Source of the DNA: Sipunculus nudus
Lineage: Eukaryota; Annelida; Sipuncula; Golfingiida; Sipunculidae
Direction: 5' to 3'
DNA length: 64,000 nt
NCBI GenBank assembly: GCA_026874595.1
Contig: CM049307.1
Span: 95,146,330-95,210,329, forward strand
The position numbers and the translations under genes were made by a program. A model generated the notes under the pieces. That model ran no database searches. It had not been told where the DNA came from and worked only from the letters and a program-made list of their open reading frames with translations. Of the stretch, positions 1-64,000 are shown in pieces (position 1 is the first letter of the stretch; every line of letters starts with the position of its first letter).

Positions 1-994
1 ATGGAATTTTAGCATATTTGGTTTAAAAATTGGAAGTACCATGCATGAATCTGTTGCTAGGGTTACCAATTATCTTTTTAATGCATCATAATTTTGTTAT
101 TGTGTAAAGCATTGACCAAATATTGATCCTTTGATTGTGTTATGTAGTTTTATCTCACCTGCATGACTGTATACATTTATGTAAATATTTTTTGTTCATG
201 TGCCATATTTTTGTGTTCATTGATTATAATAATGCATGTACATAATTTATAAACTGCTGGCCAGCTTGTAACATACATGTACGGTACTATAATTAATTAT
301 AGCCACTAGTGGGATCAGGATTTACACACATAATACGATGGTGCCTACATTAGAGACTTCTGACAGATCAAGGGTCTTGAGTATCTGTATTAGAGGGGTG
401 TCTGTAATAGGGAGATGCCAGTAAAGGGAGGCTCTATTATATATGACATAGATGTTTGTATACACTACCATTAATGTACTGTCACATCTTCGGTGTTAAG
501 TTTTCAGCATTTTCATGACATACTGTCACTGAGGAGTTACTAATAATAAAAATTTCTAAGTTATCATCATTGCACTGTGTTTGTTTGTGAGATACCTATT
601 TGTACATATTTGAAGCATAAATTTACCAGAGTACCAATCAGTGATTTTATGTAGTACAAGGGATGGGGGGGAAATATTCACAAACCCTAAATCAGATATT
701 ATGTTTCGCACTTATTCTGCAATATTTTGTTATTCAAAAACTTGATCCAAATAGTTAAAAACAAATGTATATTAAGTGATCGATGGCTCACTTGGAACTT
801 GCAGAGGCCATTTCCTAGAGCTTGCTCTTATCAGGATATGTTACTGTGTTATTTTTTTTTTTTGAGCCTGTTGCAAAGCTTTAACCAATACATGTAGTCT
901 GGAGCATAATATATTCTTTCAGGAGAACAACTATAAATTATTGGCATGTGTACAAGTAAGTGAAAGTAACAAATAAGAGGTAGTTGCTATAATT
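1..994. other. AT-rich non-coding stretch
   Basis: No credible exon, RNA gene or recognisable mobile element is visible on either strand. It holds short homopolymers, for example a T run near 850, and AT-rich intergenic-type sequence. Confidence 0.5.
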
Positions 995-2458
995 GTATCC
1001 GCCAAAACAAAGTTTTGCGGATACTATGTTTTTGACTGGGTTCCGCTGCCACCGCAGTGTTCGTTTCAGGAGAACTCCTCGGACACTACTGGATGGATTT
1101 TTCCCGAACTTACACCAATTATAGGGTCACATGTGAACTGGTGCCTAACCAAATGGCCTTGACCTCTGACCTTTCCTTTCTGCCCAGCATCCATTTGTGC
1201 ATCTGTTTCCACACATAAACCCACATATTTTGGGAACCGTTTGACTGATCAAGAAAAATTTTTTGTACAAATGTAGCCCTTGGATAGCTTTATAACATAC
1301 ACAAAAAAATGGTGGCGCCACCTGCAACCATCTTTGCACAGTGTCCATCTGTTCATCTGCCTTGGGTTAAAATCACTCATATCAATGCAGTGGTGTGACT
1401 AATTCACCTGAAATTCGGCATGCTTATACATCCTAGATTGCTTTCTTGATTTAATGACAGGTGGCGCCACCTACATTCACGTTCACGCTGCAGACATCCA
1501 AGCTCATTTCTTTGGAACTGTTTGACCAATCAGGAAAAAAATTTTACACAAATGTAGCCCTTGGATAGCTTTATAACCTACACAAAAATGGTGGCGCCAC
1601 CTGCAGCCATTTTTGCACAGCGTCCATTTGTTTGTCTGCCTTGGATTAAAATTACTCGTATCTCTGCAGTGGTTTGACCAAATTACTTGAAATTTGGCAT
1701 GCATATACATCCCGCATAGCTTTCTTGATTTTATGACCGGTGGCGCCACCTACATTCACGTTCACACTGTAGACATCCATGCTTATATCTCCGGACTCGT
1801 TCGACCAATCAGGAAAAATTTTTTACACAAATGAAGCCCATGGATAGCTTTATAACATACATAAAAATGGTGGCGCCACCTGCAGCCATTTTTGCACAGC
1901 GTCCATCTGTTTGTCTGCCTTGGGTTAAAATCACTCTTATCTCTGCAGTGGTTTGACCAAATAACCTGTAATTTGGCATGCCTATACATCCTGGATAGCT
2001 TTCTTGATTTTATGACAGGTGGCGCCAGCTTTATTCACATTCACGCTGCAGACATTAATGCTTTTATCTCCCGACTCGTGTGACCAATCAGGAAAAAAAA
2101 ATTACACAAATGGAGCCCTTGGATAGCTATATAACATACACAAAAAATGGTGGCGCCACCTGCAGCCATTTTTGCACAGCGTCCATCTGTTTGTCTGCTT
2201 TGGGATAAAATCACTCATATCTCTGCAGTGGTTTGACTTTTCCTCCTGAAATTTTGCATGTGTATACATCTTGGATAGTTTCTCGTTCAAATAACAGGTT
2301 GGGCCACCTATAATCATGTTTACATGGCAGACATCCATTCTAATATGTAACACATGTAACTCTGTTTCCCCTTGCCACTTAATCCATGCCTCACTTCACC
2401 CGTCCTACTCTGATTTTGGCGGATACACGTAGTCGCTTGTTGACTGCCCATATTCTAG
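995..2458 (-). mobile_element. Tandem-core element A, copy 1 (Helentron/HINE-like, reversed)
   Basis: This is a non-autonomous element with a core of about four tandem units of roughly 280 bp. Each unit carries the perfect palindrome GGTGGCGCCACC or a close variant, seen near 1311, 1462, 1591, 1740, 1870, 2020 and 2151, so it also recurs at about half-unit spacing. The low-coordinate end is a near-perfect hairpin at 995-1024 (arms GTATCCGC..CAAAAC and GTTTTG..CGGATAC). The other end, near 2415-2458, contains TTTTGGCGGATACACGTAG, so the ends share TGTATCCGCCAAAA in inverted form. The same ends occur in copies at 13.6-15.2 kb and 41.4-47.1 kb. Short inverted ends, a tandem core and a terminal hairpin resemble Helentron-associated elements; that class is an inference. 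Open frames inside it are repeat artefacts. Confidence 0.75.
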
Positions 2459-4925
2459 TTGATATTAGCCATGAGATTCTGTCAGAAATATATATGGTAA
2501 GAGGCTACACATTACCCATGATTAACACTGAGTGAATTTGGAATGTGATGTTGATATATGGCATGTATGGCTTACTAATAGTATATGGTGTAAAGTTCAT
2601 GTTCATTTGCATATTTCTTGGCCAAATTCATTACCACAAGGGAAGGCCTCCATTCATGTAAATATACATGGCTCGATCTGTAATGCTTGGATGGTTCAAT
2701 GACATTAATCCTCTGATGTGTGTCTCAGTTCAGTGCTTCTGTTGGATACATGTACATGTTGAGCAGAGAGATCAGTAAAACATATGATACATACAAGTAA
2801 GAAGTCTATAGAAAGATGCCATGTCATATGGGACTTAACATATTTAAAGAAAATACCACACTGTAAAGCCACTAGATTTACCTGTGTCCTACTATAATTT
2901 TAGGATTTTGGCGTCGTCCAAAAATAGTATTATTCACCTCTAAACTTTACTGATACATGTCCCCTTGCCATAAATCACTTGTTGCAGATAGATTCTTGCC
3001 TGGAGCTGTCCTAAGGGGGACCCGGGGCTGCCCTTTTGCTTACACACTAACACCAGGATGTCACAGGTGATCCCTCATGGTAAAATTATAGGTATACCAC
3101 AAGTTAACTCAAGGCAAGGTCTAGGATTAAAACTACACTGCAGTTCGTCTGTGCTATAAAACTAAAAGCAGTCACAAAGCAATTAATTATGACACCACTA
3201 AGGATAATCTCATTGTGATCTGATCAGTGATAAATATCAACTCTGATTTACTTATCTGAAACTGGTTATGCAATAGAATTATAATTTGCACCCTTAGAAC
3301 TAATATATTACTGATCAATACCAAAGCTACTACAGTTGAGGTATCAGGAAAAACATCTCAGTAATGACCCTCTGACCTGGTAAGAAATTTAGCTCTGATG
3401 GTCAGAGCTTAAATAATATACATTTTATTCCTCAAAGGATCAAATATTCATGGCTTAAGAATAGACACACTCTAACTCTGCACTATATGTACTTTTAGAT
3501 GGCAAAACAGGTTCACATAATATAGTGAGCTTTGATCAAGTCTTGGGTCAGAGTTGGTAAAATAGGAACCTTTCCTATAGGAATATTTGGAAAATGTTGT
3601 CTACACAACAAATGCAAGGTGGCTTCCTTCTAGGCAGTTCAGTCAAACAAAATCTGATTTTGAGCTATGAGCTCATTTAATTAAAACCTATATAGTTTAC
3701 ATACACCATGCATATTCTAAAGCTTTTTGGTCATTTCCCAGTTTATAATGTCATAAGTGTGCCTGCGCTGACAGTATGCTAATACAAATATAGGATTAAC
3801 TGTACATTGTACTATTTGAATTACCTCACTTTGGATAACCTCACTTTTTCATCTTTGAAAAATATGTGAATAATATTTTTCATGATCCTCCTGTGTCATG
3901 TTTATTTGTTAAAGAATAAGTTGGTTCCCAGAACATATCCTTTTATGCACAGGGACACAACAAGCAGAAAAAGAGGGCAGGGAATTAGCTTGTACCACAT
4001 TCAAAATACATTCTTGGATGATGTAATCAAATGGGTGCAGCTTTTGAATGTTTTGATTGGCTGCAGTTTTTATGAATATTCATGTTCGTGGTGTACATAA
4101 TTGAAAATGATAATCAAACTGGTATATTCTAAACTGCTGCAGCAGAACAGAAATGACATATTATGAATATTTAAACAGGGTCATGCACAAAGATTGTAGG
4201 TCAACAATGAAAGGTCAAAGGTTAAAATATTCACAGAAAAAATAAAATTACTAATGCAAGATCATCAGATGTGTTAATAGCTACACACCTGTTCATATCT
4301 CCTTAATTGCCATGGTATTTAATTACCACAATGTATGTAATTACCACAGTGTCTTGTGCTACAGGTGGTGTATATTTTTGCTGAAGTGATGCAACCATGT
4401 AAAGGTCAGAAAGAATTTGGCAGCTACTGGCTGAACCTTCTGTAACATTGGGTGTAACATAACATGCTTGTCTGTACAAGTAGTGCCAGAATAAACTTTA
4501 TATTTGTCAAAATTTGTTTGTTTTATTGATCCATGCCAGAGTAAATTTATTGAGCAGCCCACATGCACATTGGGCCACACAAGAACACACAGCTCGGCAG
4601 GCATTAAGACCTACAAGGACCATTCTTGAGTCATAAAGTATAGGATGACCTGTGGATAGGACCAACATACTGTGGCTACCTTTTTTCTTTGCAAGGGTTT
4701 CAAATTTTTTAATTTGCAAAAAGGGAAATATCACGAAAATAACACCTTTATAGAAGTGAGGCCTCATCATTGAAGGCAAGTCAAAAGACAAAAGACTGAC
4801 ATAATAAATACCAACAGCTCTTGTAATTGTTACCACTAAATCTAAGGATATTAACATAGATGAAATAAGATCTTTAGAATTGTCCTTTGAGGTGCTGAGG
4901 GCCCGGACACAGTACTAAAAGAGAT
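2459..4925. other. Non-coding stretch without recognised gene
   Basis: AT-rich intergenic-type sequence. An open frame on the minus strand at 4507-4857 (116 codons) matches no family I know and has no splice context, so it is not called. No RNA gene or terminal repeats were seen. Confidence 0.45.
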
Positions 4926-5045
4926 CATTTAGATACTCCTCTGCTTTCCTCTGGAATAATCTTCCTCAACATATCAAGGATGCCTTAAGTGTTCAGTGTT
5001 TCGAAAGACTACTGAAAACACCTTTTCCAGTTGGCATATTATTAG
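4926..5045 (+). pseudogene. LINE ORF2 C-terminal tail (CR1/L2-like), relic
   Basis: One plus-strand frame reads YSSAFLWNNLPQHIKD, then a stretch containing CFERLLKTPF. This is the typical end of CR1/L2/Jockey-type LINE ORF2 proteins (pattern 'LWNxLPxxIR...FKxxLKT'). Only about 35 codons survive; upstream codons are interrupted and no reverse transcriptase domain precedes it. It lies just upstream of tandem-core element D at 5102. The clade assignment rests on this short motif alone. Confidence 0.6.
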
Positions 5046-5101
5046 CTGTTGTCATCCACTTTGTTTGGATTCTCGATTATTTAGTTTTCCGCATTTCTAT
5101 T

Positions 5102-6505
5102 TTTAGCTCAGCTGACTATAAGTCATCTGAGCTATAGTCGTGGTCCATTGTCCGTCGTCCGTCCGTCTGTCCATCCGTCCGTCCGTAGATGTGGCACGTT
5201 TTGAAACGGTAAGACTTAGGAATCCAAAATGTGGCATAATGTTAGCTGTCCCCAAGATCTCCTACCAAGCCGAAAACTGGGTCTTTGCGACTTTGTTCCT
5301 TTGAGAAATTAAGGAAAAACCTCAATTTTTTATTAAAAACCTATTTTCACACTTTAGGGCTGCCTAATATCAAAACCACTCATCTGTTTTTCCTCATATT
5401 TACCATAAATATTCCTCTATATAGTTCCTATGCACATGCCTGAAATTATGTCTGTATTATATAATTTAAGAAAGTTATGGGCCAGAACATAATGCATTTT
5501 GTAAAAAATCAGGAAAGATATTTGATCACTTAACACAAAACTTGTTAAAGCTATGGACTTTTTTTCAAGTAATATAACTTTAATTAATCAAAATTAAATT
5601 GTATACCCAAAATTAGATCAAAATCTTTTAAATTTTTTAAAATATTAGCAAAAACAAAAAATTGGTACCTTAAATTTTGCCTAACTTTGACCATGGCACG
5701 TTTTTTTCCTGTAAGTACTGTGGATTTAATTTTCTCAGCATGTTTTTGTTAGCATTTTGTCTGTTAACACCAAAAATTTGAAACCAGTTGATCAAAAACT
5801 GTAGATTTTATTCAAGTTTTCAAGCACCATGTAACATATTGTTTACATCAGGCTAGTGTTATGCAGTTTGCAAGAGCTCAGCTCCCCAGCTTAAGCTCTC
5901 AGTTCCTAAAATTTGGCATACAATTAGATGTCTCTAAAATTCCCTACCATGCCTAGAATTTGGTCACTGGGACTTAATACCTTTGAGATATTAATGAAAA
6001 ACTTCATTTTTCAATTAAAAACCTATTATTACACTTCAATACTGCCTAATATCAAAACCACTGATCTGACTTTAATCATTTATAATATACATGTTTTTCA
6101 ATACATTCTCTGTGCACATGCCAGAAATGATGTCAGTATTGCGTAATTGTTTTAAGTTATGGGCCCAAACATAATGCACTTTGTAAAAAATCAAGAAATA
6201 TATTTACTCCCTTAACAAGGGGCTTGCTGAAGCTAGAGATTTTTTGTCAGGGATGTAAGATTATTTAATCAAGATTCAATTGAATACCCAAAATTAGTTC
6301 TGAATTTTTAAAATTTTATAAGTTATTAGTATAAATGTAAAATTAGTACCTTAAATTTTGCCGGACTTTGACCATTTCACTTTTGTTTAATGTGAGCTCT
6401 GTTTATATAATTTTCATATCATGCACACACAAGGATTTCAGCTTTTTAGTTTAGAAAGCTGAAAGAAATTGGCCAAAAATTGTAGCTTTTATTAATGTTT
6501 TTATG
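5102..6505 (+). mobile_element. Tandem-core element D with AGCTCAGCTGACT end
   Basis: The element begins with an imperfect hairpin (AGCTCAGCTGACT ... AGTCATCTGAGCT, 5105-5135), followed by a run of GTCCGTCC/GTCTGTCC motifs (5150-5190). Two tandem units of about 690 bp follow; the second starts near 5905, recognised by shared blocks such as 'CTGCCTAATATCAAAACCAC' near 5364 and 6043. A third partial copy is at 34812-35397, where a LINE has inserted. The same hairpin end closes element B at 17.5 kb. There is no coding capacity. The far end near 6505 is approximate. Confidence 0.65.
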
Positions 6506-7760
6506 AGACCATGTCAGACCTTGGCTCTCTCCAGCCACTCTTGAGTCACCTGTATGTTAACCTTGTTGAACTTTCAGCAAATTATGCACGCTTGAGGCGA
6601 GGCAGATACCGGGGCAGCAAGGCAGCTTATGGCCAGCCACAGTTGATCCAGGTGTCCAACCCAACTCATCAAGTAGTTTTAACCAACAACATAACAATAA
6701 ATTAATCAATTTTTATTGGTTTTTAATAACAAATTAAAGAAAAATAGAAAAGGAATTTGTTAGTTTATATTAATAGGGAAATAACTTGCAGTTACTGATG
6801 ATATAAGAATCTTGTATTGATGGATAGAATGTCACGTATTCCAAATAACACCATGCAGTCACCTATGGCATTTTTCAGTTCAATTTTAATAATAAAAAAA
6901 TAAATCATATTATTCATTACTAATCATTAGGGATCATATGAAGGAAATTAATGATAGACAAAGATGCAGTTGATAATATTAATCTAGATTCCTACTGTGT
7001 CTAGTGTGTACATTGATGTGAAATTAGTCCAAAATAAATATATCACATTTATTTTTTTTTTAATATAAATAAAAGCCATAAAACCAGGTACTTCTGATCA
7101 TTATTTAAATGTGTGAATTTTGTACATTCTGGATTCTCAACACCATTGTTTGGTGAAAACTGAATAAATACCAGACATGGTGGGAATACTTTGCAATTGT
7201 ATTTAAATACGAATATGAATATGTACTCCATTATAAAATTTCTTGCATAAAGAATGGGAATTCAGGAAAAAATGAAAGTATATGAATACCAGTGCAAATA
7301 CTTTCCAAATGTATTCATGAATGCATTCATGCATATATTCTTTAATATTATTTTAATAATCATTTCAGTTATATTTCATTTTAAAAATCATACGATTCTC
7401 TTATTATTTTTAATAAAAATTATATCTGGGACAATATTTGTAATTTTTTTAATAAATAGTTAAACTCTTATATTATATGTTCTGCTTATAAGTTATATGG
7501 CCAAGTCAAAATCTGTGTGACAATAGTACTCCATTTGTTAATAAAATAAATGAAATCAATTCTCTTCTCTGTCTCCAAAGGTACTATCAAAATCATACAT
7601 AAGCTTAACAACAACTCATAATACAGCTTATACTTATTACCACACAAAACCAGCATATGCCTCATTTCTAAATCATATTTTTTATCATATATAACAGCTG
7701 AGCGCCGTGACCCATAGGTCCCTTGTTTAGTCATTTTAATTGTATTATCTGTCTCTCAAA
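6506..7760. other. AT-rich non-coding stretch
   Basis: No exon or RNA gene is supported. At 7690-7735 there is one instance of the dispersed motif CAGCTGAGCGCCGTGACCCA followed by TCCCTTGTTT. Related copies occur near 13397-13430 (reversed), 58521 and 58728, so this is probably one end of a repeat family. Confidence 0.45.
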
Positions 7761-7784
7761 TTCTTTTTTAACAGTTCTTAATGC

Positions 7785-7880
7785 ATTTTACTGTGTAAAG
7801 TGCCTTAGAGCTATTGTATTTTAATACAGTGAATTTGGCACTTTAATATACTTAAATAAATAAATAAGAATTAAATAAAT
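7785..7880 (+). repeat. LINE-type 3' tail with AAAGTGCC/GGCACTTT stem
   Basis: The sequence has a stem AAAGTGCC (7797-7804) pairing with GGCACTTT (7837-7844), followed by AT-rich AAATAAATAAAT repeats. This matches the conserved 3' ends of several CR1/L2-like LINEs and the SINEs that use them. No upstream ORF2 fragment is visible, so it is a very short 5'-truncated copy or a SINE tail. Confidence 0.5.
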
Positions 7881-7964
7881 AAAAATACTGGTCTCTGTGG
7901 TTTAGGGCACAGCTAGGACAACAAAAGCACCGTAAACATGCATATAACACCCGTCGTGTATCTG

Positions 7965-8285
7965 GTGACCTCTGACCTCATTAAATATGCATGGATTTTG
8001 CTGGAATTCAAACTTAGGTGAGATATTTTATTGATTAACATTTCTGATAAGTTTTATCAAAATCCTTCATATTGTTCGTAAGTTATTTGCGGCGACACCA
8101 CTATGAAGCTGAGTGGCCTGAGACCTTATTAAATATGAGTGACCTTTCCCATAATTGAACTTGGGTGAGATAATCTGTTGGTAAGTACTTATGGTGAGTT
8201 TCGCAAATATCCATCAAAGCCCTGGTAAGTTATTGTGGTGACACTAAAAGCTGACGGACGGACTGACGGTGGGTATACCATAATA
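7965..8285 (+). repeat. Two ~150-bp tandem units ending in a GACGGACGGAC motif
   Basis: Two diverged units of about 145-150 bp (from about 7965 and 8112) share 'TTGGTAAGT/TTCGTAAGTTAT', 'GACACCAC/GACACTA' and 'CTTGGGTGAGATA' blocks. They are followed by CTGACGGACGGACTGACGG and 'GGTGGGTATACCATAATA'. This looks like the end of another small tandem-core element. It abuts the SINE relic at about 8290. Confidence 0.5.
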
Positions 8286-8289
8286 CTCC

Positions 8290-8570
8290 CCTCATAAGAC
8301 AGGCGTATCAAAACTTGGAGATCATGAGGTTGAATCTCATCTGAGGTTGTGAGATTTTTCACAGTTGGCCCACACACAGGGTGAGCACCCTGCAGACTTA
8401 ATGGAAGATGCAGCCATGATTCACTCACAAGCAAGTGCGCCTTTCAAGGGTTCCGGCCTCTATTGTATGTCCCAGCAATAGGGATGATAACACACCAGGG
8501 CCCACAGGTGCAGCAGTCACCAGGCCTGTTTAACACCAGGATATAAAAGGAGGGGCAGCATGTGTATATA
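8290..8570 (+). mobile_element. tRNA-derived SINE relic, copy 1
   Basis: The segment holds a degenerate B box (GAGGTTGAATCTCATC, near 8325) and a downstream body with CAGGGTGAGC and CTGCAGACTTAATGG. The same order of blocks is in the better preserved SINE at 52.4 kb. The A-box end is badly decayed. 'TATAAAAGGAGGG' near 8540 is probably part of the element or its flank, not a host promoter. Confidence 0.55.
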
Positions 8571-11500
8571 GTCCAAAACCAGAATGGTATTCTGCAGATG
8601 TATAATGTACATATTTAGTTAAACCAGCATTAAACAAGCAACGTGGAATATATGTCCCCCCTGCTTCTGCCTCTTGTTATTTTAGCTTCCTGTGAACTTC
8701 ATGCTTGCCTTCGCAATGTTTAAGTTTTTATTTTCCCCTGAAGATATCTCCTCATGTCATAGTGCCTGTGATTTAGTTTTCATTGTCCCCTGAAGATGTC
8801 TCCACATGTCATAATTTTTGTTGTGAATTGGGAACAAAAGGGAATTTTTTATTTTATTTTGGAGCTGGTAATAATAAATTTTCAGACAGACACTCCAATA
8901 CAATCCCAACCAAGGTATACATGAGAGCAATCACTGACACAAATTTGAATGAAATCAGATCATATTTATAAGTTACGCACAGAAACCTGACAAACAGACA
9001 GAGGGACAGACAGACAAACCCAAATCAATGTGTCCCTCGTTACGTGGAAGACAATAAAATGAAGGCAGTTACTTGCAACCAAAAAAAATAAAGAGAAGAA
9101 AGATCTTTTTATTATCTCCCAAAAATAAAGAATATTTCCAATGAACAGTAATGAACAATACCTGGTCATTCAACTTGGGGCAGGTCTTATTTAAATTATT
9201 TAAAATGACCATGGATATATTCTTGGCTTATAATATTATAAGTTTTGTAGGCCCATGGGGAGACCACAAAATGGAGCCCACACAAAACACTGAAAAAGTT
9301 AAAATGGCAAAATTTTATATCTGCGAAAATGAGGTCACCAACTGTATAATAAGAAGCATATAATGATTGTTAAGCAGTCTTCATATCAGGTTTGTATGTA
9401 CAAGGCCATGCAAGCAATCCTAATATCATGCTCCAAGTGGGGAGTCAACACAAGAACTTTTGAATGATGATACCAGTGCTTGGATCCCATCCTTATGGCT
9501 AAAATTACCTTAGGCTGGCTGAGGCATCGGAAACATATGCTTGCTATTTGTCAATGGTTCAATTAACACACTGGGAGGTATAACTCGCAGCTTTACTCTG
9601 ATATATGAGAATCTTCTTTGCACGTTTCAGGTGCCATTGAAAATTAAAAAACAATGAATTATTAGTCCTGTTTAGTTTGAGTGACATGATGTTGTCAAAA
9701 GTATAAATGTTAAAGGAAGTATTGAAAAACCCATGAAGGATAAAGCAGCCTAAATCATTCAAAGCAAAATAAGAAATGACTTTCTGGCAATAGGCAAGAA
9801 CTAGCTACAAACTATAGGAAAGGAGCGGGGTATTAGCATGTACATTAGATTAAAATTTACTTGACATTTTGTGAAGTATACATAACATCCTACAAAATGG
9901 AGAGATTATGAATATACCATGTTTTAAAATACAGTTTCGTGTAACACAGACATGCTTATCAGAAACCTCATTATCAAGGCTGAAGAACAAAGATTAATCA
10001 TACATAGTGCTGTTTTATTATAAACCATCACATTTATATACACACATACTAGCCAAATCTGCACATAACACATTGCCTATTAAAATACAAACAGCTGAAA
10101 TAAAGTAAAATACTCTTTGATATTGGACTACAGGGTACAGTGATATAAACATTATCAAGCAATATGTAATCCAAATATTTATACTCAAACATATATAACA
10201 GACAAAGTCTACACTTTCTTGCTTGTGCAGCACCAGAGTGTGTAATACCATGTAATTTTTGGAAGGGAACAACTTTGTAAAACTAGAGCATTTTCATTAA
10301 AAGCAAATAAATTATACCCTTTATACATTAAATACAAGCCAATTATAATTATAGGAGTACAGTTTTGAACGACAAACTTTGCTCTCAATGCAAACTTGTA
10401 GCCTTCAGCTTCAATAATTAAGGCCATATCAATTAAAACTTTTGAAATCAATATATTTTCTCATATAAGAGGTCTGATTCTGGTTAATGGTCAACTGCTT
10501 CGAATGCAGATATCTTTTCCTGGTGACACATCGTTTTTATTAGTGTAGTAAATTTCCATATGGCAATCGCAGTATAATCACAGAGACATCAACAATATTG
10601 GACCAGGTCACTGATATATTCAAAAACACTTGACTTCTACTTAAATAAGGCCATCCATATTTATCCCATATATTCCTGAGACTTTTCTTCAGATTTGGAC
10701 TTCAAGATGAATATTATATGGAATGTGATATCATCTGCATTGGTCATCATAATTTATTAAAGATAAAATTTAATAGTTAAAAGGCGATGTAAATACATAT
10801 TAGTGTAACTTTGATAAAAATTAACTATTAAATAAGTAAAACATTATTAGACATAATTGGTCTTTTGTACTTTTGTACCCTGTGCCCTCTTGACTTCTAA
10901 GTTCATCCAATTCTCACTTATGATTTGGTATTATAAATCAGTATGAAACCATGTGTGAAGATTGAGTTTTATATACATGGGATACATGAAGGATTTATGG
11001 AATGCCTGACATATATACAGTCTGCTACTGACCCCTGTATGCAATGAAACATTCAACATGCAACAAATTAGATAATTAAAAAGAGTGGTGTGTGTGTGTG
11101 CGTCTATCCTTGCCACTGTTAGTGTTTTAAGTGCTGATTGCAAGGACATCATCAATTTCTTTTTAATTATATGTAAAAATATTTTAAGTCTGAAGTATAC
11201 CAACAAGTGAATACTGAATCAGCATTATAGTCATATAACTGACACGAAAGTGTGGTTCATATTGCTGGAAACATTGATACGTGCAAGATTATGGAAAAAA
11301 AGTGACAATTTGCATGACATAGAATCTGCAACTAACACTTCCACATGATTTCTTGTTTTATGAGATAGAACAAGTGTTGAACTTTGCCACTTTTCTCAAT
11401 TGATACTTTTAATTAAGAATACCTATTGAACACATTATCACATTCCACTGGTTCTGAATACCTTTGCTTTCATCAGAACTATATTCAATGGCATTTCTTG

Positions 11501-11810
11501 GCTGAGGCATGAAACCAATTTTGTCATTTGTCTTTGTTGCTCATGTAGAATAAGTATGAATCATCTATCCATTTCTGAATTGACTGGTTTTTAAAACTTA
11601 CTAGTTCTAGTTGTATGACTACAAAAACATCAGATCACTTCCAATACAAAAGTATATAAGCTTTATTATTCTGTCTCAACAAATAAGAACTATTTTTTTT
11701 ATCCATGTTTTGTTTTAACAGCAGATTTCTGTAAAATATTTTAAACTAGATGTAATCAGAAAATGATCCTTATGGGGCCCTGCAGAGTGAACTGGTGAAA
11801 AGTGAAACTT
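8571..11810. other. Non-coding stretch without recognised gene
   Basis: About 3.2 kb of AT-rich DNA. Open frames up to 91 codons are present on both strands but match no family and have no splice context. A short TG-rich run lies at 11088-11102. Nothing else could be supported. Confidence 0.45.
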
Positions 11811-11813
11811 GTC

Positions 11814-12200
11814 TAATCATCCCTGTGAATTGCAAAAAGATGAAAAGATGAAAGAAAATCATCACTTGTGCTCTGGCAGTCATGATGAATTACTTGTGGG
11901 TCTGAAATTCAATAGGGACGGATCCATCCTAGGCACCAATCATCTCTGTGGATTTGACAAAGATCCATTGTATTCTTTTTGGGATATCATGCGCAAAAGA
12001 AAATCACTGATTGTGATCTGGCAGCCATATTGAATTTTTTGCAAGTCTGAAATTCGATAGGGACAGAGCCCTCCTTGGCACCAATCATCCACCTGTGAAT
12101 TTGAGAAAGATTCATGGTATTCTCTTTGGGATATGGCACGTGAAAGAAAGCATTATTGACAGACAGACACAAGCATCACTAAAGGACACTTGTTTTTCAA
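11814..12200 (+). repeat. Three ~145-bp diverged tandem units
   Basis: Three units start with AATCATC(C/T)(C/A)(T)GTG near 11815, 11938 and 12083. They share 'TCTGAAATTCRATAGGGAC', 'GGCACCAATCATC' and 'TGTGATCTGGCAG'-like blocks. The third unit is cut short after GACAGACAGACAC. It lies about 0.5 kb beyond the 3' end of the EVG1-like gene. Confidence 0.55.
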
Positions 12201-12711
12201 AGCGGGGCCCTAATGATTGGTCTAGCCTCAGGATGAACGAAATAAAGGGCCTTGGGGTTCAGACTAAGGATCATTTTGTTTCAGTGGGAAGACTCTAAAT
12301 ATGCCAAAGGTGCTGCTTCATGCATAACCTCAAAGACTCATGAAATAGAAGGATTCTTTGGGCCGCCACATGAATGGTTGATATGACACATACTTTAACA
12401 AGATTGTGATCATAGTTTGAATCCCAGCACAAACTGCTCCCTTTACAATACAATTATTTAAAAAACATTGAACAGCCAGCATTGGTGAAAGCTTTTGTGC
12501 TCTACTGAGCAAATTCTATTTCAATAATTTAGTGCCTGTTCACACAAAACTGAAAGATGCCGTTTCAGATATTTGTGAAAATCTAATTGCTTATTGATGT
12601 TACAAATGATAAGATCTTGGATAGGTCTTCAGTCCCAAGCAATCAAAAGATAAACCTCTTAATTCTGCAATGTTTCTGTTTATAATCTTATTGAACTCTG
12701 TTTCTATCTGC

Positions 12712-12718
12712 TGTTTTT
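12712..12718 (-). terminator. Possible polyadenylation signal of the EVG1-like gene
   Basis: On the minus strand AATAAA lies about 13 nt after the stop codon, in AAGAATAAAAACAG. If used, the 3' UTR is very short. No transcript evidence is available, and AT-rich sequence makes chance AATAAA likely. Confidence 0.3.
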
Positions 12719-12731
12719 ATTCTTCCCAAGT

Positions 12732-12857
12732 TCAGCTCACAGTGGGCTGTGGTATGCCTTCCTTGGTCTTTTTCCCTTTTTTCCTCTCTTCAGCTTCAAT
12801 AAGTTTTTGTAATTCTAAAGTCCTTTTCTTGTCAATAATTTCCATTTCACGAATTTT
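12732..12857 (-). CDS. EVG1: EVG1-like exon 7 (stop codon)
   Basis: The acceptor is TTGGCAG|AAAATTCG. The exon encodes KIREMEIIDKKRTLELQKLI, then a lysine/glutamate-rich tail ending QPTVS and TGA at 12734-12732. Its first residues continue the family motif EISQK(I/L)REME across the intron. Confidence 0.85.
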   Translation of the reverse strand, partial: KIREMEIIDKKRTLELQKLIEAEERKKGKKTKEGIPQPTVS

Positions 12858-15800
12858 CTGCCAAGAAAATGAAATATATCATAACATGTTATATAATGAA
12901 AAACAACAGTAAAAACATTGCCATGTTACAAAAGGAGGTTATGCTATTCACCTGTGTTTGTAAACAATATTTTTTGTAAGCCGTCAATCTTCAAACAGAT
13001 TGAAATAATTTTTGACGTAATCAATACAGAAAACAGGCACGAAACTTTCACCTTGGGCAATGATTCAGGCAATTTTATAGGCCTTTAATGTAATACATGT
13101 GGCACATCTGGCACAAATGACTATCTAACTAGAGAAGGATAGATTGACCTGCCTTTAAGACAGATACTATGATGGATTCTTTCCATTTCATATAACTGAA
13201 TCATGGACATTTCAGCAATGTTCATGCTTTACAGGGTTCTTCATATCAATGCTCTTTGGGACCATTCATAATTTTTATGACAAATATTGATTGTTGTATA
13301 AATTTGTTGAAATATAAATTAATTGCTTAATAGCATAACATTTTATGATACACAATAGCCATTATGAAAATACCAGAATGTCCTCAAATAAAAAACAAGT
13401 GACCCATGGGTCATGACGCTCAGCTGACTGGGAAGAGATTCACAAAAGGAAATTTTATCATCAGAATGGTAGATACCCATTCAACTGAAGCATCAAACAG
13501 ATTAACCAACAGGCCAAGATTAAGTCTGTATTTATATATCTGAAAAATAGAGAAAAAATGTGTAAACTTTAAAAACTAGAATATGGGTAGCCGACAAGTG
13601 ACTACGTGTATCTGCCAAAATCAGAGTGAAGTGAGGCATGGAATGAGTGGCAAGGGGAAACAGAGTGAGGTATGTTGCATATTAGCATGGATGTCTGCAG
13701 CCTAAATGTGTATGTAGGTTGTGCAACCTACCACAAATCCAGAAAGCTGTCCAAGTTGTATACATATGCAAAATTTTAGGCAGAAAAGTCAAACCACTAC
13801 ATGGATATGAGTGATTTTAGCCCACGGCAGACAAACAGACAGACGCTGTGCAAATATGGTTGCAGTTTTGTGTATGATAAAGACCTATGTGAGATCTAAA
13901 CACAAGCAGAATTTTGGCCCAATCGGTCAAATGGTTTCTGAGATATTAGCTTGGATGTGTGCAGCGTTAACTAGAATGTAGGTGGCACGTACCACCTGTC
14001 ATAAAATCAAGAAAGATATCCAGGATGTATAAACCTGCAAAATTTTAGGCAGTTATGTCAAACCACTACAGAGAAATGAGTGATTTTAGGCCACGGCAGA
14101 CCAACAGACAGACGCTGTGCAAAAATGTGCAAAAATGGTTCCAGGTGGCCCCTCCAGTTTTGTGTATGATAAAGACCTATGTGAGATCTATACACATGCA
14201 AAATTTTGGCCCAATCGTTCAAACGGTTCCCGAGATATGAGCTTGGATGTCTGCAGCATAAACTAGAATAAAGGTGGCGCCACCTGTCATAAAATCAAGA
14301 AAGCTATCCAGGATGTATAAAACTGCAAAATTTTAGGCAGATATGTCAAACCACTGCCAAGATGTGAGTGACTTTATTGCACGGCAGACAAACAGACAGA
14401 CGCTGTGCAAAAATGGTTGCAGGTGGTGCCACCAGTTTTGTATATGATAAAGAGCTATGTTAGATCTATACAGATGCAAAATTTTGGCCCGATCGGTCAA
14501 ACGATTCCCGAGATATGAGCTTGGATGTCATCAGCGTGAACGTGAATGTAGGTGGTGCCACCTGTCATAAAATCAAGAAAGCTATCCAGGATGTATAAAA
14601 CTGCAAAATTTTAGGCAGATATGTCAAACCACTGCCGAGATATTAGTGACATTATTGCACGGCAGACAAACAGACAGACGCTGTGCAAAAATGGTTGCAG
14701 GTGGCGCCACCAGTTTAGCGTATGATAAAGAGCTATGTTAGATCTATATACATGCAAAATTTTGGCCCGATCGGTCAAACGGTTCCCGAAATATGAGCTT
14801 GGATGTCATCAGCATGAATGAGAATGTAGGTGGCGCCACCTGTCATAAAATCAAGAAAGCTATCCAGGATGTATACGCATGCCGAATTTCAGGTGAATTA
14901 GTCAATTCACTGCAGAGATATGAGTGATTTTAACCAAAGGCAGATGAACAGATGGACACTGTGCAAACATGGTTACAGGTGGCGCCACCATTTTTTGTGT
15001 ATGTTATAGAGTTATCCAAGGGCTACATTAGTATAAATTTTATTTCCTGATCAGTCAAACGGTTCCCGAGATATGAGCTTGGAAAGCTGATAAAATCAAG
15101 TCCCAGAGGAGCTCTCTGGAAACGAAAGCGGCAACGGCGGAGGAACCCAGTCAAAAACATAGTATCCACAAAACTTCATTTTGGCGGTTACAAAAATACA
15201 GGTGGCTCCACCAGTCTGCAGAAACTAATAAAAACACTTACAAACATCAATATCCATGCAAAGAATCATGGTGATCTCCCCATTAGTTGTTCAGATACTT
15301 CAGCTTTTGTATCAAATTGTCCATTATTCTGAGGGATACTTCGGAGTCCTATAGCTTGAAGGATATGGGTAACAGAGACCTAATTTTAAATTTCCACAGG
15401 CACTTTTCATGGGCCTTCTTGCATGACAAGAATGAAGATTCTAGGTCCAGTTGTTGCGATTTGTACCCTGTTGACAGATACCCACATCTTTAAAGGTATC
15501 AAAAAAAGAGAAAAAAAATCGTAAAAATTTGAAAAAAATAGAGGTGGCGCACCCAGTCTGCAGAAACTGATGGAACAGGTCATGATCAATATGTATGCCG
15601 AAAATCATGACCATCAGTGTTGTAGTTATTGAGATACTGCAGTTTTTGTATTAAATTTTCCATTATTCTGGGGGGTAATTTGGAGCCATACAGCTTAAAG
15701 AATATGGGTAACAGAGACCTAATTTCAGGTTTCCATGGAGACTTCATGGGTCTCCCTGTGTGTCAAGAATGAAGATTCTAGGTCCAGTTTTAATGATTTG

Positions 15801-18800
15801 TGCCCTGTTAACAGATGTTCATAACTTTAAAGGTCTCAAAAATAGAGAAAAAATTCGTAAAAATACCCGAACAAATACAGGTAGTGCCTCCAGTCTGCAG
15901 AAACTGATGAAACACTCCATGATCAATATCCATGAAAACAATTATGGTGATCTCTGCATTAGTTGTTCAGATACTTCAGCTTTTGTATCAAATTTTCCAT
16001 TATTCTGAGCTGTACTTTGGAGTGCCATAGCTCAAAGGATATGGGTAACAGAGACCTAATTTCAGGTGTCCATGGAGACTTATCATGGGTCTCCCTGTGT
16101 GTCAACAATGAAGATTCTAGGTCCAGTCCTTACAATTTGTACCCTGTTGACAGTTAACTACATCCTGAAAGGTCTCGAAAATAGAGAAAAAAAAATTGTG
16201 AAAATTTGAAAAAAAATACAGGTGGCACCACCAGTCTGCAGGTACTGATGAAACACCTCTTGATCAATATGTATGCCAAAAATCATGACCATCAGTGTTG
16301 TAGTTATTGAGATGTTGCAGTTTGTTTTTATCAAATTTTCCATTATTCTGGGGGGTTATTGGGAGCCCCCCATAGCTCAAAGGATATGGGTAACAGAGAC
16401 CTTATTTCAGGTTTCCATGCAGACTTTTTATGGACCTCTCAGTGTGTCAAGAATGAAGATTCTAGGTCCAGTCTTTATGATTTGTGCCCTGTTAACAGCT
16501 GTTCACATTTTTAAATTCATAAAAAATCGAAAAATTCAGGTGGCGCCACCAGTCTGCAGGAAGTGATGGAACATCTCATGATCAATTTGTATGCCAAAAA
16601 TCATGACCATCAGTCAAGTAGTTAATGAGATATTGAAGTTTTTGTATGAAATTTTTTACTTTTCTGGGGGGTACTTTGGGGCCCCATAGCTCAAAGGATA
16701 TGGGTAACAGAGATCTAATTTATGGTTTCCACGGAGACTTTTAATAGGTTTCTCAGTGTGTCGAGAATGAAGATTTTAGGTCCAGCGGTTACGATTTGTG
16801 CCACGATAACAGATGACAGCATCTTTAAACATCTAAAAATAGAGGAAAAAATTGTAAAAAAATCGAAAAATACAGGTGGCGCCACCAGTCTGCAGGAACT
16901 TATGGAACATCTCATAATCAATATGTAAGGCAAAAAATTATGACCATCAGTGTTGTAGTTATTGAGATATTGAAGTTTTTGTATGAAATTTTTTACTATT
17001 CTGGGGGGTACTTTGGGGCCCCATAGCTCAAAGGATATGGGTAACAGAGACCTAATTTCTGGTTTCCAAGGAGATTTTTCATTGACCTCTCAGTGTATCA
17101 AGAATTAAGATTCTAGGTCCAGCGGTTACGATTTGTGCCATGATAACAGATGACAGCATCTTTAAACATCTAAAAATAGAGAAAAAAATTTGTAAAAAAT
17201 CGAAAAATACAGGTGGCGCCACCAGTCTGCAGGAAGTGATGGAACATCTCATGATCAATATGTTTGCCAAATATCATGACCATCAGTCAAGTAGTTAATG
17301 AGATATTGAAGTTTTTGTATGAAATTTTTGACTTTTCTGGGGGGTACTTTGGGGCCCCATAGCTCGAAGGATATGGGTAACAGAGACCTAATTTCTGGTT
17401 TCCAAGGAGATTTTTCATGGACCTCTCAGAATCCCAAGTTACAAGGTTCTAGGTTCAGCGGTTACGATTTGTGCCTGGTTAACGGACGGACAGACGGATG
17501 ACGGACAAAGAGTGATCGCTATAGCTCAGATGACTTTCAGTCAGCTGAGCTAAAAATTATTCTCTTTCAGTGTTCTTGTAATACTGAGAAGAAATATGAT
17601 TACAAACCTTCCCCATCGTTCCATTTAAACTTTAATCACAGTGGCACAGTATGACAAAATTCTTGCATGTTTAATTTGATGTACATTTCAATAAATGACT
17701 GACCTGTGAGATTTCTGTCTCTATGATTGGTCGGAATTGCTTTTCTTGTCCTAATGCTTCCATTTCATTCAAAAACCTTCTTCTCTCATCAATTTCTGCT
17801 TGTACTATAAAATATGAAATTATAAAGATCATTAAAGTAAAAACATGTACTGGTTTCAAGGGATCCTATATTGTCTACAGTCTACATTTCTGTGATTTAA
17901 ATTTCTGTTTTATCTTTTATGTACTGGTTTATTTTATGGATTTCAAAGTTATCTGACAGACAAATAGAATCAGATAAGATTTATCATACGGTATCAGAAT
18001 GATAAATGTGAAATCAATCATCTTATCAAGGCAGAACCACGAATAGTTAAGCCCCAGAATTATCCAGGTCTACAGCATCTTGGGTAAAGATTATATCTTA
18101 TGTTTGTGTGGGGGCTAACTTAACACTGAGTAATACAGAAAGAGACAGTTAGTACCGATTACATTTTTACTGTGAACCCTGCACCCTATCAGGTATTGGC
18201 CATGTGATTGTTCAAAATTACTACAGCACTTTAAGTCTACAGTTATGAAATACCACACCTCTGACTAAACACTATATTGCTACTTATAATTTTGACCAAG
18301 AAATGATACATCTGACTCCACCTAGCCATGATAGGAAGGTAATACAGAACATTATTATAATTTAAATAATGATTAAATAACATTTACACTCATCAAATCT
18401 ATCCATCTTATTTTCTTCATAATCCTCGTCTTCCAGCCTCTTGAGGACTTTCTTGGGGTCTGGAGGAGGGATGTCCTCACCATAGGCCATGATGTTAGCC
18501 AGTCGTTCCTTATCTTTTTCATAAAAATATGCTGAAATAATATAAAACCCAAGTCAATACTCATGTGCATAGCTAAAGATGTTTAGTTATGAAATGCCTT
18601 TAGATTATTAACAGAGTGAGTTTGTGTTCATGGTATATTAAAGCATAAATAATACTCAAGTATACTGGGATAGGATCAAATGTTTTTAGGAATTATGGGT
18701 GGTGGGTTCTCAATAGAATTAATGAAATCTATATTATAATTGATGCTCCGCAGTCATCCATCAGATATGCACGTTTTTGGTCTTAAATGTTGTGAATGAT

Positions 18801-20269
18801 TCAAAGTGTGCCCTAAGGGGGATCATTTTCCTGATTTCTCCAGAGATTTATCAGCTGGGCTATCAAAGTGCCATCTGTCAGAAGCTACAATTGTGTATCA
18901 AGGTAGAAAGCAGTTTGTTACTCTGAATCGAGGCCTGGAAACTGATGATCAACATCATGTTACACAACTATTCTCTCAAAATATTCATCTTATAACTATA
19001 TATTTATATCCAGTGGAACCTTGCGACCACCCCACAATTGTGATCACCCTAGGGTTATGACAACTTATCTGGGTCCAGAAATTTGTTACTGTTACTTCAA
19101 TGATAAATAACTCAGAACTGTATCCACACCTGAATTCAAAATTACGGGCACATTTTCTAGTTCAGGAAATCCAGGATGGCAAGTTATAAAAGGCATTAAT
19201 GAAAATTGGTACAAATGACAGACAAAGGGACTAACATACCACCCACAACAAGAAAACGAATTCTCTTAGTGCTATTGGTCTTTTGGTCAATGTGTGAGAG
19301 GGATTTTGTGCAAGATAAATTCATTTATCAGCTCTATATTGTGTTGAAATTCATATATTGGCTCATTAGCACTCACCTTCCTTTTAATCATATAATATTC
19401 ATATTATCATTTGTACTAAAAAACAAAAGTTAATGATAACATTTGTTAACAAATATTACTTGTGTTGAACATTAACCATCTAAAATATTAACTGTACTCT
19501 ACACCTTTTTTTTTGTTAATCTCTGAATTAAATATTATATTAAACCTTACTTGTTTTTTTGGGAACATATTTTTCCCTCTCATAAGCTCCTGTGGCCTCT
19601 ATTTGTTCTTTGCTTCGTATCTGCGGGGAATTCACCCTATGAAAAATAAAAAAGGTTTATAATGTGTGCTCTTGTCTTGATAAATTGTACACATTTCTTT
19701 TTATATATGGACTCTCATTTAAGAAGTTCTAGCAAATTGCTGTAAGTCAAGTATCTCGTAATGTCAATTTGGGTCTGCCAATATCACAACATGGTATTCA
19801 CTCTGTGATTGACTGGTGAAAATACTACAACATAGGCTGCATCCACATGTAGAAGGACTCAAAATGCAGTCAAGTTATTGTTTCATTTTTGTTATTGATG
19901 ACAGTGGCAGAACTAGAGCGCTTATTATAAGATCTTGGATTTAATGTCACATTCCACTTTCCTTTGGCAGTTTATTAAAGATGTTTTACAGTTTTTTATT
20001 GGTTCAGCTGAAAGTGTAATAACTGTAATTTTTTAAAATAATTAATCAATTTGTTTCACTTAACATATGGTAAAACAATGTAATAACACTTACATTAATC
20101 CCTTAAGAGAAGAATGAATAATCAAACTTTACTGGAATCTAACCTACCTTGGGTCAACAATTTTGCTCGGAGGTGGCTTTTGCATGGGAACTCTTCTTTT
20201 TGCACTGGTTGTCGGGTGACACTGGGTGGGCAGAGTGGCACCATCTATTAAGATATATATATATATATG

Positions 20270-20323
<54 letters not shown>

Positions 20324-23300
20324 TATGAAACAAAAGGTATTCAATATCACACTTGAAGTGGTATTTGTTCAAGTGGTAACTCAGAAATACAGTTTATTTT
20401 AATAAGTACCAGTATATAAATCTACAGTCTCACATACTAAATAATATACATTATGGTCTTAACTTAATGAAGAACTAACTTTACTTTCACAAACCCCCTT
20501 TGTTGTTTAAAGATAGTGTCAGATGTGGCTAAGATTTATTTTGGTCATTATCATAATCACACACATAATTCTTACAGACACCTACCTTTAACAGTATGTT
20601 CCCTTTATGAACTAAATACATAAAAGTATACATTTATATATCAGAAATCTCTTCTAAGGAAACCTCTGTATCAAAGGTACCTCTCTAATATGGACACTTA
20701 AGGCATGGCTTTGAGAAATTAATTTGAATATCTGTATTCTGTAACCTCTCTACTCTTGACACCTTTTTATAACAGGTAAAAATTTCAGGTAAATTAGAAA
20801 CAGAGTATCTCCTAGCCTCAGAAACAAATGGAGCAATAAAAAAAAATGAATGTCAACATTTATCTGTGATTTTATATGGTCAGATAATGTGGGAAATAAT
20901 ATATACTTGAATGGGGTATGAAAAAGTGATTCAATCTGTTTAAAAAAGTGTATTTAAGTGTAAACATAAATAACAGCAGCTTTATACATTATTCAGTTAA
21001 AAAATTTTGCACAAATAACAGGATGAATGTAAATATCCTTCTACACTGAATTGATCAGAATATTTTTTGTTTGATACTCTACCTTGAATGGTTTTGTTGA
21101 GCTGTCTCTGCTGGAAATTGTTCAGTTTTGATTCTTTCATCATTTCTGCAAATGAATCATATAATGTGTAAAAGCATGAAATTAAAACAGACATGTAGTA
21201 TATAGGGAAATAGATATTATAGTTCTTCCACAGCACAGATATTTTATAAAACTTGAATGGCTGGAAGGGAACAACTTTGCTATAACTGAGTCACTCAATT
21301 TGGCTTGAAATTGAAATTAAAAAGACATTGATCAAACCATTAGTATATGAAATGCTATTTCTATTCAATTTTTATACACATATATGCAGTGAATACTTGT
21401 CATGTCTGATCTAAATAGAAGAATTCATGCTTGTGTCAAAATCATCAATTAGGTATTAGATGACTGCAAGCCTGTGAGTGTGATATTCAGATGTGTGAAA
21501 AACCTGACATGTCAATTTAACAGTTTGGTGCCCAACTGAACTCAAATGACAGCTTGGACTGAAATGGTTTGTCACATGATTTGAATAATAAAATGTCATA
21601 ACACTATAATCAGGGATTGAGGTAGCCAGGTGATTGAGATTTTCAGGTGAAAACCTATAGTTACTTGTCCAGTTGACGGAATGGCCATCTAATAATTGAC
21701 ATTAAAGAGAAACTGTTTACAATTTAATGCACATGACCAGTGTCAATACACATAAATATCAAATCTATTAGTCTTCTTAGACTCTGTTTTACTACCATTA
21801 GTTTTGCTTAATTATAAGCATCAATGATATTGTTTTCCCTGTCTCCGGAAAAAATTGTTCTTTATGAACCCTGTCAGTAAATCTCTCAAATATGCATCAC
21901 CACCCTTGGTTGAACGGACTATAAATGTTAGAGAACAAGTTCTGAAATGAACAAGTCTAAATAAATCATAACATTTTTCAGGGGACAGACACATTTGAGC
22001 AGGTAAATTTAATTAACTAGCTTCCCGACTTGGCAGGTATGACACATAGTCAATGTCTAACCCTGCATATACCTTGAGGCTTAACCTTTTAAGGTAACAA
22101 CAGAATGGAAATGTTATACTAAATTAAATAAATGCAGCTGCACATTTCTAGCGAATCAGGTACATAAGAATGGGCAAAAATTCAACAACAAACACAGGTT
22201 ACCACTTGATATAGAAATACAGATGCATACAGATCTGGCTGACCTAAGCTAATTGTGCACATACTGTGATCATATATTTATTAATTACAATTGAATAAGA
22301 TAAGAGACCTCTGCTCACTCTTTTCATTAAAGTTTATTTTGAAACAAAAGAAAAACATGCAACCTGAAATTACAAAGACTTTCTTGAAAAACACTACATG
22401 TGAAAGAATGTGCAGAACCTTAGGACTTTTGGGTCAAAGTAATAGGACTTACTTATTTAAAAAGATTTCATCCCAAACTTTCCATCTTGCGCAAAATTAG
22501 CTGACATGCCAGTATGGGGAGGGAGAGTATAAATGAATTTGGGGTCACAAGGTCACAGGGGTCATCTGTTCACAAATTAGTTTCCAGATGATAACTCCAG
22601 TTTAACTTGACAAAGTGGTTTTAATCTTAACTTATATACGGCTCACCACTGCAATAAGAACCCTGCCCATTTTGGGGTCAAAAGTCAAGGGCCACAGGAA
22701 CCATTTCTTTAAAAAGAATGTGTATGCAATTCAGGCCAAACTTTTCATTACTAACTTTCCATCTGCAAGATATTGCCCACCTGCCAATAGGGGAAGATTC
22801 TTTTTTGATTTCGGGGTCATAGGGTCAAAGGTCAATGTCACAGGGCACATCCATTCAAAATTAGTTTATGGATGATACTTCTGCTTTGGATAGACAGATT
22901 GGCTTCAAACTTAATTTATTAATAACCCACCACTTAAGATGTAATCACTTTATAAAAAATTATAATATACAGAGGCATAAGTTATGTAAGTATAATCTAT
23001 GTTAGAATGGCCAACTGATTAAATTAAAAAAAAAATAAAAAAAAATGCAAACAAAACATATCCAGTCTTGTGTCATATATTGAAGTGCACAACAGCTATA
23101 CTAATGATAATATATCATTGCATAATATTCAAATTTACACTTTTCTCTTATGGAGAGGCAAAACTGGCTGTCATCATCAGATATGAACAGTGTGTGTATT
23201 GTTTAACACACATATGCTGAATTAGTGTTCTGACATAAACAGAAATATCTGAAAGCTCATATGGGTAAACAATATTTTTAACACATCATCTTGAAGTCAT

Positions 23301-24637
23301 ATGTGCAAAAATTTCATCTAATATTCTTTTATCACATATTATCCATTAGACAAAATGTCTTGCTTCTTGATAACACTGGCACATGCCAAAAAGAGCAAAT
23401 GTGGAAATAATTCATGGTTCAACCTGTTGATGATGGAAAAACCTTTTTAGGGACTTCCTTAATCCTATACAGTAATCCTACACATTAATCAACTCATAAA
23501 TCCTAATTTCTTTACTATAAATGCTGATTAAAGTTTTTTCATAAATACTGCGATTACTGGAATTTTAAATACAATGTGATTTCACTAAACTGATGCAAAC
23601 ATTTCATGTGTATAATTTATTTAAATATATTCATGCTGAATATATAATCATAATATATTTCAATTTGATGCAATGAAATTATTTATAGGAAAAGGTAATA
23701 AAAATCCAGTGCATTCACCATAGTAAGCTTCTTATGTAGGGTGTACTGACAAAAGCCCACCCAGACTAAAGCCCATTGGACAAGAGCCCACTGCACATAA
23801 GCCCACCCCTAAAAGTGCAGACTTGGACAAGAGCTCATCCTTTACTAAAATATAAATTAAAATTATTTTACCATGTTTTTCTGAAGTCTTTTAAATACTA
23901 ACTACAGTTATATAACATTTTTTTTAATACTTATATGGCAAGTATTATAAAATGTTTATGATTTTTTAATCAGGGCAAGAGATACATTAGAAGGTTACAG
24001 GATACCATTAACACACAAAGGAGTCATTTTAGTATATGAGGCAGATTGCCATTAATAGTATAATACCATTATTGGTACGTTTTAAAACATCTTCGGCCAT
24101 GGTAGTGTCTATCCCCATGACCGTCATGCGGATTAGCTTTCTTATCAGCCTGACAGCTGTGTTCTCAAATAAATCGTACACTAAATATATTTTAATTTTT
24201 CATAATATAATCACTTCAAGTATAAGAGAAATTGATGAAAAGTATTAAGTAATTTTGGGAAAATTGATACAAAACAAAACTCATGAACAGAAATAAATGT
24301 TTTAGGCACCGGGCGTTCCTATTCGATCTTAATACTGGTGTCCAATCTCAGGTATATACTTCAACAGATCACGTAGTTCTTGTATAACACTTTGTATAAC
24401 ATTTTGGGAAAATTGATACAAAACAAAACTCATGAACAGAAATAAATGTTTTAGGCACCGGGCGTTCCTATTCGATCTTAATACTGGTGTCCAATCTCAG
24501 GTATATACTTCAACAGATCACGTAGTTCTTGTATAACACTTACCTTTTAATAAATTTTGTGTCTCCTTGCTGTAAGTGGCTTTTGGTGAGCTCCAAAAGC
24601 CGCCCTGTGCCACGGGGTGTCTTGTTTTGTCCGCCAT
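12732..24637 (-). CDS. EVG1: UPF0193/EVG1 (C22orf23-like) protein, seven exons, whole gene span
   Basis: Seven exons on the minus strand join to 705 nt, encoding 234 aa plus stop, in one frame without stops. Exons run 24637-24544, 21145-21083, 20244-20148, 19636-19551, 18531-18388, 17798-17704 and 12857-12732. Diagnostic stretches are MMKESKLNNFQQRQ (exon 2), ATGAYEREKY (exon 4), DKERLANI (exon 5), MEALGQEKQFRPII (exon 6) and an EISQ-KIREME join across exons 6 and 7. All match, in order, the UPF0193/EVG1 family, human C22orf23, which is about 217 aa. The protein is hydrophilic and charged, with no signal peptide or membrane segment. No biochemical function is known to me; a cilia- or sperm-related role is sometimes suspected and is not shown here. 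The exon 5/6 boundary is the least certain, because other splice choices there introduce a stop. Confidence 0.88.
12858..13573. other. EVG1-like intron 6, unique part
   Basis: Intronic AT-rich sequence. At 13397-13430 it holds a reversed copy of the 'GAGCGTCATGACCCATGGGTC' type dispersed motif seen at 7.7 and 58.5 kb. Confidence 0.5.
13574..15190 (+). mobile_element. Tandem-core element A, copy 2 (intron 6 of EVG1-like gene)
   Basis: The element starts ACTAGAATATGGGTAGCCGA followed by CTACGTGTATCTGCCAAAAT. It contains about five tandem units of roughly 280 bp, with GGTGGCGCCACC or variants near 14275, 14553, 14700, 14830 and 14979. It ends with ACATAGTATCCACAAAACTT and TTTTGGCGG. Its orientation is opposite to copy 1. 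The end hairpin is decayed, and element B begins immediately afterwards. Each unit also contains CAGACAAACAGACAGACGCT. Confidence 0.72.
15191..17556 (+). mobile_element. Tandem-core element B (seven ~335-bp units)
   Basis: Seven tandem units each open with a GGTGGCGCCACC-like palindrome followed by AGTCTGCAG, near 15200, 15542, 15880, 16220, 16541, 16875 and 17215, so the period is about 320-350 bp. Each unit also carries ATAGCTCAAAGGATATGGGT and GTCAAGAATGAAGATTCTAG. Palindromes are perfect only in the last three units. The array ends at ACGGACGGACAGACGGATGA and the hairpin AGCTCAGATGACT..AGTCAGCTGAGCT (17520-17553), the reverse of the end of element D at 5102. No coding capacity. Confidence 0.72.
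17704..17798 (-). CDS. EVG1: EVG1-like exon 6
   Basis: It encodes EIDERRRFLNEMEALGQEKQ followed by FRPIIETEISQ and ends at donor CACAG|GTCAGTC. The acceptor is taken as TACAAG|CAGAAATTG to keep frame with exon 5; AG three bases further on is the alternative. This is the second most conserved block of the family. Confidence 0.8.
18388..18531 (-). CDS. EVG1: EVG1-like exon 5
   Basis: A 144-nt exon with acceptor TTATTTCAG. It encodes YFYEKDKERLANIMAYGED, a proline/lysine-rich stretch, then KMDRFDE. The donor is taken as GAGT|GTAAATG because the alternative GA|GTGTAA gives a stop with exon 6. Confidence 0.75.
19551..19636 (-). CDS. EVG1: EVG1-like exon 4
   Basis: An 86-nt exon with acceptor TTTCATAG and donor ACAA|GTAAGG. 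It encodes VNSPQIRSKEQIEATGAYER and then EKYVPKK. ATGAYEREKY corresponds to the conserved 'ANGAYSREQF' block of vertebrate homologues. Confidence 0.83.
20148..20244 (-). CDS. EVG1: EVG1-like exon 3
   Basis: A 97-nt exon with acceptor TTAATAG and donor CCAAG|GTAGG, encoding DGATLPTQCHPTTS and PPPSKIVDPR. It aligns in order with GDALPLQCSPTSS of the human protein. A (TA)n tract lies immediately upstream of the acceptor. Confidence 0.82.
20251..20321. repeat. (TA)n microsatellite
   Basis: An almost pure TA/TG-interrupted dinucleotide tract about 70 bp long, directly upstream (in minus-strand sense) of EVG1-like exon 3. In-frame readings of tyrosine and isoleucine here are artefacts. Confidence 0.9.
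21083..21145 (-). CDS. EVG1: EVG1-like exon 2
   Basis: A 63-nt exon between acceptor TTTGCAG and donor CAAG|GTAGAG. It encodes the most conserved block of the family, MMKESKLNNFQQRQLNK. Phase is 1 in and 1 out. Confidence 0.88.
22480..22925 (+). repeat. Two ~275-bp tandem units with GGGGTCA(A)AGGTCA motifs
   Basis: Two units begin CTTTCCATCT near 22476 and 22756. They share TTTGGGGTCA/TTTCGGGGTCA, AAGGTCA..GTCACAGGG and a 'GATGATA(A)CTyC' block. It lies in intron 1 of the EVG1-like gene. GGTCA half-sites are frequent, but nothing indicates they are regulatory. Confidence 0.5.
23748..23852 (+). repeat. Short AAGCCCAC microrepeat cluster
   Basis: Five spaced copies of (A/G)AGCCCA(C/T) or AGCTCATC occur within 105 bp, alternating with GACAA/GACTAA spacers. 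It is intronic and unexplained. Confidence 0.45.
24252..24540. repeat. 149-bp direct tandem duplication next to a splice donor
   Basis: The block beginning ATTTTGGGAAAATTGATACA (24252) and containing GGCACCGGGCGTTCCTATTC recurs at 24401 with no visible difference, at an offset of 149 bp. The second copy ends where the EVG1-like exon 1 donor begins. Near-identity means a recent event, or an assembly duplication. Confidence 0.85.
24544..24637 (-). CDS. EVG1: EVG1-like exon 1 (start codon)
   Basis: The ATG at 24637-24635 lies in AAAATGGCGGAC, a YY1-like context. The exon encodes MADKTRHPVAQGGFW and ends NLLK plus one base, at donor AAAAG|GTAAGTG. It joins exon 2 in phase 1 to give NLLKEMMKES. 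The donor directly abuts a 149-bp tandem duplication in the intron. Confidence 0.85.
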
Positions 24638-24800
24638 TTTGACGCCACTGGTTGGTGATATCGCGCTAAACGAGAATCACGGGCAGGGATTAGTTTTCAA
24701 TACTTACAGTAGATGGCAGTATTGAATATCTTCGTGGCTTCTCGGGCGTCTGCGACGTGCTGCGGAATATGTCTGTGACCAGAAGTTTGTATCAATGTTT
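24638..24800 (-). promoter_or_regulatory. Probable 5' region of the EVG1-like gene
   Basis: GC content rises sharply here relative to the intron, with CpG-bearing stretches such as GGGCGTCTGCGACGTGC. The start codon lies inside AAAATGGCGGAC, resembling the YY1 consensus often found at first exons. No TATA box is obvious. The promoter role is inferred from position only. Confidence 0.4.
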
Positions 24801-25899
24801 AGGCATATTTATGCACATGCTGCTCTAGGCTGGTACGCGGTATATTCCAGATTTTCCTGTTGAATGTGTTTTGATTTTATTTGTTGCGCTCCAACATGTT
24901 ATAAACACATAGTCGAGGGTATAAAAAAAACTTGTCTCGTCACAAGACGTATGATTCCGATCCGCTTTGCTTCTCTCCGTCAAAAACACAGTTGTGGATC
25001 CGCAACAAAAACAAAACGAACAGCCTGCATGTGTACCGTGGGATCGGTCCTTTCTGGCTTTTTTTTATGAAAGGTTCAAGTTTGTATTACGCTCTTTACA
25101 CGCTTTACCCATAGGCCAACTACCTATATCGTCAGCGCTCCTTGTTATGACCTTGTATTCTGAATTTCTACACCAGAGGGGAGCACTGTAGTTTGGTCCA
25201 ATCAGATGAGACCCTGTGCTGAAGACAACACGGTTTACCAGCCAAGAGAGGAATACACGGAGCCAATGTTGTTCATTTCGTTTTGAGTGTCAGCTCATCG
25301 CCCCGGCGACCGTTTGGACAGGCCACAGGCTCAGAGAGAATTGCCCCACATGTGGTTTCTGGGCGGAGCCTGATGCATATCTAGTGTTCGTTGACTTGCA
25401 TTTGGTTGGCTGCTCGTCACATCAGCAGTTTCTTTCAGCAGACAGGCCCATGTGCACCACCCTTTTGTTTAAGTGCATCATAAACGGTCAAAGCAGGCAG
25501 CGCGAAAATCTGTAGCTTCTTTAGAAGCGCAAGATCTCCGCTGCCTCGAGAGCGTTAGTTTGTATATGCAGTCAGATATCGGAAAAGGCCCGTTTATGAT
25601 ATGATGCATCAAATACGATCTAATTATTTAAGACAACATGTTTTCGGTCTACATGAATAGAGTTAAAATGTATTGATCAGTTGAAAAATGAGTTAAGTTT
25701 TAATGTTAGCGGTTTTTATAGTTATGAAAGTATGTTCGATACAACTTGATAATAACAGAATTGTTTTTCTAACAAGTAAAAGCACAGCATAAGAAAAGGA
25801 AACTTTTAGTATTTTATTTTCTTGAAAGAAATTTCGGAGCGGATGGAGCTAGAAAATCGGTGCCTGAGCAATGCCTTGTTAAGAAAACAAGCTTTTTAC

Positions 25900-25943
25900 C
25901 TTGTGTGTGTGTGCATGTGTGTGTGTGTATATGTGTGTGTGAA
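25900..25943 (+). repeat. (GT)n microsatellite
   Basis: An interrupted GT/TG dinucleotide tract about 40 bp long. Confidence 0.8.
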
Positions 25944-26271
25944 AAATCCACACTTGTCACCATCTTCGTCTTTATCCTTGTACATGTTTGAAGACGAACA
26001 TACAAACCATGATCAAATCTATAAAGCCTTTTACATTTGCAACTCAAATGCTTTGCACGCTGAAATGAATTACTAGAAAATAAATAAATAATATTGAACA
26101 ATGTAAATCTTAGAACTATTGAGGCAGTATTATATGCATCATCTCGACCTAAATATAGATATAGGAATTTTTAGGAAATATTAAATAACACCTGTGGGAC
26201 GGATGTATAGACTTTTTTATCAACAAGCCGTTAGTTAACACGGTACATGCGTCAATGTTGACAAACAAAAT

Positions 26272-26505
26272 CCATTTACCTAAGGTGGTTGGATAGTGCG
26301 GACGTTAATTTATAAATAGTTGCAAAATGCCCTTCGCAAACTCTACGGCCGGATGTCCTTGTTGTATGTGTGTGGATAATTTTGGCGGGCCCCCACCTGT
26401 CATAAACACCTGAATATATATAACACGATAAGTCTGTGTATGGCGGGTCCGCATTATTTTGCTAATTTCAATAAAAGGTTCAAGGGATTTACTTTAGCTA
26501 AAATA
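26272..26505 (+). repeat. Dispersed repeat E, copy 1
   Basis: Shares with 60537-60765 the ordered blocks CCTAAGGTGGT, TTGCAAAATG, TTGGCGGGC, CATAAACA and CAAGGGATTTAC/CAAGGGATTACC. The origin is unknown. Confidence 0.55.
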
Positions 26506-27805
26506 GACTTCAGATAACGGAATAGACCCCTTTAATCGCTCATGGCAGTTAATCTCTCGGTGTTTACCCAGTGTCACAAGCGATCTGGTCATGTTTCGAT
26601 ATTCGCCATGCTGATGGCCGTACGCTTCAGAAATAATCAATAATAGGCCTATGTATACATCTGAAGCCAACGGTCACGGCGTCGGGGAATGTCACTCAGT
26701 TTCTATAAATGATCATATATAGCGTGTACCTATCAATACAGAGACTCCTGGTGATAACCACACGGTATGTACGTAAATTGTATCGTCTAAGCGGCGTATC
26801 AGTAGTCCATAAGCACAATATAACTATAGTCAGTTCCCTCTGGGACTGGACCACCTTAAGTCCCATTACTTATTGACAGGTCGAGTGTTTAGTCGCCTCC
26901 CCATGCATACATATATAAAGCTTAGTGCATGGTGTTGGTACTAGCGGGAGCCTGCCAGGCCCAGTGTCCCTTCATTTAAAAAGGCCTGGCCACGAGAGTC
27001 ATGTTTCATGACTAGCTATGATGATACGCAATACGATCTTATTTTCATGGAAGGGATGCCTTTAAGATTTTTACGGACATTGTGACATTAAAACTGTTGC
27101 ACCATTGTATAAATATAAGATTTTAGAACCCAGTTGCATATTTGCAACAAGTAATGCTTGCTATTTCAGTTGCTGAGTACTTTAGTCCAAGAAGACACGG
27201 GCCATACTGCTCACAACCGTCATTATAAATAGTAATTAGTATTCGCACCTGGATTCCTAGATGCAGAAACCACGTGATGCGTAGCAATTTATTTATGGCT
27301 AAAGTTCGCTCATCGCAATCAGGCCTTACACACAGAGTGGTAATTACATACATAATGGTACTGTGATCTGTCTCCTTCTTTCAAACGTGTGCCAGGACGG
27401 ACCTCAAGCGGCTGTCATTATAAATTGACCATGGACATGACCATGAATTGTCATCAACACATGAGTGCCCCCAACGCGAGTTCTTTTCAAGCGTGTCCAT
27501 GTGTCAGTGTGAACTTCATTATGCACATGTTCAACCTATACCCAGTGGTATGGGTGGTTATGCAAGTTCATGAAGAAGAATTGTGAACTAAGTTAATGTA
27601 TTTAATTATCAAAACAGGTTACACTGATGTGAATTAACTGCGCATTTGGTAGCATTACACTGCATTTTTTAATGTCTTTGCATTAGTGACGTATATTGAA
27701 GATATCAGTACTTGTACCCGCGAAGGTGTTGAAGATACAACCATTCCAAGACAAAAAAATGGTCATGAATACGTAATTTGCGAAGGAAGGATTATCTCAT
27801 TCAAC

Positions 27806-28067
27806 ATGGCGGAAGCAGAAGAACCTACACAAGACGACTCAACTGAAGTTCATAGTGAGGACTATGATCACGTGGAGAGATTGGAGGTGGAGGAGACGTG
27901 GTACAGTCACCTTGTTCTGTTTATCAGTTTCACCTCGTGTTTCCTCATGGACGGAATGCAGTTCTCGTATGGAGTAACCTTCCAAGATTTAAAATCTTAT
28001 TTCTCAGCCGACTCGTCTGCACTGACATGGCCAGCAGCTGTACAGACGTTCACGATGCACTTTGGAG
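27806..28067 (+). CDS. MCT-like transporter exon 1
   Basis: The start is ATG in AACATGGCGGAAGC. The exon encodes an acidic tail (MAEAEEPTQDDSTEVHSEDY), then TM1-TM2, including FTSCFLMDGMQFSYGVTFQD. It ends at TTTGGAG|GTGAGTT, phase 1. Confidence 0.82.
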
Positions 28068-28387
28068 GTGAGTTCATGTTTCTCTCTAATGTAAAACTAG
28101 AATTCTGCATTCTAAGGAAGGCAAGCCTCCGCCATGTGTGTGTATGTGTGCGTGTGTGGAAGGGGGGGGGGGGGGTATTGTTGGATGTTACCTACATCGT
28201 GTTTCCGAGGTTCATTCGTGCATAAATGACCCTCATTTGTGAATATTCCTCGATGACGATCCTGAATCCATATCATGGGCTGGATCTACACCAAAATCTA
28301 ATCGATTCTTCATTGGCCCAATGCCAAAATGCCCTGAATAAATTCATGAATTCATTAATGACAGTTTGAGTTATGTGTGAACAAGAG

Positions 28388-28426
<39 letters not shown>

Positions 28427-31400
28427 ACGGGGATGAACGCCTACCCTTCCGGCGAAGGCAATCATTTAATCGTCCCATTCAAACCCTGTATATGTAAATA
28501 GGCAGGATGCACTGTAAGTCAAAACGTACACAGAATACAGAAACGTTTAACTACTTTCTTTCAACGGTTCAATATTCGTCTTACATACGTATGTGTACAA
28601 ACAAATTTTATATATTTTATGATATATGAATCGTGAAAAAGTACATTTGCCTGTGACACAGTATGAAAGAACTTCAAATGTGTCAAACATAAGAAATCAT
28701 AAATTTTCTGGTTTGATTCAAATGTTATCTTTAAATCAAACCTTAAATAAGTCATGCATTCGAATACAAGATTTATTTTGGATCACTTCAATGCTAATTT
28801 TTTTTCCAAAATATTCAGACTGTTAAAAATCGTCATTATTTCCAGCCTTGGTGACCAGCGCTTTTGTAGAAGTTTTCGGACTTCGTGCAGCCGGCTTTCT
28901 GGGAGGTCTCTTTGCTGCCACAGGTTTCGTTCTAGCTTCTTATGCCCGGAATTTGCCACTTTTTACAGTAGCTTACGGACTGATTGCGGGTACGTATATT
29001 ATGGTGTATTATTCTTTATCTGAACACTGATCAGCTGTCACGCGCTCCCAATTGAGTAATATTTACTGTAACAAACACAGCAGTCCATTTAAAAAGGAAA
29101 AGCATGCTCAATTCGTATAGTTTTCTTTATAAATTCCATAATACTCATAACAGAGGAATGTCACAGGTTTTCAACATCAGGAATATGAAAAAGAAACTGA
29201 TAGGTCATAGTACTCAACTTATAATCACAAATTCTGAGGACAGGACTCAGTTACACATCGGAACGAAAGACATTCCGATAAATTCAGAATTTGTTTATAT
29301 ATTTCATAAATAATGTTCCTGTCACACATAATTCAAAGGAATGATCAAGTTTATCTTTTCACCAACTTTCTGATTTCTGAACTGAAATCATGATATTTCA
29401 AAATATTAGAAATTTGTTGGAGTAACTGCATTGTGTGTTTGATGATGACGACAGTGCATGATTCATCTTATATTCTTCAATGCAAAAAAAAAATAATAAA
29501 TAAATCTGTGATGTATCAATAATATGATAATTTAATATGACTGAAATATAGCTATAAAATGAGTCTAAAACACAAAATAAATCTAGCTACAAATATGCAA
29601 CGTTATTTGACATTATTTGTTCACGTATTGGATGTGTTTATCGTGACATCTTCTATTAATTACAATCCTTTCCGGGGAGTATTAGTATAATGTTCTGCTG
29701 GTAATATGTATTTTTGTATAATTGTCTTTCTCTGGAATTTGTGCTGATCTTCTGTTCTGCAATGTGCATATTTCCACTCGCATATATCATATTCGCTCCA
29801 TTTGAAGGTTGAACTTCACTACTATGTGCAATGTTCAAAAGTATAGATGAATTTGCTTTTTTGTTGTTACAGTGTTCATGTTCCATATCTATCAAATAGT
29901 CTATTGAAAGTGGAATTGCTGCCAGGCAACTAATCCGGTGAAATATATAGTAAGATATCGAATTACGTTCAGCTTGTCACGAGGTTAATTCAACCAATTA
30001 ATTTTTGTAGGAACAGGATATGCATTCCTCTACTTGGCGTCCAGCGTGTCTATTCAGAAGTTCTTCAGTCGAAACCGGGCCTTGGCCACAGGGTTTGCCT
30101 GTGCTGGATCCAGCTTAGGTGTATTTGCAGTAAGTCCACTGCTGCGATATCTTTTGGATCGGTATACCTGGCGTGGATGTATGCTAATCCAAGCAGGGAT
30201 TGCTCTACAAAACACTTGGCTTTGGATGTTAGTCAGCCCAGGGCGAAGTGGGACTCGCCAGGATAAAAGGAAAACACACCAAAACATCAAACTAGTGGAA
30301 ATCCAGAAAACCACTGCAACAACAGAGTCACTTCTTCAAAACCATCAAGAACAAATGAAAATGAAGAAATATGAGGCAAAAGAAAATCTATCTCAGAAAC
30401 TAATAGCCACACTGAAAGGTAGTTTAGATTTCAAACTGTTCAAACAAATTTACTTTAGCATATATATGGTGGCTCTTTTCACAACCGAACTGGCGTTTCC
30501 AATCATGTATATCTTCGCCCCGGACAAAGGGACCGATATGGGGTTTTCATACGACCAGACAAAGTGGTTTGGATCTTGTGTTGGTATTGGAAGCCTCACT
30601 GGGAGAATTACCGCGGGGGTTGTTGGGAATGCTTCGTTTTTACAAGGAAGGCGTCTTCATATTCATCGCTTTTCCGTTACTCTGGCAGGGATCGGGCTCC
30701 TTCTGATCCCGATTTGCCGATCCCTTTGGTCTATCCTTCTGATCCTTACCATCTGTGGATTTGGGACAGGTTAGTTGTTACACAGTGCTTATTTTAGAAC
30801 AGAAAATTCTTAATTCCTTTGTAAAAGGCTTCCTTATGCCACAAATGTTCAATAAGGTGTTTTCCATCGCACGTAAATATTTTTTTAAGAGAATGTTTTA
30901 TTACGCTCAATCCGCGATAATGATACATAAAGAAATGTTATATTACGATCTTTTACAAATTTTTACAAAAGCATTAACATGAAATGAAAGCGATGTGTTT
31001 ATTCAAATAGGTGGTCACGTGATGGTTTTAATGGTCGCCCTGGTGGACCTGTTTGGACATGACGTCATAACTCGCTCCTTTGGTCTTTGCCTGGTGGTTG
31101 TCGGTATTGCCTCTTTAATAGCTTCTCCTTTGGCAGGTATGTATACGGAGGTCAAAAGGGTATATAAAGGTTTACTTGTTTTACAAAGACTAAGGAAACA
31201 ATATAAGTTCTTATCTCTTCTTGTTATCTAATCTGATTTGTATGTTTTAGTTATTACAGCGCAAACTAAATACATCTGATCAGCCTATCAATTTTAAGTA
31301 ATCATTAATACTGCAGATGATATGCTATGAAGTTGTAAATAGAAAATGAAAAGGTGAAAAGGCTTGGTACAGTTATTTAATAGAGTATGATATGTTCATA

Positions 31401-31581
31401 TATTTTAGGATACGTGCGAGTAAGACTGAAGACGTACGACCCTGTATTTTACCTGGCTGGGAGCTATTTTCTGATCTCCTTGTTAATAATGTCGTTTATA
31501 CCTGCGACTGGACGGCACTCATCCGGAAGTTTACTGAACAGGTGTACTTCCGCCAAGGCTACGAAGGATATAAAGATTTAA
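27806..31581 (+). CDS. MCT-like (SLC16-type) MFS transporter, five exons, whole gene span
   Basis: Five exons (27806-28067, 28846-28989, 30011-30769, 31011-31136, 31409-31581) join to 1464 nt, encoding 487 aa plus stop; every intron is in phase 1. The product is a major-facilitator protein of the monocarboxylate transporter type, expected in the plasma membrane with 12 helices. Support comes from hydrophobic segments throughout, RNRALATGFACAGSSLG (the MCT 'RRxLAxGxAxAGSxxG' block after TM4), YTWRGCMLIQAG, a charged central loop at about residues 210-270 between the two six-helix halves, and a short basic C-terminus. The usual MCT signature near TM1 (DGGWGW-like) is absent; this position reads VEETWYSHLVLF. 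The substrate therefore cannot be assigned. ATG 27806 was chosen because it starts an acidic N-terminal tail just before TM1; the frame is open upstream to 27686. Confidence 0.85.
28100..28480 (+). repeat. Dispersed repeat F, copy 1 (in MCT-like intron 1)
   Basis: Shares with 38745-39060 the blocks CTGCATTCTAAGGAA, AGGTTCATTC, ATTTGTGAATATTC, GATGACG, GGCTGGATC/TGCTGGATCC, ACCAAAATCTAA and GGCGAAGGCAAT/GGCGGAGGCAAT. A (TG)n run with poly-G lies near 28136-28175 and a (CA)n run at 28390-28424. Partly inverted ends suggest a small DNA transposon. Confidence 0.55.
28846..28989 (+). CDS. MCT-like transporter exon 2
   Basis: The acceptor is ATTTCCAG. The exon encodes ALVTSAFVEVFGLRAAGFLG, then FVLASYARNLPLF (TM2-TM4 region), and ends at GCGG|GTACGT. 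Phase is 1 in and 1 out. Confidence 0.85.
30011..30769 (+). CDS. MCT-like transporter exon 3 (largest)
   Basis: The acceptor is TTTTTGTAG. The exon covers TM4-TM10 with the large cytosolic loop. Landmarks are FFSRNRALATGFACAGSSLG, a polar lysine/glutamine-rich loop, then FPIMYIFAPDKGTDMGFS and SCVGIGSLTGRITAGVVGN. The donor is GGGACAG|GTTAG. A broken paralogue of its second half is present twice at 47.8-50.0 kb. Confidence 0.87.
31011..31136 (+). CDS. MCT-like transporter exon 4
   Basis: The acceptor is TTCAAATAG. The exon encodes GGHVMVLMVALVDLFGHD and a hydrophobic helix ending IASLIASPLAG. The donor is TTGGCAG|GTATGT. It corresponds to the TM11 region of MCTs, which typically end 'GPPLAG'. 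Confidence 0.85.
31409..31581 (+). CDS. MCT-like transporter exon 5 (stop codon)
   Basis: The acceptor is ATATTTTAG. The exon encodes RVRLKTYDPVFYLAGSYFLI, TM12, and a short serine/lysine-rich tail ending DIKI, with TAA at 31579-31581. Confidence 0.83.
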
Positions 31582-33317
31582 CCTGTTAAACCTATTATGT
31601 AATCAGAATATCTATGATGGAATCTCTATCAACTGCTATTTATATGGCAACTAATATAAACTCCTTCTATTTTGCCACGTTTCCATAAACATCGCTAGTG
31701 ATGGACTTTGAAACCCGATGTAAGTTGTGATGGCTAAGGTTTTGTGAGATTGGCGGAAGATATAACTTTGAAAACCTTGAAAGTAAATATTTTTTTGTTA
31801 TCTGTTCTTATAAATATATGAACGTTTTGAATCTCCACCATTATGGTACATTTTAATCAAATAAATCACATAAACGTCTTTACTATTCACAGTTTATCAA
31901 TTAATTGCCCTGTATGTGTAATGCATTACGATCCTGGTAAAATGTGTTCCAAAGACTGTTAAAATCATAATTTTAGCAGAATTCTCACTCTATTTTTTAA
32001 TCAAATAGCAATTTTCTCATATGTTTATAGCTACGATATCATACATTTTGCATTGAATCATAAAACATGGAATAATCGGAGAATTATATGTCATAAATTA
32101 TATGACTGTTTTTGTATTAGACATGCATGATATCAGGGAGAAAATACGCGAATCACGAGCACTTTTTCATGATCCCAATTTTATGATTCGCTTGGCTGGA
32201 ATCTACCCAAATCAGTGACGTGCCACATTGGTCTGTGACATTTATAAAAGGTTTGCTTGCTAAGAATTTCGTCCTACTTTTTCGATGTAATGTGCGTATT
32301 CGATGTAATATATCCCATCTCCTTTTGCACAAAATTCAAATAATTTACGGAAAAAATACGATATCTTGGGTGTTAACGATACGATGTTGCGATGGGAAAT
32401 TACGAAATTGTATCGTATCTAGATTTTGTAACTTGTACTCTGGGCTTAACGCTGATAACGTGCAGATCTACATATCGCTTCGTCCCAGCGCTTTCTGCAA
32501 GAGTGATGCTCTCTTCGGCATCGGGGAAATGCCTTCGGAAAACCATTTGATGGATAAACATCGATACTCTAAAACATTAGAGAGAAAAAGCTGAAATGAT
32601 AATTATATCTGTTAAGTATAACCCCCTATAAATAAATCAAGTTAATATAAAAGTTGGTGACTCTCTGTTCAAACAAACAATTATGACAGACCATATTAGG
32701 GATGAATTTGGTTTCGGTAATGAAAATGGATAAACATAAACTCAATGTGGCGAACAGGAAAAACGGAATAACAGGATATTCTGTGGGAATCTAACAACCT
32801 ACGGAACTCAGTCTAAGATGAACGTTGTAAATTTAGGTTTAGTTAAAAGACAAGATTATGAACAAGTCTCATGAAGTTCAAAATATAGCATACGTGGTAT
32901 GACCAGAACATCTTCCGTTTTCGTGTTAGACCAATCCTTGAAGAACTGCACCGGCTGCCCTAAGATATCGTGTTCTGTGTAAAAATCCTCCTAATCACAT
33001 AAAGCTTTGCATGCACAAACACCTGCATCTGTCACGTGTGACCCCTGTGGTGTTACGGGTCTGGTGGAGCCAATTAAGCCAATAAGAGGCGGACCAGTTT
33101 ATTCGGATCTGTAAACGAGTGCATAGACTTCAAAGCAACCTATCGTGGTGCCGTACTCACGCTCATTATATGACAATTTATATACATGAAATATTTAACA
33201 CATTAGGAGACTTTAAATACATTTACAATTCGTTGGTTTCTTTGAGTTTGAGTTAATTAATATCACCTCCTTTAATACTTAAGTTGCGAATACTGGCTTA
33301 TACATATACATATACAT

Positions 33318-33319
<2 letters not shown>
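31582..33319. other. Intergenic stretch downstream of the MCT-like gene
   Basis: AT-rich sequence without supported exons. An open frame at 32220-32594 (124 codons, plus strand) resembles nothing known and has a biased, low-complexity look. The 3' UTR of the MCT-like gene probably lies within the first few hundred bases; AATAAA occurs at about 31860. Confidence 0.45.

Positions 33320-33401
<82 letters not shown>
33320..33401. repeat. (TA)n microsatellite
   Basis: About 80 bp of uninterrupted TA dinucleotide, flanked on both sides by ACATCCT. Confidence 0.95.
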
Positions 33402-33404
<3 letters not shown>

Positions 33405-34811
33405 CTACTTTACAAGCCTTACATGGTGCAATTTAACGTTAACACTGCACATGCCAAGACCTCATTACATGTTTATAATATTTTCTAAAAGGTCTCTCTG
33501 CGAAAAGACTACAGTACTCGCGCAATAATCTAATTGAATAGAAATAGTGAGGGTTCCTCCCTGCTTATTGAGATATTTCTATAAGAAAGTATTGTTGCAA
33601 TTATATTGGGATTGAAAGCAAAAACTAAAACATGTGACGTAACAGATATGGGCAGAATAATCTAATTTATCTGTTAAACTGAAAACCGTGAAAACTATTT
33701 CTGCTTATGGCAGCGTTTTTGTGTACTTTGACACAAAAACGCTCTAAATACGTTCACTTTAGCCCTGACAGATGAAGCAGACGGACGTAAAGTGGGGCAA
33801 CGCAGTAATGTTTCGGTGAGTGTTCCTTATTCTTTAATGATATACAGTCAGCTTCGAGATATTTATTCAGATTATAATCTGTTATATACTATGTTATAAA
33901 CTTCAAGATCCATTTAAACCAGATATTTCCACAACAAGCACTATTTACATGAAATTGTTTCCAATTAGAATAACACGTGATACGAGCGCCGCGCCGCATT
34001 GTCCAGGGAAACAAGATTAGTGTCAGCTGATTTTGAGTGAGTAAACACAACTAAGGCAATCTTAACATCATTTGAATAACGAGTTACGTTTAGCAATATT
34101 TCAAACAGTAGTATCTTTTCTCGTGTTATCAATAATTCAGATATCACGGCCTGGTCTGAATATCCGTACAGTGTTGTTAACCAAGAGCTGATATATAATA
34201 GTAATAAATTATGGAGTTTTTATTATTATAACAGATACCACATATTTCTAGCTGACTGGACCAGGCTTTGCGTCTGAGTTGATAAGTTCTCCTTTTAAGA
34301 ATAAGACCATTTAAAAAGAGAATAATTTAACGGTCTAAACAGTAGATTTCCTCCAACAGTGCTATGTTTCATTGGGGGGTTTTAGTACAGGCATTTTACC
34401 CGAAATAAGTGGTCAACCTCACACAAATTGCAACAAAAGCAAAATCACCTGATTTTGATTCCTTAATATGGCCTTAATGTAAAAAAAGTCCTAAGCAATT
34501 GTTTAGGGGGAAAGATTGAAAATTTTCAAATTTGACAAGGTAGAAAATACCTTTTATTTTACCATATATCAGCGTTCAAACGGTGTTGGATGAATGACCT
34601 CTTGGTTATCGTCATGCATATTCTTGTTCAAGTAGATTTGAAATAAAGTGTTTTTCATGAACTATAATACACTATGGTATAGATATACAAAACAATCAGC
34701 AATCTGTGAATTAAAGGGACATCATGAGCAACACTATCTGAAAATGGCAACAATAACCAAAGATCTCCGGAAATCCTTAATACTGTTCAAACTGTTGACA
34801 TATATTACCAT
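33402..34811. other. Non-coding stretch without recognised gene
   Basis: AT-rich intergenic DNA. No open frame with family resemblance, terminal repeats or RNA gene was seen. Confidence 0.45.
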
Positions 34812-35397
34812 TTTTAGTTCAGCTGACTATAATTCATTTTGGCTATAGTTATGATCAATTGTCTGTCATCCGTCCGACCGTCTGTCTGTCCGTTAGACTG
34901 GCACGTTTTGAAACCATTAGACCTACAAATCCAAAATTTGACATACAGTAAGATACCCATAAGTTTCCTTACTTCTCCTACGAAGCCCCAAATTGGGCTG
35001 ATGCGACTTCGGTCCTTCGAGAAATTCAGGAAAATCCTGTTGTTACACTTCATTACTGCCTAATATCAAAACCACTCCTCTGTATTTGTTCATATTTATA
35101 AACATTCATAAATTTCTGCTATATATTTCCTATATGCACGGGCCAAAATTTGGTCAATATTACATAATTTGTAAAAATTATGGACCTAAACATTAATTAG
35201 GTACCTTATCAAAATAGCAAGAAATATATTTATTTACCTTTACATGGTACCTGCTATAGTTATATATATATATATATTTATAGATACAACTTTTTAATCA
35301 AGATTTAACTGTATGAAAGAAATAAGATCAAAATTTAATAAAATCTTAAAATTATAAGCATCAGTGTAAAATCGGTACCTTAAATTTTGCCCAACTT
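34812..35397 (+). mobile_element. Tandem-core element D, copy 2, interrupted by a LINE
   Basis: It begins TTTTAGTTCAGCTGACTATA, with a GTCCGTCC-type run at 34868-34900. It then follows the unit of the copy at 5102: TGGCACGTTTTGAAACC, CTGCCTAATATCAAAACCAC and CCTTAAATTTTGCCCAACTT. Sequence resembling the continuation resumes near 37184 (ACACAAAAGGATTT), so the LINE between them inserted into this element. Confidence 0.65.
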
Positions 35398-37183
35398 TTC
35401 AAAAAAATATTTATTGACAAAAGAACAATACATAAAAAGTATACACCAAAATACACACAAGGCAAACAACATTAAGTAAGTCCGACTGTAGAATATATGT
35501 ATTTATCTATACATACATTTCTTTATACCCAGCTTTAAATGAACAAAACATACAAGAAAAAAGAATACATACATACTGACAAATCTCCAACTGTAATAAT
35601 ATCAGAAAATTGCAACAACTTTGTATGAATACCGTAATTTTTATCTCAGTATCTATACAGATCCATGCCGTTAACAATTTGTTCAAATGAAATGTTGAGA
35701 GTGTGAGAATCACTTCCATAAAATTTTTCTTTAATAAGGCAGTGGAGAGATTTCCACTTATTTGCATGCTGTTGCAGTTTTTCCTTTTTGAGAGCGATAT
35801 ATTTTTCAATATTATGCATTTCTTTAATAAAAATTTTACACTTCCTAGTTTTTGGTTGTTCTCTTCTACATCTACTTATATATAAGTACCTTTTGATAAG
35901 TAAAGTCATGAAATTCAACCATCTTGTATTGTAACATCCTAAGATAACATTATCAGCTGACCATATAAATGTTGTTTCAACTGCTCCATATGATTTTAAT
36001 ATAGAAAGAATGTCACTCCAAATCAATCTGGAAAAGCAACACTCCCAAAATAAGTGTAAAATGGTTTCATCCTCAATTTTGCAAAAACTACATTCGGCAG
36101 AGTTAATTATATTTATCCTATAAAGAAAAGGGTTTAAAGTAATTCTGCGGTGTAGTATATAAAATTGGAACATCCTTAATTTTACAGATATAGTACAGTT
36201 AATTATATTACTGAAACCTTTATATACTTTCTCTTCAGATTTTGTTTGTAGGTCAGATTCCCAATTCTTGATTCTTCTGAATCACCTTGGTGTATACACA
36301 TTTAGTCAGATATTTAGTCCTAATTATTCTATCAAAGTTAAAATTATAAGGCGTGGTAATAATTTCTGGTTTTTCGGTTTCAAGTAAGCTTTTCCAAAGT
36401 TTTGGGATGGCATTAATTATTCCATTATATGTTACAATATCTATTTTAACATTAAATTTATGACATAGCTCATTATGATTTAACCAAACATTCTTTGCAC
36501 CATCTGTTTTAATTATGTCGGAGATATATTTTATCCTTGCAACATATAATGATCTAAGAAATAAAACTTTTTTTCCTCTTTTAATGTGAGAGTTGAACCA
36601 TATGATTTGATTTTAAATGTGTGTGCAAGTTAATGGTGAGTGGTAATTATATATACACCAAGATTGAAATACATCTTTCCAAAATATGGATGGTTTTACA
36701 AATATTTCTAGGAGGTCATATCTATGTAAATTGCACCTGAATGACTCATCAGACATCTTAAGGCCTTGTATGAACATTTGTCTCCATATATCATTTTCTG
36801 ATTTAGACAGTATTAGTTTTATCTAAGCTATTTTTAATGTTATGTCCTGTGTAGTTAGATGCATCATGATAAGCCCCCCACAGTCTATAGGTGCATAAAG
36901 AATATTCCTTTTCACTGATTCTCTACCTTTGTGCCATATGAATTTAAACAGCAATGTCTATATTTCTTTCAAAATTTGTTTTGTTGGAGAAGGGAGAACT
37001 GATAATAAATAAATTTTCTGGGAAATAAGAAAACTCTCTATAATGGTAATTTTTCCCAGGGGTGTGAGTTTTCTGCGAGACCATACAGATATCACACTCT
37101 TTATTTTTTGTATTTTTGGTGTATAATTTAAATGTGCAACATATTTCATAGAAGGTGTTATAGTAATTCCTTGTAAATTCACA
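35398..37183 (-). pseudogene. 5'-truncated LINE, ORF2 C-terminal half, with frameshifts
   Basis: Minus-strand remnants read in order: PLGKITIIESFLISQKIYLL (about 37060), FKFIWHKGRESVKRNI and GGLIMM (about 36930-36860), LWKSLLETEKPE (about 36380), then one open frame (36173-35646, 175 codons). That frame begins MFQFYILHRRITLNPFLY and contains CSFCKIEDETILHLFWEC, a zf-RVT zinc-binding domain. These are the thumb and C-terminal parts of a non-LTR reverse transcriptase. The frame changes at least twice upstream, and the RT palm and endonuclease are missing, so it is inactive. The 3' end near 35398 is A-rich (AATAAATATTTTTTT). It is nested inside tandem-core element D. Clade not assigned. Confidence 0.78.
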
Positions 37184-38070
37184 GCATATACACAAAAGGA
37201 TTTAATCTGTTAAGATATGAAATTTGAAAATAAAAGCTCATAAACAAGGCTAGTTATTGAAGTTTTTTTTTTTTTTTTGGGGGGGGGGAGTGGTGGGGGC
37301 TCCATTGTATTCACTTGCATTGTCAAGATCCAAACTGCCTACTGCTGGTCACTCGAGGTCACTTAATACAACATTGCCTGCATGACGGATTAGAAATGCA
37401 TCACTCAGGAGCACCCCTGCTGTCAAAGATGCACAGTTATTCTCAGATCACTCCCCATCCCATCCTCACAGCAATATACATCAAATGTAGTGGAATAATT
37501 GTTATAGTTTGAACTGTATTTCCAAAACTGAAAAGCTGTTTTATCTGCGATGTAATCTACAAGATGCCATGTTGTGATATTGTGTCACTTTTGAAGAAAC
37601 CAATTTCCTTAATAATAATTTTAATCAATTTATGATTCGAAATAAGATTAAATCCATCAGTGTGCTTAATGTGATGTTATAAGAGCAAAATTAGCGATAA
37701 ATGATGATGATATTTAGAATTTTGAAGTGACTTAAATATGATATCCAGATATATATGTTATATTGCAAATGTAAGAAAATTATGAACTTAAACAAATTTG
37801 ATAAAATAAAAAGTGAGAATCTAATACAAACTTTTGTTCATTATTTTCCTGCCTCAGGAGAATGGGGAAAAAAGTGATCAGCCTTGTCCGTCTACCTGTC
37901 CGTCTGTCCATTTCTAAATATTTTTCATGTAGAACTGTTGAATTTAATTTCATATCCCATATGTGCATGCAGAGATGTTGAAACTCCCACCATTCAGCGC
38001 CTCCAAACACCTCCAAACCATAAAGTCCTTCTACCTGTGGACTGGGGGCGTTAGTTATATGGCAAGTGTA
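37184..38070. other. Intergenic stretch with poly-T/G tract and GTCCGTC motif
   Basis: Contains a T run followed by a G run (37264-37287). Around 37845-37912 it contains CCTGCCTCAGGAGAATGGGG followed by GTCCGTCTACCTGTCCGTCT, similar to the end of the tandem element at 63.5 kb. No gene is supported. Confidence 0.4.
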
Positions 38071-38073
38071 TAA

Positions 38074-38434
38074 GGCTTTCCATGAGCGCGACGCGTTTGC
38101 CGCACGACATACCGCGCGACATGCCGCGCGGGTAATCGCGGCACCAGAACGTTTCCATGACCGCGATTTTTCTGCGATACAATGCGATGGAGCTCTGTTG
38201 GTGCAGCCATGTTTCCCTGCAAAAATAACGCCTGTCGGGGCGTTGAACGCGTTGAACGCGTGTCGCAGAAATCCCTACTTGCACGATTTTCGCCGCACAA
38301 TATTTGTGTCGCGCGGGATGTCTCGCGGGAACCCGCGTCCATAGAAAGGCTACATGGTAAAAACGCTAGAGCGATTCTGCCGCTGTCGCAACGCCATCGC
38401 ATCGCAAAAAAATCGCGTTCATGGAATGGCAGCC
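38074..38434. mobile_element. PIF/Harbinger-type MITE with TAA target-site duplication
   Basis: A 361-bp CpG-rich element within AT-rich DNA. The ends are GGCTTTCCATGAGCGCGA and, on the other strand, GGCTGCCATTCCATGAACGC: inverted repeats differing by a short gap. It is flanked by TAA at 38071-38073 and 38435-38437. A 3-bp TWA duplication and GG-starting TIRs are typical of PIF/Harbinger elements. It has no transposase; open frames here are by-products of the GC-rich sequence. Confidence 0.72.
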
Positions 38435-38439
38435 TAAAG

Positions 38440-38665
38440 CTTATGGAATTGAAAAAAAGGGGTTTGATAAAAAAAATAGGATTAATTGAACAAACGTGTC
38501 AACTGTTGGGCTGTCAACAACTTATCAAGGAGTCAACCACTTATCATGGTAATGGTATAGATCTCATGTTTACAAATTGCTCGCATGCTTCAGTTTCATC
38601 ATTAGAAAACACATAGTCAGATCACAAAGTATTATTTGCATCAATTTTCTCACGTATCATTTCAA
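38440..38665 (+). pseudogene. LINE endonuclease fragment
   Basis: One plus-strand frame contains CQLLGCQQLIKESTTYHGNG followed by IDLMFTN and, after an in-frame TAG, SDHKVLFASI. This is the C-terminal signature of apurinic-type endonucleases of LINEs ('QLI..PT...S.IDLIFTN...SDHxxV'). Only about 60 codons survive, with one nonsense codon. It begins right after the MITE. Confidence 0.65.
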
Positions 38666-38744
38666 ATAAATCAAATCATCAATTTTATAATCTGTTGATT
38701 ATATCTATGTTGTAACAATAAAATATCATAATTATATGCAAAGT

Positions 38745-39060
38745 AAACTAGAAATCTGCATTCTAAGGAATATAAGTCTCCGGCATGTATGCATTCACTT
38801 ATTCGGCCCATATTCGCAGGTTCATTCATGCGTAAGTAACTGTTCATTTGTGAATATTCTTTGATGACGTTCCCGATTCCGGGTCATGTGCTGGATCCAA
38901 ACCAAAATCTAAACGATTTTCCTTGATCCATTCTTGAAATGAACTGAAACTTCTGGAGATTCTGTTCAGGAATTTGATATGTTGTGAACAGCACACATAC
39001 ACGCAAAGGGGATGATGGGATTCCTTACTGGCGGAGGCAATACGAATGTATCGTTTTGAA
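38745..39060 (+). repeat. Dispersed repeat F, copy 2
   Basis: A diverged copy of the element in MCT-like intron 1, with the same ordered blocks from CTGCATTCTAAGGAA to GGCGGAGGCAAT. A CA-rich run is reduced to CACACATACACGC. Confidence 0.55.
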
Positions 39061-39114
39061 TGTATTGTTTTGAAACAATTCTCATCAGATATATTTGAAC
39101 GGTCTGCATTGGCC

Positions 39115-39262
39115 TTCTCACTACATTTATATTTACCCCGCTGCTGTATTTAAAAGCCCCGGTGCGTTGAGGATGGAAGAGTATGATGCCCACAAACCCT
39201 TACCAACAAAGTTGTACCCTTGTGAGTCCGATTATGCGCAGTGTACGGGCCGCGCGAACATG
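39115..39262 (+). repeat. Dispersed repeat G, copy 1
   Basis: Shares with 61395-61545 the blocks AAGCCCCGGTGC(G/A)TTGAG, GCCCACAAACCCTTA and CCGATT(A/C)TGCGCAGT. The ends and the class are unknown. Confidence 0.55.
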
Positions 39263-39294
39263 TTGTAGAGATTATAACCTGGTCCAGGATGCAC

Positions 39295-39728
39295 TGGTAA
39301 CAAACTTACAAGTCTCTCAGTTGATGTAAAAGATTCTTTATTTTAACTATAAAGGAGAGGGTATGCCGAGCCCCTGTTTAGGGCTTGGCCCCCAGTTTGT
39401 AACTGCCTCTAAACACCTCGCTTCTCTCCCAGCATTATTCATACACCATTAGTAAACCAATCAGAGATTTCCCTGACGTGTCACCACAGATGCAATTAAA
39501 GAAAGGTGTGCACAGGAGCTGAATGAAAGTGCAATTAGACTGAATAGAGTTGCCATGTAATCAAGGCTAAGCAATTACAGTCATTATGTTAATACCTGGC
39601 AACTCAGCTCTGACATTTGAATACACAAAGTCCCAATTAACTTAAACACCTGCAACTTACATAATATATAATATGATGAAATACAGAGAGTGAGAATTGC
39701 AGTAATAGACTGGCCTTAGTACATTACA
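39295..39728 (-). mobile_element. LTR (3' LTR) of an LTR retrotransposon
   Basis: 434 bp reading TGTAATGTAC...GTTTGTTACCA on the minus strand, that is, with TG...CA ends. It contains an AATAAA signal (AAAATAAAGAATC) near its 3' end. A polypurine tract, GGGGAAGGGGAGGTG, sits immediately upstream on the minus strand (39729-39745). A partial second copy lies at 41281-41339. The superfamily (Ty3/gypsy or other) cannot be decided without pol. Confidence 0.7.
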
Positions 39729-39745
39729 CACCTCCCCTTCCCCAT
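39729..39745 (-). other. Polypurine tract of the LTR element
   Basis: The minus strand reads TGGGGAAGGGGAGGTG directly before the LTR start TGTAATG. This is the usual position and composition of the plus-strand primer of LTR retrotransposons. Confidence 0.65.
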
Positions 39746-41280
39746 AAAAATTTAATTTTTAAACAAAATTAAAATTTTCTACATAAAATAGTCATGAATA
39801 CCAGTACAATCATTCCAACATATCTATCTGTGCACAGTGATTAAAAGGTGAATCTCAGACATTAAAAATGATGTTTACTGTAACAAATTTGTTTGCATTT
39901 TGAAAAAAAAATGTTGATGTGGGGACATTTTAAGTCATTACTTGCGTATCTGACGTATGAAATGTATACATTCATATTGTATGATTCAAATATATAAGAC
40001 AAGTAGCACATTAGGCATGAGTATTTCACATTTATGTGACCTCTTGCACTCATTAAGCGTCAATACATTCTATATACTCAATAATCTAATAACGTTTGCA
40101 CATATCCACTTGCAACCTGTCATTTAAGCTCTGAATGACATCATAATACACCCATGAATATCCTTACGGGTGTTCATACCTCTGTCTGTCCCATATATAT
40201 TCACACAGGAATACTTAAGACACCCAAATATGATCCCATTGACCAAAATAAAACGAAAAAAAAATTGCCAAATACCATACCAGACGCTCATTTCTGATCC
40301 GTCTTTTTAGGTAAACAAATGACAGTGTAACTCTTCCCTTATTCTGTAATATATCACTGATCAGGGCCAGTTCACACTGACAAAACTTAGAAACAAATTG
40401 CCTAATACCATACTAGACGCTCATTTCTGATCCATCTTCAACAGGTATGTCAGTGATACACTTAAAACTCTGTTTTGTGCCACCGAACAGGCAGGTTGAC
40501 ACTGAGAGAATCTGACAAAAAAAATACTATACCAGACGCTCATTTCTGATCTGTCCTTACCAGGTAATATATAGCAGGGTAACACTTTACTAATTTTGTC
40601 CTATACCACTGAATAGGCAGGTTTGTACTGACAAAACATACCAGACGCTCATTTCTGATCCGTCCTAACAGGTACGCCAGTAACACCAATAATTCTGTTG
40701 TGTGCCAATACCATACAAGACGCTCATTTCTGATCCATCCTTTCTAGGTAAATATATGGCAAGACATATATATACTATAGTATACTATAGGAACAGTAAA
40801 TTCATGACAATGTGAATTATTTGTTAAACACATGCATATATATATATATATATATATAAAGATATTACTGTTACCCTGGTCGGTTAAGACTCCCATATAC
40901 CAGGTTTTACATTTTCAGACTATTAATAAGACGTGTACAGGATACTTGAACAGTTTCCTATCTTCATCACACTTAACAAAGTAAAACAAAAATAGATAAA
41001 TAAATAAAATTATGATGGGAATGTATGAAATTTGCAACTGCTGCTTACATGTATGGGATGTTCAAAAGCATGGTCCGTCCCTACATTACATAAAAAAATA
41101 TATAGCTGTTGAACTGAAGCTATAGTGTACAACTTGTCACTATCAACAGTAAGACTTATATTGGTTGAATTATATAACCATTGTCACACCGTTCAGCTAT
41201 AAGCTACTGATATTATCTTACTCAAAAGTGTGTAACACGTTAATACACACAATAAAGGATAAACTTAATTTATGATGAAA
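39746..41280 (-). mobile_element. Internal region of a coding-less LTR element
   Basis: About 1.5 kb between the 3' LTR and the residual 5' LTR, with no gag or pol similarity. It holds five copies of AGACGCTCATTTCTGATC (near 40283, 40415, 40534, 40643, 40718), each followed within about 15 bp by AGGTA. A TA-rich run lies at 40837-40858. The structure resembles a non-autonomous or deleted LTR element. Confidence 0.55.
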
Positions 41281-41339
41281 AAAATGATGAAATACAGAGA
41301 GTGAGAATTATAGTAATAGACTGGCCCTAGTAGATTACA
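41281..41339 (-). mobile_element. Residual 5' LTR fragment
   Basis: 59 bp nearly matching 39671-39728 (ATACAGAGAGTGAGAATT, AGTAATAGACTGGCC, ATTACA). Similarity stops abruptly at 41281, so most of this LTR is deleted or replaced. Confidence 0.6.
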
Positions 41340-41382
41340 ATGTAGCCATTCTGGTGGCTCAAATCGCTACCTACTCTTATTA

Positions 41383-41916
41383 AACTAGAATACGGGTAGT
41401 CGACAAGCGACTACGTGTATGCGCCTAAATCAGAGTGGAACGAGTGAAGTGAGGCATGGATTGAGTGACAAGGGGAAATAGAGTGAGGTGTGTTGCATAT
41501 TAGCATGGATGTCTGCAGCCGAAATGTGTATGTATGTTGCGTCACCTACCAGAAATCCAGAAAGCTGTCCAAGTTGTATACCTATGCAAAATTTTAGGCA
41601 AAAGGTCAAACCACTGCATGAATATGACTGATTTTATCCCACGGCAGACAAACAGACAGACGCTATGCAAAAATGCTCGCAGGTGGCCCCTCCAGTTTTG
41701 TATATGATAAAGAGCTATGTGAGATCTAAATACATGCAAAATGTTGGCCCAATCGGTCAAACGGTTCCCGAGATACGAGCTTGGATGTCTGCAGCGTAAA
41801 CTAGAATGTAGGTGGCGCCACCTGTCATAAAATCAAGAAAGCTGTCCAGGATGTATAAACCTGCAAAATTTTAGGCAGTTATGTCAAACCACTACAGAGA
41901 TATGAGTGATATTTTT
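41383..41916 (+). mobile_element. Tandem-core element A, copy 3, left part
   Basis: It starts ACTAGAATACGGGTAGTCGA then CTACGTGTATGCGCC, as at 13574, and runs through nearly two core units, with GGTGGCGCCACC at 41812. It stops within a unit at GAGATATGAGTGAT, where the DIRS-order element begins. The right part resumes at 46426 with CCCACGGCAGACAAACAGAC, the sequence expected next in the unit. Confidence 0.75.
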
Positions 41917-41918
41917 TC

Positions 41919-41997
41919 GCAAATCTACGTATCAAACAAACAAGTAAACAGTAAATAATTTATTTATAACATAAAAATAAATTATAATGTGCCTTAT
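41919..41997 (-). repeat. DIRS-order element B2 repeat
   Basis: The outer B copy, directly adjoining the interrupted tandem-core element on its plus-strand left. It is separated from A2 by about 90 bp that are absent between A2 and B1. Confidence 0.85.
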
Positions 41998-42088
41998 CCA
42001 TGCCCAGTGCTTCACCATCACCGAACCGTCTTAACCTAGGTAGCCTGGTCATTAATATATGATAAATATGATTAATATATTACCACTT

Positions 42089-42193
42089 AGCACCTAGCAT
42101 GAATAAATTACCGTAAGCGACCTAGCGCTTACGAAGTGCAGCTGACCGCCGCAGGCGGCAGCACATGCAGTTTAATTGTTTGTGTGACTACTA
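42089..42193 (-). repeat. DIRS-order element A2 repeat
   Basis: 105 bp, matching A1 except for one base, and separated from B1 by only five bases (TTTCA). The A2-B1 neighbourhood is what an A-B circle junction would look like. Confidence 0.88.
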
Positions 42194-42198
42194 TTTCA

Positions 42199-42276
42199 GC
42201 AAATCTACGTCACAACAAACAAGTAAACAGTAAATAATTTATTTATAACATAAAAATAAATTATAATGTGCCTTAT
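42199..42276 (-). repeat. DIRS-order element B1 repeat
   Basis: Starts (plus strand) GCAAATCTACGT and ends GTGCCTTAT. It matches B2 apart from a small indel near ATCAAACAAA/CACAACAAAC. Confidence 0.85.
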
Positions 42277-42399
42277 TTCAGAGTATATCCATAACACCAA
42301 AATGAGAAATAAGTAAAAAAGACTAGGCCTGTATGACATGCCCATCTGAAGATAAGAAAACAGGAAATGAAAGCACATGAATGTGCAAATAAAAATTAA

Positions 42400-43656
42400 T
42401 TACTGTGACAGCATGAACAATGTGTACTCCTTTGGTGCTCTACAGGATACATAATGTTCAAAGAAAACAGATCTAGACTTCCATCTACCAATATGCATAG
42501 CTGTGTCAGGATCACATGGGTGCTCAACTGCCCTTGTGGCAGCAGAGGGACGGAAACATTTAGCAGAAAAACCCTGTCCACCAAGGCCTGCAGCAGTAAT
42601 ACTGTCCTGTAAAATCTGACCTACCGTAGCAGCAGAAATAGCAGAGTATGGCTTCCTAAGAGTAAGGAACACTGGGCCCTTTGGCCCTCTCATATGAGAT
42701 GTCCGGACAATATAAGTCTGTAGGCATAGTACAGGGTCGAGCTGTCTATCAGCACAATGGGGCACAGTAACGGAAAACCCTGATCTATCAGTGTCATTCT
42801 TTATTCCATGGTAAGTAACAGTAAGGGATCCATCGTTGTTAAACTTTAAATGGTCCATGGAAAATAACATGCGCTTAGCATCACCTGACCCTGGTTCAAA
42901 CTGAACAGCCTTAGGTGCAAGATCAGAGGGTCTAAGCATGTAAGTCATAGCGAGGAGTGTGATTGCTTTCATACGTAGTTGCTTTATTGACAGCTTGTCA
43001 TTCTCTGGCCAAGCTTTAAGGAGATCAGTAAATGGTTCCACTGGGAGCAATTTTACACGTCTACGAGGGACAGTGGTACCTGACTTGATCAAGGCATCCA
43101 CCAGTCTTCTAATATTATTATCAACAGTAATATCAGGCAACTGATAAGCCAATTGGCAGTGAGACAAAGCAGCAAGCATGGATTGTAAAGTGGACCTAGG
43201 CCTATCAGACGTATCAGATAGTACACATAGAAAATCTGCTAGGTCTGCCGTTTTCGTTGGTGGGAACACAACCTTGTTTTCCTTGCAAAAGTAAAATAAC
43301 TTGTTTAAAAGTCTGTTATAAAGCTGTAATGTGGACTGAGACAGACTGAAAGGGAGCTGCACTGCAGCACGTTGTGACCAACCTATGGCAAGTAGCTGAT
43401 CTTGCCAGAGATTCGCCAAGCATACAGGCGCCACCCTGGGTTCTTTAACGGTTCCGGCTGCAGTCCCAGTGGTATTACCCACCGTTTGTTTCTCGGTAGC
43501 CTGACAGGCCTGTCTATGCATAAGCTGAGGAGCCTGTGGAACCAAGACTGACTGGGCCACCAGGGGGCGATCAGGGTAGCGTCTGCCTTCTGAGAGACGA
43601 CTAGGGCCAGCACTCGCGGAATTAGCCAAAACGGGCAGTTTACAAAGTTGTTGCAT
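42400..43656 (-). CDS. Tyrosine recombinase of the DIRS-order element
   Basis: An intact 418-codon frame. The N-terminal 100 residues overlap the pol ORF. A SAM-like core-binding domain follows (LYNRLLNKLFYFCKENKV), then the catalytic domain. Active-site candidates are Arg in LLAMTYMLRPSDL, the KCFRPSAATR box in place of the usual HxxR, His/Trp in AMHIGRWKS and the nucleophile in VFFEHYVSC. It would join the cDNA circle to the target without a target duplication. No stop or frameshift is seen, so this ORF could still be functional in trans. Confidence 0.87.
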   Translation of the reverse strand: MQQLCKLPVLANSASAGPSRLSEGRRYPDRPLVAQSVLVPQAPQLMHRQACQATEKQTVGNTTGTAAGTVKEPRVAPVCLANLWQDQLLAIGWSQRAAVQLPFSLSQSTLQLYNRLLNKLFYFCKENKVVFPPTKTADLADFLCVLSDTSDRPRSTLQSMLAALSHCQLAYQLPDITVDNNIRRLVDALIKSGTTVPRRRVKLLPVEPFTDLLKAWPENDKLSIKQLRMKAITLLAMTYMLRPSDLAPKAVQFEPGSGDAKRMLFSMDHLKFNNDGSLTVTYHGIKNDTDRSGFSVTVPHCADRQLDPVLCLQTYIVRTSHMRGPKGPVFLTLRKPYSAISAATVGQILQDSITAAGLGGQGFSAKCFRPSAATRAVEHPCDPDTAMHIGRWKSRSVFFEHYVSCRAPKEYTLFMLSQ

Positions 43657-44546
43657 CCCCCCCAGTTGGTTTGGGCCAGGGCATCGACAGCCTCGGTTAG
43701 AGGATCCCAGTACAGGCTGTTGTATCTGGGGAGCTGAGTTGTTATGAGGGATTCAAACCGGTCTAAGTCGTGAGGACCCCACAGTCGGTCTAACATTTGA
43801 AATAAGCGAGGGCTCATCATCCAGTCGTAAGTAGTTAGCTTTCGTGATAATAAGTCGGCATGAGTATTTTCTGGACCAGCCAAATGCTTCGCAGAGAGGT
43901 CTATCTGATTGTTGTATGCGGCAGCCCATATAGCCCTTGCTACATGTGTCAGTTGTAAACATGGGCCGCCTAAGTGGTTGATGTAGGCAACACTGGAGAT
44001 ATTGTCTGTTAGAACCTGTACAACCTTTCCCTTGAGAAGAGGCATAAAAGTTAGTAAGGCTAACAGTATGGCGAACAGCTCCCTGTAGTTTGACGACTGA
44101 TGGGTGGTGAATACATCCCATAAGCCGCTTGCCTCCATGTTGTTGCATACAGCCCCCCAGCCGGAGGCTGATGCGTCTGTTACAAGTTGTACCTGAATGG
44201 ACTTGTTGGTTACTGGGCTCCCATTCCAGGTGGTTAGGGCACACAGCCACCAACGAAGATCCCTGCAAGTGGCGGGATTTAGACATAGTCGGTCTGTCCA
44301 TGAGTTTCTTGTAGCAAGTAACTGATACAAATTGCGAAGAAGTAGTTTGGCAGGTAAAATACACAATGTCATACTAATACATTGGCCTGCTATACGTGCT
44401 AGTGCCCTAGCAGTTAGCCAACCTTGATTTAAGGCTCTATTTATATCCTTCCTAATTCTCCTCACCCTATCTTTGGGAATATAAATTCCAAGTTTTGTTA
44501 TCATTTGTAACGGTACACATTTTATACCCAAGGAAATTAACCACAT
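43383..44546 (-). CDS. RNase H and downstream region of DIRS-order pol
   Basis: A 387-codon open frame with no natural start, continuing pol from the RT frame after a one-base shift. Its RNase H has all four acidic positions visible: VTDASASGWGAV (D), SSNYRELFAILLAL (E), VLTDNISSVAYIN (D), PENTHADLLSR (D). The region after it (about residues 225-330: DRFESL, YNSLYWDP, EAVDALAQTNW, NCPFWLIPRVL, LIAPWWPSQSWF) matches the conserved segment behind RNase H in DIRS elements, which some authors assign to an adenine-methyltransferase-like fold; NCPF would be a degenerate NPPF motif. Its 3' end overlaps the recombinase ORF by 274 nt in another frame. Confidence 0.8.
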   Translation of the reverse strand: MWLISLGIKCVPLQMITKLGIYIPKDRVRRIRKDINRALNQGWLTARALARIAGQCISMTLCILPAKLLLRNLYQLLATRNSWTDRLCLNPATCRDLRWWLCALTTWNGSPVTNKSIQVQLVTDASASGWGAVCNNMEASGLWDVFTTHQSSNYRELFAILLALLTFMPLLKGKVVQVLTDNISSVAYINHLGGPCLQLTHVARAIWAAAYNNQIDLSAKHLAGPENTHADLLSRKLTTYDWMMSPRLFQMLDRLWGPHDLDRFESLITTQLPRYNSLYWDPLTEAVDALAQTNWGGCNNFVNCPFWLIPRVLALVVSQKADATLIAPWWPSQSWFHRLLSLCIDRPVRLPRNKRWVIPLGLQPEPLKNPGWRLYAWRISGKISYLP

Positions 44547-45135
44547 GACTCGGAACCAGATTGGATTTTTCCCAGTTTATAAACCAGCCAAGATTCTGTA
44601 ATACTGTTAGCAGTAAATCTTTGTGTGCATCAATATTATGACTATCTACCATTAATATGAAGTCATCAACATAAGCAACAACCCTCAAGTTGTTTTCTCT
44701 CAAATATTTAACTACAGGCCTAATACACTTCTGGAAATAAAATGGAGAAACACATAAACCAAAGGGTAAAACCTGCCATACATAGTATTTTCCCCTCCAG
44801 GAAAACCCTAAATACTGTTGGTGCTCCCTGAGAACAGGGATATGATAAAAACCATTGCGTATATCAAGTGTGATAAGTTTGTCATGAGGCTTGACAAGTG
44901 ACTGTACAGTTCTAATATCCTCTTGTTTGAATGAAGGTACATCACAGCACCTGTTTACCTCTCGAAGATCTATAATTAGTCTCAACTGGTTATTTCTCTT
45001 CGGCACCACTGAAATGGGAGACACACAAGCAGGTGTAGAGTCAACCTGTCTCACAGCCCCTGATTGCAATAAGCATTCAAGTTCATTGTCAATAAACACA
45101 CAGTGTTTAGAATCAACAACCCTATTTTGGAATTA
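44467..45135 (-). pseudogene. Reverse transcriptase domain of the DIRS-order element (disrupted pol)
   Basis: The frame from just after a TAA (45135-45133) to 44467 encodes the RT fingers and palm: ISVVPKRNNQLRLIIDLREV, VLPFGLCVSPFYFQKC, and the catalytic VAYVDDFILM (YVDD). The same frame continues upstream of the TAA with recognisable pol residues (SWLTHGVAIPFRV, about 45200-45150), so the TAA is an internal stop, not a natural boundary. A GTG sits at 45099, so an ATG start is not evident. At the end, near 44510-44530, similarity passes to the +1/-1 frame that carries RNase H, so a one-base indel or a programmed slip must be invoked. The aspartates needed for catalysis are present. Confidence 0.82.
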
Positions 45136-45402
45136 AAAATGATGAGGTAATACCCTGAACGGTATTGCAACACCATGTGTTAACCAGCTAATGACTTGTG
45201 AAGGCGCCCCAATGTTTCATAAGCTTTAGCATTTAATGAGTCTGCTGAAAATGGTATACACATAGTCCATGGGCATCAAAATTATCAATGAGTCTGCTGG
45301 AAACTGTATACACATAGTCCATGGGCGTCAAAAGTAGGCAGCAGTGTTGAGAATCAACAGAAGAAGCTAAAAATCTAAATGTTAACAGCACAGTGTCACC
45401 AA

Positions 45403-46332
45403 TCAGTTCTGATCACGGGCGTCCTGCTGGGGTGGCCTTGAATATGGAACACCAGAATCTTGGAAGTTCCGGAATGCAGAGGTATTGGCATTGTACTGTC
45501 TTGACTGATAACGACCACGATACCCAGGCCTGTAGCCAAAACCTCTGGGACGGCTGTATGACCTCTCTCTGTCATGTGCTTGGTTCTGCGGGATAATGCT
45601 GTTTGCTATGCGAAGATTTTCAATTGCCCTCGGTGGTAAGGCAGACGTATTTTTCTGCAGGGTACGAAAAATTCTGGAGGCTTGCGGATATTGTGAGCGA
45701 ACAATTAAGTCTGCATACTCATCTTGCAAGGACTGCACATGCGCCAGGTTTATCAGGTATATGTGGTTAAGTTCTTGTTCGAGGGCCTTATCCTGTGGTA
45801 GTGTTGCCAAGAGTTTTAATGTTTTTTCAGCATAACGAGCCGACTTACTAATAACATTGAGCAGTGGTTGGTCATTGCGTGGCACTCCTTGTCTACAGTC
45901 ATGTACCTTATGGTCAGCAGGAAGCACAACATGAGCTAGAGAGTCACGTAATGATTTGAACTGTCCTTGCAAATCTTCCTCAGGGTGATTCACTGTACCG
46001 TGACCAGGACTGAGGGGGCCCCTCAAGCAGTGACAGGGGCAAGAATTATCAGATGCGGCCTGGTGTGGCAAAGCATGTGCTACAAAAGTCGCACTGTTTA
46101 TCTGAGTCGAATCAGTACTCACGGGCGGGTTTGGTGCCGGCGCAGTCTCGCCTTCATTTTTATGAACAGCGGCTTGCCCCTCTAGACTTTCAATCCTGGC
46201 ATTTATTTTCGACTGTTCGACTTTAAAACACTGGAAGTCACTGCATAATTGACTAACTAACACTTCAATTTTACAAAGTGTTTCATTATCGCCCATCGCG
46301 GCTGACCCAAGCGGTAAGGTAGCACCTAGCAT
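45403..46332 (-). CDS. gag-like ORF of the DIRS-order element
   Basis: An intact 309-codon frame. The first ATG (46332) lies inside the A1 repeat; an internal Met at MGDNETLCKIEVLVSQL is an alternative start. The N-terminal part (about residues 15-60) has heptad-like hydrophobic spacing suggestive of a coiled coil, and the middle contains a proline-rich and then a helical segment. The C-terminus (about 265-309) is rich in arginine, glycine and tyrosine (PGYRGRYQSRQYNANTS), suited to nucleic-acid binding. No CCHC zinc knuckle is present. The role as Gag is inferred from position, ahead of pol in the element. Confidence 0.7.
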   Translation of the reverse strand: MLGATLPLGSAAMGDNETLCKIEVLVSQLCSDFQCFKVEQSKINARIESLEGQAAVHKNEGETAPAPNPPVSTDSTQINSATFVAHALPHQAASDNSCPCHCLRGPLSPGHGTVNHPEEDLQGQFKSLRDSLAHVVLPADHKVHDCRQGVPRNDQPLLNVISKSARYAEKTLKLLATLPQDKALEQELNHIYLINLAHVQSLQDEYADLIVRSQYPQASRIFRTLQKNTSALPPRAIENLRIANSIIPQNQAHDRERSYSRPRGFGYRPGYRGRYQSRQYNANTSAFRNFQDSGVPYSRPPQQDARDQN

Positions 46333-46425
46333 GAATAAATTACCGTAAGCGACCTAGCGCTTACGAAGTGCAGCTGACCGCCGCAGGCGGTAGCACATGC
46401 AGTTTAATTGTTTGTGTGACTACTA
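46321..46425 (-). repeat. DIRS-order element A1 repeat
   Basis: 105 bp, matching A2 (42089-42193) except for one C/T difference. It contains two hairpins: GTAAGCG..CGCTTAC and CCGCC-GCA-GGCGG. The gag-like ATG at 46332 lies within it. Confidence 0.88.
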
Positions 46426-47110
46426 ATCCCACGGCAGACAAACAGACGGACGCTGTGCAAAAATGGTTGCCACCAGTTTTTCGTATGATAAAGAGTTATG
46501 TGAGATCTATACACATGCAAAATTTTGGCCAAATCGTTCAAACGGTTCCCGAGATATGAGCTTGGATGTATGCAGCGTGAACGTGAATGTAGGTGGCGCC
46601 ACCTGTCATAAAATCAAGAAGGCTATCAAGGATGTATACGCATGCCGAAACTCAGGTGAATTAATCAAACCACTGCAGAGATATGAGTTTCCTGGATGTA
46701 TAAAACTGCAAAATTTTAGGCAGATATGTCAAACCACTGCAGAGATATGAGTGATTTTAACCTAAGGCAGATGAACAGATGGACACTGTGAAAACATGGT
46801 TGCAGTAGCGCCACCATTTTTTGTGTATGTTATAAAGCTATTCAAGGGCTACATTTGTACAGATTTTTTTTCCTGATCGGTCAAACGGTTCCCGAGATAT
46901 GTGTGTTTATGTATGGAAACAGACGCACAAATGGACGCTTGGCAGAGAGGAAAGGTCAGAGGTCAAAACAAAATCGGGGTGCAGCAAATCACGTGTGACC
47001 TGAACATAATCCCGGGTTTCGTAAAATTCCGCCCAGCGGTTACGGAGGAGTTCTCCGGAATCCTACGCGGCGGCGGCGTGCAACTGAAAACATAGTATCC
47101 GCAAAACTCT
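46426..47110 (+). mobile_element. Tandem-core element A, copy 3, right part
   Basis: It resumes with CCCACGGCAGACAAACAGAC and continues through core units with GGTGGCGCCACC at 46592 and a decayed palindrome near 46805. It ends AACATAGTATCCGCAAAACT at about 47092-47110. The terminal hairpin is truncated compared with copy 1. Confidence 0.72.
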
Positions 47111-47803
47111 CTCTATACAACAGTTTCCCAGCAAAACCATCCCAGGCTAAGTACCTCGCATACGACTGTTTAAGGCCTTGTTATGGCTCGATCTGCGTGT
47201 TGGTAAACACAGTCCACGTGTGTCTGTTTACCATAACAAGGCTGCGTGACCGGATGTTCGATTGTGAGCAGCAACACGCGATGTTTCAGCCAGCGGGAAC
47301 ATGTATTTTATTTTTTGGGGGGCATCAGGGCATCTCCTGATTGACACGTGTTGTGACTGGGCGATACACGCGCTGTGTTTATGTTGACGCCTGTGATGGC
47401 GCCCGATCCACTGTTTTTAACACACGTTTACAAGAGTAAGCAAACGGTTTCAGGGCAATGTTTTGACAGGTACAAATTTATTGTAAAAGGAAGAAGCGGT
47501 TTTTCTTGTTTATTCAACATGCTTTATAGGTGATTAGGCCCCTTAAGTACATGGTTAATTTATGGAATCTTACGGATATCATCAGAAACCCCTTTTATAT
47601 TTCTAGGAGGAAACTTTAAAGGACTGAGTGGACTGATCAGGGAACTTTGAAAGTTTATTTGTGGAACCCTTGTATATTGTCCTTTATGGAACCTTTGTTT
47701 GAAAACTAGTTGTACAAACAATGTAAAATAAAAATTTTAAAAATATTATTTTTATCAGACAAAAAAAACCCAGAAGAACTTTCGTTCTTACGCTTCATTC
47801 TCA
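47111..47803. other. Intergenic stretch with a short hairpin
   Basis: No gene. At 47175-47242 a 12-bp perfect inverted repeat (GCCTTGTTATGG / CCATAACAAGGC) encloses an inner one (GGTAAACACAG / CTGTTTACC), giving a roughly 68-bp hairpin that may be a tiny MITE. Confidence 0.5.
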
Positions 47804-48418
47804 GACGTATTAAGACGGACCATGAGCATTATTAATTAAATATTCTGTTTATTATATCAGACTTATCAATTACCTAGTTTTCGTCTGTTCCTATTGTATG
47901 TAGTAAATGATAAAGCAAATACTAAACGCAGGCCACAAATTCCACATAAACTGTTGAAAACACTAAAGTTCACCATAGATTTTAGACTCCTCAAGAAACT
48001 GAAATTTGCAATATACTTACTAGCGCTGTTTCTGACGCAACTCGGGTTTCCAATTATGTACGTGTTTGCTCCACACAAAGGCAGTGACATGGGTTTACTA
48101 AAAATGAAGCCAAATGGTTCGTTTCTTGTATCAGCATTGGGAGTTTAATTGGAAGAATTACAACAGGATTAATCGGGAATGTATCGTTTCTACAAGGTCG
48201 GCGTCTCCGTCTACATCAGTTTAGTGTTGCCTTTGCATGCGTGGGTCTCATCTTGGTTCCTGTCTGTACCAGTTTGTGGTCTATGTACGCAATTCTTTCC
48301 ATAATAGGCTTCGCAACAGGTGGGTACAACTAATTTTGTGTATCCTGCATCATACGCTCCCCAATCAACGGTCATACACTGCAGTTGTCCCAGATTTCCC
48401 TCATTGTAATTGCTGCTT
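47804..48418 (+). pseudogene. MCT exon-3-like pseudogene, left arm of inverted duplication
   Basis: About 60 codons, NTKRRPQIPHKLLKTLKFTI through QLGFPIMYVFAPHKGSDMG, correspond to the loop and TM7 of the MCT-like transporter at 30 kb. A one-base loss right after SDMG breaks the frame. Downstream the matching frame continues to a preserved donor-like GCAACAG|GTGGGTAC (48317), so this came from genomic DNA with its intron, not a retrocopy. It lacks the first half of the exon and all other exons. Divergence from the intact gene shows it derives from a different paralogue. Confidence 0.83.
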
Positions 48419-49392
48419 TGAATAACAAAATGCTCTAGGAGAGTGTAATATCGCAATATGCATCGAGCGCCAAATTTTAAACATGCGCTAACCGCTCTGG
48501 TTGAATTGATTTTTTGGACCTGTTCCGGAAACGGTGTAATCAGGTAACCGGCGGTGTCATTACGATCAACGGTGTCGCATATTTAGGAGATGGATACACA
48601 ATGTAGGGATGGTAATACTTTGAAATTTTCATTTTTCCAATCGATAGGCATTAAAACAGGTTAGCCTTTCCGCTAGTGATGCATCCTACACTCATATCAA
48701 CCTTTCAGTCACACTTCGCTCATTGTAAACCTGATTCTGCCATCTTACATGTCATCTTCATGCAACCTTGCATGTAAATAGTTATGATTGTATTCAGTAG
48801 TAAACACTGTTATATCAGAAACTCAATTGTGCAGTAAACAACCTAGGTAAATATAGGAGATGAGAGCCTAAATGCCGGAGAGTATAAGAAATTATAGACC
48901 ATTTTAATAGGACAATATAGGAGATATAGGGAGTCGGTGGAACACCACCTGTAAAATGTTTCGTTTTTGTTGCTACTTATTAGCTACTAATGTGGAAACC
49001 ATCTAGGAATTCACCTTTCAAACAGATTGGTAAAAAATAAAAAAAAAAGCCTTTCCGTGCACGTGCTCGTCTGTCTGAGACAGGCGGAAAGGCCTTATTA
49101 CGACCGCTGACAATGCGATACCACGCCTGTCATTGATCTGATTGCAACTGGTATTGCAACTGACCATGATCGCTCGGTTCTGACACTTACGTCGCTGTTT
49201 CCAGTACGGCTGTTTTCTAAAACTGATCTTTGGTCGGATTGATAGTCACATGTGTTTTTTTTTGCACTTTATATTTATTTTGGACCTTAAAAGGGGAATT
49301 TGACACCCAGGGCGCCCCTGTGATGATAAAATATTTAAAAAAAGTTTTGGACCAACAATATTATCATTCGGCTAAATATTTTGCCGTTTCTG
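48419..49392. other. Spacer between the inverted MCT pseudogene arms
   Basis: No coding similarity. It contains a short hairpin at 49049-49093 (GCCTTTCCG ... CGGAAAGGC) with an inner CTGTCT/AGACAG. Otherwise it is unremarkable AT-rich DNA. Confidence 0.5.
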
Positions 49393-50007
49393 AAGCAGCA
49401 ATTACAATGAGGGAAATCTGGGACAACTGCAGTGTATGACCGTTGATTGGGGAGCGTATGATGCAGGATACACAAAATTAGTTGTACCCACCTGTTGCGA
49501 AGCCTATTATGGCAAGAACTGCGTACATAGACCACAAACTGGTACAGACAGGAACCAAGATGAGACCCACGAATGCCAAGGCAACACTAAACTGATGTAG
49601 ACGGAGACGCCGACCTTGTAGAAACGATACATTCCCGATTAATCCTGTTGTAATTCTTCCAATTAAACTCCCAATGCTGATACAAGAAACGAACCATTTG
49701 GCTTCATTTTTAGTAAACCCATGTCACTGCCTTTGTGTGGAGCAAACACGTACATAATTGGAAACCCGAGTTGCGTCAGAAACAGCGCTAGTAAGTATAT
49801 TGCAAATTTCAGTTTCTTGAGGAGTCTTAAATCAATTGTGAACTTTAGTGTTTTCAACAGTTTATGTGGAATTTGTGGCCTGCGTTTAGTATTTGCTTTT
49901 TCATTTAATACAAACAATAGGAACAGACGAAAACTAGGTAATTGATAAGTCTGATATAATAAACAGAATATTTAATTAATAATGCTCATGGTCCGTCTTA
50001 ATACGTC
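49393..50007 (-). pseudogene. MCT exon-3-like pseudogene, right arm of inverted duplication
   Basis: A reverse-complement copy of 47804-48418, also 615 bp, with only a handful of substitutions by eye (for example GTATGTAGTAAATGAT versus GTTTGTATTAAATGAA). It carries the same one-base lesion after SDMG, so the lesion is older than the duplication. A 974-bp spacer separates the arms. Confidence 0.85.
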
Positions 50008-50464
50008 TTGTAGTATTTGTTTGACAGGGCAAACTCTGTAACTAAACCGTAAACATCACATATTAAATGACCGTTAAACATAGGAATGGATATGGTCAAC
50101 ATAAGATGCATCAATACGAAATACATATGTTTTCTTCTCCTTGCTTTATTAACTGTATATAATATTTACAAGTAATGTGTTGGTAATTATTGTACTTTCA
50201 AGTTTACGTGTAAAAGCCTACCTCAAATTGTAATGCTTTTTTACGACAATATGCGATTGACATAATGAAATAACGTGTGATTTATTAATTTATGAACAAT
50301 TCTTTTGACAAGAAAATGACTTAACTAGAAGAAATTGTGTCATGAAATGCGCAGTTAAATATACAATTATTATGTTATGGAATATAGTTCGGATAGACTC
50401 ACGTTGTGTTTGTTATTACTTCTTGCTCATCGGATATTACCACAAATTAATTTAACTATAAGGC
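50008..50464. other. Stretch downstream of the METTL24-like gene
   Basis: AT-rich. It probably includes the 3' UTR of the minus-strand METTL24-like gene. No other feature was seen. Confidence 0.4.
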
Positions 50465-50785
50465 CTAATGTTCATTTGTCAGAAACCGGTTGTTAATGTA
50501 GAATAATTCCATAAAGGCATATCGTGTCTTGTCTGTGATCTTAGAAACATAATGAGTGTGCTTGTTAATGTGCGTTTGGAAGCGTCTAAAGCCAGCATCA
50601 TCAACTGATTTAAGGAGTTTGTACACATGGAAAAGTCCATCTGGTTTCTCAAAGCGATATGTCGCGTTGATGTGAAGCTCAAAAAAGAACTGTTTTACTT
50701 TTTTGAGGGCACCTGATTCTATCATATCTGGGATGGCCTCCCATTCCGAAAATTCGACGTCCATCTTAAGGATGTCCAAGACGCG
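50465..50785 (-). CDS. METTL24-like last exon
   Basis: The acceptor is CTACTTTCAG. The exon encodes RVLDILKMDVEFSEWEAIPD, then KKVKQFFFELHINATYRF, and a C-terminal region ending YINNRFLTNEH with TAG at 50467-50465. Confidence 0.87.
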   Translation of the reverse strand, partial: RVLDILKMDVEFSEWEAIPDMIESGALKKVKQFFFELHINATYRFEKPDGLFHVYKLLKSVDDAGFRRFQTHINKHTHYVSKITDKTRYAFMELFYINNRFLTNEH

Positions 50786-53783
50786 CTGAAAGTAGACGGA
50801 AACGTCAGACTCTACAAGAAAGCTTTATATCGACAAGACATGAAATGTCAATGCTTAGTCTGGAATCGACAAGACATGAAATGTCATTCCTTATTTAACA
50901 ATCGACAAGACATGAAATATCATTCCTTATTCTAGAATCGAAAAGACATGAAATGTCATTCCTTATTTTAGAATCGACAAGACATGAAATATCATTTCTT
51001 ATTCTAGAAAAAAACAAGACATAAAATGTCATTACTTATTCTAGAATCGACGAGACATGAAATGTCATTCCTTTATTTTGGAATCGACAAGACATGAAAT
51101 ATCATTACTTATTCTAGAATCGACAAAACATAAAATGTCATTACTTATTCTAGAATCGACGAGACATGAAATGTCATTCCTTATTCTAGAATCGACAAGA
51201 TATGAAATGTCATTACTTATTCTAGAATCGACAAGACATGAAATGTCATTCCTTATTCTAGAATCGACAAGACACGAAATGTCATACTTATTCTAGAATC
51301 GTAAAGACATGAAATGTCATTACTTGTGCTAGAAAAATCGACAAAATATAAAAGTCATTACTTTTTATAGAAATCGACAAGACATGAAATGTTATTACTT
51401 GTTCTAGAAAATGACGTGACATGAATTGTCATTAGTTATTCTAGAAACTGACAAGACATGAAATGTCATTATTTATTCTGGAAATCGACAGGATATGAAA
51501 TAATATTCTTATTTTTGAAATCGACAATACATGAAATGTCATTTCTTATTCTAAAAATCGACAAGACACGAAATTACTTATTCTAGAAATTGACAGGACT
51601 TAAAATGTACTTGCTTATTTTAGAAATGAATTTTTCTAGAAATTGACAGGACATGAAATTTCTTCAGGTGCCCTAGAAATCGACATGACCACATTTAATT
51701 AACAAAAATTACCACATATCGACGATGTCCAAGAACTACTGGATATATGCACGGAATGCATTGTATTTATTCTAGAAATCAACGCGACATTCCTTTTTCC
51801 GTTCCAAGAAATTAAAAGCTTAAGATATAAGATCATTTTCTGATCAAAGTAATCGACAAGACATTCTTTTCCAAAACCGTTGACACGGGAGAAAATAAAT
51901 TCTAATTATTACAAGGTTTTGCCAGAAATCAACAAGACAAGCATATGAGTAAAACTAAATGCTTGCAGTATGGAAAAAACAGAGAAAACAGAATGTTACT
52001 ACAGTGATAAAATGTAAATTTTTACACTTACATCATTGTGGTTAAGCTCATTTATGATGGTCTTCAGTGTCTTGCCTTTCCAGTATTTTTTGATCGCACC
52101 ATCTGTGCCGGATATCCCAATGTTATGGAACCATACATTCTCAGAATGCTTGTGATCTTCTTTGCCAATACTCGAATGCAACAGCATGGAATTATGATCA
52201 TTTAATACCACAAGAAATATTTTAAAAAATCATCCACAGTGTATCCAGGTCATTTTGAACAAACGGACAGAATTTTAAAACGTACAAAGTCACAGGGATA
52301 CGTAAAGTGCAGTCTATAGTATAAATGCTCCAGCTAAAAAAAATTAACCATATAAAAATCTTAGTTTGTTTTCTAATCAATTGCATTTCGTATAAAGAAA
52401 TGAAACATCTTATTGAACCGGCTTCTGTGGCTCAGGGGTAGAGTTTAGGCTTCAAAGCCGGGAGATCGTGATTTCGAATCTCAGCCGAGGCGGTCCCCAC
52501 CCAGGGTGAGCGCTCTGCAGACTTAATGGGAAGGCCGTGCCCAACAGGTCCGTGCACTTCGTAGTAGAATCCTCATTAACGCTGCGTAGCGGATGTCGTT
52601 GGGGGGGGGGGGGTTGCTTGCAGACACCTTCGGGGATTAGCATATTTCTAATTACCACAATTGTTTATCAGCGCCACCTGGTGTCTGAACTTAATATAAT
52701 AACTATATATATTTTTTTGTCTTTATACGCAAAAACAGTGTTAAAATGAGCAGTTCCCACTGAAAAGCTTATATCTTGTTAAATGTACAGTATTTGGTCC
52801 TAAATAGAAACTGGTAAAACACGTTCAGTAGTTCAACGAATTTATCGACATCTTTAGAAAGGAAACAAACTTTAGATAAATTCATAATACCTGGGATCAA
52901 AGGAGTGTACCTCACACTGGTACGCTTCTGATACAGCCTCGTCGAAGCTCCAATCATTAGAAATCCTGTGGAGAATATTAAGGAATATTAATCGTGCATG
53001 GCCACTGATAAGAAGTGTAATATATAAAGGGAGAAAATGTGTTGCCATCCTCCGGTCAACTTCAAATGTGCATAAACGATTGGCTGCGCTCTATTCGTAA
53101 ACCAAAGACCTTTCTTAAATCTATTGAGTCAGCATATTACTGCATATTTTATATTTAATCTACCTTATATTTAAAGGTATATTAATATTTATAACATCCA
53201 ATAGCTATTCGCCACTTCATGGTTGTAATGATTTATTGAAAATGTCCATTAGAATATACGTGTAATGAATATGCACATTAAGTAATTTTTGTTATCATTT
53301 TGATTTGTCATTGTCTCTAGAATGCACTGCATGGCCATCCATCCATTCTGTTGCAATAATATAGTGGTAAACAGTAAAATACATGCCAGGGGATTTGCTA
53401 AAATGCTATGTTAAAACCGATTTTTTTCTCGCACATGGCAGGTGTTGTTTAAATGTAAACCATCGTACTGAAAACGTACTTATAGGCCATGAAGCGTTGT
53501 CAAAAATGACCAAAATATTTGCATCTTCATTGAGAGTAACATCACGGTGCTTGATACAAGATGTAAAGCACTCTGACTCTGGGAATGTCAGACGGTCGAA
53601 ATGGCCTTTTGAACGGCCATGGACATTTTACATGTATATGTGATATTTTACCCGAACGAGTAGACGAGACACTCCCCACGGGCAGGCTTTATTTCTGAGT
53701 CTGCACACGTGAACCAGCCGCCATCTTCCACGCGACCCATCCGGGCTATTTTCTGACAGTGAACCCCTGGGAGCATCAGGTAC
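50465..53783 (-). CDS. METTL24-like methyltransferase, 3' four exons (partial gene)
   Basis: Exons 53783-53652, 52965-52891, 52170-52032 and 50785-50465 join in one frame to about 222 residues ending at TAG. In order: GGWFTCADSEIKP, CLVYSFGISNDWSFDEAV, CEVHSFDPSIGKEDHKHSEN, DILKMDVEFSEWEAIPDM, and VKQFFFELHINATY. This is the Methyltransf_21/FkbM-like domain as in METTL24: YSFG and HSFDPS are the cofactor-site region, and KMDVEFSEW is the second conserved block. It probably transfers methyl from SAM, with unknown substrate. METTL24-type proteins usually have an N-terminal signal anchor; upstream exons with that part are not found, and a 5.9-kb element lies next upstream. The first intron phase here is 2. 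Confidence 0.82.
50829..51690. repeat. 36-bp minisatellite in an intron of the METTL24-like gene
   Basis: About 24 tandem units of the form AATCGACAAGACATGAAATG followed by TCATT(A/C)CTTATTCTAG, with a 36-bp period. It is well preserved from 50829 to 51320 and increasingly diverged to about 51690, with echoes to 51920. Each good unit contains two palindromes, GACAT-GAA-ATGTC and TTCTAGAA. Because 36 is a multiple of three, a repetitive plus-strand frame (51057-51296) appears; it is not called as a gene. Confidence 0.92.
52032..52170 (-). CDS. METTL24-like exon (third visible)
   Basis: The acceptor is taken as GCATTCGAG, a weak polypyrimidine context but the only one giving the family reading SIGKEDHKHSENVWFHNIGI. 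It ends INELNHND at GAT|GTAAGTG, phase 0. Confidence 0.78.
52415..52625 (+). mobile_element. tRNA-derived SINE, copy 2
   Basis: A pol III A box TGGCTCAGGGGTAGAG (52428-52443) and a B-box-like GATTTCGAATCTC (about 52468-52482) give a tRNA-like head. The body contains CCCAGGGTGAGCGCTCTGCA and GACTTAATGGGAAGG, as in the relic at 8.3 kb. It lies antisense in a METTL24-like intron. A G run (about 52600-52613) and a GATTAGCATATTTC tail follow; the 3' limit is uncertain. Confidence 0.72.
52891..52965 (-). CDS. METTL24-like exon (second visible)
   Basis: A 75-nt exon between TCCACAG and CCCAG|GTATTATG. It encodes ISNDWSFDEAVSEAYQCEVH then SFDP. Its codon split AG|T with the next exon gives the conserved SFDPS. 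Confidence 0.85.
53652..53783 (-). CDS. METTL24-like exon (first visible)
   Basis: The acceptor is TTTAATTGAAG. The exon encodes YLMLPGVHCQKIARMGRVED, GGWFTCADSE and CLVYSF, and ends in phase 2 at TTCGG|GTAAAA. The start codon is not in this exon. Confidence 0.8.
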
Positions 53784-53919
53784 CTTCAATTAAACAAAAA
53801 TGAAATCAGCAAAATCAGCTTCACGAATTAAGAATACGAATACTTTCAAAATTATTTGGTAATTTTTTAACTTGCTTAATTTTGTCACCTGGCCAATGCC
53901 GTCTTTAAAGGATGTATTT

Positions 53920-54472
53920 CAGTGGGATGCGACAGCCTTGCGATTAGTTGGAGACACAACAATTGCGAGAAAATACGCGAATTAGCGACAATTTTCTCTT
54001 GCTATCACACTGAATCGTACTTAGAACACTTTTGCGAAAATCGTACGAGTGTTTGGTCCAAATTTCGGCTGGAGTTCGTATATCAGTCGTGCGAATGTCG
54101 TGCGATGTTCAAAAGACAATTTTCGCACGACAATTCGCGCGCAGAATGTCAGATTCTCATTTTTATCTCCAAAAATTTGCAATGTAGATGCATAGGTCGC
54201 AGACCTCTCTTAATGTTGTCTCGCAGTTCTCGCACTTCCTGACTCTCGGAAGCTGACTCGAGAATAGTTCGAGACGGTTTTGAGACAACAGCGACGCCTC
54301 TGCGACCATTTTGTGAGAAATTTTTTATCATGTTCAAAATTTGTGCGACTAGTTAGCGTAATTTTGGGAATCACGCGAGGAAATAGAGAACCACCGCGAA
54401 TTTTCAAAGACACTTTAGAGACTGTCTCGCGAATGCATACGCAACTTGTCGCAAAGCTGTCGCAGCCCAGTG
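53920..54472. mobile_element. CpG-rich MITE with ~28-bp terminal inverted repeats
   Basis: The left end CAGTGGGATGCGACAGCC pairs with right end (other strand) CACTGGGCTGCGACAGCT. Matching continues through TTGCGA..AGTTG, with about 24 of 28 positions identical by eye. The interior is CpG-rich with many TCGCAC/GCGACA words, and there is no transposase frame. No clear target duplication was found. It lies about 135 bp upstream of the first visible METTL24-like exon and directly beside the 5.9-kb TTAA-flanked element. Confidence 0.6.
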
Positions 54473-56342
54473 TGATACAGACTTAATGGACAATGGGCCA
54501 ACTGTAACCCCCATCCCCCCCCCCCCCCAGGGATTTTATGAGATGGTATTTTTTGTGAAGTAGGAGGTATATTCTTTCAGAATTTGGTTGTCTGCCAGGC
54601 GACCATTGGTGAATTTGGCCTTGCGCGCCGCCATTTTGAATATATAATGAGGCTGCTGTTTTCGCGTAACTTTATCAATATATAACCAACGTTATCATGA
54701 CATGCACAAAGTTTTGGTTTGTTAAACGTAAGGGATTCAAGAAAGACACTCTTGAACAAATATTTACCTTCATTTGGTAGATGTTACAGGGCAGATCATA
54801 AGTACCAATTGGGATTATTGGGGAATTTTGGCCCGATAGGCCGCCATTTTGAATATATAATTAGATATTTGTTTCGACATATTTTTTTAGTCCTCATATT
54901 TTTTTTCAATATATCACCGAAAGGACAAATAACAATTATGAAGTAATATTTGATAGCTAATGCTGATCTCCTCTCAGTAAATGTCTGCCTTTCGATATTT
55001 GGTGATTTTTTACAAATTAGGCTTCCATTTTAAATATATATATTGAGGTAGCTGTTTCCGCGTAACTCCCTCAATGTATGAGCAAAGTTATCATGCAATG
55101 CACCAAATTTATGATTGTCAAGTCCAAGGAATACAAAACAAATACTTGTGATCTAATTATGCCATAATTGAAAAGATATTACAGTTCAGGTCATAATTAT
55201 CATTTGATATTGATAATGATTTTGGCCTTTTATGCCGCCATTTTGAATATATAATTAGCCATATGCAGAAATAACATTTTTGTTCCAGTATTTTTACTAT
55301 GAAGTGTGATACATGTATATATAGGTTTTTAGAGTGATATTTTAAGTCCTTTTAAAAATATTGCCCATATATATATAAATATCCCACATTTTCTATTTTT
55401 GTTTCATTTGTAATAAAACTAAGTTATAAAATATGTGGATGTAAAATTTTTATGAAAAATGTTTATGGATTTAAATGATACTATAAGACACTGTTCATAG
55501 CCCTTTTATTCAGTTTCTCATTGTTAGAGACCCACATCTGTTCTTATTATCTTTCATATACATCTTTCACATGTATATGTAATTCCCGCCATCCGTCCAT
55601 CTGTTAGACTGGCACTTTTTGGAACCAGAAAGTAAGTCTTAGTGACGTATATTATCCAAGCCACGTGGCAAAACATGTACAATGAATGTCAGACTCTTTG
55701 AAGTGTTTGAAGTGTTGCAGATTTTTCCTGAAATTGTTTCAAACAATTACTCAGAACAGACCTTGACCTTCGGGTTATTGTGAACATCATAGCATTTGAA
55801 GTACTACATATTTTTCCTAAAATGTGATACACAAACTGTTTCAACAAAGTTCTCAAATTTGAAGTAAAAATATCGGAACCCCATAATTATTGACGTATTG
55901 CACATATTTTCCTCAAGTTTGATAGATGGATTGTTTCAACCATTTTCTTTGAAGAGGAACACTGGCTTGACCTTGATCTGCCAAGCAGCCTCCTTGCAAA
56001 TGCTCTTGTCAGAGCAGTATCTGTATTTAAATGATTGTTCCATTTGAGAATATGTTTGCTGCCGCATTTCAGATCATATAGAACGCCATTATTGCCACCA
56101 GGCAGCCTTCTTGAATTCATTTTGCAATTATAACCTTAAGAATTGTAACATATAAGATAATGCAGCCAAGCATGTATTCATGTAATCCTGCAAAGACTTT
56201 GTCAAGGATTTTTTTTTTTTCAAAAATAAGACTGACAGTGATGAAAGTCCAGTATGCACTGAGTGAAGTTCATACAGAAGCGCAAATTTCTATAAATAAT
56301 ACTCACATGGATTATCTTTAAATTTGTTAAATATATATGTAA

Positions 56343-57954
56343 CAGTCAATGTGTAAAATTAGTCCATTTGTAAATTGCCTGAAATTTTCAGTCAATTTAC
56401 AAATTGCCTGATTCACTCAGGCACTTTATAAATTGATTAAAATTTTCAGGCATTTTACAAATTGACCGAAAAATAAGTCAGTTTATCAAACACATTAACT
56501 GGTATGTAAAAATATTGAAATACTATTGTTATAAAAGGTTACAAAGATTTAAATGGCATTTCATTTATTTCATATACCTTACTCTTAAAAAAAGTTAATA
56601 CATTTTACATCATATTATTGTATAATTCAATGATTCATTTGATCCAAAGCGTCGATCTGACTTAATTCTAGTATTTTCAGAAATAATTATGTCATCATAG
56701 GAAATTTAAATAATATATTATCTCAGGGGCACAATTTCTTTTTGCACTTTGGGAGCGGGTGTGGACGGGGTGACCTTCTCCCTCAATGTGGAAACATTGT
56801 CACCATTTTTTTTTTAATTTAGCATTTTTAATGCGAATTTGGTGGAAAATAACTAAGAATATTCGCGCTTCAGAAACCAACAATAAAATAAATTTTTTCC
56901 TATAAAAATACCTTGGATCCGCCGCTGGTTATTTCAAAATAAAACTTCAAGTTCTTTTTTAAATTCTCGAAATCTGCATGAATCATTAAATTTGTACTTT
57001 AATAAATGGGTCCCATGCACAATGCCACAGAAAAGAGTGAATCATGCCATATAATCAGGCATTGTGTTAAGTTGGTTATTAGCTTTTTCTGAAAGATTAT
57101 ACTCTTTTAATATTTGAGGAAACTGTTACACATTTTTGTAAATAACTCTATTTTTATGACAAAATGCCATTCTTTTATTTGTCAATATTTGGAGGGGGGG
57201 GGTTTAATGTAGTATGTTCCCTAAGGTCCCCGTCCCCACCAAATTGCGCTTCTGTACTGTTCCATTAAGAGCTGACTACTCGAAACTACCAGCCACCACA
57301 GTTGGCTCCAATCAAAGAATGTGGATGGCAAACTTATCAAAAGTAACAAATACATTTAGTTTAATTGTGATTAAACCCTACCGTTTGTAACTCACTGAAG
57401 CATATATGAATCATGTATTTGATATTACCAAATATGTAACTGTGGTTATCCTTCAACATTTTACAACCTACATCATTCATCTCGCGAGTTATTGCATATT
57501 TTAAGGTTTTTATAACGTTTTATTTAATAGAAAGCTGCCATTTCACTAGATTCTTGTTCTTACATCAGCAAAGATATGTAGCTGTATGAGTTTTAAAATG
57601 TAGTATGCACATTTCATTATGTTAAAATAGTCTGCGTCTTTTAACTATGTGATTCTTGTTACGCCTCACCAGTCGGTCTTATTATGTGACCAGTATTCTT
57701 TATAAATAGCCTAGAAAGAAGAATCAGGCATAAAGTTTACTTAAAAGTAGCTTGTTATACTAAATAACAATGTTTGTTTCGCAATGATTAGATATGTGAA
57801 ACAACAGACTATTCCATAGCGGTTCAGTCAATGTGTCAAATAAACTAACTGGTTTTTCAGTCAATTTGTAAAATGCCTCAAATTTTCAGTAATTTTATAA
57901 AGTGCATGACTGAATCAGGAAATTTGAAAATTGACTGATTTTACACATAGACTG
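56343..57954. mobile_element. 1.6-kb TIR element nested in the fold-back element
   Basis: The ends are CAGTCAATGTGTAAAATTAG and, from the right, CAGTCTATGTGTAAAATCAG. Inverted similarity extends about 150 bp through repeated 'TGCCTGAAATTTTCAG/AATTTGTAAA' motifs. Both sides carry TAA (56340-56342, 57955-57957). It has a G-run near 57193 and no transposase frame. The class is open: PIF/Harbinger by TAA, or Tc/mariner if the duplication is TA. Confidence 0.65.
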
Positions 57955-59419
57955 TAACATATATACATTATTTTCACCCACTGTACAACACCGGTAGCCT
58001 CAACCTTAACCTTTCCTTTCATATTTGGCTCGCATTAAATGGATATTTTGATATATCAAACATGTCACAGAATTGTTTCTGCAATCACGTCTTTTCCCAG
58101 TATTGTCAAGTTATATGCTTTAATAAAATAAATACTCCTGTCCTTCTGCAAATTTCCAACAAAATTGATCAGGTTTTTATTTCAGGTAATAAATTAAATG
58201 TGTATTATTATACAACAGCTAATCTCCACTTTCTTCCTTATTCTATATTTTAAATGGCTCCGGTTATTTCCAGTGGGTATTTTAAACACATATTTCTTCA
58301 CATAGTTGTAATACAGATAGTTTTACAAATATTTGATCATGACTGGCTCGTGCATCTTTGATGTAGTCCATAAAAGTGCACATGTAGTATTTGTCTTGCA
58401 TTCATATATATTGTATTTGAGTATCGCCATATAGCAGGGCCATTTGCTCCTAGCTTTTCAAATGCTAATAGTAACAAAAAAGATAAGTACTTTTTTCATT
58501 TCCTAAAATTATACAAAGTTCAGCTGAGCACCGTGACCCATGGCTCCCTTGTTTTCGTTTAGTCAAAATAGATAGACCAACTCATTAAAAAGATTTCAGT
58601 TAATTCTCACACGTGTAACTTAAAACTACTGGGCTGATCTCTCGCTCCTTTTTATGTCCATGTTTCAAAATGATTGGCATGTTGAAATCATTCAATATAG
58701 CTATGCTAGAATTATTAAGCCCCTAAAGACAGCTGAGCGCCGTGACCAAGACCAACTGTTTTCATATTGATCTTATCTGGGGATCACAAGGCAAATAAAT
58801 TACAAAGTCCATATTTAAACCTTTCCTTCAATACAGGTTTGTTTGGTCTACATACCTAAATTGAACTAATTAATATACATCCACATTGTTTATAACATAA
58901 TCTCAGCAATTCGAGAAAGAGTTATACAAACCATGTATATACAACGTTATATAAATATAAGGAATATTTTTGCGTACAATTAATCTAAATCTATCAAACT
59001 TGAACACCGTGACCCAAAAAACCTATGAGTGCATATTTGAAAAGTAACTTTGAAATCTGAAGAAAGTACATTTCTGCATACAGCTAATTACATATTCAAA
59101 ATGGCACCCCGCGAGAACAAATACCTTCTCACATTAAAATATTACTTATAATTTGCTCATTAATATTCTTGTTTATGATGGATAAATTTATTTATGAGTG
59201 TCATATTTTAATTATTTGGGATGGACAACCCTATATCTAGTGTATTCCATGATAAATTAGCCATAATAGTTGTATTCATGATGTTATGCAGAAGCAAATA
59301 CATGGTTAAATATTCCAAATAGCAGCCCACATACTCAAAATCCACATAAATCCCAAGCTATATGCAGGACTTGTCATGTAATTTTTTTTTATATAAGGTA
59401 TATATTAGTTCATTTCTAC
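57955..59419. other. Right loop of the fold-back element
   Basis: AT-rich without coding frames. Three instances of (A)GCTGAGC(A/G)CCGTGACC-type motifs occur near 58521, 58728 and 58990, spaced about 210-260 bp, so diverged tandem units of another repeat family may be present. A (TA)n run is at about 59427-59447. Confidence 0.45.
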
Positions 59420-60536
59420 ACACACGCATATATATATATATATATATCTAAAATTTAGGCAATATTTTGAAAGTTGCTCAAAATATCACTCTATAATTAT
59501 CGAAATCGGATTCCTTGACCTAAGTGTACATATATCACACTTCAAATTTAAGATACTGGAACATAAATCTAATTTCTTCATGTGCCTAATTATATATTCA
59601 AAATGGCGGCATGCAAGGCCAAACTTATTATCAATTTCAAATCGTAATTAAGCCTTGCACTGAAATATGTTATTAATTATGACATAATTTGATCATGAGT
59701 ATCTGTTTTGTATTCCTTGGGCTTGACAAAAAAAAAACTGGTCCATTGTATGATAATTTTGCTCATACATTGATGGTGTTACGCGGAAACAGCTGCCTAA
59801 TTATATATTCAAAATGGAAGCTTTATTGGTCAAAATGTCCAAATATCGAATGACAGGCATATTTATAATGAGAGATCAGCATTAGCTAGCAAATATTACT
59901 TCACAATTGATATTTTTACTTCAATTATTATATTTAAAAAAATATGAGGATTGACAAAAATGTGCAAATAATTATCTCATTATATATTCAAAATTGCGGC
60001 CTACAGGGCCAAAATTAGCATTAATCCTAAACCGTAATTAAAATCTGCTCTATAATATTATCCAAATAACTGAATAAATTCCTTCAAGAGTGCCTTTCTG
60101 GAATACCTCGGGTCTGACAACCCCAAACTTGGTGTATTTCATCATAACTTTGGTTGTATTATACTTAAGGTATGCAGAAACAGCGACTTCATTATATATT
60201 CAAAATGGCGGTCTACGAGGCCAAAATCACCAAAAGACGCCTGGCAGACAACCGGATTCTGAAAGAGCAGATCTTTAAGTATAAAAAAAATATCACCTCA
60301 TAAAATCCCAGGGGGGGGGGATGTTTTCTGTTTCTGGCCCATGGCCTATTAAGGTGCCCATTCACATACCTTTTGAAAAAAGAATTTATGTGATTTCTGG
60401 CTTCTACTGTGTATATATTAATAATCTAAGGGTAATTTTGGTTGTGAAAAAATCTTATAAAACCTTCGTGAAGGATGTATGTACTCGTTTTTTTCAACAT
60501 GTTTGTAAACACAGCAATGTTGACAAATGTAAAAAA

Positions 60537-60765
60537 AAACATGTAACCTAAGGTGGTAGGTTGCATATATGCGGAGAAAGAAAGGCAACTTATTGCAAAA
60601 TGTCAAATGTCTTGTTGAATTTGTTTGATTGCTTTGGCGGGCGCCCGCATATTATAAACATGTTGATATAAACAAAATAAGCAGCCTGTGTGCATTGATA
60701 TCCACGTATTCTGGCCTAATTTTTTTATAAAAGCTCCAAGGGATTACCTTTATTTTATTATGGTC
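60537..60765 (+). repeat. Dispersed repeat E, copy 2
   Basis: Diverged partner of 26272-26505, with the same ordered blocks CCTAAGGTGGT, TTGCAAAATG, TTTGGCGGGC and CAAGGGATTACC. Confidence 0.55.
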
Positions 60766-61394
60766 GGATGGGTGATTAGCAGGTCAGTGACCGGACCAGG
60801 AAAATAACTTGCACCGACCAGCGCTCTACTTTTGTGTGTTTGTTTGTATGTTTGTCCATACAACCAACATATTTAAAGATGCATTCATTGATTTTTGTGA
60901 AACGGGGAAGGGGGGGAAGTGATAGAAGGAAGCATTAATTGTGAAACTTCGTCTCGTTGTAGCCTATTTATAAATTAAGTATCTATTAGACAATTTGAAA
61001 TTAATAAATGGATTGCAGTGAAATTTTCCATACACACGGAACTTGATGGAAGGAAAACCTGATTTCTTTTTTAAATTAACTCAGTAATTGCAATAGGGAG
61101 CAGAAACAAGAAGTCACGTAGACTGGTACCATGCACTGCCTCTCAGTCAAATAATTTGTAGGGTAGCAGTCTAGACGTTTTACCTTTCCGCCAGAGATCG
61201 TTTCTTCTCAAACGAACCTCTTCCAATTAGGAGTATAACTTGAAAATTAAAATTTCTTACATTTTTTACATTTCACCTTCGTGTGCTTACAAAATATTAC
61301 TCATTCGTTTGAAGTTCTAACAACAAAACACGCATGGGTATGTAATCTGCCTTAAAACAATTCTTGTCCAGTATGTTTGAACGGACAACCTTAC
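60766..61394. other. Non-coding stretch
   Basis: AT-rich intergenic DNA with a G-rich run near 60904-60918. No gene or terminal repeat was recognised. Confidence 0.4.
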
Positions 61395-61545
61395 CCTCTA
61401 CACTACATTTTGACCTATATCGCTGGTGCATTTAGAAGCCCCGGTGCATTGAGATTAGCAGAATTTGAAGCCCACAAACCCTTATCAGCCGAGTCAGCCG
61501 ATTCTGCGCAGTATGGACTTCCCGTACACTGACGTACACCTCTCG
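61395..61545 (+). repeat. Dispersed repeat G, copy 2
   Basis: Partner of 39115-39262: AAGCCCCGGTGCATTGAG, GCCCACAAACCCTTA, CCGATTCTGCGCAGT. Confidence 0.55.
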
Positions 61546-62640
61546 TGTGGACTGCTTGATTTTGCATCTCTGCATTGGGTGGTGACTTATTATTGCATAT
61601 TTGGCATTTATTAAACAAATTTATTGAAGCTTTAAGTAGTACGGAAAAAGATGTGATTACCTAGATATTAACTTCCATTTGTTTTTATTAAAGCTGAATA
61701 AATACTTACGATGCAGAAAGGAAGAATCTTGTGCAAAGTAATATAATTAAAATCATGTAATAAACAATTTTAATTTGATTTCTAAATTTTTAGATGTTTA
61801 CAGATCGGTCATAACGTAGTGTTACGATATTCTTAAAGCCGGATCTGACTACATCATTTTATCGGCCGATCCCAGGGTCAGCGTGTTCATCAGGAACGAC
61901 AATATAGGGAGGGGTATTTACCCCCCCCCCCCCTACTGTTTTGTGAGGGGGATGGTCAATGTAATCATCCCCCACTATTCAGAGAATAATATTTATATGT
62001 TGCAAATGAATATATTAATAAATAGAATTATAGACTTTGGTTCCATTTATAAGTTTACTATGAAATATTATATTTAAACCTGGTATAGAATTAAGTTGTA
62101 CTGGAAACATAATACCTTATTTTCCAAAACTTTATACATTTGTGTAATATATATGGAATCTGATCAAGTATATGTGTTTGAAATGTGTCATACAAACGCT
62201 TAAACGATGTGTGTGTGTGTGTGTGTGTGCGCGAGTCATCCCCAACTCTGGAAAATAAATTCGTCCCACTTGTGTTGATTATGCACCCATCCGGGTACAA
62301 AATCGTGCAGTGTTAGACCCAAAGCGGCACGATTATGTCGGCGTACAAAATCGCTGTCGCCAAATGTCTGAGACTGTCAGGGAAAATAGATAAATATTCA
62401 TATTTCCATCTGCCGTTGACAATCCCGTTAAATAAGGCAATGCCTTAAGCTGTGTAATAACGTCCCCTACTGTAATTATAACATTAGGGTTTGCAAATGA
62501 GTTGTTTCTCATAACCCTTTGCAAGGGGTTTAATGCATAAATTTAATTGAAGAACTGTTAAATACTGTAAAACGACGATGCATTTGACAGTGTAAATTGT
62601 ATTTTTATTATGTTATGTTTTAAATTAAAGATTTACTTAA
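61546..62640. other. Non-coding stretch with C run and (GT)n tract
   Basis: A C run at 61921-61933 and a (GT)n tract at 62208-62231. No exon is supported. Confidence 0.45.
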
Positions 62641-62647
62641 ATGACCC

Positions 62648-62770
<123 letters not shown>

Positions 62771-63084
62771 AACGGTATTACAAATACAGGTTAGATCCCC
62801 TATTGTAACTAGAAAACGTCTAGCGGACTGGATCCCCGGTAAAAAGGGAATGGGAGAAATGTGTACACACAGCAACACACACACACCCTCAGATTATTGA
62901 ATTAAAAGAATAACTGTCCACTTCGTGCAGGCCAAACAGAGAGCTTAATATGCTGCCAATTCGGAAAGTGACTTGTGTGAGTAATGGGTAGTTTACCTTG
63001 TACTTGTAATCGGATCTGAAACATGACAAAGATACTGCATGTAGAAAATAAAATGACAAAAAAAAAAAAAAAAAACAAAGAATG

Positions 63085-63645
63085 CGCCTAAACCTAATCA
63101 AGTGAGGATAACAAAAAAATATACCTGCCTTGTTAATTAGAAATTGATTTAAGGAACCCCTTTGAAGATACTGCATTGCATATAAATGTTTGACATTAAG
63201 TATAAAAATTCATAGATAAATCCCACAATCAATCATCCCGTGAACTAAACCTGTTCAGGTAAGGAGATTTTTAACCTAATCAGTTCTGGAGATCCATAAG
63301 ATGCACCTGCTACTATAATTAGAAAGTAAATACCAGTAAAACATTTTGAAAAATAGTGTCGCATATGAAATGTAAATAATTTGTATAAATAAATTCATAA
63401 ATAATCCAAAAATCATTCAAGTGTAATCAAAACCTAATCAGCTCTGGAGATCCATACGATACACCTGCTAATTACAGCTAATTACATTAGAAGTGGATTT
63501 GAGTAAAACTTTTCGAGATATCGCGTCGCATACAATTGTTTAAGGACGGGCGGACAGACGGATGGACGGACGTACGGCAAGACAGACGGACGGAGCTGAT
63601 ATCTATATTCCTCCCTCCGCTGAGGCAGGGGGTAATAACCTTTTT
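63085..63645 (+). repeat. Tandem-core element with ~165-bp units and GGACGGAC end
   Basis: Three units share AACCTAATCA, TCTGGAGATCCATA(A/C)GAT, CACCTGCTA and GTCGCATA blocks (from about 63092, 63272 and 63432). They are followed by GGACGGGCGGACAGACGGAT and a terminus with CTCCGCTGAGGCAGGGGGTA. A similar terminus in reverse is near 37845-37912. The layout resembles elements A, B and D in having a tandem core and GGAC-rich end. Confidence 0.55.
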
Positions 63646-63702
63646 CAATGTAATAACCACGGGATTGAATTATTGTCAATTACTGTAATTTATAAGGTAG
63701 TA

Positions 63703-64000
63703 TTACATCAGTTCAAAACATTCAAATGACTTCATTAGCACACTACATGTCAAATTTATGGATCGCCCAAAAATTGACAAGCATATACGGTCGACTGTCG
63801 TGTAATCTTGCTCTCTCGGCAATAGTTTTCTACTCTTGTACGCGACCGGATGTAATACTCCGTCATGCTCTTGAAGCAGCCTTCCCACGAGGCACCTCAT
63901 CGTACGATAAACTGCCTATCAAAATCCGGCCTTCTCAGAATGGGCGGGTTCGCTAGACTCGCCTTCAAAGTCTGATACGCGTTTTCCTGTGGCGCCCCCG
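63703..64000 (-). pseudogene. Ty3/gypsy pol fragment (RT-RNase H junction), cut by window end
   Basis: The minus strand reads HDGVLHPVAYKSRKLLPREQ near 63850-63800, the RNase H start of Ty3/gypsy-type pol. Sequence further upstream to the window edge keeps the preceding connection region in another frame, so at least one frameshift lies near 63895. The match ends near 63780 and no integrase follows. It is an old fragment; more of it may lie beyond 64000. Confidence 0.72.

What the first reader, a model, noticed from the sequence alone, without database searches (positions are those of the whole stretch)
47804..50007. Inverted duplication of a broken MCT exon could form a long hairpin RNA
Two 615-bp arms, nearly identical and head to head with a 974-bp spacer, carry an MCT-like exon segment plus its following intron start. 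Both share the same one-base lesion, so the copy was already dead when it duplicated. Transcription across the region would give a long double-stranded stem with homology to MCT paralogues. Hairpin RNAs from inverted gene fragments are known sources of endo-siRNAs in other animals; a role here is inference. The intact MCT-like gene at 30 kb is clearly diverged from the arms, so any target would more likely be another paralogue.
Basis: partly seen in the sequence, partly recalled or inferred. Interest (0 to 1): 0.72.

Follow-up and report, generated by a model that had tools for sequence, protein, structure and literature searches.

The report
Inverted scar in a dead gene
A piece of a long-dead animal transporter gene was copied backwards next to itself; it is a real hairpin-shaped scar, but it closely matches no working gene that was examined, so it is most likely ordinary genome decay rather than a regulator.

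Summary
The inverted repeat is real: 616-bp arms (47803-48418, 49393-50008), 10 mismatches, no gaps, 974-bp spacer. The window's own genome (1.43 Gb, unnamed animal) shows its origin. The locus is a decayed member of a local MCT cluster; its three closest relatives (85-88%) lie 0.17-0.28 Mb away and all three are broken. The left arm is native: homology to relatives runs through its left flank and nearly all of the spacer. The right arm is an inverted copy of it, lying where relatives carry exons 4 and 5. The arm had already lost exon 2 and half of exon 3 and taken the frameshift. No target-site duplication was found, and at most 1-2 bp are shared at the junctions: a rearrangement, probably a template switch, fits best. 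If transcribed, the arms would pair (606 of 616), but 0 of 713 arm 21-mers occur in the two apparently intact MCT genes examined; the three broken relatives do share some. The genome shows one Dicer-dimer match and two Ago-like loci, as in molluscs, where no endo-siRNA pathway was found (PMC12479628). An siRNA role is unsupported, not excluded.

The parts
47111..47802 (+). Left flank, collinear with intron 1 of two MCT relatives; shows that the left arm is in its native place
   Evidence: 80% to L012 over 47111-47902, 82% to L010 over 47391-47902; not found in L009
47803..48418 (+). Left (native) arm: intron-1 remnant, second half of exon 3, start of intron 3
47902..47906 (+). Older deletion junction shared by both arms: intron 1 joined to mid exon 3; relatives have about 1.7 kb (L010) and 1.9 kb (L012) here, with exon 2 and the 5' half of exon 3
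47924..48321 (+). MCT exon-3 remnant, broken by a one-base frameshift near 48091-48094, ending at a GT splice-donor-like site
   Evidence: tblastn 53% and 61% in two frames that meet at the lesion
48419..49392 (+). Spacer: native intron-3 sequence of the dead gene, collinear with relatives up to the right arm
   Evidence: 75% to L009 over 48439-49393; 75% and 77% to L012 over 48439-49103 and 49107-49381
49393..50008 (-). Right arm: inverted copy of the left arm, lying where relatives carry exons 4 and 5 (1.2 kb in L009) or exon 4 (1.7 kb in L010)
50009..50336 (+). Right flank, collinear with sequence downstream of the MCT exons in two relatives
   Evidence: 50013-50071 and 50071-50261 to L009, 50074-50336 to L010

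Best explanation
This is a decaying copy of an MCT (SLC16-type) transporter gene in a local cluster. It first lost exon 2 and half of exon 3 and took a frameshift. Then a local rearrangement copied the remaining intron 1-exon 3-intron 3 piece in reverse into the place of exons 4 and 5. The most likely route is a replication or repair template switch to the opposite strand, with at most 1-2 bp shared at the junctions. Both arms have since mutated independently. No function is needed to explain it. Shown: native left arm, inverted right arm, order of lesions, no target-site duplication found, lack of perfect matches to the apparently intact genes examined. Inferred: the template switch, and that loss of exons 4-5 and gain of the inverted copy were one event.
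For: Left flank collinear with L010 and L012, spacer with L009, L010 and L012 (in parts), right flank with L009 and L010; exon 4 (and exon 5 in L009) of the relatives lies in the stretch replaced. Both arms share the intron 1-exon 3 deletion and the frameshift. Differences polarised by relatives: 6 of 10 derived in the right arm, 3 of 10 in the left (one of these weak), 1 of 10 undecided. Of the 8 differences within exon-3 sequence, 6 change an amino acid in the old frames (read), as expected without coding constraint. No exact repeat of 4-12 bases within 7 bases of the two outer ends. Relatives carry no such inverted repeat: of 4 loci, 3 show none over 60 bp and L009 only a 94-bp self-palindrome. 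Local inverted duplications with deletion and little microhomology are a known class (PMC10766186, passages).
Against: The 10 differences are clustered (P 2e-5 to 2e-4 for distances of 6-10 bp, about 0.05 at 30 bp; post hoc) and 9 of 10 are transversions (P 0.027 on the local spectrum); plain drift does not predict this. Ancestral bases at the junctions rest on relatives only about 75-88% identical. Lack of transcription was not shown.
Confidence: 0.82

Rival explanations
1. Hairpin-RNA (hpRNA) locus: transcribed through both arms, cut by Dicer into siRNAs that silence MCT relatives.
For: 606 of 616 arm-arm pairs, -1355 kcal/mol. Perfect 21-mers shared with the relatives: L012 99, L010 23, L009 11 of 713; L011 has 3 left-arm 21-mers of 596 at two mismatches. 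A Drosophila precedent, Dsim-hp58, carries an inverted exon-2 fragment and was born one gene from its progenitor (PMC10317233, passages).
Against: All three relatives that share 21-mers are broken. 0 of 713 21-mers and 0 of 695 15-mers occur in the window's MCT gene, L011, L006 or L007. One Dicer-dimer match, two Ago-like loci; molluscs with such a set showed no endo-siRNA pathway (PMC12479628), if this is a mollusc; the same paper allows rare or conditional processing. 9 of 10 arm differences are transversions, which cannot be kept as G-U pairs, so there is no sign of selection for pairing.
Confidence: 0.05
2. Assembly artefact: a chimeric or fold-back join, or two haplotypes put head to head.
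For: 1.6% arm divergence is within what heterozygosity could give in many marine invertebrates (recalled, not tested). Reads were not available.
Against: A fold-back read would not be expected to have a native spacer or to put the copy between collinear flanks in place of exons 4-5. Differences are derived in both arms, though two haplotypes would show that too.
Confidence: 0.06
3. A transposon with 616-bp terminal inverted repeats that captured an MCT exon.
For: Long inverted ends around a spacer.
Against: No target-site duplication found; among the 40 matches listed, no other place has the 5' and 3' parts of the arm joined; spacer and left arm are native sequence.
Confidence: 0.02
4. The arms exchange sequence by gene conversion, which keeps them similar.
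For: Differences lie in four islands, two of them mixing changes from both arms (one on a weak call), between runs of 95, 62, 250, 52 and 120 identical bases.
Against: Only one genome; 1.6% divergence may simply be young age. Not exclusive of the best explanation.
Confidence: 0.15

Closest known systems
Local inverted duplication with deletion (template-switch, MMBIR or ODIRA-type rearrangements)
   Same: Inverted copy close to its source, sequence lost at the insertion site, little or no microhomology, no TSD found
   Different: Only 616 bp, inside a pseudogene; the event itself was not observed; duplicated segments in the human cases of PMC10766186 run from a few kb upward (passages)
Drosophila hpRNA loci such as Dsim-hp58 (PMC10317233, passages)
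   Same: Inverted fragment of an exon near its family
   Different: No perfect siRNA-size match to the apparently intact genes examined; no transcript or siRNA evidence; Ago/Dicer set looks unlike the insect one
Long inverted repeats of homologous genes in Caenorhabditis (PMC1803023, abstract)
   Same: Nearly identical inverted arms with gene homology
   Different: Those structures are often conserved across species; here both arms are broken and no comparison species was available
MCT expansion in bivalves (Sinonovacula, PMC11939762, abstract)
   Same: Expanded MCT family with tandem copies
   Different: That paper counts genes; broken members with an inverted copy are not mentioned in the abstract, the only part read

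Membership tests
hpRNA / endo-siRNA locus | Long inverted repeat able to pair | tested here: met
   606 of 616 predicted pairs on +, 605 on -
hpRNA / endo-siRNA locus | Extended perfect complementarity to an intact target gene | tested here: not met
   0 of 713 21-mers in the window MCT gene and L011 (apparently intact) or in L006, L007; shared 21-mers with broken L009, L010, L012; the rest of the genome was covered only by the capped search
hpRNA / endo-siRNA locus | Transcript and Dicer-dependent 21-23-nt siRNAs | not testable with these tools
   no RNA data
hpRNA / endo-siRNA locus | siRNA-class Dicer and Argonaute in the genome | tested here: inconclusive
   1 Dicer-dimer match; 28 Piwi-domain exon matches, grouped by me into 6 loci, 2 of them Ago-like (L014 exon nearest Ago2 and Ago3; L016 and L018 nearest Piwi); exon-wise search, no tree; RdRP search not answered
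TIR transposon / foldback element | Target-site duplication | tested here: not met
   no exact repeat of 4-12 bases within 7 bases of the outer ends
TIR transposon / foldback element | Other genomic copies with the same ends | tested here: not met
   40 matches: the two arms, 3 broken relatives plus 2 upstream pieces of relatives, 16 more distant MCT matches, 17 matches to a short dispersed repeat; 40 of 48 candidates scored
Local inverted duplication by rearrangement | One arm native, the other inserted between collinear flanks | tested here: met
Local inverted duplication by rearrangement | Little or no microhomology at the junctions | tested here: met
   1-2 bp at most, read by eye against L009 and L010; ancestral bases inferred
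MCT (SLC16) pseudogene | Homology to MCT exons plus disabling lesions | tested here: met

The most novel reading that the evidence does not exclude
The inverted dead exon is an expressed hairpin in an animal without a dedicated siRNA pathway: its dsRNA is handled by the miRNA-class Dicer and Ago, by ADAR or by Piwi, and its small RNAs act on MCT family transcripts, while the arms exchange sequence by gene conversion.
Probability: 0.03. Interest if true: 0.7.

Novelty: new member of a known kind. Interest (0 to 1): 0.2.

Why it matters
It is a clean worked case of how an exon-derived hairpin arises by rearrangement inside a decaying gene cluster, with the donor, the insertion site and the order of lesions readable from relatives. 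It is also a warning: a perfect-looking exon hairpin can come from decay alone, with no intact matching target among the genes examined.

Tried and rejected
Considered and rejected: TIR transposon (no TSD found, no other joined copies listed, native spacer); retrocopy (the arm holds intron pieces); two exons of a live gene (exons 1, 2, 4 and 5 of the window's MCT gene gave no hit better than E 0.3 outside that gene; the nearest to the arms is an exon-5 hit at 51069-51140 with E 4, inside a satellite). Rfam: 0 matches at gathering score in the window; tRNA: 0. The bacterial promoter scan is not meaningful for an animal and was not used. A small stem inside the spacer (about 49049-49094, z -2.6 for 161 nt) was not followed. 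One multinucleotide mutation per island as the sole cause of the clustered differences does not suffice, since islands 1 and 3 mix changes derived in different arms (one call in island 1 is weak). Genome searches for the spacer and for RdRP did not complete. My working view before the relatives were aligned was that all 10 arm differences lie inside the exon; the later comparison shows that one (arm position 96) is in the intron-1 remnant and one (101) at the deletion junction; the report uses the corrected count.

Full report
Observation. The inverted repeat is as described. Arms 47803-48418 (+) and 49393-50008 (-) are 616 bp, 606 of 616 identical, ungapped, with 974 bp between. Identity stops abruptly at both ends of both arms. 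It is not chance: 968 inverted 20-mers in 45001-53000, none in 195 of 200 Markov resamples.

What the arm holds. The nearest apparently intact gene in the window is an MCT-like transporter with five recognisable coding exons between 27806 and 31569 (exon 3 is nearest MCT2 and MCT1 among solved structures). The arm's 47924-48321 matches the second half of its exon 3 (residues 122-254 of the 254-residue exon translation) in two frames that meet at the lesion, 53% and 61% identical; at DNA level 242 (left arm) and 240 (right arm) of 402 bases. A splice-donor-like GT and about 95 bp of intron follow. Exons 1, 2, 4 and 5 gave no hit better than E 0.3 in the window outside that gene.

Own genome. 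The window is contig C2:95146330-95210329 of a 1.43-Gb genome in 153 contigs. A search with the left arm (615 bases) scored 40 of 48 candidates: the two arms; three relatives at 85-88% (C2:95365910, 95388485 and 95476461, all on the other strand); two matches at 83% to query positions 1-99 only, about 1.7 and 1.9 kb upstream of two of these relatives; 16 MCT-like matches at 66-74% (15 at C2:76-80 Mb, one at C2:95405475); and 17 matches confined to query positions 535-615, a short dispersed repeat on many contigs. No listed match outside the two arms exceeds 88%. The tool notes that counts are lower bounds and that very common words are skipped.

Anatomy from the relatives. I fetched four 10-kb pieces: L009, L010 and L012 hold the close relatives, L011 the 66% one. 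L009, L010 and L012 carry in-frame stops in exon 3 or exon 4 matches (3 of 3 broken); L011 matches parts of all five exons, exon 3 in full, without a stop, so I call it apparently intact. Against these, the window reads: 47111-47902 is intron 1 (L010 and L012; not found in L009); 47906 onward is exon 3 from its middle, then intron 3 through the spacer to 49391-49393; 50013-50336 is sequence downstream of the MCT exons (L009 and L010). So the left arm and the spacer are native. The right arm lies between the point where the relatives' intron 3 breaks off and the point where their downstream sequence resumes; in L009 that stretch is 1.2 kb and holds exons 4 and 5, in L010 1.7 kb with exon 4. L012's fetched piece ends before the downstream part. 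Between 47902 and 47906 relatives have about 1.7 kb (L010) and 1.9 kb (L012), with exon 2 and the first half of exon 3. This deletion and the frameshift are in both arms, so both precede the inverted copying.

Mechanism. No exact repeat of 4-12 bases was found within 7 bases of the outer ends, so no target-site duplication. At the inner junction one base, at the outer about two, could be shared between donor and recipient, read by eye against L009 and L010. A template switch to the opposite strand, with return further downstream, would give an inverted copy in place of a lost stretch; end joining of a copied fragment would look alike. Inverted duplications with deletion are a known class (PMC10766186, passages). 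That loss of exons 4-5 and gain of the copy were one event is inference.

After the event. Of 10 arm differences, relatives assign 6 to the right arm (96, 172, 175, 181, 437, 490), 3 to the left (101 weakly, 109, 432), and leave 1 undecided (496). Both arms therefore mutate on their own. Of the 8 differences within exon-3 sequence (109-496), 6 change an amino acid in the old frames (read from the translations), as expected without coding constraint. Two features remain unexplained. The differences sit in four islands: P under uniform placement is 2e-5 to 2e-4 for distance limits of 6-10 bp and about 0.05 at 30 bp, all post hoc; differences from the relatives are not clustered, though at their density that comparison has little power. 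And 9 of 10 are transversions against a local 662 of 1181, summed over 11 partly overlapping alignments (P 0.027). Islands 1 and 3 mix changes from both arms (island 1 partly on a weak call). Islands left between conversion tracts are possible; this was not tested.

The hairpin-RNA reading. A transcript across the region is predicted to pair its arms at 606 of 616 positions on +, 605 on -. But 0 of 713 arm 21-mers, and 0 of 695 15-mers, occur in the window's MCT gene, in L011, or in two loci of the distant cluster (L006, L007). Allowing mismatches in left-arm 21-mers (596), L011 has 3 with two and 9 with three, the window gene 8 with three, L006 and L007 6 each with three. The broken relatives share 99 (L012), 23 (L010) and 11 (L009) perfect 21-mers. 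So perfect-match siRNAs would hit only dead relatives, as far as examined. One search found 28 Piwi-domain exon matches, which I group into six loci: two Ago-like on C5 (an L014 exon is nearest Ago2 and Ago3; L013 reads nearly the same by eye) and four others (L016 and L018 nearest Piwi; L019 read by eye only; the locus at C7:67.78 Mb not examined). One search found one Dicer-dimer match. A survey of RNAi genes in 35 genomes, with small RNAs of seven mollusc species in its comparison, reports miRNA-class Ago and a single Dicer in molluscs and no endo-siRNA pathway, while allowing rare or conditional processing (PMC12479628: abstract, passages and one results section read). That the window is a mollusc is my inference from the gene content and the known MCT expansion in bivalves (PMC11939762, abstract); no call names the organism.

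Verdict. A real, well-resolved inverted scar in a decaying gene copy; ordinary in kind, with a small puzzle in the pattern of arm differences. In print: six paper searches (listings only, beyond the papers named) showed no report that I recognised as this locus.

Noticed in passing
arm positions 96-109, 172-181, 432-437, 490-496 (window 47898-48298): The 10 arm differences fall in four tight islands and 9 of 10 are transversions; two islands mix changes derived in different arms. Unexplained.
   Followed up: partly
window 42088-46425: DIRS-like retroelement on the - strand (clear reverse transcriptase match; RNase H and tyrosine-recombinase matches weak, below the curated cut-offs) with 106-bp direct repeats, 99% identical, at 42088-42193 and 46320-46425. 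The DIRS label is recalled.
   Followed up: no
window 50445-52492: A weak Methyltransf_22-like fragment (below cut-off) and a 36-37-bp satellite that lie next to the MCT unit in relatives too: collinear in L010 at 78% and partly in L009.
   Followed up: partly
window 48338-48418 and 49393-49473: The inner end of each arm is a short dispersed repeat found on many contigs (17 of 40 matches).
   Followed up: no
G000 C2:76.6-80.4 Mb: A second, more distant cluster of at least 15 MCT-like exon matches on the same contig.
   Followed up: no
window 1238-2346, 13679-15083, 41382-41913 and 46413-46901: A family of about 280-bp tandem units in both orientations; one piece abuts the DIRS-like element.
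   Followed up: no
window 24252-24541: A 149-bp unit in tandem, 1.9 copies, 100% matching: very young or an assembly repeat.
   Followed up: no
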